Shown: positions 1-64,000 of the stretch, piece after piece
How the letters are laid out: every line of letters starts with the position of its first letter
Position numbering within the stretch: position 1 is the first letter of the stretch
Assembly: GCF_040958095.1 (NCBI RefSeq)
Contig: NC_091216.1
Coordinates: forward strand, 8,106,573 to 8,170,572
Direction: 5' to 3'
From: Procambarus clarkii
Lineage: Eukaryota; Arthropoda; Malacostraca; Decapoda; Cambaridae
DNA length: 64,000 bases
The notes under the pieces: generated by a model
Database searches by the model: none
The model's input: the letters and a program-made list of their open reading frames with translations, nothing else
What the model was told of the DNA's origin: nothing
Position numbers and translations under genes: made by a program

Positions 1-835
1 TATACATGCTATATAGATGTCACGTCTGTGACGGTTAAAAAAAAACATGCTTTTATGAAAAAACTGTTGTTCATGTGTTTTTCATGTGAGGGAAATCTTC
101 GAAACCTCTTTACAGATTGCTTTGAAATTTGACACAACGTTGCATTCGAATAGGCGCGTCTTTTTATATATCTACTATATACATGCGTCACCTGTGACAG
201 GAAAATGCATGCTTTTTTTGAAAAACAGCGCCATCTGTTGGATGCAAGGGCAACACATGCTGTAATCTCCGAACGTTCTTCACCAATTGCTTTGAAATTG
301 TGACACAACGTTTCATTCGAATAGGCGCGTCTTTTTATGTACCTACTATATAGATGCCACCCCTGTGACAGGTAAAAAAAAGTATTTTGAAAAACAGCGC
401 TATCTGTTGCACATAATGGCAACATGCACACTATACTAAATATGTCACGAATTACATTTCAATGTTTCCTATTGCATTCATAAATTTTATTTTCATAGAT
501 TTCGATTTATTTTATTTTTTAATGAATTTCTTTGTGTGACATTGTGTTGGAATTGAGCTGTGTTGTTTACCATACAGTTAATTTTGTAAGTATAGGTATA
601 GATGCCAAACCTGTGACAGGTAAAACTATGCATTTTCTTGAAAAACAGCGCCATCTGTTGCATGTAAGAGCAACACACATGCTATACTAAACATGTTATC
701 ATTCCATTTCAGTGTTTCCGATTGCACTGACAAATTGAATTTTCATAGATTTTGATTTATTTTCACTCTGATTTAATTATTTTGTGTGAATTGAATTGGA
801 ATTGAGCTGTGTTGTTTACCAGACCGTTCATTTCG
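1..835. repeat. Degenerate dispersed/tandem repeat, about four copies
   Basis: Copies share a near-palindromic cctgtgacagg followed by an A-rich stretch and the core cagcgccatctgttg. The core lies at 226-240, 395-409 (one change) and 646-660, with a more diverged copy around 20-75. The stretches after the second and third cores (about 435-590 and 695-835) also match each other, including ttggaattgagctgtgttg. No coding potential is evident. It may be a tandemly duplicated interspersed element; the family is unknown to me. Confidence 0.6.
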
Positions 836-1120
836 TTAAAATAGTTTATTTTTATATTTTTTTCATATTTTCATTTCATTTTTTAACTGTTTTTCTTTTA
901 TTTCAGTGATGAGAACATCATATCACTTGATGTTCCCAATTTTTTTATGTGAACATCTGACCATTTGGAAAGGCATCGAACGATGGAGTGAGGAATGGTG
1001 GGGATGATGTGGGGGACGGAAGTGTGAGATGGTGGGGAGGACAAGGGGACAAGGGAGGGGGTAATGGTGGGGATGGACGAGGGGACGGAGGAGTTTGGGA
1101 TGGTGGGGACGAGGGGATCA

Positions 1121-1460
1121 CAGTCTCTCTTTCTCTTTCACAGTCTCTTTCTCTCACAGTCTCCCTCTCTCACAGTCTCCTTCTCTCACAGTCTCCCTCT
1201 CTCACAGTCTCTCTCTCTCTCAGAGTCTCCTCCCTCACAGTCTCCCTCTCTCACAGTCTCTCTCTCTCTCAGAGTCTCCTCTCTCACAGTCTCCCTCTCT
1301 CACAGTCTCTCTTTCTCATAGTCTCTCTCTCTCACAGTCTCCCTCTCTCAAAGTCTCTTTCTCTCACAGTCTCGCTCTCTCAAAGTCTCTCTCTCTCAGT
1401 CTCCCTCTCTCACAGTCTCCCTCTCTGACAGTCTCTCTCTCTCACAGTCTCTCTCCCTCA
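1121..1460. repeat. CT-rich minisatellite, about 16-18 bp unit
   Basis: Imperfect repeats of ctctctcacagtctcc and variants run through this interval. The strand is almost pure pyrimidine apart from the ACAG core, so one frame reads as a Ser/Leu-rich shadow peptide. It is preceded by a G-rich stretch (990-1115, gatggtggggac-like words). Confidence 0.85.
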
Positions 1461-1768
1461 CCCCCGTGGCTCCGTGGCTGGGGTGTCAGGATGATGGTCC
1501 CTGACCCCCGTGGCTCCGTGGAGGGTGTGTCAGGGTGCTGGTCCCTGACCCCCGTGGCTCCGTGGAGGGTGTGTCAGGGTGCTGGTCCCTGACCCCCGTG
1601 GCTCCGTGGCTGGGGTGTCAGGGTGCTGGTCCCTGACCCCCGTGGCTCCGTGGCTGGGGTGTCAGGGTGCTGGTCCCTGACCCCCGTGGCTCCGTGGCTG
1701 GGGTGTCAGGGTGCTGGTCCCTGACCCCCGTGGCTCCGTGGCTGGGGTGTCAGGGGTTCTGGTCAACA
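1461..1768. repeat. 44-bp minisatellite, seven copies
   Basis: The word cccccgtggctccgtgg recurs at 1461, 1505, 1549, 1593, 1637, 1681 and 1725, exactly 44 bp apart. Copies differ by few substitutions (ctggggt versus gagggtg), so the array is young or homogenised. Confidence 0.95.
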
Positions 1769-2204
1769 ACAGTGACCAATAAAGTGTTATGTGCAGGATA
1801 ATCCGAGGTGCAGGTGTGACGAGAGGTCCTCCGATGTCTTTCCTCACTTCTCAATCACCATAACTTTGTGTTACTGACAATCAGACACAAGCACAATCAC
1901 CATAACCAATCGTTACTCACAATCACTACATAGTGAAAATGGCTTGATGCTTTCTCCTCATAGTTCACTTGAGACTCGGGAACAAACGAGGCGCCAACCA
2001 CCAATTCCAGTCTAGCAGACAACAGCCTCGAAAATCCTCGTGATCAGACACCAAATTGGAAATCGATACGTGATTGGTGGGCCGTAGTGCCTGCCAGCCA
2101 ATCCCCTCTTCACCCTCCTTGAGCACGTCATACGCCATTCTGAAATTTATGGTCTGCCATTTACGCCAAATTTATGGCAAATATTTCTTGGCAGCTCTGA
2201 TTGA
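1769..2204. other. Spacer without recognised feature
   Basis: Unique-looking sequence between two minisatellites. I see no ORF of note, no RNA gene and no repeat in it. Confidence 0.6.
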
Positions 2205-3120
2205 TATTGGCAACAGGCAGCACTGAGAGGTATTGGCAACAGGCAGCACTGTGAGGTATTGGCAACAGGCAACATTGTGTGTGGTATTGGCAACAGGCAG
2301 CACTGTGAGTTATTGGCAACAGGCAGCACTGTGTAGTATTGGCAACAGGCAGCACTGTGTGGTATTGGCAACAGGCAGCACTGTGTGGTATTGGCAACAG
2401 GCAGCACTGTGTGGTATTGGCAACAGGCAGCACTGTGTAGTATTGGCAACAGGCAGCACTGTGTGGTATTGGCAACAGGCAGCACTGTGTAGTATTGGCA
2501 ACAGGCAGCACTGTGTGGTATTGGCAACAGGCAGCACTGTGTGGAATTGGCAACAGGCAGCACTGTGTGGTATTCCCAACAGGCAGCACTATGTGGTATT
2601 GGCAACAGGCAGCACTGTGTGGTATTGGCAACAGGCAACACTGTGAGGTATTGGCAACATGCAGGACTATGAGGTATTGGCAACAGGCAACACTGTGAGG
2701 TATTGGCAACAGGCAACACTGTGAGGTATTGGCAACAGGCAACACTGTGAGGTATTGGCAACAGGCAACACTGTGAGGTATTGGCAACAGGCAACACTGT
2801 GAGGTATTGGCAACAGGCAACACTGTGAGGTATTGGCAACAGGCAACACTGAGGTATTGGCAACAGGCAGCACTATGAGGTATTGGCAACAGGCAACACT
2901 GTGAGGTATTGGCAACAGGCAACACTGTGCGGTATTGGCAACAGGCAACACTATGAGGTATTGGCAACAGGCAACACTGTGCGGTATTGGCAACAGGCAA
3001 CACTGTGTGGTATTGGCCACAGGCAACACTGTGAGGTATTGGCAACAGGCAACACTGTGTGGTATTGAAAACATCGCAACAAGCAGCACTGTGTGTTTTT
3101 CATAACAGGCAGCACGGAGT
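2205..3120. repeat. 26-bp minisatellite, about 35 copies
   Basis: The unit contains ttggcaacaggcagcactg. The left half is dominated by the caggcagcactgtgtgg form and the right half (from about 2635) by caggcaacactgtgagg, so two sub-families occupy separate halves of the array. Because 26 is not a multiple of three, several frames read through and give long Cys/Leu/Pro-rich shadow ORFs. Confidence 0.95.
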
Positions 3121-3129
3121 GGTACTGAT

Positions 3130-4218
3130 ATCCGGTGGTACTGTGGAGTCAGCGCCCGGGATGTGGAGCGTGTGGAGTCAGCCCCTGGGATGTGGAGTCA
3201 GCCCCGGGGATGTGGAGTCAGCCCCGGGGATGTGGAGTCAGCCCCGGGGATGTGGAGTCAGCCCCGGGGATGTGGAGTCAGCCCCGGGGATGTGGAGCGT
3301 GTGGAGTCAGCCCCGGGGATGTGGAGGGTGTGGAGTCAGCCCCGGGGATGTGGAGGGTGTGGAGTCAGCCGCGGGGATGTGGAGCGTGTGGAGTCAGCCC
3401 CGGGGATGTGGAGGGTGTGGAGTCAGCCCCGGGGATGTGGAGGGTGTGGAGTCAGCCCCGGGGATGTGGAGGGTGTGGAGTCAGCCGCGGGGATGTGGAG
3501 CGTGTGGAGTCAGCCCCGGGGATGTGGAGCGTGTGGAGTCAGCCCCGGGGATGTGGGGCGTGTGGAGTCAGCCCCGGGGATGTGGAGCGTGTGGAGTCAG
3601 CCCCTGGAATGTGGAGCGTGTGGAGTCAGCCCCGGGGATGTGGAGTCAGCCCCGGGGATGTGGAGCGTGTGGAGTCAGCCCCGGGGATGTGGAGCGTGTG
3701 GAGTCAGCCCCTGGAATGTGGAGCGTGTGGAGTCAGCCCCTGGAATGTGGAGCGTGTGGAGTCAGCCCCGGGGATGTGGAGCGTGTGGAGTCAGCCCCTG
3801 GAATGTGGAGCGTGTGGAGTCAGCCCCGGGGATGTGGAGCGTGTGGAGTCAGCCCCTGGAATGTGGAGCGTGTGGAGTCAGCCCCTGGAATGTGGAGCGT
3901 GTGGAGTCAGCCCCTGGAATGTGGAGCGTGTGGAGTCAGCCCCTGGAATGTGGAGCGTGTGGAGTCAGCCCCGGGGATGTGGAGTCAGCCCCGGGGATGT
4001 GGAGCGTGTGGAGTCAGCCCCGGGGATGTGGAGCGTGTGGAGTCAGCCCCTGGAATGTGGAGCGTGTGGAGTCAGCCCCTGGAATGTGGAGCGTGTGGAG
4101 TCAGCCCCTGGAATGTGGAGCGTGTGGAGTCAGCCCCTGGAATGTGGAGCGTGTGGAGTCAGCCCCTGGAATGTGGAGCGTGTGGAGTCAGCCCCGGGGA
4201 TGTGGAGTCAGCCCCAAG
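3130..4218. repeat. 29-bp minisatellite with 20-bp short form
   Basis: The unit holds gtcagccccggggatgtgga. The long form adds gcgtgtgga (29 bp) and the short form lacks it (20 bp); short forms cluster at 3180-3300 and recur singly near 3640, 3980 and 4200. A second variant (cccctggaatgtgga) dominates from about 3600 onward. All three forward frames stay open, so the long ORFs here are repeat read-through and not genes. Confidence 0.95.
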
Positions 4219-4450
4219 GATGTCCTAGGGGTCTATGACATGTTTGATTATATATTTCTTTAATTTTTCCCCTAATGGTTCATAACAACGCCTCCTCGGG
4301 TCTCAGTAATGGCAGAAAGCTCAAGCTCCTCGTCGTGGGTGTAGTCAACATCGATTAATTTCTTTCGCTTGCTAGATCTGATATTGTGCACCTTAATTTT
4401 AAAAATCTTTGGATTGTCATTGTAAATTATACTGTTTTCTGCTCTTTTTA

Positions 4451-4643
4451 GCTGGTCGCCAAACACTCCTATCCAGAGTAGCTGGTCTCCAAACACTCCT
4501 ATCCAGAGTAGCTGGTCTCCAAACACTCCTATCCAGAGTAGCTGGTCTCCAAACACTCCTATCCAGAGTAGCTGGTCTCCAAACACTCCTATCCAGAGTA
4601 GCTGGTCTCCAAACACTTTTATCCAGAGTAGCTGATCTCCAAA
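4451..4643. repeat. 30-bp minisatellite, six copies plus a partial
   Basis: Nearly identical units containing ctggtctccaaacactcc recur every 30 bp. The array ends just before the BEL/Pao coding remnant begins. Confidence 0.95.
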
Positions 4644-4650
4644 TGAAAGG

Positions 4651-5534
4651 ATGAACGTTATCAAGCCAGGAGAATTTAGCCAACCTGTAAGAGTCTTCCA
4701 TGAAATTACCCAAAGGGAAGAGGAGGGACTGGAACCAGTACACAAACTCTGTGATCTGGACACTCTTGGTATCAAACCAGAACAAATAAGTCCAGATTAT
4801 CAAACAGCCTACAAGAACTTTTTGAACTCTGTGGTTTACAAAGATAACAAATACTGGGTCCAACTACTGTGGCACATTATTCACCCCGAACTTCCCATGA
4901 ACTTGTTCATGGCCGAGAATCAATTGAGATCTCAGGTGTTGAAACAACAACAAAGTCCTAAGCATCTCCAACACTACCATGACGTCACACAACAACAATT
5001 AACCAACAAATTGATGGAAGTCATGCAAAACGACAGCCCTAAGGAAAGACACTATTTACCGCACCAGGCAGTGTTGAAATCCTCTGCTACTACCCCACTG
5101 AGGATAGCTCCTCTGCAGCACAAAAACGAAACAAAATATTGTTTCATTCAATGATTGCTTCCAAACAGGACCTACCCTAACACAAAGGCTGTTTGATGTG
5201 CTGTTTAAATTCCGTATAGGAACTTATGCATTTCCTTTCCTAAGGAAAGCAAAGCTTTTCTTAGGGTGAACCAAAACTACACCAAGTTCCTTTAGATCAA
5301 GGATCCAAAGGATCTTAATATTCAACTAATCACATATTGATTTGCTTTGGTATTGTTTGGAGTGACTTCTTCACCTTTTCTGCTACAAGCAACTTTAGAT
5401 ACACATTTGATGAAATCAACGAGCCCGTATAAAGCCGAGATTAGTAACAATATATATGTGGACAATTTTCAAGGGACAGCCAGCAGTGAACAGGAGCTAC
5501 TAAACATTTATACGGAAGTTAACAAGGAGTTTTA
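4651..5534 (+). pseudogene. BEL/Pao reverse transcriptase, N-terminal and palm part (broken)
   Basis: The first open stretch (4651-5154) carries the conserved pre-RT region of BEL/Pao pol, including the LGI motif, a YLPHQAV block and the TTPLRI block. The frame then shifts: 5150-5230 reads FNDCFQTGPT and LFDVLFKFRIG, typical of the next RT blocks. After a further break, 5347-5534 reads VLFGVTSSPFLLQATLDTHL and a YVDNF box, which is the BEL/Pao counterpart of the catalytic YxDD box with its second Asp changed to Asn. Reading ends at the TIR element inserted at 5535. RT activity cannot be expected from this copy. Confidence 0.8.
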
Positions 5535-7018
5535 GGGGCCCGGTGATGGTGCACCGAAACTTCCACAAACACACCAAAAAAAAAAAAAAAAATAGTAATC
5601 CTCATTGTAAATGCTCCAACTTTTCCTAATGGATCAATATCATACCATAAAAAAAGAAGGTTAAAACAAATAGGAAAAACTAAATTAACAATTTTAAATT
5701 AGTGATAAAAATCTTAAACTGTCACCAATTGTTATTTTATTAGCAGTTGTTCCCATATAATGGCATATAACGTTCATGAATCTTTGATAAAAATATTGTT
5801 TGAAAGGATAGTTTACTGCAAAACATTTTTTCAATGTGGCCATCCAAATATATGCCCAATTTTTACATAAACAATTTATATCTCCAAACGTTATGGCTTT
5901 ATGACTAAACGACATGACGATTGTTATAGAACTAAGAACTTTGCATATAATATGTAAAAATGGTCAGAATCGGTCAGAAACTTAATTTTTTATCAGGACT
6001 CAAAGTTTAAAGTTCTGTCCATACAGAAAAATGAAGTTAAAGTTCTCGACAATGTATATAGTACTTCGAATTCATGACATATCCTGTAAGTTTTAATTAA
6101 GATTGCTTGGCATTCGTACTCGAATATGTGAAAGTTGTAGGTCAATATGTGTAGAAATGAAGTCAAGAAAAAAAAAATATATGGGGATACGTTAGGGATA
6201 ATTGTAAAACAGACACTGGGCCCTTTAACAGTCTAACAGTAAGTTAGACATATATATGAATGAGATTGGGTGGACATAAATAGGAGCAGCCTCTTATGGG
6301 CCAATAGGCCTTCTGCAGTTACCTTCATTCTTATGGTTTTATAACAAACAAATAAAATTGTAGTAACTTTATTGCCTATATATATATAAATGATAAGTCC
6401 CTGATCTGGTCCTCATTTATCAATACGACCAAAAGAGACAAAAAGAATAGAGTTTGAAAACTGTAAATAAATCGGCCAAAAAAATAAAAGTCTCAATTTC
6501 TGCCACCTGTCGCTGACTAACATGTTGACCAATTTCGTTCCATCTTCACATTCTGAGTGCCAGAAATGCATTCTCCACAACAAAATCCGCATAGAAACAA
6601 AGGAGAGAGAGAGAGATAAAACCAAAAGTGATTGTCAGTTTTTCGTCCAAAGGGACATACGAAATATTAACATTGGGCAATGTATTTATAAGATATATAA
6701 TAAAATACAGCATAATAACATACTAACTCATTATTATGTGTGAAATCCGGCACTCCAAGTGGCACCAGCTGCATATCCACTTTGTATACCCTCATTACTA
6801 CTACTTGTCTTCTTTGTGCGTCAGACAGGCGCTTGCATCTCTTTATCCCTGATTGCATTGGTTGCTGCCCATCGCATACGCATTTATTTTAACAATTCAT
6901 CATAAAATAATCTATATTGGGATGAAATTTTCACGACGCTGATGCCAAATAATGTGAGATTTTTTTAGTTTTTCACTGTTTTTCATATTTAGAAAAATCT
7001 CCTCCGTCACTGGGCCCC
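5535..7018. mobile_element. Non-autonomous DNA transposon with TIRs and TTA target duplication (PIF/Harbinger-like)
   Basis: The left end begins ggggcccggtgatgg and the inverted right end reads ggggcccagtgacgg: 15 bp with two mismatches. Both ends are flanked by TTA (5532-5534 and 7019-7021). Removing the insert brings two adjoining pieces of one BEL/Pao pol together, which independently supports the boundaries. A 3-bp TTA duplication with a GGG-start TIR fits PIF/Harbinger, but no transposase ORF is present. An internal cactgggccc at 6214-6223 resembles the right end and may mark a nested or older terminus. Confidence 0.75.
6240..6345. repeat. Dispersed repeat fragment within the TIR element
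   Basis: The segment around ctcttatgggccaataggcc followed by ttctgcagttacc resembles an interspersed repeat I associate with decapod genomes. This is recognition from memory, with no internal copy in this window to confirm it. Confidence 0.4.
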
Positions 7019-7800
7019 TTAAGGAAGCTAACATGACTCTCCAATCTTGTGCTTCTCGCAAAACTAAACATAATAAATTAATATCAACAGAATTTCCTGG
7101 CTACCAATTGCCTCAACAAATGAAAGTACTTGGTGTTGGACGGGAAACTCAAAAGATTTAATAACAGTAACTATTGAAACTAACAAGTTAACAAAGAGGA
7201 AATTACTTTCACAAGTCAGTAAACTCTTCGACCCCTTAGGACTCTTAAATCCCATAACTATAAAGGGAAAATTGTTAATGCGAAAATGCTGGCTTTGGAA
7301 AGCATGATTGGGATGCTCCTCTAACCCTAAAGCTCCAGGAAAAATGGAGGTGGGAGGGAGGAAAGTTAAGGAATTGAATTCCCTTGAAACCATCCAGTTT
7401 CCTCAGAGAGGAACAAATAATGACCAACAAGTTATTCTACGCATGTCATGTGATGCTTCAGGACGAGTTTATGACACGGTAGCTAATTTGTTCAATAACA
7501 AACGATGAAATTTACTTCAAAGGCAAGAGTTGCAACAGTGAAGAAACGAGCCTTGCCACACTAACAAACATCCACTCTCAACTAATAGTGGAGTTGTCAG
7601 ATGATGCAGCAGTGCTTCAATGGGTCCAGAACAACAACAGTAAAACACCCTACGTAAGCAAAAAAGTTAAAGAAATCCAAGTCAGCTGGATACACATTAT
7701 TGTATGTTCCTGCTAAAGAAAATCCAGCTGACTACTTACCTGCGGGAGATCTGGCAACATCGAGCTGAGTTGCACTTGCGAATTTTCGGTAGTAAACTAC
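7019..7800 (+). pseudogene. BEL/Pao RT connection and RNase H part (broken)
   Basis: Continues the pol interrupted at 5534. Conceptual reading gives KLFDPLGLLNPITIKGKLLM around 7210-7280, then the FPQRGTNN and SCDASGR blocks at 7395-7470, and an RNase H-like end with QWVQNNNSKTPYVS near 7625-7660 and ENPADYL near 7720. These match the order in BEL/Pao elements. Several frame changes and stops interrupt it. Beyond 7800 no integrase is recognisable. Confidence 0.75.
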
Positions 7801-8840
7801 TTAGAAATTCAAACCACCCAGAGCACTGTGAAACGCTGGGTTCTATGAGAGGATGCTGGGAACAGGAAACGCTGTTTACACAAGACCTGTGTAAGACGTA
7901 CACAAAACCTTTCCCAGCAGTGTTTACACCGCCAGAAAATAGAACTCTAAGAACTACAAACAGTAGTCACCAAAATAGAATCCCGAGTCAATAACTGACT
8001 ACTGACTTTACTCTCAGATGATTACTGAAAACACAAACCTCTCAGTCCAGCTGAGAGTGACTTAGTTCAGAGTTACGAACATCTTTCATGCGTTATCAGT
8101 CAGTGGAATGACATTGGTACGAGGAAATATCTAACAGCTCTGTATGAGTATCATTATGAGGCATATCATACAATAAAATCAGACTACAACCTGGCAATGC
8201 TGTTCTGGTGGACGGTGTTGACCCAGGCTCAGAGTGGCCTATAAAGGCTGTGTTGATTCTGTCCACCCAAGAGAGCCAAAAAATCTTGAGGACAGTAAAG
8301 GTACAGTGCAAAAGTACTACTAACCCCAAATAATTGACAAAATAGTACATTTGGAGTTCTCAGAGGAAGAGAAAAGCTCTCGAAGACCTCAAGAACATAC
8401 GACTCCAATACCGGGACATCCGCCCTGTGCGAACTGCCGTACAAAGCTGCTAATGGAAACTACAGCCATATTAAACCTCAAATTCTTAGGAGCAACAAAG
8501 AGCTCGGCCAATCCTAAACATTGGGCTCCGACCCGTGTTTATTTCCCTGCTTCTGACCCCAGAAATTATGTGGGAAATATATCCTATCTATAATCATAAA
8601 TAACAGCCTACAAAACTTATTTAAATAATGCACAACTGTGAGGATTCATCCTCGGTTTAAATCTATAGGACTAATTACAAATTACTAATACTTCAACTGA
8701 GCCATGTTGCACTCGAACAGAGACACGGTCACACACTCTTACTAACATGAAGGAGAATTGTGATGCCAGTAGTCTTTAAATCATTGATGGACGCTTATGT
8801 TGCAAAGGGCTCTTAGTGGAAGATATTAACAGCTCTGTGC
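7801..8840. other. Spacer without recognised feature
   Basis: Only short open frames (up to 84 codons) with no family similarity that I can name. It might hold decayed BEL/Pao 3' sequence, but I see no motif that proves it. Confidence 0.5.
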
Positions 8841-8841
8841 C

Positions 8842-8960
8842 TTCAAGTTCAAGTTCAAGTATGTTTATTGAGACAAGAAAAAAAATAAATCTCGATGGGA
8901 TAGAGTAGCTTAGGGTATTTCTTCCCCCCTGGCTCTGTGCCTGACCCAAGCTAAGTATTT
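8842..8960. repeat. Interspersed repeat end with attcaagttcaag-type boundary
   Basis: Starts with short direct repeats of ttcaag, then tgtttattgagac and an A-rich run. The style resembles the 3' end of a retroposon, and a similar aaattcaaattcaaa start is seen at the LINE end at 19,690. Assignment is tentative. Confidence 0.4.
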
Positions 8961-9269
8961 TACTTTCATTCTATTGATCCGTTCGTGTTGGTGCGAGTGA
9001 AAGGAATCACCGAGGGTAGTAATGAGCCTGCGATCCTCCAAACACTAGTAAGCATACAGTTAGAAAATAATTTAATGAGGACAGAGAGTATGTGGACATA
9101 AATTGCATATTTCTTGCATTAAGTACACATTGCAGGCAGGTGGGGTACACAGTTGAGGTGTACCTGGAGGGGCGTTATTAACCACGTGACGACGCTAGCC
9201 ACATGCCGGCGTGTACACAACTGGCTGAGTTATTGATAACCATACGTACGAGACGATGGTAGGAACAGT

Positions 9270-10358
9270 AACCATATGTACTACCACAATAACCATACAT
9301 ACTACCACAATAACCATACATACTACCACAATAACCATACATACTACCGCAATAACCATATATACTATCACAATAACCATACATACTAACACAATAACGA
9401 TACACACTAGCACAATAACCATACGTACTACCACAATAACCATATATACTATCACAATAACCATACATACTACCACAATAACCATATATACTATCACAAT
9501 AACCATACATACTACCACAATAACCATACGTACTACCACAATAACCATATATACTATCACAATAACCATACATACTACCACAATAACCATACATACTACC
9601 ACAATAACCATACATACTACCACAATAACCATACATACTACCACAATAACCATACGTACTACCACAATAACCATATATACTATCACAATAACCATACATA
9701 CTACCACAATAACCATACATACTACCACAATAACCATACATACTACCACAATAACCATACATACTACCACAATAACCATATATACTATCACAATAACCAT
9801 ACATACTAACACAATAACCATACATACTACCACAATAACCATACATACTACCACAATAACCATACATACTACCACAATAACCATACATACTACCACAATA
9901 ACCATACATACTACCACAATAACCATATATACTATCACAATAACCATACATACTAACACAATAACGATACACACTAGCACAATAACCATACGTACTACCA
10001 CAATAACCATACATACTACCACAATAACCATATATACTATCACAATAACCATACATACTAACACAATAACGATACACACTAGCACAATAACCATACATAC
10101 TACCACAATAACCATACATACTACCACAATAACCATACATACTACCACAATAACCATATATACTATCACAATAACCATACATACTACTACAATAACGATA
10201 CACACTATCACAATAACCATACATACTAACACAATAACGATACACACTACCACAATAACCATATATACTACCACAATAAACATACATACTAACACAATAA
10301 CGATACACACTAGCACAATAACCATACGTACTACCACAAAAACGATACGTACTAATAC
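9270..10358. repeat. 21-bp minisatellite, about 52 copies
   Basis: The unit contains accatacatactaccaca. Variants (tatatactatcac, gatacacactagcac, cgtactaccac) recur in groups, giving a higher-order pattern. Since 21 is a multiple of three, one frame on the plus strand and two on the minus strand stay open for over 360 codons; these are repeat read-through (Thr/Ile-rich or Val/Met-rich) with no gene signature. Confidence 0.95.
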
Positions 10359-10577
10359 AGTTTAAGGAGTCATATTACCAGCTAAGAATGTTATTATAAT
10401 CTCCATTCAGATAGTACAGGGATTTTCAGTAATTCAGTTAATTCAGCTCACATCAACAATTAACATCATTTTAATTAATAATTACAATGCCTGTTCTATC
10501 TTAAATCAAACTGGCACTATAAAAATCCCACTGTGGGGAATGTGTGGAAAATTACACTCCCTGTGTTATACAGTTAT

Positions 10578-10690
10578 TGATTGTTATTGATTGACAGTTG
10601 AGAGGCGGGATCAAAGAGCCAGAGCTCAATCCCCTCAAGCATATCTAGGTAAGTACAACTAGGTAAGTACAGCCCACTCAAACTTAACTT
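10578..10690 (+). mobile_element. LINE 3' end with short tandem tail (5'-truncated)
   Basis: The sequence gttgagaggcgggatcaaag through two copies of a ctaggtaagtacaa-like tail matches the 3' end of the LINE copy at 37.63-38.91 kb, which ends in attaggtgagtac repeats. Only the last about 110 bp of the element is present. Confidence 0.75.
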
Positions 10691-10699
10691 GAATAATAC

Positions 10700-11010
10700 G
10701 AATTATTTAAATATACAGTCCACTCACCAGAAATAAAATATAAATATAAACTTAGCAACATAATCCCACAGGCCAGAGTTGCATTTAATCTTTTAAAGAC
10801 ACATTAATTACATTATTTAAGAAACAAAGGTAGTGAACTGCTTATGCAGGACAGACGTAATAAATGTTTTTTATGTATGTAGGTTAGATTACCATTTTAA
10901 AAATACTACAATCACCTTCTGTGATTGATTGTTCAATAAAACACTGAACTAAATGTTTAACAGATCTCTAACCCTGTCTATAGAGGACAGAAGTCAATTT
11001 ATATATCTTG
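10700..11010. other. AT-rich spacer
   Basis: AT-rich sequence with no ORF, repeat or RNA gene that I can recognise. Confidence 0.5.
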
Positions 11011-11011
11011 A

Positions 11012-11258
11012 GGTTATCTTGAGATGATTTCGGGGATTTTTAGTGTCCCCGCGGCCCGGTCCTCGACCAGGCCTCCACCCCCAGGAAGCAGCCCGTGACA
11101 GCTGACTAACACCCAGGTACCTATTTAACTGCTAGGTAACAGGGGCATAGGGTGAAAGAAACTCTGCCCATTGTTTCTCGCCGGCACCTGGGATCGAACC
11201 CAGGACCACAGGATCACAAGTCCAGCGTGCTGTCCGCTCGGCCGACCGGCTCCCCATG
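11012..11258 (-). mobile_element. tRNA-derived SINE, reverse orientation
   Basis: On the minus strand the element starts near 11,258 with a tRNA-like head: ggccgagcggaca resembles box A and ggttcgatccc (plus coordinates about 11,191-11,201) is a perfect box B. A non-tRNA body follows, with a conserved cggggacactaaa stretch, and the element ends near 11,012. The head resembles a class-II (Leu-type) tRNA. It is a recognisable decapod-type SINE; the exact 3' boundary is uncertain. Confidence 0.8.
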
Positions 11259-11309
11259 CTGGTTAACATTGTGAATGTCTGGCTACGTCTATGGTAGAAA
11301 ACAAAAACA

Positions 11310-11570
11310 ATTTCCTCTCCTCTCCTCTCCCTATTCTCCACCTTTCTCTCCCCACACTCCTCAACTTTCCCCTTCTGTTTATTTCGCAAATCTTCTTCCC
11401 TCTTGTCTCCACCCTCTCTCAATGTCTCTTTCCATCTGTCTCCCTCGTATTTCCTTCCCTTTCTTCAAATATCACCTCTTCCTCTTCTCCCTTTCACTTT
11501 TAAAACGTCCCCTCTCCCCCGTCTCTTTCCTTTTCTCTCCCCCATCCCCCACTCTCTTTTTTCCCCATAA
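11310..11570. repeat. Pyrimidine-rich tract
   Basis: Long irregular ctctcctctcccc-like low-complexity sequence. It opens short pyrimidine-coded frames of Ser/Leu/Pro that are not genes. Confidence 0.75.
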
Positions 11571-11599
11571 AAATTTCATAATGAATCAAATAGCTGAAT

Positions 11600-12185
11600 A
11601 AGTGTACGGACAACAATACCAATATACCAGACTTGACTTGTTGAATATCGCCCGAAGTGTGGGAGGAAGGGAAAAGATGTCGATATTTCTTAAATTGTGG
11701 AACTGTGGCCGACCCCGACTGACCTATAACACTCCTCTTCCCCATATGCTTCATGTGTCAAAGTTTGGTGAGGCTAGCCGCAAGCATCTGTCCTCCAACA
11801 TAGACATAACTGGACGATAGAAGGAATAAATACATTCTTGGGAGGTACACCTCTGTTACGAGTGAACAAGTATGTTAAGAGGAGTAGAAAGTGTTCCAAG
11901 GAAATCACATATATGGTGAGCAAAAGGCTTGGGCAGAGGAGTATACACTTTGGAAGAGTTTATTTGTTAGGAATACACGGACACATGCAGAGATTATACC
12001 TGAAGAGAGGCGGTTGTCTGTTTGAGTTAATGTGAAGATCATTATGCGCCTGGGCAAGGGGATAATTCGCCTGGATGAAGGTATTATGTACTTAGTGCCT
12101 GGGATTATATACTTGTAGGAGAGAATTATATGCTAAGGCAGAAGATAATTTATTGTTAGGAGACATCATTATATACTCGGCAGAG
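11600..12185. other. Spacer without recognised feature
   Basis: Only small open frames (up to 84 codons) without recognisable domains. The right end grades into diverged copies of the 21-bp array motif. Confidence 0.5.
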
Positions 12186-12486
12186 AGGAATATGTGCCTG
12201 GGAGATAAGAATATGTGTTGGAAGAGAAAAACATGTGTTTGGAAGAGAAGAATATGTGTTTGGAAGAGAAGAATATGTGCTTGGGAGAGAAGAATATCTT
12301 CATGGGAGAGTGCGAATATGTGCTTGAAAGAGAAGAATGTGTGCTTTTGATTGAGGAATATGTGATGGAAGAGAAGAATATGTGCTTGGAAGACAGAAAT
12401 ATGTTCTTAGCATTGAGGAATATGTGCTTGGAGGAAATGTATTTATGCTTGGAAGAGAGGAAGATGTGCTTGAAAGAGAAAAAAAG

Positions 12487-12765
12487 TCTCCGTGGTGTAG
12501 TGGTAAGACACTCGCCTGGCGTTCCGCGAGCGCTTTGTCATGGGTTCGTATCCTGGCCGGGGCGGATTTACTGGGCGCAATTCCTTAACTGTAGCCTCTG
12601 TTTAACGCAACAGTATAATGGGTACTTGGATGAAAAAATGATTCTTCGCGGCGGGGATCGTATTCCAGGGACCATAGGATTAAGGACTTGCCCGAAACGC
12701 TACGCGTACTAGTGGCTGTACATGAATGTAACAACTCTTGTATATATCTCAAAAAAAGAATATAT
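12487..12765 (+). mobile_element. tRNA-derived SINE, apparently full length
   Basis: The tRNA-like head begins tctccgtggtgtag, with box A tggtgtagtgg at 12,493-12,503 and box B ggttcgtatcc at 12,543-12,553 (one change from consensus). The body follows, then a 3' tail ttgcccgaaacg and actagtggct, ending in a short A run. An A-run plus G (aaaaaaag) is present at both edges and may be the target duplication. The last about 65 bp closely match the 3' end of the LINE at 13,711-14,967 (read on the minus strand), so the SINE probably borrowed that LINE's tail. A truncated copy lies at 37,376-37,467. Confidence 0.85.
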
Positions 12766-13709
12766 GCTTGGAAGAGAAGAATATGTGCTTGGAAGAGAAA
12801 AATATGTGCTTGGAAGAGAAGAATATATGCGTGGAAGAGAAAAATATGTGCTTGGAAGAGAAAAATATGTGCTTGGAAGAGAAAAATATGTGCTTGGAAG
12901 AGAAAAATATGTGCTTGGAAGAGAAGAATATATGCGTGGAAGAGAAAAATATGTGCTTGGAAGAGAAAAATATGTGCTTGGAAGAGAAAAATATGTGCTT
13001 GGAAGAGAAAAATATGTGCTTGGAAGAGAAAAATATGTGCTTGGAAGAGAAGAATATGTGCTTGGAAGAGAAAAATATGTGCTTGGAAGAGAAGAATATA
13101 TGCTTGGAAGAGAAAAATATGTGCTTGGAAGAGAAAAATATGTGCTTGGAAGAGAAGAATATATGCGTGGAAGAGAAAAATATGTGCTTGGAAGAGAAGA
13201 ATATATGCTTGGAAGAGAAAAATATGTGCTTGGAAGAGAAAAATATGTGCTTGGAAGAGAAGAATATATGCGTGGAAGAGAAAAATATGTGCTTGGAAGA
13301 GAAGAATATATGCTTGGAAGAGAAAAATATGTGCTTGGAAGAGAAGAATATATGCGTGGAAGAGAAAAATATGTGCTTGGAAGAGAAGAATATATGCTTG
13401 GAAGAGAAAAATATGTGCTTGGAAGAGAAGAATATATGCGTGGAAGAGAAAAATATGTGCTTGGAAGAGAAGAATATGTGCTTGGAAGAGAAGAATATGT
13501 GCTTGGAAGAGAAGAATATGTGCTTGGAAGAGAAGAATATGTGTTTGGAAGAGAAGAATATGTGCTTGGAAGAGAAGAATATATGCTTGGAAGAGAAAAA
13601 TATGTGCTTGGAAGAGAAGAATATATGCGTGGAAGAGAAAAATATGTGCTTGGAAGAGAAGAATATGTGCTTGGAAGAGAAAAATATTTGCTTGGAAGAG
13701 AAGAATATT

Positions 13710-13710
<1 letters not shown>

Positions 13711-13752
<42 letters not shown>

Positions 13753-14967
13753 TATTCAAGAAGGTACAATGGGTTTGTGGGGATAAATAGCATGGTGTTA
13801 ACATTCTTGTAAAGCCACTAGTACGCTCAACGTTTCGGGCAAGTCCTTAATCTAACAAATAATTTTAAGTAGGTAAATTCCAGCAGAATTAATAAAATTA
13901 TAACAGATACATTGCAAGGAAAAAATGAGAGGAGAGAGATTAGTAGGTATATTAAGGCACATCGGTAGCTCTGCTTGATTGCGTTGACAGCTTGATTGGT
14001 AATTTAAACAAAGATTAATAGGCACCATACAGCAAATTGATAGCACACATAAGAAGACAACAATGATCACAATGGTAAGGTTGTTTGGATTAGGTACATA
14101 AAGATTGGGAGATTGGGTAGAACTAGATACAGTGCAATTTTAAAGCAACAAGGTAGGACACTTTGAAGATGAAATTAAGTACTTTTTAGTTTTGTTTTTG
14201 AATGACGCAAAAGTTGGACAGCTTTTCAATTCATTTGGGAGTGAGTTCCATAGACTAGGTCCCTTTATATGCATAGAGTGTTTACACAGATTAAGTTTGA
14301 CTCTGGCGATATCAAAGAGATATTTATTTCTGGTGTGGTGATAATGAGTCCAATTACATCTGTCCAGGGAGAGTTTCAGAGCAGGGTTTTTATTTTGAAC
14401 AGGGTTTTGTAAATGTAATTGACACAAGAGAATGTGTAGAATGACTTTATGTTTAACATGTTTAAGGATTTAAACAAGGGGGCTGAGTGTTGTCTGAAAG
14501 CAGAATTTGTTATTATTATTCTGATAGCAGATTTTTCCTGGGTGATGATGGACCTGAGGTGATTTGAAATGGTTGAACCCCATGCACAGATACCATAATT
14601 AAGATAGGGGATAGATTAGTGCATAATATAGTGATATGAGAGCAGAGTTAGGGACTTAATAACTGATTTTGGAGATTGTACCAACTGTTTTAGAGACTTT
14701 CTTAGTTATGTGTTGTATGTGGGTGCTGAAGTTGAGTCTCTTGTCTAGGAATAGGCTAAGAAACTTTCCATTATTTTTATTACTGATGTTAACATTGTTT
14801 GTCTGAAGCTGAATTGCATTTGTTGATTTGCTTCTAAATAAGATGTAGTAGGTCGTTTCTATGTTAAGTGTTAGTTTGTTGGTTGACATCCATAAGTGGA
14901 CTTTTTTAGTTCATTATTAACAACATTATTTAGTGTGTGTTTGGGTTGGGGTTTGAGTTGGTGAGTA
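13711..14967 (-). mobile_element. Non-LTR retrotransposon (LINE), 5'-truncated
   Basis: On the minus strand, 14,656-14,889 encodes the segment after the RT palm (LFLDKRLNFSTHI) and 14,140-14,427 the C-terminal end with GPSLWNSLPNELK, a hallmark of the extreme C terminus of many LINE RTs. The 3' end is followed by a (TTTA)n tract at 13,711-13,753 (AAAT-type tail on the minus strand). It is inserted in the 21-bp array. The split LINE at 19,691/23,530 is the same kind of element. Clade assignment is not secure. Confidence 0.8.
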
Positions 14968-16642
14968 GTGTTTGCTTGGAAGAGAAGAATATGTGCTTAG
15001 AAGAGAGGAATATATGCTTGGTAGAGAAGAATATGTGCTTGGAATAGAAGAATGTGTTTAGAAGAGAGGAATATGTGCTTGGAAGAGAAGAATATGTGCT
15101 TGGAAGAGAAGAATATGTGCTTGGAAGAGAAGAATATATGCTTGGAAGAGAAGAATATGTGTTTGGAAGAGAAGAATATATGCTTGGAAGAGAAGAATAT
15201 ATGCTTGGAAGAAAAGAATATGTGTTTGGAAGTGAAGAATATGTGCTTGGAAGAGAAGAATATATACTTGGAAGAGAAGAATATATGCTTGAAAGAGCAG
15301 AATATGTGCTTGGGAGAGAGAAATATGTTCCTTGAAGAAAATAAATATGTGCTTGAAAGAGAGGAATATGTGCTTGAAAGATAAGAATACGTGCTTGGAA
15401 GAGAGGAATATGTGCTTCGAATATCTCCTTGAGGTAGTGTTATGTTGGTGACGGGAAGCTGTGTTATCATGCTGGTGATTGGTGGCAGTGTTATCATGCT
15501 GGTGATTGGTGGCAGAGTTATCATGCTGGTGACTGGAAGCTGTGTTGTCATGCTGGTGATTGGTGGCAGTGTTGTTATACTGGTGACTGGACGCTGTGTT
15601 ATCTTGCTGGTGATTGATGGCAGTGCTATCATGTTGGTGACTGGAAGCTGTGTTATCATGCTAGTGATTGGTGGCAGTGTAATCATGCTGGTGACTGGAA
15701 GCTGTGTTATCATGCTGGTGATTAGTGGCAGTGTTATCATGCTGGTGATTGGTAGATGTGTTATCATACTGGTGATTGGTAGCTGTGTTATAATGATGGT
15801 GATTCGTAGCTATGTTATCATGCTGATGATTGGTGGCAGTGTTATCTTGCTGGTGATTGGTAGTTGAGTTATCATGCTAGAGACTGATGGCAGCGTTGTC
15901 GTGTTGGTAATTAGGAGTTGTGTTATCCTGCTGGTGATTGGAAGCTTTGTTATCATGAAGGTGATTGTTAGCAATGTTATCATGTTGGTGATTTGTGACA
16001 ATATTGTCGTGCTGGTGATTGGTAGCAGAGTTATCATGCTGCTGATTGGTGGTAGTGTTATCATGCTGGTGACTGGTAGTAGCACTAATCATGCTGGTGA
16101 TTGTAAGTTGTGTTGTCATTATGGAGACTGATAGGTGTGTTATAATGCCGGTGATTGGTGGCAGTGCTATCTTGCCGGAGAATTGTGGCAATGTTATCAT
16201 GGTAGTGACTGGTATCTGTGTTATTATGCTGGATATTGGTGGCTTTTATATCGTTTTGGTGATTGGTTGTTGCGTTATCATGCTGGTGATTGGTGTTTGT
16301 GTTAATATGCTGGTGACTGCTAGCTCTGCTAGCTGTATTATCGTGCTGGAGATTGGTGGCAGTGTTATCATGCTGGTGACTGGAGGCAGTGTTATCATAT
16401 GTGGGTGACTGGTAGTTGTGTTTTCATGCTGGTGATTGGTGGCAATATTATCGTACTGGTGCTTGGTGACAGTGATATCATGCTGGTGATTAATAACTTG
16501 TCATCATGCTGGTGATTAGTGGCAGTGTTATCATTCTGGTGACTGCTAGCTGTATTATAATACTGGTGATTGTTGGCAGTGTTATCATGCTGGTGATTGG
16601 TAGCTGTGTTATCATTCTGGAGATTGGTAGCTGTGTTATCAT

Positions 16643-18440
16643 TGTCGGAAATCTGACACTAACATAGTAGATTACTAACACACAATATAATCAGCAAACC
16701 TGGTTATACTAGTTACATTAGTCTTAAAAGGATTATAGAGAATTTGAAATCCGTGACGTTATCAACCCATATATTTAGGTTCATCAAATATCCTTAAACT
16801 AACAGTCTAATGATTAAACCTAATAAAGAAGGTATTCGCTATGACTGGATCGAATATAATTATCAATAAAACTAGAGTCTACCTCTCTAATTCAATAAGT
16901 CAGAAATAGAACCATACTTCTGAAGATGCTTTGGAGGAGGAAGGCTGGCTACTCATTGTATGTAAACAGAAAGAGAGGTTTCCTTTGAGGTTTGATACGC
17001 AACCCATCCTCGACTCAAGTCCATTCCATCCAGCGGTCGACCCCACAGATGCATTCATTAATTTTTACATGCTGTTCATTGAAAACAAGAATTTTCTCAA
17101 ATATAAATTAATATATGTAATGTATTAGCATATTGTGCAGATATAGGCATAGGTTAAATTAGGTTAGGTGTTTAGGTTCTGATGGCAATTATTTATATAT
17201 GTAGTACGTGGATGAAGCATTTAAAGCATTGTGGTTCGAACAAAATTCGTCATTGAAGCGCTAGTTCCGGAAGTGTTCGAACGAAATCAGTTGTGAGTCG
17301 TGTATAAACCGTTTTTCATTCATATCAGGTGGTTTGGTGAGTGCACGGAATCACTGTTGGGTCTTTGTTTTGAGGACAGACTTCAATACGCCTCACTTCA
17401 AAGACTCTAAATTAGAAGTCGACCAACAGTGAAAACTGCCACAACGACCTCACTAACTTCAGGAGTACCTTTATATGTAGTGTTATGGGGGCAGGTGGTT
17501 GTAGTGAGAAGGCCAATAACTAAAGCCAAAGGAGTTCCTAAAATAATGGAGATTAGGTAGGCCTGGCCCTCAGGGAAGAATATTCCCAGCAATGAATACT
17601 TGTTTAACTAGAATAAAAGTCTGCCGTCTAAGGTTAATCACCTACTCCTCTCCAAACAGAATGAAAAGATACTCCTAGCTTTATCCTTATTTATTAAACC
17701 CTCTACACAACCCCCACAAATACAGAATCCAATAAATCCCTTTAACACTCTACCTTACGTTAAACTCCTTGGTCCACATAAGCAGGATACAAGGTTTACA
17801 ACTGCAAACTAGGGTAAAGATTACTTTCCTGAAGGGACACTAGCATCTTAGGTATCACAGACTTAAGCACATGTGGTCTCTCTCTGGCCACCCTAGATTA
17901 ACACTTAGGGTCCAAAAACACTGCCTTAGAGAACACCAGTAAATACATTCAAAACCCTAATCAAGGGTACGGTAATACTATAATAAGGTACTTAACTGGG
18001 TATAACAGAAATATAGAATAAGGTAAGGGAAGAGAGGAGGAGAAGGAGGAACAGCCCACAAGGACGTAAGACCGCCTGGTACCACAGCTAGCCAGAGAAG
18101 GAGGAACAAAAGTTCTCTGGAGTGCTCCCAAGACTGCTGCCGGGATGATACTAACTGATCGTACCGCCACAATCATTATAATTCTTCACAGACATTCATT
18201 ACTAGTTACATTAACAATTCTAAGAATAGCTGATATCTAGTTCAATATTATATTTAATAATCAACAAATACAGTTTGCCTGCTCTGTGAGTAACAGGATT
18301 CGTCTAACGTCTGGCAAGAGAGACGGAAACAAATCCATATCCAGGATTTAAGGAAACATGAATGTAAATGTTATTGTTATTAAATATCCTTCTCACATGA
18401 TCCAATCCTATCAATTAAAGTATAAATATTAATCATGTTG

Positions 18441-18476
<36 letters not shown>

Positions 18477-18501
18477 TCATTTAGTAATAATGAGTAATGA
18501 A
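16643..18501. mobile_element. LTR-like insertion related to the Gypsy LTR at 58.6-59.5 kb
   Basis: The left edge, where the 27-bp array stops, reads tgtcggaaatctgacac, a TG start typical of LTR ends; it also resembles the start of the solo LTR at 33,044. Between about 17,640 and 18,350 many words match 58,780-59,460 in the same order: ttatttattaa, taagcaggatacaaggttta, a gaggagg-rich block, taataatcaac and acgtctggcaagagaga versus acgtctggcagggaaga. This suggests a diverged relative of the same LTR, on the minus strand. The right boundary is not resolved; 18,430-18,480 is an AAT/ATT microsatellite. Sequence 16,700-17,600 has no other recognisable feature. Confidence 0.5.
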
Positions 18502-18985
18502 TTGAGCTCTGGCTCTTTGGTCCCGCCTCTCAACTGTCAATCAACTGGTGTACAGATTCCTGAGCCTATTGGGCTCTATCATATCTACATTTGAAACTGT
18601 GTATGGAATCTGCCTCCACCACAACACTACTTAATGCATTCCATTTGTCTACTACTCTGACACTGAAAAAATGCTTTCTAACGTCTCTGAGGCTCATCTG
18701 GGTACTAAGTTTCCACCTGTGTCCCCTTGTTCGTGTTCCACCCGCGCTAAAGAGTTTGTCTTTGTCCTCCCTGTCAATTCCCCTGAGAATTTTGTAGGTG
18801 GTTATCATGTCTCCCCTTACTTTTCTGTTTTCCAGGGTTGTGAGGTTCAGCTCCCTTAGCCTTTCCTCGTAACTCCTTCCTCTCAGTTCCGGGACCATTC
18901 TGGTGGCCTACCACTGAATCTTCTCTAACTTCGTCTTGTGTTTAACTAGGTATAGTTAATGTTATTAACTAGGTATAGTTAATAG
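18502..18985 (-). mobile_element. LINE fragment (RT C terminus and 3' region), reverse strand
   Basis: The minus-strand frame 18,566-18,898 reads YEERLRELNLTTLENRK and KILRGIDREDKDKLF, ending with a WNALSS motif, as at 30,624-30,914 and 38,464-38,780. These are three copies of one LINE family. The right edge has two copies of an aactaggtatagttaat word and then the 27-bp array resumes. The left edge lacks the usual attaggtgagta tail. CR1/L2-like by its short tandem tail, but the clade is uncertain. Confidence 0.75.
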
Positions 18986-19690
18986 TTGTGTTAACATGTC
19001 GGTGATTGGTAGCTTTGTTATCGTGAAGGTGATTGTGAAGATATAATTCACTGTATTATCATCTGGTGATTGGTAGCTGTGTTATCATGTTGGTGATTGG
19101 TGGCAGTGTTATCATGCTAGTGACTGGTACCAACAATAATCCTGCTGGTGATTATTAGTTGTGTTATCGTTATGGAGACTGATATGTGTGTTTTCATGCT
19201 GGTGATTGGTGGCAGTGTTATCGTGCCGGTGAATGGAAGCAGTTATCATGCCAGTGATTGGCAGCTGTGTTATTATGCTGGCATTTGGTGGCAGTGTTAC
19301 CATGCTGGTGATAAATGATAGTGATATCATGCTGTTGATATGTAGCTGAGTTAACTCAGCTACATATTCTCACAGCTACTCAGTCATGGTGGTAACTGAT
19401 AGCTATATTATCATGCAGATGATTAATAGCAGTGTTGTGATGCTGGTGGGTGGTAGCTGTGTTATCATGCTGCTGATTGGTGGCAATGTTATCATGCTGG
19501 TGGTCGGTGGCAGTGTTGTCATGCTGGTGATTAGTGGCAATGAAGTCGTTCTGGTGATTGGTAGTTGCGTTATCATAATGGTCATTTGTGGAAGTGTTAT
19601 CATGCTGGTGATTTATAGTTATGTTATCATGCTGAAGATTGGTGGCGATTTTGTCGTGTTGGTGATTAGTAGTTGTATTATCGCATTTAA

Positions 19691-20242
19691 ATTCAAATTC
19701 AAAATTAAAATGTTTCTTCAGGTAAAGTACATACATAAAAGGTGTGATACAAATATTGATGAATTTATAGATAAGAGCTCTTACATACAATGCCTAAAGC
19801 CACTATTACGCAAAGCGTTTCGGGCAGGAAAAACACTAAAGACTAAAACTTAATACTAATTGAGATTAAAGTATAAAATGTGTTGAGAAAATATAAAAAT
19901 AAAAAAGGGGGAACATGGCAGAAAAACAGCAAAAAACGATTTGGTCGACAAACAACATTGTTTAAAAAAATAGCAGAAATGGGTTGATATTATAGGGGTA
20001 AGGTTGGTTACAAGGAGTTAATTAGGTAGTTCTTAGTTTTTATCTTAAACTGGTTGAGAGAGGTACAGTCTTTAACATGATTGGGAAGGTCATTCCACAT
20101 TCTAGGGCCCTTGATTTGTAGAGCATTTCTAGTTTGAGTAAGTCGTACTCTTGGAATATCAAATAGGTATTTATTTATGGTGTGGGTTCTGTTACAACCT
20201 TCAATGAAGATTTTAAAGTCAGGATTGACATTACAGTTCAGC

Positions 20243-20245
<3 letters not shown>
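19691..20245 (-). mobile_element. LINE 3' half, separated from its 5' half at 23,530
   Basis: Minus-strand reading of about 20,240-20,010 gives RTHTINKYLFDIPRVRL, GPRMWNDLPNHVKDCTSL and KTKNYLINSL, the C terminus of the same LINE type seen at 14,140-14,427. The 3' end contains cgtttcgggcagg-like sequence shared with the LINE at 13.7 kb. It is cut at about 20,245 by a (TA)n tract and a nested insertion. Confidence 0.7.

Positions 20246-20248
<3 letters not shown>

Positions 20249-20333
<85 letters not shown>
20249..20333. repeat. (TA)n microsatellite
   Basis: Pure TA dinucleotides, about 42 units, at the left edge of the nested Helitron/SINE unit. Confidence 0.98.
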
Positions 20334-20335
<2 letters not shown>

Positions 20336-20429
20336 TAGCTGAACTCGCCACGCGTTGCTGTGGCTCTGTCTGGTTAAATGGAAAAGAAAGAAAACAGAAA
20401 ATTCACGTTTCTAACATGTTTGATTTCAC

Positions 20430-22450
20430 AATGCTTGTGGGTATACAATTTGTTTTTCTTGTTCCACTGTCTGTGAAGATCTAGAGATTGTCTGATTGCC
20501 GACTCTAGAACACGCAACATATAAATGTCCATGTGAGAAGCAATCCGTGTCTACATCTAAACCGCACAATTCTAAAGATTGGCCCTGAGCTTTGTTGATG
20601 TTGATTGCAAACGCCAATCGCATTGGGAAATTGCAATCTCTTAAATTGAAATGGAAAATCCGTTGGAATCATAGGAATGTGAGGAATGAGGACATCTTCA
20701 CCTTTGAAAGGTCCTGTCAAGGTTGTTGCTTCTACGACGTTGCTGAATAATTTTTTATTGCAAGCCGCGTGCCGTTGCTAAGCTTTGGCTGGTTGATATT
20801 TCGTAACATGATAATTGGCACGCCGAATTTTAATTGCAGTTCGTGCGGTGGTGGTATTCCTGGCAGATCGAGTGAATTAAAACATTCTGTTGGATAGTTA
20901 ATCGCTTCATCTGCTTCCACCACAGTGTCGACGGACTTGTATGTGACTGCCTTGCTTTGTATGTTAGACTGAATAATATTGTTAAGTTCTTAGACGTCTT
21001 TGTTCTTGGCCTCAAGAATAGCTCGTTCACTCAGCCAATCGTGATTCTTATAATTGGTTTGAATATTGGGAAATAGTTTTTCAACCAATTCTTCTTTTGA
21101 CGTCACTAAATTGTGGAAGTTATGAGGCAATGAAATTCGTCCTGAGGTCAGATCAACCGGCACGTTTCCGTTCCCAATTTCCAGAAATTGATGTGAGAAT
21201 ATCTCAGCTGATGATTCGTTTTGCAGTTGGACACGCACATTTGTAGTTAATTTTAACATATTTACGTGGCGCCACAAAGTAGAGTATTTCAGGCAAGCAT
21301 TTATTTCGTCCGCTGGTGTCGATCGAGGAACTACAGGTAATGTTTGCATGAAATCTCCTGCAAGCAATATTAATGCGTTCCCAAATAATCTGATGTTTCC
21401 ACGCTTGCAATCTTGCAATGATCGGTCAAGAGCCTCGAGTGATTTTTGTGTTCCATTGTGCATTCATCCCAAACAATAAGTTTACATTTCTGCAATACTT
21501 TTCCCATGCCGGATGCTTTGGAAATGTTGCACGTGGGAGTTTCAATGAATTGCATGTTCAATGGCAATTTCTAAGATGAAGTAGCAGTTCTTCCACGTGG
21601 TAGCAATGTTGCAGCTATTCTGGACGATGCAAGAGCTAAGGTTATGCCATTTTGGGATCGAAATGCTGCCAAAATCAATCTAATTAGAGAAGGTTTTACA
21701 GTTCCTCCTGACGCACTGTAGATTTCTCCAAAACCATTATTGATAGTCCGAATTATTTAATCGTAAATGCCTTTTCGCTCAAGCGTTAGCTTAAGAATAT
21801 TTGATTGCCCATACGACAACAGATCACCTGTGTTGTAATTTTGTTCTCGACGCAATTCTACATCGAACGAAGCAGCAGCAGATGGATTCGGTGATGGCAT
21901 TCGCAATTGATTGAGAACTTTGTTCGCGATTTATAAGCACAAATCTTCAATCATCATCAACGCTTCGTTGTAGATTTCTGCTGTGAAATTCATGTTCATA
22001 TTACAATTTTCCTTGCATATTTGACGGACAATATCTTCAGCCATGTGCGACTTGTTTCTCCCATACTCTGTTGGAGATGGAGAGCCGGTGGTCAATGATT
22101 GCAAACAATACACGAATTTGATTTGGATGTGACGTGTTGGACGTGTCATTAATGCATACATCCCAGTGTCGGTCGTTCTCCAATAAATTCAGAGCTTGAC
22201 ATGCACTACGGAAAGTGGCAAGTGCTATGCCGCTGACAAATCTCAATTGCTGGAAAGACGTTGGACCGGGGACATTTACCAACAGCTTACGAAGAAAGAA
22301 GCATTCATCCTGATTGGAATGCATTGTATACAGTCTGCCTATCGTAGTTTGTTTGAATATTCCAGGTTGTCCATCGACTCGCTCTCCTCGTTCACGTGGT
22401 TCAAATGATTTTCTACTGGCAATCCATGTGTAATACGTAGGCACTTCCGA
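20430..22450 (-). pseudogene. Helitron-type PIF1-like helicase (broken)
   Basis: Several minus-strand frames join in order into one helicase. 22,444-22,037 starts with a YYTW block and has a DGQPGIFK motif and a GPTSFQQL block. Around 21,690 a GGTVKPSLI stretch stands where the Walker A loop is expected and has lost its consensus. 21,500-21,460 has a WDECTM Walker B. 21,463-20,990 has LLAGDFMQTLPVVP. 20,923-20,732 has GVPIIMLRN and NGTRL. 20,720-20,426 has GPFKGEDVLIP, an INKAQGQSLE motif and the final LYVACSRVG. The order and motifs match the SF1 helicase domain of Helitrons. No Rep (HUH) domain is seen upstream. Multiple stops and frameshifts mean it is inactive. Confidence 0.85.
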
Positions 22451-22592
22451 ATACAGCTATGTTTTCGCAAACGCGAAATTTTGACATAACGTGAAGAAAG
22501 CAGTTAACGTTGTGGTAGCCGGTGGCTTCATAGCTGTTTGTTGCACATTTGCAGCTGTGAAATTAACGTGTTGTTCATTAATATCGAGCAAC

Positions 22593-23285
22593 AAGATTAC
22601 CAACCGAGTGCCGGCGGGGGGATGGAAATAGCTTCGGCTACGATCCTCTTTTGTCCGATCGTGTTGGTCGAGCGGTTAAGGGATCCTGTACACCAGCAGA
22701 GTGCTCCTGACAGTATGGGTTCGAGTCACTTCTGGGGTGTGGATTTTCAGTTGCATATAGTCCTGGAGACCATTCAGGTTTGTTCGCACTTGTGTTGCTT
22801 CACGTGTGCCCCAAAGAATGAGGGGATTTGATAAAATTCCATGCCCAAGATTACCAACCAAGTGCCGGCGGGGGGATGAAAATAGCCTCGGCTACCATCC
22901 TCTTTTGTCCAGTCGTGTTGGTCGAGCGGTTAAGGGATCCTGTACGCCAGCAGAGTGCTCCTGGCAGTATGGGTTCGAGTCACTTCTGGGGTGTGAGTTT
23001 TCAGTTGCATATAGTCCTGGGGACCATTCAGGTTTGTTCGCATTTCTGTTCCTCACGTGTGCCCCAAAGAATGAGGTGATTTGATAAAATACCATGCCCA
23101 AGATTACCAACCGAGTGCCGGCAGGGGAATGGAAATAGCCTCGGCTACCATCCTCTTTTGTCCAGTCGTTTGGTCGAGTGGTTAAGGGATCCTGTACGCC
23201 AGCAGAGTGCTCCTGGCAGTATGGGTTCGAGTCACTTCTGGGGTGTGAGTTTTCAGTTGCATATAGTCATGGGATTCAGGCTTGT
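22593..23285 (+). repeat. Tandem tRNA-like (SINE-like) repeat, three copies of about 254 bp
   Basis: Copies start at 22,593, 22,847 and 23,100 with aagattaccaaccgagtgcc (one substitution in the second). Each contains ggtcgagcggttaagg, like a Leu-type box A, and gggttcgagtcac, like box B. The third copy is cut short by a (TA)n tract. An inverted scrap of the unit (cctgaatggtccccagg) lies at about 23,385-23,402 between two TA tracts. Acceptor-stem pairing is poor, so I do not call functional tRNAs. Confidence 0.8.
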
Positions 23286-23286
23286 T

Positions 23287-23522
<236 letters not shown>

Positions 23523-23529
23523 AGAGGAT

Positions 23530-23845
23530 GAGAGGATACACGTGAGAGGATGTGCAGTGACATAATATCTAACATATTCAGAGATATGAGTAGGGGGTAC
23601 CGAGTGATGTCTGGGGCCAGAGTTGGATATTGTCCTAATAGCAGCTTTGTGTTGAGTAATTAGAGGACGTAAATGATTTTGGGTAGTAGAACCCCAAGCC
23701 CAAATACCATAGCTGAGATAAGGATAGATGAGAGAGTAATAGTGTCACGCCAGGGCAGGGCGAGGTACGTAATATCTGATCTTAGAAAGAATGCCAACAG
23801 TTTTTGTAACTTTTTTTTATATATTTTTTTTATTTTTTTGACATA
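23530..23845 (-). mobile_element. LINE 5'-side half of the split copy
   Basis: Words in this interval (gtcctaatagcagct, aaccccaagcccaaatacca) line up with 14,515-14,640 in the LINE at 13.7 kb (ttctgatagcagat, aaccccatgcacagatacca), in the same orientation and on the expected 5' side of 19,691-20,245. It is therefore the other half of one LINE copy. It ends in T-rich sequence before the 27-bp array resumes. Confidence 0.7.
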
Positions 23846-24165
23846 TGATATCATGCTGGTGACTGGAGACAGTATTATCATGATGGTGATTGATGGCAGT
23901 GTTATCATGCTGATTACTCGTGGCAGTTATCATGCTATTGATTTGTGGCAGTGTTATCATGCTGGTGATTGGTGAGAGTATTATCAAGCTGGTGATTGGT
24001 GGCAGTGTCATCATTCTGTTGACTGGTGGCAGTGTTATCATGATGGTGATTGCTGACAGTATTATCATGCTGGTGGCTGGTGGCAGTGTTATTATGCTGG
24101 TGATTGGTGGCAGTGTTATCATTCTGGTGACAGATATATGTATTATCATGCAATCTATCTACTTG

Positions 24166-24512
24166 TTTAGATAGTACATATTGTGATGATTGTCAATAGC
24201 CAGAATTCGTAAGTTCTTATCTTTTATACATTATTATACTTACTAGTAAGGTATTTTTTTAATAAATGAAGCTAATAGCAAACTTAAATATTCCTAGACC
24301 TAGTTAGCACGCATATGTACTGCGTTAGGCCTCAGATATTCTGTATTAGGCCTAGGAAGGTTAGGTTAAGTTAGTTTGTCAAAGCAACACAAGTATAAAA
24401 CAGTTTTCCGGTTTGTCCAACTCAATAGTTCAGATTTCTCCTTTGAAATTTTGTTGTACGTCGGTTTATATACCACTGTTACTATAAGTGCTACAAAAAC
24501 AGTAGGATGGGC
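24166..24512. other. Spacer interrupting the 27-bp array
   Basis: AT-rich sequence with ggttaggttaagttag-type words near 24,358. The same array resumes on both sides, so it is probably an insertion, but I cannot identify the element. Confidence 0.45.
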
Positions 24513-25960
24513 TCTATCATGCTGGCGATTGGAAGTTGTGTTATCATGCTGGTGATTGGTGGCAATGATGTCGTGGTGGTGATTGGTGTCATTATTATTA
24601 TGATGGTGACTGTTGGCAGTTATCATGCTGGTGGCAGTGTTATTATGCTGGTGATTAGTGGCAGTATTATCATGCTTGTGACTGGTGGCAGTATTATCAT
24701 GCTTGTGACTGGTGGCAGTGTTATGCTTGTTATTGGTGTCAGTGTTATTATGATTGTGAATTGTAGATGTGATATGCTAGTGCCTGGTAGCTGTGTTATC
24801 ATGCTAGTGATTGGTGGCAGTGTTATCATGATGGTGACTGGTAACAATGTTATCATGCTGATGATTGGTGGCAATGATGTGCTGATGATTGGTGGTTATC
24901 ATGTTGGTGACTAGTAGCTGTGTTATCATGCTGGTGATAGGTAGTTGTGTTATCACGCTGGTGATTGGTAGCTGTGTTATCATGCTGGTGATTGGTAGCT
25001 GTGTTATCATGCTGGTGATTGGTAGCTGTGTTATCATGCTGGTGATTGGTAGTTGTGTTATCTTGCTGGTGATTGATGGCAAGGTGGTCATGCTGGTAAT
25101 TGGTAGCAGTGTTATCTTGCTGGTGTTTGGTGTCCGTGCTATCATGCAGGTGATTGGTGGCAGTGTAATCATACCGTTGATTGGTGTCAGTGTTATGATG
25201 GTGACTAGCTGTGTTATCATGTTGGTGATTGGTAGTTGTGCTATCATGCTGGAGATTGGTGGCAATGATGTCGTGCTGGTAATTCATAGTTTTTATAGTT
25301 GTTATGCTGGTGATTAGTAGCTGTGTTATCATGAAACTGATTGGTGGAAATGTTATCATGCTGGTGATGTGTGGCAATGTTATCATTCTGGTGATTGGTG
25401 TCAGTGTTATCATGCTGGTGACTGATAGCCGCACTTATCATGCTGTTGATTAGTGGCAATGTTATCATGATGGTGACTGGTTGCAGTGTTATCATGCTGC
25501 TGATTGGTAGTGGTTTTATCATTCTGGGTGACTGATAGCTGTGTTATCATACTGGTGATTGGTGGCAGTGTTATCATGCCATTAATATGTGGCAGTGTTA
25601 TCATGCTGGTGATTGGTGGCAGTGTTATCATGCCATTAATATGTGGCAGTGTTATCATGCTGGTGATTGGTTGCTGTGTCAACATGCTGGTGTTTAGTAG
25701 CTGTGTTATCATGCTGGTGACTGATGACAGTGATATCAAGCAAGTGATTGTTAGTTGAGTTATCATGCTGGTGACTGGTTGCTGTATTATCATGCTCGTG
25801 ATTAGTAGCAGTGTTATGATGCTGGTGGTTGGTAGCTGTGTTATCATGCTGTTGATTGGTTGCAGTGTTATCATGCTTGTGATTGGTAGCATTGTTGTCG
25901 TGCTGGTGATTGGTAGTTGTGTTATCATCCTTGTGATTACTGGCAGTGCTGTGGGGAAAT

Positions 25961-27055
25961 CTACCGGTGATTGATTTGATTATATATTCAAGAAATTGTA
26001 TTTAATTGTATTTATTGCTTATGAGTGAACTGTATCTTATAATTTATTTTCACCAGTAAACTTCCCCTGGCACATCTTGTGGGGGGGGGGTCATATTTTA
26101 ATCTTACCATAAATAAACGGCAGATTTAATTATTTATGTGTTAAAATACTCAACTACGGGTAAGTTAAAATCTATATTACCTCATATGTTTTGTAGTGTT
26201 GGCTGGTCATCCCTCATCAGATTTCCCAGACACATGTACACCAGATATTAATGGCGTCTGGGTGGTCCTGGTGTGTCCCAGCTTAACTGTGTGCTCACAC
26301 TATACCTGGGGAAATGTTGCAACGTAATATCTATCAAGAACAGATATACTTCAATTGTGGCACATAATGCAAATTAATTCGAGACTCTTACCCTTGTGGG
26401 AGTTGTTGCCTGCCTTGTAACCATTAATCCTAGACACAGAATAATTGGCCAATAAATCTGAGCTAATAGACTAATCGAACTGTAGCACCGTCCTCTTGTC
26501 TTGCAAGTTGCGGAAACAAATAGTGACTATATTCCTTTGTTGTAAGTCACACTGCTTTCTAGAACTTGAAGGAAGAAATTTGTGTTGTGGGAGGCCCGTT
26601 CTGGTCGGACACAAGTTTCACCAACAACACTCTTACTGCCTGTGTTTACAATGGCCGCCTCTTTCTCCCTCCCCCCCCCCCCCTTAGCACGTCCAGAAAT
26701 CGTTCATTTTATTTTGAGAGAAGCGGCTTTTTTAGTATATTTGATAACTGATTATTATTGAATACATGATTATTAGCAATAATTTGTTTATTGCGTTACC
26801 AGTTCTGAGACTGGAAGATGTTTAGTCTAACATTAGTTAGAAACGTTTGAGAACGTTGTGTAACTAATCCAGGGTATATACCCTATTCTCTGTAATCTCT
26901 TTATGACTAACTAAAGTACTTATTTACTACTTGAACTACTGCAAATTAACAAGAGTTTATGACTGTTACATTAGAGTTTTTAAATTTTATGTGAAATTTC
27001 TCACATAATACCGGGGGAAAGGGGAAAACGGGGTCCAATGTTTAGGCATAGCAAA
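25961..27055. other. Spacer without recognised feature
   Basis: AT-rich. A ten-base G run occurs near 26,082 and a C run near 26,670. No coding or RNA signature that I can support. Confidence 0.5.
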
Positions 27056-27059
27056 CACT

Positions 27060-29330
27060 TCATTGCTCTTCTTCAGATTTATGGCAATATTGTTTTAAGT
27101 TTTATTTTGCCACAGTTTGTACCCGGCTAACAACTCTCTTACATCCTTTACGCGAATGCTCACGTAAGACATTTTACTGTTGTTATTTTGCACCCACTGT
27201 AGTACTGCCTCATTATCTGACCATACCACCATTACTTCAAAATAAATGTTAATTAAGGTTTGGTCCGATAATGAACCAATATTTCTCCTAGCAGTAGGGC
27301 AGTTAACTCCAGTTGTGGCAATGGCCGTTTCATCAACGGTGCCACCCTGGCTTTTGATAAAAGTAAATTTGCTTGCTCATCTGTTACTAGGTAGGCTAAT
27401 GTACCGTAATCCTTTCCTGAGGTATAACAGAACACATGTTGCTTTACTGGTTGATTTTGATGTACTGTGTTCTGAGGGAACTTGATAGACTCTAGGATAC
27501 TTAGATCCCTCACTAGCCCCTGCCACTTTCCTTGTAAAGCAGGTGTTAGTGGATCATCCCAGTTTATCTTCTCTTGCCAGCATTCCTGCATTACAAACTT
27601 TCCATTTATCATTATTGGATTTAGTCCCAAGGGTTCAAAGGGTTTGCTGTCTTGGGATAGTAGTTTCCTCATTGTTAGGATGGTGGTTTCTGGCTCCACT
27701 GATTTTATTGTTAATTGGTCAAATGTTGTTTACCATGTTGTTCGACTCCTAATACTTTCATCTTCTGAGGTACTTGGTAGTCGGGAAATTCTGACTCAAT
27801 CAATTAATTCAATTTTACATTATTGGAGGCCCAAATCTGGAGAGGCATATTTGCTCCCAACAACTCTCAATATTCCTCATTATATATCTTAAGCAGTTCC
27901 TTTTCACTGCTGGTTGATCCTTGGAAGTTGTCTACATACAGATTATCGCTAATTTCAGTTTAATTTGGGCGATTGGACTTCTTCAAATGCATGTCTAAGG
28001 TTGCTTGAAGCACCAATGGTGAAGAAGCAGCTCCAAACAAAACTGAAGAAAATCTGTATGTGATTAATTCACTATTTGGATCACTAAGATCCCTTATCCA
28101 TAGGACCTTGGTGTGATTTCGGTTCTCTTTTTGGAGGCCTACCCTATGGAATGCCTTACTTATATCGGCCATGTATGCATAAGTCCCTATGTGGAACTTT
28201 AAAGCATGTCGTTCAGCCTATGTGTCAGGCTAGGGCCAGTTTGAATGCAATCATTCAAGGAGACACTATTCTGCTTGGTCTTAGCACTGCAGTTAAATAC
28301 TGTCTTCAGTAGAGAAAGTGGCTAATTTTTTCATTGCTGCATGGTGCGGCAAATAGGGTCTTTCCTTGGGGCCATCATTGGTTTCAACTTCGATAAATTT
28401 GTTATCGATTTGTTGTTGCATTATGTCAAGGTACAGTTTCAGGTTCTCAGGTTATCTGTTTAAGCACAACACTTAAGACCTTAACTGATTTTTTGCCATG
28501 AAATGATTTACTGTCAACTGAGGATGATTCAGCTACCATGATAGCCTGACCCAATATTGAAAAATCTCCTGGTAGACAACTGAGTCCAGGTATTGTTTGT
28601 ATGTCCAATCATCTGGACTAGGTTGTTCAGGGACGATGCCTAAGATGGCTCGAGCCCATATTATATGTACAGGTGGATCAAGCTCATCCTTGGAAATTAC
28701 TCTAAACTTAAGTGGTGACTGTTTTCCGCCTAGTCACACAACCTAGTTTGTCCAGTGATAAATTTATGGTAATAGTCTGCACCTCCCTGGAATCCAATGT
28801 TGGAGAGGTGACTAAATACTATTTTGTTATCAGCCAACTTAATTCCCTTTTCTTGTAGGAATTTGGCAGTTTTCCCAAGACCATGAACATACAGGTCAGA
28901 TGGGATTTTGTCTACTACAATTGCCTGTACAATTCGTGCATAAAAGCCTAAACGTACTAATGATTGGACAACTTTGTAGACTTGGGGTACTGTGTTGGTC
29001 ATGAACCCTGTTATATTTAGTTTTACCTGTGCAACAGGTTATAATTTTAAGTTATCTGCCACTTCTTTTATGATAAATTTTTGGGGGGACCCTGGGTCAA
29101 ATAACGCACGGGTGTTAACCTTGGCCATTCTGTTTTTTTATGGTAAGTAAGGCAGTTGGTAAAGTCGCATTATTCTTACACTTTGTCGATAGGACACTTA
29201 TATCCCATCATACTTTGTATTTCTGGATGGTAATGGAAGTCTCTTCCTCCACCTTGGTATTGGGGGACTTTAATTTCATGTCCTCACACAGTACTGAATG
29301 GTGCTGACCCTAATTGCACATGTTGCAGGT
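27060..29330 (-). pseudogene. BEL/Pao polyprotein remnant: protease region, RT, RNase H (broken)
   Basis: Read on the minus strand: 29,002-28,730 carries the end of the BEL/Pao aspartic-protease-like region with GGADYYHKFITG. 28,172-27,960 carries RT blocks ADISKAFHRVGL and SVLFGAASSPLVLQATLDMH. 27,699-27,253 carries the post-RT connection (PFEPLGLNPIMI) and RNase H start (KARVAPLMKRPLPQLELTAL). About 27,230-27,070 carries the QWVQNNNS block. This is the same family as the remnant at 4.65-7.8 kb, in opposite orientation. Frameshifts and stops interrupt it, and I see no integrase or gag. It might still have LTR sequence in 29.3-30.5 kb, which I could not show. Confidence 0.8.
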
Positions 29331-30540
29331 GCGCATTTGGGTTGTACAGATATTGGTGTTATGTGACCTGAGACACCTTGTGTATTTATGCAACTCCTTG
29401 AGTCACTTTACATGTGTAGTACGATCAATGGGAGAGATGGATCTTTTAGTACATTATTGCTTTCATGTATGCTTGTATGAACTAACTTCGTTAATCGATG
29501 TCCAAAGTGTGTCATCTTGGATGTCTGTAAACTCGTCTTTCCGAGAGGAGTCCCAAGAGGTCAAAAGATGTGGCCTGAGTCGTCGGGAAGTCGTGCAATG
29601 CAGAATGCACACTCAGATTACCAGGGGGGAGGGTACACTTTCCAGAGGGGGACATTTTTGCTACAAGGTGGTATTGGAGGGGGTGAGAATAGGCTCTCCT
29701 TCCCCCAAAACAGTTAGAAAGTGACCACAGGATTACCCCATACCCCTCGAATACAGTGGACTATTGTGTTGGAAGGAGGGGGGCAAACACGACGCCACGC
29801 GAAGCAACAGGTACCAGACCCAATGGAAACTGAGTATGGAAAGCATGGAGAAGTCTACGGCCATGATTGGCAAACAGGAGATGACGTCACAAAATTCTGG
29901 CGGCCGCCTGAAGCGGCAAGACCAGCCTCGGTCGAAGAACACGAGGGGAAGCAGCAGCTGCTATTTTTTATAGCTGATATTTCCCTTGTTCTAGAGTATT
30001 AGTATACCTTAACACCAGTAATTACACCAGACCCGAATCACTGGCTAATTACAGGTTACAAGAGGATCTTACTTCGTACTGGAATAAGGAATTAATGAGG
30101 AAAAACGACGGTCCAGAGCACACCAAGACGACGTGTGTGGACGCAAAGTGTTAGCAGGGTGAAGGTCACTTAAGTAAGGTGTCACGTGCAACACTATGGG
30201 AAGAGTGTTGAGTAAACCGTTTAAGGAAGAGACTGTCGGATCACGTGTGCTCGCATTTTAATTTAGTGGTAAGACTCGGTCACATGTGAGTCTGAAAGAG
30301 AATTGATTGTCCATCAAGCAGTGAACATCTTAAGGAACAATCAAGTGTTAATAGCTCAGTAGCGATAACGAACCAGTTGGTGTTTTCGTGATAGTGTGGA
30401 AGAAGAGGAATAACTTCCTCTCCTGAGGCAGTGTGGGGCGGATGTGTACTCGCCGAACAGAAAATGGGAGGTATGGGTGTGGGGAAACACGCCACCTGTG
30501 TTCTCACCTAGTTGCACTCTCCTATTTGTGCTTGCGGGGG
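29331..30540. other. Spacer, possibly decayed BEL/Pao 5' sequence
   Basis: Short open frames only (up to 136 codons) without recognisable domains. The base composition is less AT-rich than the neighbours. No repeat unit recognised. Confidence 0.45.
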
Positions 30541-31830
30541 TTAAACTTTGGCTCATTGGTCCCGCCTCTCAACCGTCAATCAACTGGTGTACAGGTTCCT
30601 GAGCCTACTGGAATCTATCATATCTACATTTGAAACTGTGTGGAGTCAGCCTCCACCATATCACTGCTTAATGCATTCCATCTGTTAACTACTCTGACAC
30701 TGAAAAAATTATTTCTAATGTCGCTGTGGTGCATCTGGGTACTACATTTCCACCTGTGTCCTCTTGTTCGCGTTCCACCAGTGCTAAAGAGTTTGTCTTT
30801 GTCCATCCTTTCAATTCCTCTGAGAATTTTGTAGTGGTTATTATGTTTTCCCCTTAGTCTTCTGTTTTCCAGCAATGTGAGGTTCAGCTCCCTTAACCTT
30901 TCTTCGTAGCTCATACCTCTCAGTTCCGGTAGAGGTATAAACCCATGCTGGTGGTGTGTTACAAAGCTATTTCACTCCAGATGTTCTACGAGCCTTTTTC
31001 TAATGATCCTCTTCATCACCTTGCATGAGATACAAGTTTGAGAAACTGGCCTGCAGTTCAGCGCCTCTTGCCTGTCACCCTTTTTGTATATTGGAACTAC
31101 ATTACCTGTCTTGCAGCTTTCCGTAGGTCTCCTCTTTCCAGTAACCTGTTATAAACCATAAAGAGTGGCACACTCAGTGCCTCTGTACCTCCTTTTACTA
31201 TCAACAGTGAGATTCTGTCAGGCCCAACAGCCTTTGTCACATTTAGCTCCAACAGATTCCTTTTAACCTCATCACTTGTGAGGTCAAATTCCTCCAAGGC
31301 TGCTTGGTTTGCCTCCACATTTAGTGCAGGGACTTCTCCTTGTTCTATTGTGAAGACCTCCTGGAATCTCATGTTGAGTTCCTCAACAAGATACACCTCA
31401 GAGGTGTATCTGTATACAGAGGTGTACATATACACCTCTGTGTATCTGTTCTCCCCTTTTCTCAGTTTCATCACTTGTTCCTTCACTGCTATTTTCCTTC
31501 TGATGTGGCTGTGAATCAGTTTAAGTCGGGTCTTAACTTTACTCATGATGTCATTTTCATACTGTCTCTCTGCTTCTCTCCTCACTCTGAGGTACTCATT
31601 TCTTGCCTTTTGATATCTCTTCCTGCTCTCTGGTGTTCTGTTATTCCGGTAGTTTCTCCGTGTTCTTTTACTCAATTGCCTCGCTACCATACATTCCTGA
31701 TTGAATCATGGATTCTTCTGTTGCTTTTCATTTTCTCTTTTTGGGCCGGGATAAACCTGTTTGCAGATTCCTGGCACTTCTGGGTGACATAATCCACCTA
31801 TGTGATTAGAAGTGTGTGGTTTGATTGTAC
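30541..31830 (-). mobile_element. LINE remnant with internal deletion, reverse strand
   Basis: Minus-strand 31,690-31,097 encodes the linker and RT start: an Arg/Lys-rich helical region, then KAVGPDRISLLIVKGG. This continues (31,085-30,960) as VVPIYKKGDRQEALNCRPVS, which is RT block 1-2. The palm with its catalytic Asp residues is missing. Sequence then jumps to the C-terminal part (30,914-30,624) with YEERLRELNLTLLENRR and WNALSS. The same family is at 18,502 and 37,633. An unusual duplicated acacctctg stretch near 31,400-31,440 lies in the frame. Confidence 0.8.
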
Positions 31831-32275
31831 ATCAATTGGGACTGTGAGTGAATGTTGCAGATTATGCTAGAGCTATTGAGGGTCATGTCAAGGTGATTTG
31901 GCCAGCTCGTGTGTTGCAACACCGTAAACCAGGAATTATCATAGAACATCTGGATAGCTGGAGGTTGAAACCTCATTCAATATTGTTGATACAGTATTGG
32001 GTTTCCCTTGCTAAATTCTAGTCTCCTGCCACCCGGAGACATCATCAGCGACAACTGTGAAAGAGCGTGACAGGTGTGAAATTGAAAGTGAGTACTATCA
32101 GCCGGGTTAATTACCCCTATGCACATATTATTTTGGTACTTAATCACCCAATCTGGTGCTTAATCACCGGATCATCAGAGAATTACCTTGCAACGAGTTT
32201 GTTCTGTCTAGGGATCCAATGAGGCTTTGAAAGTGTAATCAATCGGTGACATCGCCTCAAAACTTCCTTTAACCT
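31831..32275. other. Spacer without recognised feature
   Basis: No ORF or repeat that I can assign between the LINE remnant and the Penelope-like element. Confidence 0.5.
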
Positions 32276-32279
32276 CAAA

Positions 32280-33043
32280 CTAAGACAGCTCTCCAGTCTT
32301 CGTCCTCCTGACTTTGATCTCATTAAACGTTTCCGTGTCATCTGCCCTTTTCTTCCTTATTTCTATGGTCTTCCTAAGACTCATAAACTTGGTGTTCCTC
32401 TTCGTCCTATCATTTCTTCACGGGGCTCTGTCAGCTATCCTCTTGCCTTTTGGCTCGCTAAAGCTCTCACGCCTTACCTTGGCACTTTTTCTCCTGCTCA
32501 CTTTCGTCATTCTCAGGACTTCAGAGAAAGACTGTGCATGCAGCCCTCTTGTAATATGTCTAGTCTTGAGACTTGATGACTCTCTGTTCATTAATGTTCT
32601 GCTCGATGACGTTCTCTCTTTCCTTAGACAGAAGGCGACTGAGGGCCTTCTTCCTCTCCCATCCCCCACTGACGTTTTCCTCGAACTCATTAGACTCTAA
32701 CTCTTTCTCTTTCAACGGTAAATATTACACTCTAACTTTCGGTGTCGCTATGGGTTCCCCTCTCTCCCCTGTTCTTGCTAATTTCTACATGGAATACTTC
32801 GAAACTGTTCTTCTTCCTTCTATTGATACTCGTCCCTCTCTCTGGCTTTGCTATGTTGATGACATTTTTGCTTTATGGCCTCATGACCTTAGTCTTTTCC
32901 AGCCTTCCCTCTCCTCTCTTAACAACCTGGCTCCTTCTATCCATTTCAAAGTTGAATGGGAATCTAATTCCCTCCTTCGTTTTCTTGACGTTCACGTTCG
33001 CTGCTCTGTGTCTAGGTTCACTTTCTCTATCTACCGCAAACCC
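32280..33043 (+). pseudogene. Penelope-like reverse transcriptase (broken)
   Basis: Conceptual reading gives LRPPDFDLIKRFRVICP, then YGLPKTHKLGVPLRPIIS, the signature linker of Penelope-like RTs. After a frame change it gives GVAMGSPLSPVLANFYMEYF and the catalytic box YVDDIFALW near 32,860, then FLDVHV and IYRKPC. At least two frame changes (near 32,570 and 32,700) break the protein. Both catalytic Asp codons in YVDD are retained. Confidence 0.85.
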
Positions 33044-34120
33044 TGTCGGAAAACCCGACACCATTTACTAATATCAATTCAACAGGCAGATAATATTGCT
33101 GCTGCGTTGTATAAACAAGTTACCCCATACAAAATGTAGCTTGTAGTGGAATTTTCCGTCAATAGAAAACGGGATATCATTGCCACATACTATTATAAAT
33201 TCACCAACTATTCTGTTGGGAATTATTCTTAAATACATTAGTCTTTGGACTTTTACCATCATAAAACATCTCATTTGAATTAACTTAATTATCAGTATCA
33301 AAATAAAGTAAATGTGACCCTTCTATCACTTACTGACATCTCTACAAAGTGAGGGAGGCGTGAGTGAGGAGGAAGGGGTCAGCCATTGTTGTTAAGACCA
33401 GAGGCGCAGTGGAGCAAATTCCGCTCCTATAATTTCTCTTGGACGAAGTGTGACGGAGATCAGAGTAGTGGTTTTCCATCATCAACACGCTGTAAACATA
33501 ATCAAGGAAAGTGTCTTACCGAAACCCGTTTATCTAATCATTTTTGGCCATTAATGTTAGGTAGATATTGGGCGAACCGGTTAGAATGCGAACCCGCCTC
33601 ATACTTAATTAAGACTTGGTCCTTATGATTTAATATACAGTGTTTTCTCTGATATAGCTGTCATATATTAGGATTCTGGCTTTACAGCTAGCGCCCTTTG
33701 ACAGGAACAAGAAGAGGAAGCACGACTTGATACATCAATACAAGACTTACTGGGTGATGGAAGCTTACTGGGAATACAAGACTTACTGGGTGATGGAAGC
33801 TAGCCTCAATCGAGGATAATTTGGTGTCTACATCCTAGTTATACCTGGTGGACTAAGGCTGCTGTACAATAAGATAAGGAACCTCCTCAATGCATACTAA
33901 TATATGTAGTAAATACTGTAGTTTGATTGGCTGCATATATATAAATTTAATATAACCCCCCCCCCCTAATGTGTAAGGATCGATTTGTGAGATTATTGCA
34001 GAAATACAGTCCACTTAACATCATACCAATTGCTATCGAAATATATAAATTAACGTAAATATCAATTCTATATAAATTCATATAAATTAAATAAATATAA
34101 ATCTCACAGGTCGGTTCCCA
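33044..34120. mobile_element. Solo-LTR-like insertion, 1,077 bp
   Basis: Begins tgtcggaaaacccgacac and ends ggtcggttccca, i.e. TG...CA. It is flanked on both sides by caaaccc (33,037-33,043 and 34,121-34,127), a direct repeat expected of a target duplication; LTR elements usually make 4-6 bp, so part of the seven may be chance. It splits a Penelope-like pol whose two halves adjoin once it is removed. It has no ORF. Its first bases resemble the array/insert junction at 16,643. It contains an internal direct repeat (acttactgggtgatggaagct twice near 33,745-33,800). Confidence 0.75.
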
Positions 34121-34775
34121 CAAACCCATGCATGTACATTCACTTCTGTTCCTACCATCCTCCTTCCGTTAAGAAAAGTGTCCTCGTCTCTCTCTTCCTC
34201 CGCACTCTACGCATCAGCGACCCTTAGTTTCTTGATTCTGAAATTGCATTTGTCTACAAATCATTCTCTCGCCTTGGTTACTCTTTGCATTTTATCAACT
34301 GTGTCTATTCTGAAGCTAAACGAAATTTCTTTCATCCTAAACCTGCTTCCAACGCTAGTAGCACTGTACTATGCCTTCCCTTCATATCTGAACTCAAAAC
34401 CTTTATAATACCTTTCGTCCTCTTGACATAAAGCTCGCCTTTCGACAAACTAACACACTTCGTAGCAATCTAGTTCACACTGCTCCTTCTGCTTCTAATG
34501 CTGCTGGTGTTTACTCTATTTCTTGTTCGTCTTGTCCTCTCCAATACTTTGGCGAAACTGGCCGTACACTTAATGGCAGACTTAAAGAACACAAAAGAAG
34601 TGTTAAGTCTGCAGACACAAACAATGCTCTCTTCTGCCATGTTATGGATCTTATCATCCTATTGATTAGTCTTCCTCCAAAATAATCTTTCCTTCCTCTA
34701 CTCTACACAGACGCCGTCTTGTTGAGTCGGCTCTAATACACAACGTACCCAACATGAACTTGAGTCCTGGCTTGA
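34121..34775 (+). pseudogene. Penelope-like GIY-YIG endonuclease part (broken)
   Basis: After the insertion the frame reads SVLVSLFLRTLRISDP, then FVYKSFSRLGYSLHFI, an inter-domain region common in Penelope-like elements. The GIY-YIG nuclease follows at about 34,505-34,640, with GVYSISCSSCPLQYFGETGR, RLKEHKRSV and NALFCHV. The C-terminal RRLVESALIHN segment follows. Frame changes around 34,215 and 34,650 break it. The domain would nick target DNA in an active element. Confidence 0.85.
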
Positions 34776-36345
34776 GTCCTGGCCTGTGAGGCGCCGCCTG
34801 GGAGCCGCAGCCTGTGAGGCGCCGCCTGGGAGCCGCAGCCTGTGAGGCGCCGCCTGGGAGCCGCAGCCTGTGAGGCGCCGCCTGGGAGCCGCAGCCTGGG
34901 AGCCGCAGCCTGTGAGCCGCAGCCTGTGAGGCGCCGCCTGGGAGCCGCAGCCTGTGAGGCGCCGCCTGGGAGCCGCAGCCTGTGAGGCGCCGCCTGGGAG
35001 CCGCAGCCTGTGAGGCGCCGCCTGGGAGCCGCAGCCTGTGAGGCGCCGCCTGGGAGCCGCAGCCTGTGAGGCGCCGCCTGGGAGCCGCAGCCTGTGAGGC
35101 GCCGCCTGGGAGCCGCAGCCTGTGAGGCGCCGCCTGGGAGCCGCAGCCTGTGAGGCGCCTCCTGGGAGCCGCAGCCTGTGAGGCGCCTCCTGGGAGCCGC
35201 AGCCTGTGAGGCGCCGCCTGGGAGCCGCAGCCTGTGAGGCGCCGCCTGGGAGCCGCAGCCTGTGAGGCGCCGCCTGGGAGCCGCAGCCTGTGAGGCGCCG
35301 CCTGGGAGCCGCAGCCTGTGAGGCGCCGCCTGGGAGCCGCAGCCTGTGAGGCGCCGCCTGGGAGCCGCAGCCTGTGAGGCGCCGCCTGGGAGCCGCAGCC
35401 TGTGAGGCGCCGCCTGGGAGCCGCAGCCTGTGAGGCGCCGCCTGGGAGCCGCAGCCTGTGAGGCGCCTCCTGGGAGCCGCAGCCTGTGAGGCGCCGCCTG
35501 GGAGCCGCAGCCTGTGAGGCGCCGCCTGGGAGCCGCAGCCTGTGAGGCGCCTCCTGGGAGCCGCAGCCTGTGAGGCGCCGCCTGGGAGCCGCAGCCTGTG
35601 AGGCGCCTCCTGGGAGCCGCAGCCTGTGAGGCGCCGCCTGGGAGCCGCAGCCTGTGAGGCGCCTCCTGGGAGCCGCAGCCTGTGAGGCGCCGCCTGGGAG
35701 CCGCAGCCTGTGAGGCGCCTCCTGGGAGCCGCAGCCTGTGAGGCGCCTCCTGGGAGCCGCAGCCTGTGAGGCGCCTCCTGGGAGCCGCAGCCTGTGAGGC
35801 GCCTCCTGGGAGCCGCAGCCTGTGAGGCGCCGCCTGGGAGCCGCAGCCTGTGAGGCGCCGCCTGGGAGCCGCAGCCTGTGAGGCGCAGTCTGTGAGACGC
35901 AGTCTGTGAGACGCAGTCTGTGAGACGCAGTCTGTGAGACGCAGTGTGTGAGTCGCAGTCTGTGAGACGCAGCCTGTGAGACGCAGCCTGTGAGACGCAG
36001 CCTGTGAGACGCAGCCTATGAGACGCAGCCTGTGAGGCGCCGACTGGGAGACGCAGTCTGTGAGTCGCAGTCTGTGAGACGCAGCCTGTGAGTGGCAGTC
36101 TATGAGCCGCAGCCTGTGAGACGCAGCCTGTGAGACGCAGCCTGTGAGACGCAGCCTGTGAGACGCAGCCTGTGAGACGCAGACTGTGAGACGCAGACTG
36201 TGAGTCGCAGTCTGTGAGCCGCAGCCTGTGAGGCGCCGACTGGGAGCCGCAGCCTGTGAGACGCAGCCTGTGAGACGCAGCCTGTGAGTCGCAGCCTGTG
36301 AGTCGTAGTCTGTGAGCCGCAGCCTGTGAGACGCAGCCTTTGAGA
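34776..36345. repeat. 28-bp dimeric minisatellite built on a 14-bp unit
   Basis: About 34,790-35,880 is a homogeneous 28-bp array (gagccgcagcctgtgaggcg core, about 39 copies). It consists of two diverged 14-mers, agccgcagcctgtg and aggcgccgcctggg. From 35,880 to 36,345 the period is 14 bp, with mixed variants (agacgcagcctgtg, agtcgcagtctgtg and others). The 28-mer therefore looks like a higher-order dimer amplified from the monomeric edge. The 550-codon minus-strand frames are read-through. Confidence 0.95.
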
Positions 36346-37373
36346 CCACAACCCAAATATACGGTGTTGAGTCATATATAAATGGGGGTGGGGGGGGGGG
36401 AAACACAGCCGGGGCGGCGACCGATGCTTCTTGCCAAGTTGGGAAATGGCCTCGTTAAAGTCCTCAGAGCCGCTCATTAGTACCGCTCAGAGTCCCTCCT
36501 TGACGATATCTGACGACACCCTCGTTACCTCCTCCTGGCCACACTCACCATCCTTACCTCCTGGCCACACTCACCATCGTTACCTCCTGGCCACACTCAC
36601 CATCGTTACCTCCTGGCCACACTCACCATCGTTACCTCCTGGCCACACTCACCATCCTTACCTCCTGGCCACACTCACCATCGTTACCTCCTGGCCACAC
36701 TCACCATCCTTACCTCCTGGCCACACTCACCATCCTTACCTCCTGGCCACACTCACCATCCTTACCTCCTGGCCACACTCACCATCCTTACCTCCTGGCC
36801 ACACTCACCATCCTTACCTCCTGGCCACACTCACCATCCTTACCTCCTGGCCACACTCACCATCGTTACCTCCTGGTCACACTCACCATTGTTACCTCCT
36901 GGCCACACTCACCATCGTTACCTCCTGGCCACACTCACCATTGTTACCTCCTGGCCACACTCACCATCGTTACTTCCTGGCCACACTCACCATTGTTACC
37001 TCCTGGCCACACTCACCATCGTTACCTCCTGGCCACACTCACCATCGTTACCTCCTGGCCACACTCACCATTGTTACCTCCTGGCCACATTCATCATCGT
37101 TACCTCCTGGCCACACTCACCATTGTTACCTCCTGGCCACACTCACCATCGTTACCTCCTGGCCACATTCATCATCGTTACTTCCTGGCCACACTCACCA
37201 TTGTTACCTCCTGGCCACACTCACCATCGTTACCTCCTGGCCACACTCACCATCGTTACCTCCTGGCCACACTCACCATTGTTACCTCCTGGCCACATTC
37301 ATCATCGTTACCTCCTGGCCACACTCACCATTGTTACCTCCTGGCCACACTCACCATTGTTACCTCCTGGCCA

Positions 37374-37375
<2 letters not shown>

Positions 37376-37404
<29 letters not shown>

Positions 37405-37467
37405 GAGATATATACAAGAGTTGTTACATTCTTGTACAGCCACTAGTACGCGTAGCGTTTCGGGCAA
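37376..37467 (-). mobile_element. 5'-truncated SINE tail inserted in the 26-bp array
   Basis: A T run of about 24 is followed by gagatatatacaagagttg and the sequence through cgtttcgggcaa. This is the reverse complement of the last 70-odd bases of the SINE at 12,487-12,765. The word acatt flanks both sides and is a normal array variant, so it is a plausible 5-bp target duplication. Confidence 0.8.
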
Positions 37468-37632
37468 CATTCATCATAGTTACCTCCTGGCCACACTCAC
37501 CATCGTTACTTCCTGGCCACACTCACCATTGTTACTTCCTGGCCACACTCACCATCGTTACCTCCTGGCCACACTCACCATCGTTACCTCTTGGCCACAC
37601 TCTTCATCATTACCTCCTCCAGGTCACACACA

Positions 37633-38915
37633 CTGAACCCTCCAACATGGGTTCAGGGATGGTAAATCGTGCCTCACAGGTTTAAGAGAATTCTATGACC
37701 AGGCAACAAAAAATAGGCAGGAAAGAGAAGGGTGGGCCGACTGCATTTTCCTGGACTGCCAGAAAGCCTTTGATGCAGTGCCCTATAAAAGGCTGTTAAA
37801 AAAGTTGGAGCAACAGGCAGGAGTAAAAAGGGAAGATTCCCCAGTGGATAAGGGAATACTTACGCAACAGGAAACAGCGAGTAACGGTGAGGGGGAAGAC
37901 ATCAGATTGGCGAGATGTCACCAGCGGAGTGCCCACAGGGCTCAGTACTTGGACCCATCCTGTTTCTAATATATGTAAACGATCTTCCGGAGGGTATAGA
38001 CTCGTTCTTCTCAATGTTTGCTGATGATACAAAATTTATGAGAAGAATCAAGACGGATGAAGATAGGACAGAGACTACAGGATGACCTGGAGAAACTGGA
38101 GGAATGGTCTAGAAAATGGCTGCCAAAGTTCAACTCAGGAAAGTTTAAGGTAATGAAATTAGGCGAAGGGAGCAGGAGGCTGAACACAAGGTATCATCTG
38201 GGAGGTGAAATCCTGCAAGAGTTAAATAGATAGAAAAATCTGGGGGTTGATATCACACCGAACCTGTTCACAGAGGCCCACATCAAAAGAATATCATCAG
38301 CGGCATATGCTAGACTGGCCAACATAAGAACTGCCTTTAGAAACTTAGATTGTGTAAGCAATCGTTCACGACCCTGTATACCACTTATGTAAGACCAATC
38401 CTGGAGTATGCAGCTCCAGCCTGGAGTCCATACCTAGTTAAACACAAGACAAAGTTAGAGAAGATCCAGCGGTATGCCACCAGGCTCGTCCCGGAACTGA
38501 GAGGATTGAGCTACGAGGAAAGGCTAAAGGAGCTGAACCTCACATCCCTGAAAAACAGAAGAGTAAGGAGAGACATGATAACCACCTACAAAATTCTCAG
38601 GGGATTTGACAGGGTAGACAAAAACAAACTCTTCAGCACGGATGGGACATGAACGAGGGGACACAGGTGGAAACTTAGTACCCAGATGAGCCACAGACAC
38701 GTTAGAATTAATAAATGTAGTTAATAAATGGAATGCACTAGGAAGTGATGTGGTGGAGGCTGACTCCATACAGAGTTTCAAATGTAGATATGATAAGAGC
38801 CCAGTAGGCTCAGGAATCTGTACACCAGTTGATTGACAGTTGAGAGGCGGGACCAAAGAGCCAAAGCTCAACCCCCGCAAGCACAATTAGGTGAGTACAA
38901 TTAGGTGAGTACACT
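37633..38915 (+). mobile_element. LINE copy (RT palm to 3' end), 5'-truncated
   Basis: Starts inside RT with a HGFRDGKSCLTGL block, then FLDCQKAFDAVPYKRL (first catalytic Asp region). An interrupted GVP block follows near 37,925, and the FADDTKFMRRI box near 38,020 holds the catalytic Asp pair. The C-terminal part (38,350-38,652) has YVRPILEYAAPAWSP and YEERLKELNLTSLKNRR. It ends in two attaggtgagtaca tails at 38,885-38,912, right where the minisatellite resumes. Several frameshifts occur. It is the best-preserved copy of this family in the window. Confidence 0.85.
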
Positions 38916-40104
38916 CCCAATCGTTACCACCTGGCCTCACTCACCATCGTTAAATCCTGGCCACACTCATCATCGTTACCTCCTGGTCACACTCATCACC
39001 GTTACCGCCTCCTGGCCACAATCTTCATCGTTACCTTCCCCTGGCCACATTCACCATCGTTACCTCTTGGCCACACTCATCACCGTTACCGCCTCCTGGC
39101 CGCATTCACCATCGTTACTTCCTGGCCACACTCTTCATCGTTACCTTCCCCTGGCCACATTCACCATCTTTACCTCTTGGCCACACTCATCACCGTTACC
39201 GCCTCCTGGCCGCATTCACCATCGTTACTTCCTGGCCACACTCTTCATCGTTACCTTCTCCTGGCCACATTCACCATCGTTACCTTCTGACCATATTCAC
39301 TATCGTTACCTCCAAGCTACACTCACTATCGTTACCTCCAAGCTACACTCACTATCGTTACCTCCAAGCTACACTCACTATCGTTACCTCCAAGCTACAC
39401 TCACTATCGTTACCTCCAAGCTACACTCACTATCGTTACCTCCAAGCTACACTCACTATCGTTACCTCCAAGCTACACTCACCATCGTTACCTCCTGGCC
39501 ACAATCACCGTCGTTACCTCCTGGCCACACTCACCGTCGTTACCTCCTGGCCACACTCACCATCGTTACCTCCTGGCTTCACTCACCATCGTTACCTCCT
39601 GGCCACACTCACCATCGTTACCTCGTGGCCACACTCACCATCGTTACCTCCTGGTCACACTCACCTTCGTTACCTCGTGGTCACACTCACCATCGTTACC
39701 TCCTGGCCACACTCACCATCGTTACCTCCTGGTCACACTCACCATCGTTACCTCCTGGCCACTCTCACCATCATTACCTCGTGGCCACACTCACCATCGT
39801 TACCTCCTGGTCACACTCACCATCGTTACCTCGTGGCCACACTCACCATCGTTACCTCGTGGCCACACTCACCATCGTTACCTCCTGGTCACACTCACCA
39901 TCGTTACCTCCTGGTCACACTCACCATCGTTACCTCCTGGTCACACTCACCTTCGTTACCTCCTGGCCACACTCACCATCGTTACCTCGTGGCCACACTC
40001 ACCATCGTTACCTCGTGGCCACACTCACCATCGTTACCTCGTGGCCACACTCACCATCGTTACCTCCTGGTCACACTCACCATCGTTACCCAGCAAACAA
40101 TTTT

Positions 40105-40257
40105 AGGTTGCCACAACATATCTGGAAAGTATTTGAAAGTATTGGAAACGTTTGTTTTATCGTATCAGATACGATATTGTGTGTGGACTTAAATAGGTTT
40201 CCAAAACTTATAACCAAGACATATGTATCTAACACTAATTTGAGATGTTGTGGCAAC
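40105..40257. repeat. Imperfect foldback inverted repeat
   Basis: gttgccacaacat (40,107-40,119) is perfectly inverted at 40,245-40,257. Inner pairs tggaaac (40,143) / gtttcca (40,197) and a palindrome with 9-bp arms at 40,158-40,176 (tatcgtatc and gatacgata around one base) add to it. It lies just inside the left TIR and may be the core of a MITE. Confidence 0.7.
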
Positions 40258-40534
40258 TTTACACTCCTAACATGAGTCATTCATAATCCATTCATATACC
40301 AATATGAATCTCTTATGAAAGGTTTGAGCCAATAATCTGAACCCTTTTCACATCTTTGTGTTTAAAGTTAAATTTCTTGAAATTAAATTATATTTTATAT
40401 TATATTATTTTTATTATATTTTATATTATATTATTATTTTCAATTTAAATATTAAAACCAATTTAAGGGTAAAAAAAAAATTATTTATATTTCTTTTATT
40501 ATTTACTAACAATTATAATTATTTACTAACGGAG

Positions 40535-43325
40535 AGAGGGGAGGCTGTACGGCGGAGAGTGGCGGCGGGCGGACAGTGGCGGCGGCGGGCGGACAGTGGC
40601 GGCGGCGGGCGGACAGTGGCGGCGGCGGGCGGACAGTGGCGGCGGCGGGCGGACAGTGGCGGCGGCGGGCGGACAGTGGCGGCGGCGGGCGGACAGTGGC
40701 GGCGGCGGGCAGACAGTGGCGGCGGCGGGCGGATAGTGGCGGCGGCGGGCGGACAGTGGCGGCGGGCGGACAGTGGCGTCGGGCGGACAGTGGCGTCGGG
40801 CGGACAGTGGCGGATAGTGGCGGCGGGCGGACAGTGGCGGCGGTGGCGGATAGTGGCGGCGGGCGGACAGTGGCGGCGGTGGCGGATAGTGGCGGCGGGC
40901 GGACAGTGGCGGCGGTGGCGGATAGTGGCGGCGGGCGGACAGTGGCGGCGGTGGCGGATAGTGGCGGTGGGCGGACAGGGCGGCGGCGGGCGGACAGGGC
41001 GGCGGCGGGCGGACAGGGCGGCGGCGGGCGGACAGTGGCGGCGGGAGGACAGTGGCGGATAGTGGCGGCGGGCGGACAGTGGCGGCGTGCGGACAGTGGC
41101 GGCGGGCGGACAGTGGCGGCTGTGGCGGATAGTGGCGGCGGGCGGACCGTGGCGGCTTTGGCGGCGGTGGTGGACAGTGGCGGCGGGCGGACAGTGGCGG
41201 CGGCGGGCGGACAGTGGCGGACAGTGGCGGCAGTGGCGGATAGTGGCGGCGAGCGGACAGTGGCGGCGGTGGCGGATAGTGGCGGCGGGCGGACAGTGGC
41301 GGCGGGCGGACAGTGGCGGCGGTGGCGGATAGTGGCGGCGGGCGGACAGTGGCGTCGGGCGGACAGTGGCGGCGGTGGCGGATAGTGGCGGCGGGCGGAC
41401 AGTGGCGGCGGGCGGACAGTGGCAGCGGTGGCGGATAGTGGCGGCGGGCGGACAGTGGCGGCGGGCGGACAGGGCGGCGGCGGGCGGACAGGGCGGCGGC
41501 GGGCGGACAGTGGCGGCGGGAGGACAGTGGCGGATAGTGGCGGCGGGCGGACAGTGGCGGCGGGCGGACCGTGGCGGCTTTGGCGGCGGCGGTGGACAGT
41601 GGCGGCGGGCGGACAGTGGTGGCGGCGGGCGGACAGTGGCGGCGGCGGGCGGACAGTGGCGGCGGCGGGCGGACAGTGGCGGCGGCGGGCGGACAGTGGC
41701 GGCGGCGGGCGGACAGTGGTGGCGGCGGGCGGACAGTGGTGGCGGCGGGCGGACAGTGGTGGCGGCGGGCGGACAGTGGTGGCGGCGGGCGGACAGTGGT
41801 GGCGGCGGGCGGACAGTGGTGGCGGCGGGCGGACAGTGGCGGCGGCGGGCGGACACTGGCGGCGGCGGGCGGACAGTGGCGGCGGTGGCGGACACTGGCG
41901 GCGGTGGCGGACACTGGCGGCGGTGGCGGACACTGGCGGCGGTGGCGGACACTGGCGGCGGTGGCGGACACTGGCGGCGGTGGCGGACACTGGCGGCGGT
42001 GGCGGACACTGGCGGCGGTGGCGGACACTGGCGGCGGTGGCGGACACTGGCGGCGGTGTCTGGCGGTGGTGGCGGGCGGTGGCGGGTGGCGGCGTCTGTG
42101 ATGAGTGGTGGCGGCTGGCGGTGGTGGGTGGTGGCGGCGGTGGTGGTGGGTGGTGGTGGCGGCGGTGATGGTGGGTGGTGGGTGGTGGTGGTGGTGGCGG
42201 CGGCGGCTGGTGGTGGTGGGTGGTGGCGGCGGTGGTGGTGGTGGTGGTGGGTGGTAGTGGCGGCGGCGGCTGGTGGTGGTGGGTGGTGGCGGCGGGTGGT
42301 GGGTGGTGGCGGCTGTGGTGGGTGGTGGCGGGCGGTGGCGGGCGGTGGCGGGCGGCGGCGGCTGTGATGGGTGGTGACGATCGGCGGTGGGGGGGGGGCT
42401 GGTGGCGGCTGGCGGTGGCGGCTTGCAGTGGCGACTGTGGCAACGGGCGGTGACGGCTGATAGCGTGCGGTGGTGGCAGGTGGTGGTGATGGCGGCTGGT
42501 GGTGGCGGTGGTGGCGGTGGTGGCGGCTGGTGGTGGCGGTGATGGCGGCTGGTGGTGGTGGTGGTGATGGCGGCTGGTGGCGGGCGGTGGCGGGCGGTGG
42601 CGGCTTGTGGCGGCTGGTGGTGGCGGCGGTGGTGGGTGGTGGTGGTGGGTGGTGGTGGCGGCTGTGGTGGGTGGTGGCGGTGGTGTCGGCTGCGGCTGTG
42701 GTGGGTGGTGGTGGCGGCGGCGGCGGTGATGGGTGGTGGTGGCGGCGGTGGTGGTGCGTGGTGGTGGTGGCGGCGGTGATGGGTGGTGGCGGCGGTGGTG
42801 GTGGTGGCGGCGGCGGCTGGTGGTGGTGGGTGGTGGCGGCGGGTGGCGGTGGTGGGTGGCGGTGGCTGGTGGCGGGTGGCGGTGGGTGGTGGCGGCGGGT
42901 GGTGAGTGGCGGTGGTGGGTGGCGGTGGCTGGTGGTGGGTGGCGGCTGGTGGTGGCGGGTGGCGGCTGGTGGTGGCGGGTGGTGGTGGCGGGTGGCGGCT
43001 GGTGGTAGCGGGTGGCGGCTGGTGGTAGCGGGTGGCGGCTGGTGGTGGGTGGCGGGTGGTGGCGGGTGGCAGCTGGTGGTGGGTGGTGGCGGGTGGCGGC
43101 TGGTGGTGGGTGGTGGCAGGTGACGGCTGGTGGTGGGTGGTGGCGGCTGGTGGTGGGTGGTGGCGGGTGGCGGCTGGTGGCGGGTGGCGGCTGGTGGTGG
43201 CGGGTGGCGGCTGGTGGTGGCGGGTGGCGGCTGGTGGTGGGTGGCGGGTGGCGGCTGGTGGTGGGTGGCGGGTGGCGGCTGGTGGTGGGTGGCGGGTGGC
43301 GGCGGGTGGCGGCCAGCTGGGACAC
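40535..43325. repeat. GC-rich minisatellite, 14-20 bp units
   Basis: Units such as cagtggcggcggcgggcgga (20 bp), a 17-bp shorter form and a 19-bp cactggcggcggtggcgga form fill 40,555-42,060. A degenerate ggtggtggcggc sequence runs to 43,325. Almost all G is on the plus strand. CpG and GG runs are very dense compared with AT-rich surroundings. The open frames of more than 900 codons on the minus strand (Pro/Arg/Thr/His) are read-through of this array. Confidence 0.93.
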
Positions 43326-43649
43326 ACCCTTCACCACTGAAGGTCTGAGCACAACTAACCATGTCTCTCTCACCACCAGAACAGTGTTGCCAGCTTGCGC
43401 TCTCAAAATGTTTCCTTCAAAGATTGTATATTATCTTTGAACAACAAGTTTGATTATCAAGGAAATAATGCATATATTATTGTCACATTAATACTGTGCA
43501 ATATCTTATTACATTCCTGCTAAATAATTATAATTTGAAACAGGACAAAAAATCCAACATATATATAAAAACCAACATTAGAGATCACGAGGCCTAGGCC
43601 TCGCCTGTGACCACACATCCTGCCTCCCTGGCCTGCTACCCTCTCACAC

Positions 43650-45105
43650 CTCACACTCTTAACTCTCTCATAATCACTCTCACTCTCAATCACTCTTACG
43701 CACTATTACTCATTCTTACTCTCAGTCATCCTTACTTACTCTCATACTCACTCTTACTCTCATACTCACTCTTACTCTCATACTCACTCTTACTCTCATA
43801 CTCACTCTTACTCTCATACTCACTCTTACTCTCATACTCACTCTTACTCTCATACTCACTCTTACTCTCATACTCACTCCTACTCTCATACTCACTCCTA
43901 CTCTCATACTCACTCCTACTCTCATACTCACTCCTACTCTCATACTCACTCCTACTCTCATACTCACTCCTACTCTCATACTCACTCCTACTCTCATACT
44001 CACTCCTACTCTCATACTCACTCCTACTCTCATACTCACTCCTACTCTCATACTCACTCCTACTCTCATACTCACTCCTACTCTCATACTCACTCCTACT
44101 CTCATACTCACTCCTACTCCCAATCACTCCTACTCTCATTCTTACTCTTACTCCCAATCACTCTTACTCCCAATCACTCTTACTCCCAATCACTCTTACT
44201 CTCAATCACTCTTACTCTCAATCACTCTTACTCTCAATCACTCTTACTCTCAATCACTCTTACTCTCAATCACTCTTACTCTCATTCTTACTCTTACTCT
44301 CATTCTTACTCTTACTCTCAATCACTCTTACTCCCAATCACTCTTACTCTCAATCACTCTTACTCTCAATCACTCTTACTCTCAATCACTCTTACTCTCA
44401 ATCACTCTTACTCTCAATCACTCTTACTCTCAATCACTCTTACGCACTATTACTCACTCTTTCTCTCAGTCATCCTTACTCACTCTCATACTCACTCTTA
44501 CTCTCTGTCACTCTTACTCTCTGTCACTCTTACTCTCTGTCACTCTTACTCTCTGTCACTCTTACTCTCTGTCACTCTTACTCTCTGTCACTCTTACTCT
44601 CTGTCACTCTTACTCACTCTCTGTCACCCTTACCCATTCATACTCACTCTCTCACTCTTACTCTTACTCCCAATCACTCCTACTCCCAATCACTCCTACT
44701 CCCAATCACTCCTACTCCCAATCACTCTTATTCTCATTCTTACTCTTACTCTCACTCTTACTCACTCTTATTCTCATTCTTACTCCTACTCTCACTCTAA
44801 CTCCCAATCACTCTTACTCCCAATCACTCTTACTCTCACTCTTACTCTCAATCACTCTTGCTCTCAATCACTCTTGCTCTCAATCACTCTTGCTCTCAAT
44901 CACTCTTGCTCTCAATCACTCTTACTCTCATACTCACCCTTACTCTCAATCACTTTACTCTCACTCTTACTCATTCTGTCACCCTTACTCACTCTCAGTC
45001 ACTCTTACTTATACTCACTCTTACTCACACTTACACACTCTCACTCACCTTCAGTCACTCTTACTCACTCTTACCCACTCTCGCTCACTCTTACTCACTC
45101 TAGTT
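43650..45105. repeat. CT-rich minisatellite, 16- and 18-bp units
   Basis: An 18-bp phase (actcctactctcatactc, about 43,740-44,110) is followed by a 16-bp phase (tcaatcactcttactc) and a ctctgtcactcttact phase near 44,510-44,620, then mixtures. Open frames here (Leu/Ser/Tyr-rich on plus, Val/Met/Arg-rich on minus) are not genes. Confidence 0.92.
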
Positions 45106-46008
45106 AATAAGAACACGCCAATATAAGACAACAAAACGTTTTCAGATTCTTTCTCACCACTTTCCAGCAACTTTTATAATTTATATAAATTATCTTAGGG
45201 AATAATACATAAATTATATATTTAAACATGATATTAGTGTTTAGTGGAATGCATAAGGAGTCAAATTGTGTTAAAAAGAGCGATTTTTAGAAAATTTGGA
45301 AAACTACTTTTTTCTGTTCATATTATAACTAAATGGATTTTAAAGGTTTCACTCAGCCAATATATATCATTCACAATTTATTAATGAATTTTACAAAAAA
45401 ACACCATAAATTTTATATTTAAACATGTAAAAACTATTTGTTTTACATTTGGAAGAAAATAATTGTAGAAAAACAATTTATAATTAAACCTTTGTGTTTG
45501 GATTTTTTGAGTAAAAGTTTCTCAAAGGCTCTCCTGCACCATTCTCAATGCAAATCATTCCCACACCTATGGGAAGAGATAGGCGAACGTTGTGTAGATG
45601 ATTTGTGTTTGCTGGGTACCTCCTGGCCACACTCACCATCGTTACCTCCTGGTCACACTCACCATCGTTACCTCGTGGCCACACTCACCATCGTTACCTC
45701 CTGGTCACACTTACCTTCGTTACCTCCTGGTCACACTCACCTTCGTTACCTCCTGGCCACACTCACCATCGTTACCTCCTGGTCACACTTACCTTCGTTA
45801 CCTCCTGGTCACACTCACCATCGTTACCTCCTGGCCACACTCACCATCGTTACCTCCTGGCCACACTCACCATCGTTACCTCCTGGTCACACTCACCTTC
45901 GTTACCTCCTGGCCACACTCACCTTCGTTACCTCCTGGCCACACTCACCATCCTTACCTCCTGGTCACACTCACCATCGTTACCTCCTGGCCACACTAGT
46001 AGTGTAAA

Positions 46009-46061
46009 GTGTGCCAGAACGCTGCAGTTTTGCTTTTTCCGATTGCAGCGTTCTGGCACAC
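46009..46061. repeat. 18-bp perfect hairpin with a third related copy
   Basis: gtgtgccagaacgctgca (46,009-46,026) is perfectly inverted at 46,044-46,061, with a 17-base loop. A further tgcagcgttctggca occurs at 46,092-46,106. It lies immediately after the 26-bp array ends. It may be a transposon end, a small hairpin transcript, or a terminator-like palindrome; nothing else identifies it. Confidence 0.75.
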
Positions 46062-46369
46062 CTGTTTTGAGTTAGCCCAGTGAGATTCACCTGCAGCGTT
46101 CTGGCAGTGTTTTTTCGTTACCCTAGTGACCCTTGCACAGACATCGCTAATGGTCAATGACGTCACCAGCTAGCCGCTCAGCGTTCCTGCACAGGCACAT
46201 TCAAGGGGATTAAAAAGCCGGTCTGTGAGTCGTGTGTTTTGCGTTACAGCAGTGGCCCCTGAAACCTAATGTATAATACCATCAACCCTAGTCTATTTTA
46301 AATTTCCTATTTACTTCCAACTATCGTCCATTGCAAAAGGGGAAGCAACAAAGAGCATGAACTAGCATG

Positions 46370-46640
46370 TATCTCAGCGTTCTCCCCTTGTTACCGAACC
46401 AGTATTTACCACGATTATTTTTTCCTAAATCTTAAACTTATCCAATTTATACCCATTGTTTCGTGTTCTGTCTCGCGTTGATACTTTTAATCGGCTATTA
46501 ATATCCCCCCTTTGTCATGTCAATTCATTCGCCCCTTTATCATGTCACCTCTATTTCTTCGCCTTATTAGATAATGTAATTTAAGCTTTGTCAATCTTTC
46601 TTCGGTGATTGCTTATTGAGCATTGGGTAAAATAAAAATG
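46370..46640 (-). mobile_element. Probable LINE C-terminal fragment, highly decayed
   Basis: Minus-strand reading near 46,610-46,540 gives EERLTKLKLHYLIRRRNRGD, similar in spacing to the YEERL...RRxRGDMI segment of the LINE RT ends elsewhere in this window. Further similarity fades with stops. The stretch 46,062-46,370 shows nothing recognisable. Confidence 0.45.
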
Positions 46641-46850
46641 AAAACCTGCTATCATCCATTTATATGAAAACAGTCCCCTGCCAGGCATGGCGACTTCAAT
46701 GCGATTTCAGTACTAATCCAATATTGTAGCATAAATGCATAAATGTATATGCACGTGCATAAATAGCATAAATATATATGCACATCTTGCATTCGCTCAA
46801 AAAACATGCCTCCCACACCTTGCTGTAGAATATAACAAATCAAAGTAAGT

Positions 46851-47749
46851 AATTATCAAGTAAGTAAGTAATTATCAAAAGAAGGCACCAAACCGGGAAG
46901 GCTATGTAAGTAAGTAAGTAAGTAATTATCAAAAGAAGGCACCAAACCGGGAAGGCTATGTAGCACCATCAAATACGCAAAATAATCAGAGGGCGCTAAA
47001 TATCACCAAGGATGCCAATACGAGAACAAAAACGCATAAGGCGAACGATATCAAAAGTATCCGAGTCACCAAGAATTCTATCGAGGGACAGGTGACAGCG
47101 AGGGGCGGTCGGAAAGCAAGACACACGCTCGTCCTGGAAGTCAGGACATTCAAGAAGGACATGCACGACCGTAAGAGGGACAATGCAACTAGGACAATAA
47201 GGAGCAGGGCGGCGCTCCATCAAGTGACCATGGGTTAAGCGAGTATGGCCAAGACGCAACCTCGCCAGAGCTGTTTCCCACCGCCGGTTACGGTGGAAGG
47301 AGGACGGCCACGAGGAAACACAACATTTAAGAGTACGTAGCTTGTTACCAGTAACAGACAACCAAGAAGCCTGCCAACGGGTAAGGACTGAGGAATGGAT
47401 AACCGGGTAAAAGTCGGAATACGGAATGCCTTTACGAGAGATGGGACAAGAGCGGACAGCTTCCTTAGCGGCAGCATCCGCACGCTCATTTAAAGACACG
47501 CCAATATGGCTGGGAACCCAACAAAACTCAACCGACTTAAATTTACTGTGAACGAGAAACAGCCAATGCTGGATCTCGACAACTACCGGATGAACTGGAT
47601 TAAAGCACCCGAGAGCCATGAGGGCACTACGAGAGTCAACAACAACCACAAAGGAAGACTGACAACGAGAAAGCAGGAGACGAAGAGCATAGAGAATAGC
47701 ATAAAGTTCCGCTGTAAAGATGCTAGTCTCCGGAGGCAAGGAAGGAAGG
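46851..47749 (-). mobile_element. 5'-truncated copy of the RNase-H LINE, head-to-tail with the full copy
   Basis: Minus-strand frame 47,739-46,996 encodes the RNase H C-terminal half and the C-terminal zinc finger. It differs from the full copy by about seven residues in about 247 (e.g. GSFN/GCFN, SSWQ/SSWP). The copy begins at the same RNase H point (within the PPETSIFTAE region) and ends in (taag)n repeats on the plus strand. The terminal 40-odd bases (attatcaaaagaaggcacc onward) occur again at about 46,871-46,906, so the 3' end itself is duplicated. Confidence 0.88.
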
Positions 47750-47821
47750 AATTATCAAAAGAAGGCACCAAACCGGGAAGGCTATGTAGCACCATCAAAT
47801 ACGCAAAATAATCAGAGGGCG

Positions 47822-50800
47822 CTAAATATCACCAAGGATGCCAATACGAGAACAAAAACGCATAAGGCGAACGATATCAAAAGTATCCGAGTCACCAAGA
47901 ATCCTATCGAGGGACAGGTGACCGCGAGGGGCGGTCGGAAAGCAAGACATACGCTCGTCCTGGAAGTCAGGACATTCAAGAAGGACATGCACGACCGAAA
48001 GAGGGACAATGCAACTAGGACAATAAGGAGCAGGGCGGCGCTCCATCAAGTGACCATGGGTTAAGCGAGTATGGCCAATACGCAACCTCGCCAGAGCTGT
48101 TTCCCACCGCCGGTTACGGTGGAAGGAGGACTGCCACGAGGAAACACAACATTTAAGAGTACGTAGCTTGTTACCAGTAACAGACAACCAAGAAGCCTGC
48201 CAACGGGTAAGGACTGAGGAATGGATAACCGGGTAAAAGTCGGAATATGGAATGCCCTTACGAGAGATGGGACAAGAGCGGACAGCTACCTTGGCGGCAG
48301 CATCCGCACGCTCATTTAAAGACACACCAATATGGCTGGGAACCCAACAAAACTCAACCGACTTAAATTTACTATGAACGAGAAACAGCCAATGCTGGAT
48401 CTCGACAACCACTGGATGAACTGGATTAAAGGACCCGAGAGCCATGAGGGCACTACGAGAGTCAACAACAACTACAAAGGAAGACTGACAACGAGAAAGT
48501 AGGAGACGAAGAGCATAGAGAATAGCATAAAGTTCCGCTGTAAAGATGCTAGTCTCCGGAGGCAAGCGACACATATAAGTGCGATCAGGAAAAACAACAG
48601 AGTAGCCAACACCGTCCGCTGACTTAGACCCATCGGTGAAGACAGAAACGGACCGGGAGTGAGAAGAAAAGTGCTCGAGGAAAAGGCGTTTTAGAACTGT
48701 AGGAGGGGTAAAAGCTTTAGTGATACGAGTCAAGGATGTACAAAACCGCGGAAGAGGGACCCTCCACGGGGGCAAAGAAGGAACAACACGAGGAGAAACA
48801 TCAGAAATACGAACGGAAAGAGAATCCTGTAGGCGAGATAACCGGACAGAAAGAGGGAGGTGGTGAAGAGGAACAGGAACCGCAGGAGGGGTAAAAGTTA
48901 AAGCACGACAGAGGCGAGAGGAAGGATGTTGCAAGGACCGCGCAAGATAGCGAAGACAGTAGCGATCACGGCGGTCCTGGAGAGACAGGAAGCCAGTGTC
49001 AACATACAAGCTAAGGACGGGAGTCGAACGAAAGGCACCAGAACTGAGGCGCAACCCAGTATGGTGCAAAGCATCAAGACGGCGAAGAGTAGAAGGAGAA
49101 GCAGACGAGTAAGCAGGGCAACCATAATCGAGCTTAGACAGGACGAGAGAGGAATGTAAAGCAAGGAGAGTGCGCCTATCTGCCCCCCAAGAAGTATGGG
49201 ACAAGACCCGAAGGAGGGTAAGGGACTTAGAGCACTCAACACGGAGGTAAGAGATATGGGGAGACCAAGACAAACGAGTGTCAAGGAATAACCCCAAAAG
49301 CTTCGCGGAATCTTTGTATTCAAGGGGATGACCATAAAGTGACAAAGAGGGACGAAGAACAACCCGTTTCCGCGTAAAAGTCATGGCACAAGTCTTAGAA
49401 GTAGAGAACTTGAAGCCATGACCTGTGGCCCAAGACGACACGGCATCAATCGCAAGTTGAAGCCGGCGTTGAAGGAGAGGCGAATCATCACCCTGACAAC
49501 AAAGGGTAAGATCATCGACATAGAGAGCGGAGAAGACACCAGAAGGAAGAGAGGAAAGAAGACCATTGAGGGCAACCAGAAAAAGAGTAGTGCTCAGAAC
49601 ACTACCCTGGGGCACACCTTCGTATTGCTGAAAAGAGGGAGAGAGAGCGGTACCAAGGCGCACCCGAAAGGAACGACGAGAGAGGAAGCTGCGGAGAAAG
49701 AGAGGGAGATGACCACGAAGGCCAAAAGAATGAAGTTGAGATAGGATATGATAACGCCAAGTGGTGTCGTAAGCCTTTTCTAGGTCAAAAAGGACGGCAA
49801 CAACGGAGGTCTTCGCAGCAAAAGCAGTACGAATATAGACCTCCAAGTTCACCAGGACATCTGTCGTGCTGCGGCACTTGCGGAAACCAAATTGAGAAGG
49901 GGAGAGGAGGTGATGGTGTTCCAGGAACCACATCAGACGAACGTTAACCATACGTTCAAAGAGTTTGCAGACACAACTTGTGAGAGCAATAGGGCGAAAG
50001 TCCTTAGGGGAAGTACCCAGAGACCCCGGTTTGCGAACAGGGAGGACAACGGCATCGAGCCAGTCCTCAGGGACTGACGACGACTCCCAGATCCGATTAT
50101 ACAGACTCAGTAAATACTGAGACGTGCTCGGAGGGAGATGGCGAAGCATCTCATAATGAATACCATCGGAGCCCGCCGCCGTAGAACCGCAGAGGGCCAG
50201 GGCAGAACGAAGTTCAGAGAGAGAGAAGGGATCATTATAGGGAAGCTGAAGATGAGTGCAGAAATCTAAAGGACGAGACTCAAGGACAGGTTTACGAAGA
50301 AGGAAAGATTGGGGAAGATGAAGACCAGAGCTAACAGAAGAAAAGTGGGAACCCAGTTCGGAAGCGACCTGCAACGGGTCCGCCACAAGAGTATCATGGA
50401 GGTGAAGGACCAGTGAAACATCGGGAACGAACTTACCCGCTATCTTGCGGATACGCTTCCAGATCTGGGCCAGAGGGGTTTCGGACGTAATTGTCGAGAC
50501 ATAAGATGCCCAACATTCACGTTTAGCCGTACGGATGGCCCTACGGGCCACCGCACTCGCTTTCCGAAAGAAAAGAAAAGAATCGGTCGTCTGCCTACGG
50601 TGGTGCTTCTTCCAGGCTGCACGCTTACAGCGGACAGCCCGAGCACAGTCCGCATTCCACCAGGGAACGCACTTCCGTGGACCCCGAGAGGAAGAGCGAG
50701 GAATAGAGCGGAGGGCAGCGTCGAAGACAGTGTCATGAAAAAGGAGGAGAGCGCGAGAGAGGGGCAGAAGGGAGAGGTCAGAGAGAGTAGCACTGAGGGA

Positions 50801-51548
50801 AAATAGGGTCCAGTCCGCCTTAGCAAACTGCCACCTAGGGAAAGAGAGGGAAGGGCGAAAAGAGAAAAAGGAAACAAGGATGGGGAAATGATCACTTCCA
50901 TGGAGGTCATCAAGAACCTGCCATGTGAAATCTAAGTAAAGAGAAGAAGAGCAGAGAGAAAGATCAAGACAAGAAAGGGTGCGAGTTCGAGAGTCCAAAT
51001 GAGTGGGCTCACCAGAATTCAGAAGAGACAGGGAAGAAGAGAGGAGAAACGGCTCAAGGAGGCGACCCCGGGTATTCGTCAGAACGTCACCCCAAAGAGA
51101 ATGACGACAATTGAAGTCACCCAGCAGGAGCACAGGCTCCGGCAAGGAGTCTAGGAGGTGTTTCAAATCAGGAAGAGAGAGCGGGACACTCGGGGGGAGA
51201 TAAATGGAACAAACTGTGTACCATTTCCCCACAAAGATACGAGCAGCAGAACAATGGAGAGGCGAAGGAAAAAGTAAAGGAACAAAGGGAACATCAGCCC
51301 GAATCAAGAGAGCAGAAGAATTAGAAGCCCCAGCAATGGCTGGGGGGGGGGGAGAGAAAGGAATAGCCACGAAAACGACCAGGACGAGCACCAAGCATCG
51401 GCTCCTGGAGACAGACACAAAGGGGCGAAAACCGCGAAACCAGAAGTTGGAGTTCGAGGAAATTGGCGTAATAACCTCGAACGTTCCATTGAAGAATGGA
51501 CAACGACGAGAAGAGAAAGGACAAAAACAGAGAACAAGGAAGAAACAA
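47822..51548 (-). CDS. LINE ORF2: endonuclease, reverse transcriptase, RNase H, zinc finger (one frameshift)
   Basis: Encodes the retrotransposition enzyme that nicks target DNA and copies RNA at the nick. The first part (51,548-51,353) is in another frame and has QWNVRGYY and CLQEPML, the start of the AP-type endonuclease. The frame changes at the 11-G run at 51,342-51,352. Numbering from 51,562 in the main frame: endonuclease GDFN 148-151 and SDHFP 223-227; RT FDLEKAYDT 592-600, GVPQGSVL 649-656 and YVDD 681-684; RNase H TDGS 976-979, Glu1010, Asp1034 and Asp1087; C-terminal CPSC 1181-1184 with His1192 and Cys1197. All catalytic residues I can check are present. About 1,240 residues is normal for this group. 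The true start codon is unclear; it follows ORF1 closely. Confidence 0.9.
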
Positions 51549-51571
51549 AGGCGAAAGACCAACAGAGCACG

Positions 51572-53497
51572 TTAAAGAATATCAGGGTCGGGATCAGGGT
51601 CAGCAAAGTCAGGGTTAGGGGGCATGGGTAAACTGAGCAAAGACGGAGGGAAGGAAACGGGAGAACAGATCAGAGGTGGGCGGGCAGGGTCCGGAGGAGG
51701 AGGAGGAGGAGGAGACAACGGAGAGGAGCAGTCAAGGACAGCAGCAGGAAGAGGGGGAGTAGAAAGAGAGGAGCGCACCCCAGCAAGAGCAGCAACCGAA
51801 AGGGAAGCAGGGGCCAAAGAAACCTCCATAGCAGGAACAGGGGGCGCAAGCACTGAAACGGGAGGGGAAGGAGCAACAGAGCCAGAAGGAGGAGCTGAGG
51901 AAGAAAGCGAAGCCTTCTTACCCGCCGGGGAAGAGGAAGGAGAGGAGCCAGGCTTACGCTTCTGACTTAAAGAGACCGGTGTCCCAGCAACTACGTACCG
52001 GGCAACGGATTCCAGTGTCTCAACAGGAGAAGCCGAACGAGAGCACACACGACGGCCGTTAGGAGAGCGATGGACATCCGCCCGCACCGACAGGCGGCGG
52101 GGAGAGCCGATAGATGGAGGAAGAGGATGGGAAGGAGGATCGGAGGGGGACGAGGAAGAAGACACAGAAGACACGACAGACCGGGTAGAAGGCAGGGGAA
52201 CCCCAGACAGAGGACCAGGAGGAGGATCCTTCGGGAGAGAACCCAAAGGGACAGAGGAGGGGGCAGTGGGCGCATCAGGGTCCAAGGCCTGGAAACGGTT
52301 GTGAGTCTGAGGAAGGCGGGAAGGACGAGGAGAGGAAGAGCGCAACATGCGAGCATAAGAGATATTAGCATAAGGCGGGAGCCGGCGAACCTGGCGCCTC
52401 GCCTCAGGAAAAGATAAACGCTCCCGGTGCTTCAAGTTGAGGACGGCTGCCTCAAGCTTGTAATGGACACACGCACGGGAGAAGGTAGGATGGGCCTCAC
52501 CGCAGTTGAGGCAACGAGCCTGGGGAGAAGCGCACTCCGACTTAGAGTGACCTTCGCCACCACACAAAGGACAGAGAGAGACAGTCCCGGAGCAGCGGAG
52601 GGCACCATGCCCAAACCTCCAGCACTTGTTGCAGAGCCGAGGAGAAGGAATGTACTCCTGGACAGAGCACCTGGCACCAGCAAGAATGACAGAGGGTGGA
52701 AGGGTCCTACCATCAAAGGTAATCTTCACAACCCGGAGGGGCTGACGGCGACTACCACGAGGGGGACGAGTAAACGTGTCCACCTGGAGAATAGAATGGC
52801 CCTGGGCAGCGAGGATATGTCGAATATCGTCGTGGCAGTCGCGTAGGTCCCGAACACCGGTCGCAACATGGGGCGGGAGCAAAATAGTGCCAACACTGGC
52901 ATTCAACTGGACGTTCTTCGAGACCCGAACGGGGGTCTCGCCAAGGCAGGATTAGGCAGCCAAGCGGGAAGCAGCATCCTGAGAAGGAGCAGCAACGACA
53001 CGCGTACCGAGACGAGTGGGGTTAAAAGTAATGGAGGCATCCACGGAATCAATGAGATGTCGATGAAGGGAGAAATCGTCAGGAGGCGCAGAATCAAGAG
53101 GGAGGAGATCAAAATATTTGGCCCACGAAGCGGGACCAAACAAGGCTTGATAGGTAGCAGAACTGGAAGGAATCGAGCGAGGGCGGCCGTGACGAAGACG
53201 GCGGTGAGAACCCCCAGAGAGAGAGGGGTTAAAAGGCGCAGTAGTAACAACTAGAGAAGGAGCCGCGCCAGGGGACGAGGTAGTCACCACTGGGGGCTTG
53301 GGGCTCGACCCAACCACAGAGGAGGGAGGGGAGCCAGGGGAAGGAGTCAGAGAGGCCAAAGGAGGAGCAAGGTCGGGGCCCAATGCAGCGGAGGCTACAG
53401 AGCCCGGTCTTCCAATACGGACCGACTCGGGGGCTTGGTCGCCCACCCCACGAGCCTGAAAAGGTAAGCCAGAAACAGCCGAAACAGGGGTTATCAT
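51572..53497 (-). CDS. LINE ORF1: gag-like nucleic-acid-binding protein (one premature stop)
   Basis: Reads as 641 codons in one frame from ATG at 53,497, broken only by a TAA at 52,952-52,954 after residue 181. The N-terminal third is Pro/Ser-rich. The middle includes a VVKITFDGRTLP stretch and then three zinc knuckles at about residues 289-343: CNKCWRFGHGALRC and CPLCGGEGHSKSEC are perfect CX2CX4HX4C, and CLNCGEAHPTFSRAC has altered spacing. The C-terminal part is Ser/Pro-rich. Such proteins bind the element RNA in a ribonucleoprotein. ORF1 ends at 51,572, about 25 bp before the endonuclease frame, so ORF2 is probably translated by re-initiation. A readthrough at the TAA cannot be excluded, but a point mutation is simpler. 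Confidence 0.88.
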
Positions 53498-54040
53498 CTT
53501 GACGAAATTACGAATTCACTCACGAATGTGCCCCCACACCCACCATGGAGCCACAATTAGAGGCAGGACACCCAACAAGACGCTATCGCCGATCTTGCCG
53601 GGGCCTCCTAGGGGTGCGTCGTGAGTATACGCCCCACAAACGCCACCTTAAGAAACCGACAGTCCGTCGAGATCGGGTTCAGTGACGAAAGGGGGATTGA
53701 CAATAAAAGGTTCCCCTCGCTCTCGACGTCGGGTACTACAGTTCTACGGGTGCAAGAGTATGCCTCCTCAAGCACCCGGGCGTCAAAATAGAAGAAGTCC
53801 AAGGGAAGAACCAGAACGAGCAAAAGGTCGGCATGAAACGGCAAGCAGATAGGAGAAGAGGGGGGAGAAAAACGAAACAGAAGGAAAAGGAAAAGATGCC
53901 CAGCAGAATTGGAGAGGACGGCAGCAGGAGCACAAGGCTAGGAAAGGACAGAGGACTGTCCCAAGGAGCATCACACTCCGACAGCCGCCCACTAAGTCCC
54001 CACACAGCGACAACGAGCTGAGCGGGGAGGGGGGAACCTT

Positions 54041-55056
54041 GGACTAGCAAGCACTGGGGCGGAAGCTAAGATCAATTTCAAATTTTTTAATGCCTCTGCA
54101 CAGTCTGATGACCACTTAAATTTAACAGCCTTCCACAACAAGTCTGTGAGAGGAGTGGCCACACTGGAAATGTTCTGACAAAAGCGTCGATAGTATGCAC
54201 ACATACCGATAAATCGTTGAATGTCCTTTTTAGACTGAAGCACGGGATACTCCAGAATGGCACTGATTTTATGTTGCCGAGGTAACACTTTTCCTTGGCC
54301 CACTTCATAACCGAGGTACGTCACTGTGCCTTGGCCAAAATGACACTTTTTTGCATTTAAGGTAAGATATACCTTTTTCAATTTTGCGAACAACTGGTGT
54401 AACCTAGCTATGTGGTCAGCCCAATTACTGTCAAAGAGCACGATATCATCTAAATACGCCCGACAATTTGGCACATTAGCAAGCAAAGAGTTCCCGAGTC
54501 TCTGGAACGTGGCAGGGGCATTACACAAGCCGAACGGTAACACTTGATACTCAAAAACACCCTTGGGTGTCACGAACGCAGTTAGTTGTTTAGCACGTTC
54601 AGTGAGTGGGATTTGATAGTACCCCCTTGAGAGATCGAATTTCGAGACATACGTGGCCTTCCCGATTTCATCGATGCAGTCCTCGAGGAGGGGCAGCGGA
54701 TAGGCATCCAGAATGGTCACCTTGTTGAGCTGCCGGTAGTCGGTGCATAATCGCCAGGAGCCGTCTGGTTTAGGGACCAAAAGGCAGGGCGAGCACCAAG
54801 CGCCCTGGCTCGGCCGGATGAGGCCGTGCTGGAGCAAGAAGTCGACCTCCTTCCGTACGATGGCCTTCTTTTCTGGACTCATCCGATAGGGTTGAAGGCG
54901 AATGGGGGTGTAGTCCGTCAACTTGACATCATGGCAAATGGCATCAGTCTGGGTCGGGACCTCCCCGAACAGACTGGAGAATTCATCAACCAACGACTGC
55001 ACCTCTTCACGTTGGGCCATCTGCAAATGGGACAGTCCCTCATCCACAGCATTCAC
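54041..55056 (-). pseudogene. Ty3/Gypsy reverse transcriptase (truncated by LINE)
   Basis: Open for 339 residues of element sequence. Motifs, in residues from 55,056: LQPYRMSP 54-61, WCSPCLLVPKPDGS 87-100, DLSRGYYQIPL 141-151 (first catalytic Asp), LPFGLCNAPATF 173-184, YLDDIVLF 201-208 (catalytic pair), YLGY 247-250 and KKDIQRFIGMCAYYRRF 276-292, ending ASAPVLASP 331-339. All catalytic Asp codons are kept and no stop occurs in this part. The next codons belong to the inserted LINE. Upstream, a 1-nt shift separates it from the integrase end, whose sequence lies less than 200 bp away. Confidence 0.92.
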
Positions 55057-55069
55057 AGAACTAGAATTA

Positions 55070-56230
55070 TTGAGAATGAGATTAGTTGGGTCCCCAGAAC
55101 ATCATCCCCTCCCTCACTGGAAATGGAAACATTGGTTAGTGCAATAGGCCTGGGGCCCTGGAACTTTTTCAGCCGATTTAAGTGTACGAGCATTACCTGG
55201 TTACGCTTGTCAGAGTGTCTCACTTTGTACGTGAGGTCCCCAGTCTTTTCTGTTACAATGTAGGGGCCCTCGTACTTGTGGGACAGTGTTCCCTAGTCGA
55301 GGCATTAATACCAGGACAGGGTCGCCAGGGTGAAATACCCGCCACTTAGCCGTATCATCGTTTCGTTCTTTCATCTTTTCTTGGGCCTTCCCATGATACT
55401 TTAGTGCCGCTGCCTTGCAGTCCTCGAGTCTCTGGTGGTGTTGCGCAAAGAAAGCCGAACCTTCGGTTAACGTTACGTTCCCTAACAGATTCTCCTGTAA
55501 CATTTGCAAGGGTCCACGAACTTTATGGCCAAAGAGTAACTCAAAAGGAGAACAACCCTGTGAACTTTGTAATCCCTCTCTAGCCGCAAACAAAACATAC
55601 GGTAAATTCTCATCCCAGAAAGTGTGGGAACTCTCGCACGATGTCTACAACATCTCCTTCAGAGTTAGATGGAAACGTTCAATTACCCCCTGACTGTGGA
55701 TGGTATGGGCTGGAAACCTTATGAGTTATTCCATGGTCCTTACAAAATTGTTAAAAAAATATCAGACTTAAAGTTAGTACCATTGTCAGTTTGCACGACC
55801 CGAGGCAGTCCAAAAGTGGAAAAAAATTGCAACATATGAGCAACAACAGTCTTTGCTCGGATGTTCCTTACAGCAAAAGCCTCTGGGTAACGAGTCGTGA
55901 TACACATCATCGTGATTAGGTAAATATTACCAGACTTAGTTCTGGGTAATGGTCCAACACAGTCCATTACCACATGAGAAAATGGTTCCTCCAGCACAAC
56001 AATAGGGCTTAGAGGAGCTTTAGGTGGAGTCTGGTTTGGTTTCCCCACCAGTTGGCACACAATACATGCATTGCAAAATTTTGCCACATCGCTTTTCAGC
56101 TAGGGCCAGAAAAAATACTTTAAGATTTTGTGATACGTAATATTAATACCATGATGTCCCCCCATAGGATCATCATGAGCAGCTGCCAAAACTCTTTCTC
56201 TATAGCAGGTCGGCAACATAACCTGGTGGA
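55070..56230 (-). pseudogene. Ty3/Gypsy integrase, located upstream of RT (broken)
   Basis: Minus-strand reading: zinc-binding HHCC region near 56,160-56,050 (GGHHGINITYHKI, then CNACIVC), with a TAG stop just before LKSDVAKF. The core (56,087-55,750) has VVMDCVGPLPRT with the first catalytic Asp and VVQTDNGTNF with the second. After a 1-nt shift at an A/T run near 55,752-55,758, HPQSQGVIERFH supplies the Glu. The C-terminal part (55,593 on) has SPFELLFGHKVRGPL and, after another shift at about 55,285, KYEGPYIVTEKTGDLTYKV, a GPY/F module, and VHLNRLKKFQGP. About 50 codons later the RT frame begins. Integrase would insert the cDNA; this copy is inactive. Confidence 0.9.
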
Positions 56231-58296
56231 CTACCTCCCACTCATTTGACAAGGAGCACTCTGTGGTCTCCATTTTCTCATCAAAATCAGATTATTGTAG
56301 TAGTACCCAGTTGCTGCGTCTACAATTTCCTCCATAGAGACGGCTGCCTCATGACAATCTGCAAGACTGGGGTCAGCTTTCTGTAACTTACTCAAGGAGG
56401 CGTCCAGACCTTGGTCAGATGCTATTGGCCGAGGCTCAACAGTGTTCTCCTCCACCTCCCCACTACTCTTGGTAGGTGGCGGTGGCAGGCTCTCCACAAT
56501 GTCCTCGGCCACGTCATCGAGTCAGGCCATGAATGTGTCCGCGAGGTCCACTTGGTTTTCACCACTCGGAAAGTTCCTCGTGTCCTCGGGATTTACCACC
56601 TTGGCAAGCACAGGGCTGCCCTTACATTTAAGTCCCATAGACCTGGCCACAGCGCACGCAGGGTACACAACATTATCCTCTGCGGCGGGTGGATCCAGGC
56701 AAACCTTAGGGGTAGGCAACATAATAGGCAGTTTGGAGTCCCCTACCTTATCTCCTGCTAAATCATTACCAACTATTACATCAACATTAGGGAAAGGTAG
56801 GTATGAAGTGACCCCGACTGTACAAACACCCTTGTGGAAATCAGATTCCAGGGTAACCTTATGGAGGGGTACTGCTCGAGTATCACTAGTGACACCACGA
56901 CCAGTACCACCTCTCCAGTGTCGAGAGTGTTGGCACCTTGCAAAGCACTCTCTAAAATTAAAGTTTGGATGGCACCGGTGTCTCGGAAGATCATCACGTC
57001 CTTCCAGGAAGAACCCTCAGACAAAAGTAGTCTCCCTTTCGATAGGAATGGGGTAAGCAAGTCCAACCAGTGTGGGTTGGAGGTCTTACTCCCTAACCCT
57101 TCCGAAGGCCTCAAGCCCTGTGTCACAACTAAAGCATTGGGTCTTTTTTCCGGGTACAGTTGCCAACAACGGCTAATAACGTGGTTTGGATGTTTACAGT
57201 GACCACAGATACGTCGGGGAGAAGAGACATTACTAACAGAATTACCCTTCGGTTCACTCTTAGGTGTCGTGGGGTTAGACAATTTAACAGGGTTAATTAT
57301 GTCTGAAACAGAAGGTGCAGTAGTTAAAGGGTTAGAATGAGCTGGTCTGGACTGGCTGTGGGTATAAGTTTTGCTACTCTGTGGGGTATAATTATTTTTA
57401 TTGAGCCTTTTGCCCGCCAACTGGTAGTTTTCTGCCAGCTTGGCCAAATCCCCTATTTTAGAATCTACCTCTATCCTACTTCTAATGTAATGTGCTACAC
57501 TGTCTGGCATATTATCTATAAATTGTTCTACTAAGACTAAATTCCTAAGTGCCTCGTATGTTTCGGCTTTAGCTGAGCAAATCCATTTATTAAACAATCT
57601 AATTTGATCATTAGCAAATTCAGTGAGCGGTTGGTTGTGAGTAGGCCTAAGGTTGCGAAAAGCTTGGCGGTGAGCTTCCGGAGTAATTTCATATGCCCTT
57701 AAAATTCGACCCCTGACTTTATCATATTCAAAACACTCGTCATCAGGCATGTTTATAAAAATATCTTGTGCTTTACCCCTAAGCCGCCCCTGCAAGATTT
57801 TCACCCACTCTTCCCTTGGCCAGTTCATGGACATGGCTAGTCTCTGAAAATGGTTGAAAAATCTTTCAGGGTCTGACTCTGAAAATTCAGGCAAGTTATG
57901 TTTTTTATCAGAATGTCTGGAGTTTGAGTCCCCAGTAGGTGGTGGTACTATTCTTGCCGCCTCATTTTTGAGCCTTTGCTCTTCCACTTTAGCATTTTGT
58001 TCTGCTACTCTGGCCTCTTGCTCTGCCAGTCTTAACTTGGCTAGTGTTAATTCTAACTATATTTCTACTAGCTACACTTTCCCCTGAACTGGGCTCATAT
58101 AAAATTGTATCACTTGGCACTAGTTCTTGGTCTATACAATGCCGTAAAATTTCATTCACCAATGTCTACTTTTTATCAGTGTCGTTTAACTCGAGACCAA
58201 ATTCCTTGCCTAACAATACTAAATTTGCTTTGGTGAGCTTCTTAATCTCTACCACTGAAGGATTCTTTGCCAGTTCCTGCATTTTAGATGCCATCA
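56231..58296 (-). pseudogene. Gmr1-like gag (SCAN-like capsid, zinc knuckle) and aspartic protease (broken)
   Basis: Likely start ATG at about 58,296 (MMASKMQELAKNPS). Stops and a shift lie between 58,170 and 58,040. The long open part (57,987-56,776) has, in its own numbering, a capsid-like region with LPEFSESDPERFF 32-44 and EEWVKILQGRLRGKAQ 59-74, and a SCAN-like stretch 95-180 with LVLVEQFIDNMPDSVAHYI. A zinc knuckle CGHCKHPNHVISRC lies at 261-274 and the protease active site RDTGAIQTLI at 335-344. The frame then changes; 56,722-56,522 and 56,512-56,231 continue toward the integrase (MRKWRP block). Gag packages RNA and the protease cleaves the polyprotein. Confidence 0.85.
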
Positions 58297-58569
58297 TTAA
58301 TAACTTTAGCTCCTAGCAAAGGAAAAAATTAAAAAATTAAAATTGGAAAAATAAAAAATTTGCACGGCCCCTAACACAAGGCCACACTAACCTCAATCGT
58401 GAAGGGATCCAGCTGGGTGTCCAGTCAGTGCAATCCTTTGCTAGATGAGCTGGGCCCTAGGCTAACACACAACTGTTCTGCGGAAACAAGAATTTTTAGT
58501 TTTGTCACTCAAGAATCTAATTTTTTTTTGTTTACAATTGAAAAGTTCCTCCCGGTCAGGCCAACCACT

Positions 58570-59525
58570 TGTTATAGAAATCGTGGGCTTGCTATGGGGG
58601 ATCTAATATTAAATGGATGTAGGGGCAGTAGTTTGCATTAAGGGTTATCAAATATGGGAGATCTCAAAGGCCCGGCCCCCACTATATAGAAATATATAGA
58701 AATAAACTTGTAGCGACTTATTACAGCAATAGTCAGCCTAGAGGTTGATCATGGATCTCTTACACAGAAAAAATGGATACTCCTTTACTAACTTACTTAT
58801 TTATTAACCCCTTAACAACCCCCCCCCCCCATATACATTCACACCAATAACAATAATTATTACTTTACCACACTATCTTACGTTAAAAGCCTTGGTCCAC
58901 TTAAGCAGGATACAAGGTTTACACTCAGAACAATGCTATGGTAAAGTACTACTAGTGAAGAGCTAGAAGCTTGAGTCAGCTTAGGGTAGGGAGACCACGT
59001 GGTTCCACTGGGACCCCTTTTAGAATAACTAGTAATACAAACACTAGGAACACATAATTCATACAAAGTATAATACTTTACACATTAGAACACGCCTATG
59101 CCAGACAATGAGAACGTTACACAGTATACTTACCTGGGGTATAAGCCCACAGAAATAAAGAAACGAGAGGAGGAGAGAAGGTTCCTTTCACCACAACAGC
59201 CAGCAGAGAAGAGCATTCCAGCGACCAGCTCAGGGCTGCCAGTAGACTGCTCAACTAATCGTACAGCAATCGTATCCCAAGTTTACTCAGATTTACTTTA
59301 CAAATGATTAGAAAGTATTAGTAAACATAGTTGGTGCCTATGTTATTATTTAATAATCAACCCCAAGCTCAGTCTTTAAATGCTCTTTGAGAAACAAGAA
59401 TAGTCTTACGTCTGGCAGGGAAGATACAAACAAATGCATCTCGTGATGCGTTTACCTACTATAAGGCAGTTTATTTAGCTAATTTTTGACCTCTGGTTTC
59501 CACTAAGGAACCCAGGGTCGTAACA
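58570..59525 (-). repeat. 5' LTR of the Gmr1-like element
   Basis: On the minus strand it begins tgttacgaccctgggttcc at 59,525, exactly where the 29-bp array stops, and by symmetry ends ctataaca at 58,570 (956 bp). The next bases, agtggttggcc, could be a primer-binding site starting with TGG, though the tRNA is not identified. A related, diverged segment lies at 17.64-18.35 kb. The 5' boundary is firm; the 3' one is inferred from the TGTTA...TAACA ends. Confidence 0.65.
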
Positions 59526-60270
59526 GCCACACTCACCATCGTTATCTCCTGGCCAGTCACCATCGTTACCTCCTACTGGCCACACTCACCATCGTTACCT
59601 CCTCCTGGCCACACTCACCATCGTTACCTCCTCCTGGCCACACTCACCATCGTTACCTCCTCCTGGCCACACTCACCATCGTTACCTCCTCCTGGCCACA
59701 CTCACCATCGTTACCTCCTCCTGGCCACACTCACCATCGTTACCTCCTCCTGGCCACACTCACCATCGTTACCTCCTCCTGGCCACACTCACCATCGTTA
59801 CCTCCTCCTGGCCACACTCACCATCGTTATCTCCTCCTGGCCACACTCACCATCGTTATCTCCTCCTGGCCACACTCACCATCGTTACCTCCTCCTGGCC
59901 ACACTCACCATCGTTACCTCCTCCTGGCCACACTCACCATCGTTACCTCCTCCTGGCCACACTCACCATCGTTACCTCCTCCTGGCCACACTCACCATCG
60001 TTACCTCCTCCTGGCCACACTCACCATCGTTACCTCCTCCTGGCCACACTCACCATCGTTATCTCCTCCTGGCCACACTCACCATCGTTACCTCCTCCTG
60101 GCCACACTCGCCATTGTTTCCTCCTCCTGGCCACACTCACCATCGTTATCTACTAATGGCCACACTCATAATCGTTACCTACTAAATGCCATACTCACCA
60201 TCGTTACCTAGTAATAGCTACGCTCACCATCGTTATCTAGTAATAGCCACGCTCACCATCGTTACCTTTT

Positions 60271-60592
60271 CGGATAGCATATCGACTGGGCTATGAGTAG
60301 TCTTAACAAGGAAAGATTCCAAAAGTAACTAACCGCTTGCCAGTCGGAATTTTCGACTTTCCCTGACTACTACTGAAGCTCAGAATAATTGGTGACCCAC
60401 ACACACGTCATAAAAGTTTATTTGACGCGATCGTGGATCATTTGGTGCATTGCGGTTGTTATATGTGTTAATCCCAATGCTCAACTGTTGGGCACGTACC
60501 CAGCAGTAATCTTTAAAAAGTTGGTAAGGCTAGTTCCAAGATTCTGTCTTCCAACCTTGTACAGAGAGATACTCTGATATATATATTGTATT

Positions 60593-60655
<63 letters not shown>

Positions 60656-60735
60656 AAATAAATATTTTTATATTTATTTTATATATGTACGTAATGCAAC
60701 ATAATTAAATAGAGCTTTAATATTTTTCCAGTATT
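60271..60735. other. Spacer with (TA)n tract
   Basis: Sequence 60,271-60,590 has no recognised feature. A TA microsatellite occupies about 60,597-60,646, followed by AT-rich DNA to 60,735. Confidence 0.6.
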
Positions 60736-60739
60736 GCAA

Positions 60740-60922
60740 AGCTTGACTAGAGGTGTTTGACTAGAGAACGAGGTGTTCCAGTAGTGCACAGCTTGAGTAG
60801 AGACGGAGGACGAGGTGTTCCAGTTGTGTAAAGCTTGAATAGAGAAGGACGAGGTGTTCCAGTAGTGCACAGTTTGAGGACGAGGTGTTCCAGTAGTGCA
60901 CAGCTTGAGTAGAAAAGGAGGA
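60740..60922. repeat. 42-bp minisatellite, left block
   Basis: Diverged copies of a unit containing gaggtgttccagtagtgca and cttgagtagagaagg. The same unit continues at 61,979-62,325 beyond an LTR-like insertion. Some copies here lack internal bases, so the period varies. Confidence 0.85.
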
Positions 60923-61978
60923 TGTTACGGCCACAATGGGACGCAACCGGGTTCTTTTCAGGTGGTACGAAAGTTCATATATCCGGCTCCAAGTTAGTAG
61001 AAGCTTTTAAGAGGCGAGCTCAGTAATGCAAGTAAAATAAAATGGGGAGGTACATTAAATACACAAGTTCGTCACTTTAACCATATATAATTAGTTGCCC
61101 CATCACCATATATATATATAAAAACTCTCCAACGGAAAATATTACTACACTATGTACATCATCTCTCTCTGAAGACACTGAACACTCGGCGAAGCTCACT
61201 CTGTGCAGTCTTTTACCGGGTTTCCTTATCCGTGGCACTACCCTCAGCAGGTACCAGGAAACAACGATGAGTCTACCCTGGGCACGGGCCAGCCAAATCA
61301 CAATTTTACTAGGTGCCTTGTCATGAAGGCCCACAACCACAGTCCAGCCTGTTGCTGGCAGGTACCAATCAGCCTCACGCTGTTAGGCCACTTCACGAGC
61401 GAATACTAGGGTTGCGAGCCCTAGACAGGAGCTTCATGTAACTCGCTGGTTACTCTCCTCTTTCGACACCACAGTCGGCTGTCTCTTCCACCAGCCAGCC
61501 CCGGGTACGGCGAATCCCGTCACTGCCACTCCTCCGGCAGACAGTTGAACACTACAGTTCTCGGCCGGCGGCGGCTCACTACTTCTGTAAAGCAGGCTAG
61601 TGTAGAGACCTAGGCTGCCTTGGGTAAACTGACTCTCCTTGCATCACAGCAGCCCTACGTTGACTCTGTGAACACAGACACGTCATCAGTACTCTGGGAC
61701 ACTACATGGGACCACTAGGAAACATCACTTACTGGCTTAGCCACAAACGTACACCTTTTTGCTCCATAGATGGCGCTGCTTTTCTAAGCGCCACCTCACC
61801 AGAGGTCAGCACCGGTTAACTCTCGAGCCGACTAGGACAGGAATCTAGCGCCTCTTGCCGGTATATTCCCGTCATCACTAGATGGCGTTGTCCATGTTGT
61901 GGGGGTTTCGGGAGCGGACTCACAGATGGCGCTGACGTCACTGCTCCGTGCTCTGATGATGAACTTGGGTTCGTAATA
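60923..61978. mobile_element. Solo-LTR-like insertion in the 42-bp array
   Basis: Starts tgttacggcc and ends ggttcgtaata, an imperfect TGTTACG...CGTAATA inverse pair like Gypsy LTR ends. The flanks gagga (left) and gaaga (right) are near-identical 5-mers. Read on the minus strand its start resembles that of the Gmr1-like LTR (ttacga then ccc and gttc). About 1,056 bp, no ORF of note. Three agatggcg words occur near 61,769, 61,881 and 61,925. Confidence 0.6.
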
Positions 61979-62325
61979 GAAGACGAGGTGTTCCAGTAGT
62001 GCACAGCTTGAGTAGAGAAGGAGGACGAGGTGTTCCAGTAGTGCACAGCTTGAGTAGAGAAGGAGGACGAGTTGTTCCAGTAATGTAAAGCTTGAGTAGA
62101 GAAGGAGGACGAGGTGTTCCAGTAATGTAAAGCTTGAGTAGAGAAGGAGGACGAGGTGTTCCAGTAATGTAAAGCTTGAGTAGAGAAGGAGGACGAGGTG
62201 TTCCAGTAATGTAAAGCTTGAGTAGAGAAGGAGGACGAGGTGTTCCAGTAATGTAAAGCTTGAGTAGAGAAGGAGGACGAGGTGTTCCAGTACTGCAAAG
62301 CTTAAGTAGAGAAGGAGGTGGAGGG
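61979..62325. repeat. 42-bp minisatellite, right block
   Basis: About eight copies at 42-bp spacing of the unit with gaggtgttccagtaatg and cttgagtagagaagg. As 42 is divisible by three, minus-strand frames stay open (Ser/Leu/Thr-rich) without being genes. Confidence 0.93.
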
Positions 62326-62439
62326 CGGAGAGAGGCGGCCAATGCTGTAACTTGGTAAACTCATGGTCGGTCCGGCTCCTCCTCGCTCGTTGTCCCAACC
62401 AATTCTTACGCCAGACTCCCTCTCAATTTTCCCTCGCTG

Positions 62440-62670
62440 CTGCCACTCCCGCGTTTCTTGTCCCTCTCACGCCCTCTCCTGCTCTCTCGCCCTCTCCTCG
62501 TCTATCGCCCTCTCCTCCTCTCTTGCCCTCTCCGGTCTCGTCCTCTCCTCCTTTCTCGCCCTCTCTTCCTCTCTCGTCTTCTCCTCTTCTCTCGCCCTCT
62601 CCTCCTGTCTCACCCTCTTCTCTCTCGCCATCTCCACCTGCTCTCCTCCTCCTCTCTCTAAGCTGCACCT
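62440..62670. repeat. CT-rich low-complexity tract
   Basis: Irregular ctctcctcctctctcgcc words; not a clean tandem array. Confidence 0.75.
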
Positions 62671-62689
62671 TAATGCACCAGCACCAAAT

Positions 62690-63525
62690 GCTAATTTGGC
62701 ACTATGCTAATGTGACCCAAGAAAAAAGCAGCCGTAAAAAGGCTGGGTAATCAGAGGTAGAGGCGGCGCCCTTTCCTGCCTCTTCCCCAGAATTATAGAC
62801 GATAAATTTAGGGAGTGAGCACCGGGAGAGAAGTCCCAGCCTCGTCTTCAGGGGCCCTAGCACCGGGAGAGAAGTCCCAGCCTCGGCTGCAGGGCAATTG
62901 TAGTAAAAAAGTATTACATTAAAAATAAGTAGGCTAAGATTAATATTAATGATTCCTTAGGGTGTCATTGTTAGTCAATATTGGTTAATGTCAGGCAACG
63001 TTGTTTAATGTTCGTTAATGAAGGCCAATGATGGTTAATGCTGGCCAGTTTTGGGTAATGTAGGTCAATGATTGTTAAATACTTTCCAGTGTCGGTTTAT
63101 ACTGGCCATTGTTGGTTAATGCTGATTATTGTTGGTTATTGCTGGTCATTGTTGGCCAATATTGGTTGATTTATAAGTGACAGTCAATGTTAGTTTCTGA
63201 GGGTCAATGTTGGATACTGATAATCAATGGTGGTCAATGCTGTCCAAACAAACATCTGGGTGGGAATATGATGACTACAGAGAGAATACATAACTTCTCG
63301 ACCACTTAAGCAAAGTAGAGGAATATCTCAGAAGCCGCGTCAGAGGCAAAATGATAATATTGCAAATTGGAGGAGGCGAGTCGTTAGTCCCATTTATCTC
63401 CAGTAATTACATAGTTGGGTCATTAGAGGAAACAACTTTTTCTGTTCTTACCGTCTAAATGTGAGATCTGTTAGCTCGACTCATTAGTTCAAATGTATTT
63501 ATTTTAATACAAAGCTCTGATATTA
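62690..63525. repeat. Mostly unassigned; degenerate gttaatg-type repeat at about 62,965-63,245
   Basis: A 55-bp-spaced duplicate of agcaccgggagagaagtcccag occurs near 62,818 and 62,860. Words like aatgttggttaatgctgg recur loosely at 62,965-63,245. The rest shows no feature. Confidence 0.55.
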
Positions 63526-63529
63526 GATA

Positions 63530-64000
63530 ATTGTTCCACACTAACACTTGTCACACTCATACACTCCACACTAACACCTGTCACACTCATACACTCCACA
63601 CTAACACCTGCCTCACTTACACGTGTCACTCGTACACTCCACACTAACATCAGTCACACTTATACATTCCACATTAACACCTGCCTTACTAACACCTGTC
63701 ACACTAACATTTGTCACACTCATACACTCAACACTAACACCTGTCACAGTCATACACTCCACATTAACACCTGTCACACTCATACAGGCCACACTAACAC
63801 TTGTCACACTCATACACTCCACACTAACACCTGTCACACTCATACACTCCACACTAACTTCTATTGCACTCATACATGCCACACTAACACCAGTCACACT
63901 CATACACTCCACACTATCACCTGTCACAATCATACATGCCACACTAACACCTGTCACACTCAGACACTCCACACTAACATCTGTCACACTCATACATGCC
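63530..64000. repeat. 30-bp minisatellite running off the window end
   Basis: Units containing cactaacacctgtcacactc repeat at about 30 bp, with atacactcca or atacatgcca between them. The minus-strand frame (Val/Ser/Met-rich, 126 codons) is read-through. Confidence 0.92.

What the first reader, a model, noticed from the sequence alone, without database searches (positions are those of the whole stretch)
54041..59525. Ty3/Gypsy element with Copia-like pol order and a SCAN-like gag (Gmr1-like)
Seen: on one strand, gag with a zinc knuckle, a DTGA protease, an integrase (HHCC, D-D-E, GPYIV end), then an RT with YLDD, with the integrase end and RT start under 200 bp apart. Known: Ty3/Gypsy elements normally have RT before integrase; the Gmr1-like group is the described exception, and the vertebrate SCAN domain is thought to descend from a Gmr1-like capsid. 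Inference: this is an arthropod Gmr1-like lineage whose capsid region (about residues 95-180 of the open gag frame) is a possible outgroup for the SCAN fold.
Basis: partly seen in the sequence, partly recalled or inferred. Interest (0 to 1): 0.8.

Follow-up and report, generated by a model that had tools for sequence, protein, structure and literature searches.

The report
Crustacean Gmr1-like retrotransposon with SCAN capsid
A broken copy of an abundant jumping gene in what looks like a crustacean genome has its enzymes in the rare Gmr1 order and a capsid domain recognisable as the SCAN domain of vertebrate transcription factors; the kind of element is known, but this is a clear arthropod example of both traits.

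Summary
On the minus strand, window 59525-54034, lie a 5' LTR, gag, protease, integrase and reverse transcriptase, cut at the start of RNase H where a LINE begins. Gag aa 126-214 match Pfam SCAN above cut-off (38.8 bits). A genomic relative, L029, has two identical 985-nt LTRs, a 5-bp target duplication and one 1564-aa frame in the order SCAN, CCHC, PR, INT, RT, RNase H. Window RT and L029 INT both match Ty3 best. In trees, all 16 RT rows and 13 INT rows with INT before RT lie on one side of one branch, and the window sits with the same relatives in both: not two elements joined by chance. Three RT-INT elements of the genome fall outside; the one presumed gag tested there has no SCAN. Gmr1-like elements were reported from crustaceans in 2013 (PMC3587641) and SCAN from frog Gmr elements in 2014 (PMC4131045), so this is a new member of a known kind. 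Grouping with named Gmr1 elements and the SCAN outgroup claim could not be tested. In passing: a pol-less gag-protease LTR family with a SCAN capsid.

The parts
58570..59525 (-). 5' LTR, TGTTAC...TAACA, inserted in a 29-bp minisatellite
   Evidence: aligned to the 985-nt LTRs of L029
58549..58569 (-). primer-binding-site-like stretch directly after the LTR (limits approximate)
   Evidence: tRNA identity not tested
56776..58056 (-). gag open frame (426 aa) with CA, SCAN-type CTD, CCHC and the start of PR; the gag N-terminus lies upstream in another frame
57415..57681 (-). SCAN domain (capsid C-terminal domain)
   Evidence: PF02023 E 8.1e-10, 38.8 bits, cut-off 27
57166..57207 (-). CCHC zinc knuckle
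   Evidence: motif; no Pfam knuckle match
56700..57000 (-). aspartic protease: DTGA 56982-56971, VIVGND 56779-56762 in another frame (limits approximate)
   Evidence: motifs; no Pfam protease match here or in L029
55053..56291 (-). integrase: H2C2, rve core with D-D-E, p58_C/GPY end; one internal stop and frame breaks
54034..55101 (-). reverse transcriptase (YLDD) and first residues of RNase H, cut at 54034
46900..54033 (-). LINE (endonuclease, RT, RNase H) whose 5' end abuts the break; limits approximate

Best explanation
A degenerate, 3'-truncated copy of a Gmr1-like Ty3/Gypsy LTR retrotransposon that has at least 134 scored relatives in this (probably decapod crustacean) genome. Such an element is transcribed from its LTR and translated as one gag-pol protein in the order capsid - zinc knuckle - protease - integrase - RT - RNase H. 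The protease frees the parts; the capsid, whose C-terminal half is a SCAN-type domain, assembles a particle round the RNA; RT copies the RNA from a tRNA primer next to the 5' LTR; integrase inserts the copy with a 5-bp target duplication. The INT-before-RT order is inherited by the whole clade, not a local accident. Shown by sequence: domains, order, LTRs, target duplication, the open frame in a relative, agreement of the RT and INT trees, dN/dS well below 1. Inferred: cleavage, particle assembly through the SCAN-type domain, tRNA priming.
For: Pfam domains in order in the window and in pieces of L029, RNase H at the end. L029: LTRs of 985 nt without mismatch, ACACC on both sides, one 1564-aa frame, no N. 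Of 20 regions round strong SCAN hits, 7 show gag, INT, RT in this order on one strand, 1 gag then INT, 1 gag with an INT piece 7 kb further on, 11 gag only. Of 10 regions round RNase H hits, 6 have the INT tail before RT, 3 have INT after RNase H, 1 has none in reach. Trees: INT-RT rows on one side of a branch for RT (16 of 16, 100/99) and INT (13 of 13, 88/96); window with L029 and L030 at 100/100 in both. Ty3 is the best solved relative of the window's RT (1.4e-68) and of L029's INT (2.1e-33); in Ty3 7q5b RT (584-880) precedes IN (1088-1450). Window against L029: dN/dS 0.18 capsid, 0.45 NC-PR, 0.29 INT, 0.19 RT (largest aligned piece of each). RT search: 134 scored places, the window at 100% and 133 at 92-94%; 68 of 134 in frames of 1540-1650 aa (counted).
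Against: The window copy itself is broken and has no 3' LTR or RNase H. No named Gmr1 sequence was in the trees; the outside rows are one family of this genome plus yeast Ty3, and the tree program warns of long branches. INT clade support is 88/96, not starred, and the place of L014 is open in the INT tree. The window's SCAN piece alone finds SCAN chains in the PDB only weakly (ZNF174 E 0.0027, ZNF24 0.079, unrelated chains from 0.14). The structure models are poor (pLDDT 54 and 65) and show no significant match to a SCAN chain.
Confidence: 0.93

Rival explanations
1. Two different Ty3/Gypsy fragments lying side by side by chance (an integrase end next to an unrelated RT).
For: The window copy has a frame change between INT and RT, and its 5' part is much less like L029 than its 3' part (53-91% against 92-98%, capsid 87-89%).
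Against: L029 holds both in one open frame; 14 further loci show INT before RT; RT and INT trees agree. The identity step lies inside gag, not between INT and RT, and L051 is 96% identical to the window across it.
Confidence: 0.01
2. A Ty3/Gypsy lineage that took the Copia-like order independently of the vertebrate Gmr1 group, so that it works like Gmr1 but is not of that clade.
For: No named Gmr1 sequence could be put in the trees; order alone could arise twice.
Against: It shares a second trait with vertebrate Gmr elements, the SCAN-type capsid end (here; PMC4131045 for frogs, passages). Crustacean RT/RNase H fragments of 2013 were related to Gmr1 in that paper's tree (PMC3587641, passages).
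Confidence: 0.06
3. The SCAN resemblance is only the general capsid-CTD fold shared by Ty3/Gypsy and retroviral capsids.
For: Ty3 and HIV-1 capsids share this fold with SCAN (PMC6525542, passage). The window piece alone matches SCAN chains weakly; the structure models did not decide.
Against: The Pfam SCAN model passes its cut-off; a profile of 12 chosen capsids finds, at E up to 1 in the PDB, five SCAN proteins and two unrelated chains and no Ty3, Arc or retroviral capsid; the one presumed canonical-order gag tested has no SCAN match.
Confidence: 0.1

Closest known systems
Gmr1-like Ty3/Gypsy elements of vertebrates (fish, frogs)
   Same: INT before RT; SCAN match in gag (over half of frog Gmr elements, PMC4131045; SCAN protein between 5' LTR and pol in five of 41 protein-coding zebrafish elements, PMC8672886, not named Gmr1 there); one gag-pol protein of 1506-1634 aa in tetraodontiform fish (PMC11117352), 1564 here. 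Passages read.
   Different: Crustacean host; LTRs of 985 nt against 337-518 in those fish; RT and INT not compared directly here
Crustacean Gmr1-like fragments GyRex4, Gychoro2, GyMaja1, GyLiva4 (PMC3587641)
   Same: Crustacean, related to the Gmr1 clade by RT/RNase H
   Different: Studied as RT/RNase H, with a separate INT fragment (GyRex5) that does not overlap GyRex4, so the order was not shown; no SCAN in the passages read
Yeast Ty3
   Same: Best solved relative of the window's RT and of L029's INT
   Different: RT before IN; its capsid was not among the matches of the profile
SCAN domain of amniote zinc-finger proteins
   Same: Capsid C-terminal domain matches PF02023 over positions 1-86 of 90
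   Different: Here part of a gag with an N-terminal capsid half and a CCHC knuckle, not joined to C2H2 fingers

Membership tests
Gmr1-like Ty3/Gypsy | Integrase upstream of RT within pol | tested here: met
   window, L029 in one frame, 14 further loci
Gmr1-like Ty3/Gypsy | RT and INT of Ty3/Gypsy, not Copia, descent | tested here: met
   best PDB match of window RT and of L029 INT is Ty3
Gmr1-like Ty3/Gypsy | RT and INT fall in one clade together | tested here: met
   within this genome plus yeast Ty3; INT support 88/96
Gmr1-like Ty3/Gypsy | Clusters with named Gmr1 elements | not testable with these tools
Gmr1-like Ty3/Gypsy | SCAN-type capsid C-terminal domain (reported for frog Gmr elements) | tested here: met
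   window 38.8, L029 35.2, L009 61.7, L007 60.1, L027 54.4, L014 32.2 bits, cut-off 27; a partial copy in L034 reached 26.2, below it; gags of the L031 and L038 groups not obtained
Gmr1-like Ty3/Gypsy | Two LTRs and target-site duplication | tested here: met
   L029; the window keeps only the 5' LTR
SCAN domain (PF02023) | Score over the curated cut-off | tested here: met
SCAN domain (PF02023) | SCAN fold, domain-swapped dimer | tested here: inconclusive
   single-sequence models, pLDDT 54 and 65, five helices in the CTD model; no significant match
Outgroup to vertebrate SCAN | Crustacean capsid branches outside vertebrate Gmr1 gag plus SCAN | not testable with these tools
   no vertebrate Gmr1 gag sequences held

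The most novel reading that the evidence does not exclude
In all three crustacean lineages where both could be read (window/L029, the L009 group, L014), the INT-RT order goes with a SCAN-type capsid end, so the SCAN signature predates the vertebrates (or crossed phyla with the elements); and one lineage is exploited by pol-less gag-protease LTR elements that keep a nearly unchanged SCAN capsid so as to enter its particles.
Probability: 0.45. Interest if true: 0.55.

Novelty: new member of a known kind. Interest (0 to 1): 0.4.

Why it matters
The SCAN domain of mammalian zinc-finger proteins is thought to come from a Gmr1-like capsid, and the published SCAN-bearing elements seen here are from vertebrates. 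A protostome genome with at least 150 scored SCAN matches (and over 20,000 unscored candidates) in several lineages supplies sequences with which to ask when the SCAN signature arose and whether it is tied to the unusual pol order. For the order itself it shows directly, in one frame, what non-overlapping fragments left open for crustaceans in 2013.

Tried and rejected

Rows dropped: from the INT tree I took out L033, L034 and L011, and a length limit left out L037 and L022; L035 has no INT in reach. L018 was left out of alignment A1 after stops, whose 12 rows are a choice from the loci in hand; an L038 piece was left out of a Pfam call. Of the 134 places only the window, L029 and L030 were read.

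Full report
WHAT IS THERE. The element lies on the minus strand. Its 5' LTR begins at 59525 with TGTTAC, directly after the 29-bp minisatellite at 59.4-60.4 kb, and ends at about 58570 with TAACA. A primer-binding-like stretch follows. The gag frame 58056-56776 holds a capsid, whose second half (aa 126-214, window 57681-57415) matches Pfam SCAN at E 8.1e-10 and 38.8 bits against a cut-off of 27, a CCHC knuckle and the start of a DTGA protease. Integrase (H2C2, rve, p58_C) spans 56291-55053 and RT 55101-54034, where RNase H has just begun. At 54034 the element stops and a LINE with endonuclease, RT and RNase H begins. No 3' LTR or RNase H remnant of this copy was found in the window by DNA search with L029; two old LTR-like pieces lie near 17.7 and 18.3 kb.

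THE HOST. The window is a stretch of a 4.03-Gb genome in 2308 contigs. That genome has nine matches to the crustacean neurohormone family, all over the cut-off, five of them within 57 kb on one contig.

COPIES AND ORDER. A search with the RT piece scored 134 places, all covering the whole query: the window at 100%, 133 at 92-94% (24,899 loose first-look candidates, so 134 is a lower bound). By my count 68 of 134 lie in open frames of 1540-1650 aa; withheld bases read N and may count as open, and only L029 and L030 were checked for N (none). L029 has LTRs at 48-1032 and 6220-7204, 985 nt with no mismatch, ACACC on both sides, and one frame of 1564 aa with, in order, SCAN (35.2 bits), H2C2, rve, p58_C, RVT_1, RNase H. 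The window aligns to it from 59002 to 54034 at 89.5%, and L030 to the window at 94.6% over 57510-54034.

A SECOND AND THIRD LINEAGE. Twenty regions of about 10 kb were taken round strong SCAN hits. With window pieces as queries, 7 of 20 show gag, INT, RT in this order on one strand (L009, L012, L014, L015, L017, L020, L026); L011 has gag then INT; L022 has gag and an INT piece 7 kb further on, perhaps of another element; 11 have gag only. Of 10 regions round RNase H hits, 6 have the INT tail before RT, 3 have INT after RNase H (L032, L036, L040), 1 has none in reach.

TREES. RT: 21 rows, 16 with INT-RT order on one side of a branch, support 100/99, in 100% of bootstrap trees. INT: 17 rows, 13 with INT-RT on one side, 88/96. 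The window groups with L029 and L030 at 100/100 in both, next to L031 and L039; the L009 group is further out in both; L014 joins that group at 89/89 in the RT tree and is open in the INT tree. The rows outside are one canonical family and yeast Ty3, so the sampling is thin, and the program warns of long branches. The single presumed gag tested from the canonical family (L041, upstream of L032) has no Pfam match at E up to 1.

SCAN. The window piece alone finds ZNF174 at E 0.0027 and ZNF24 at 0.079 in the PDB, then unrelated chains from 0.14. A profile of 12 chosen capsids (A1) finds at E up to 1 five SCAN proteins (ZNF24 2.9e-6, PEG3 4.3e-5, ZNF174 1.8e-4, ZNF42 1.1e-3, ZSCAN10 0.62) and two unrelated chains at 0.66 and 0.76; Ty3, Arc and retroviral capsids do not appear. 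Profile against the ZNF24 stretch gives 95% probability. Structure prediction from single sequences was too weak to decide. In the genome the SCAN model has 20,862 first-look candidates, and 150 of 150 scored pass the cut-off; Retrotrans_gag has 2,176 candidates, and 31 of 150 scored are listed at E up to 0.001.

SELECTION AND MOSAIC. Window against L029: dN/dS 0.18 in the capsid, 0.45 NC-PR, 0.29 INT, 0.19 RT, each over the largest aligned piece, as for proteins under constraint. Synonymous divergence is uneven: 0.396 in the capsid against 0.088-0.186 downstream, and DNA identity steps from 53-91% in the LTR, leader and gag N-terminus through 87-89% in the capsid to 92-98% from there on. L051 is 96% identical to the window over 58713-56357, across the step, so the mosaic is shared by at least one other copy; recombination between co-packaged RNAs is the likely cause (inference).

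LITERATURE (passages read, not whole papers). Gmr1-like elements are Gypsy elements with INT upstream of RT (PMC3587641, PMC8220671, PMC6238403). Four crustacean members were named in 2013; GyRex4 (RT/RNase H) and GyRex5 (INT) did not overlap, so the order was not shown (PMC3587641). SCAN was found in over half of frog Gmr elements (PMC4131045), and SCAN genes are held to descend from a Gmr1-like capsid (PMC3406341, PMC4592553, PMC3424704). A search for 'SCAN domain', 'retrotransposon' and 'crustacean' listed three papers, none about a crustacean gag by its listing; the listings and the passages seen gave no other report of a SCAN gag in an arthropod. This is no proof that none exists, and subscription papers are mostly not held.

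VERDICT. Confirmed, and known in kind: a new, well-documented crustacean member of the Gmr1-like group, subject to the tree with named Gmr1 elements that could not be made. What is added is the INT-RT order in one frame with LTRs in a probable crustacean, the SCAN-type capsid over the curated cut-off in three lineages of one genome, and a pol-less gag-protease family noted in passing.

Noticed in passing
L010, L016, L018, L023, L024, L025, L027 (seven of eleven gag-only loci): LTR-bounded elements (LTR pairs 93-99.8% identical) with SCAN capsid, CCHC and DSGA protease but no INT or RT match; in place of pol they carry about 300 aa with a membrane-like stretch and no Pfam match, aligned in nine other loci. 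Looks like a pol-less family that borrows enzymes; the LTR of the pol-bearing L015 is 84% like that of L016.
   Followed up: partly
L027 against 20 other loci, capsid part: Capsid/SCAN dN/dS is 0.02-0.12 in the 14 comparisons that gave a ratio (6 saturated); NC-PR 0.16-0.58, unknown part 0.43-0.79. Synonymous divergence is often far higher in the capsid than beside it (L018 1.38 against 0.45 and 0.37), but not in all pairs (L015, L019). Gag exchange or constraint on a shared capsid are both possible.
   Followed up: partly
window 57.2-59.5 kb: The window copy is mosaic: LTR and gag N-terminus far from L029, NC to RT close to it; L051 shares the step.
   Followed up: partly
L046 (upstream part of the L031 element): A LINE, by eye of the same kind as that at the window's break, sits in the protease region of another INT-RT element.
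   Followed up: no
window 17686-17819 and 18251-18332: Two pieces 75% and 71% identical to the L029 LTR: probably an old LTR remnant.
   Followed up: no
window 27253-27729 (-), 20990-21463 (-), 32570-33139 (+): Pao retrotransposon peptidase, a PIF1-like helicase (Helitron-like by recall) and a further RT fragment below its cut-off.
   Followed up: no
window 34.7-46 kb, 59.4-60.4 kb, 61.9-62.4 kb: Long minisatellites that read as long repetitive open frames in several frames and are unlikely to be genes (for the last two, the first by eye).
   Followed up: no
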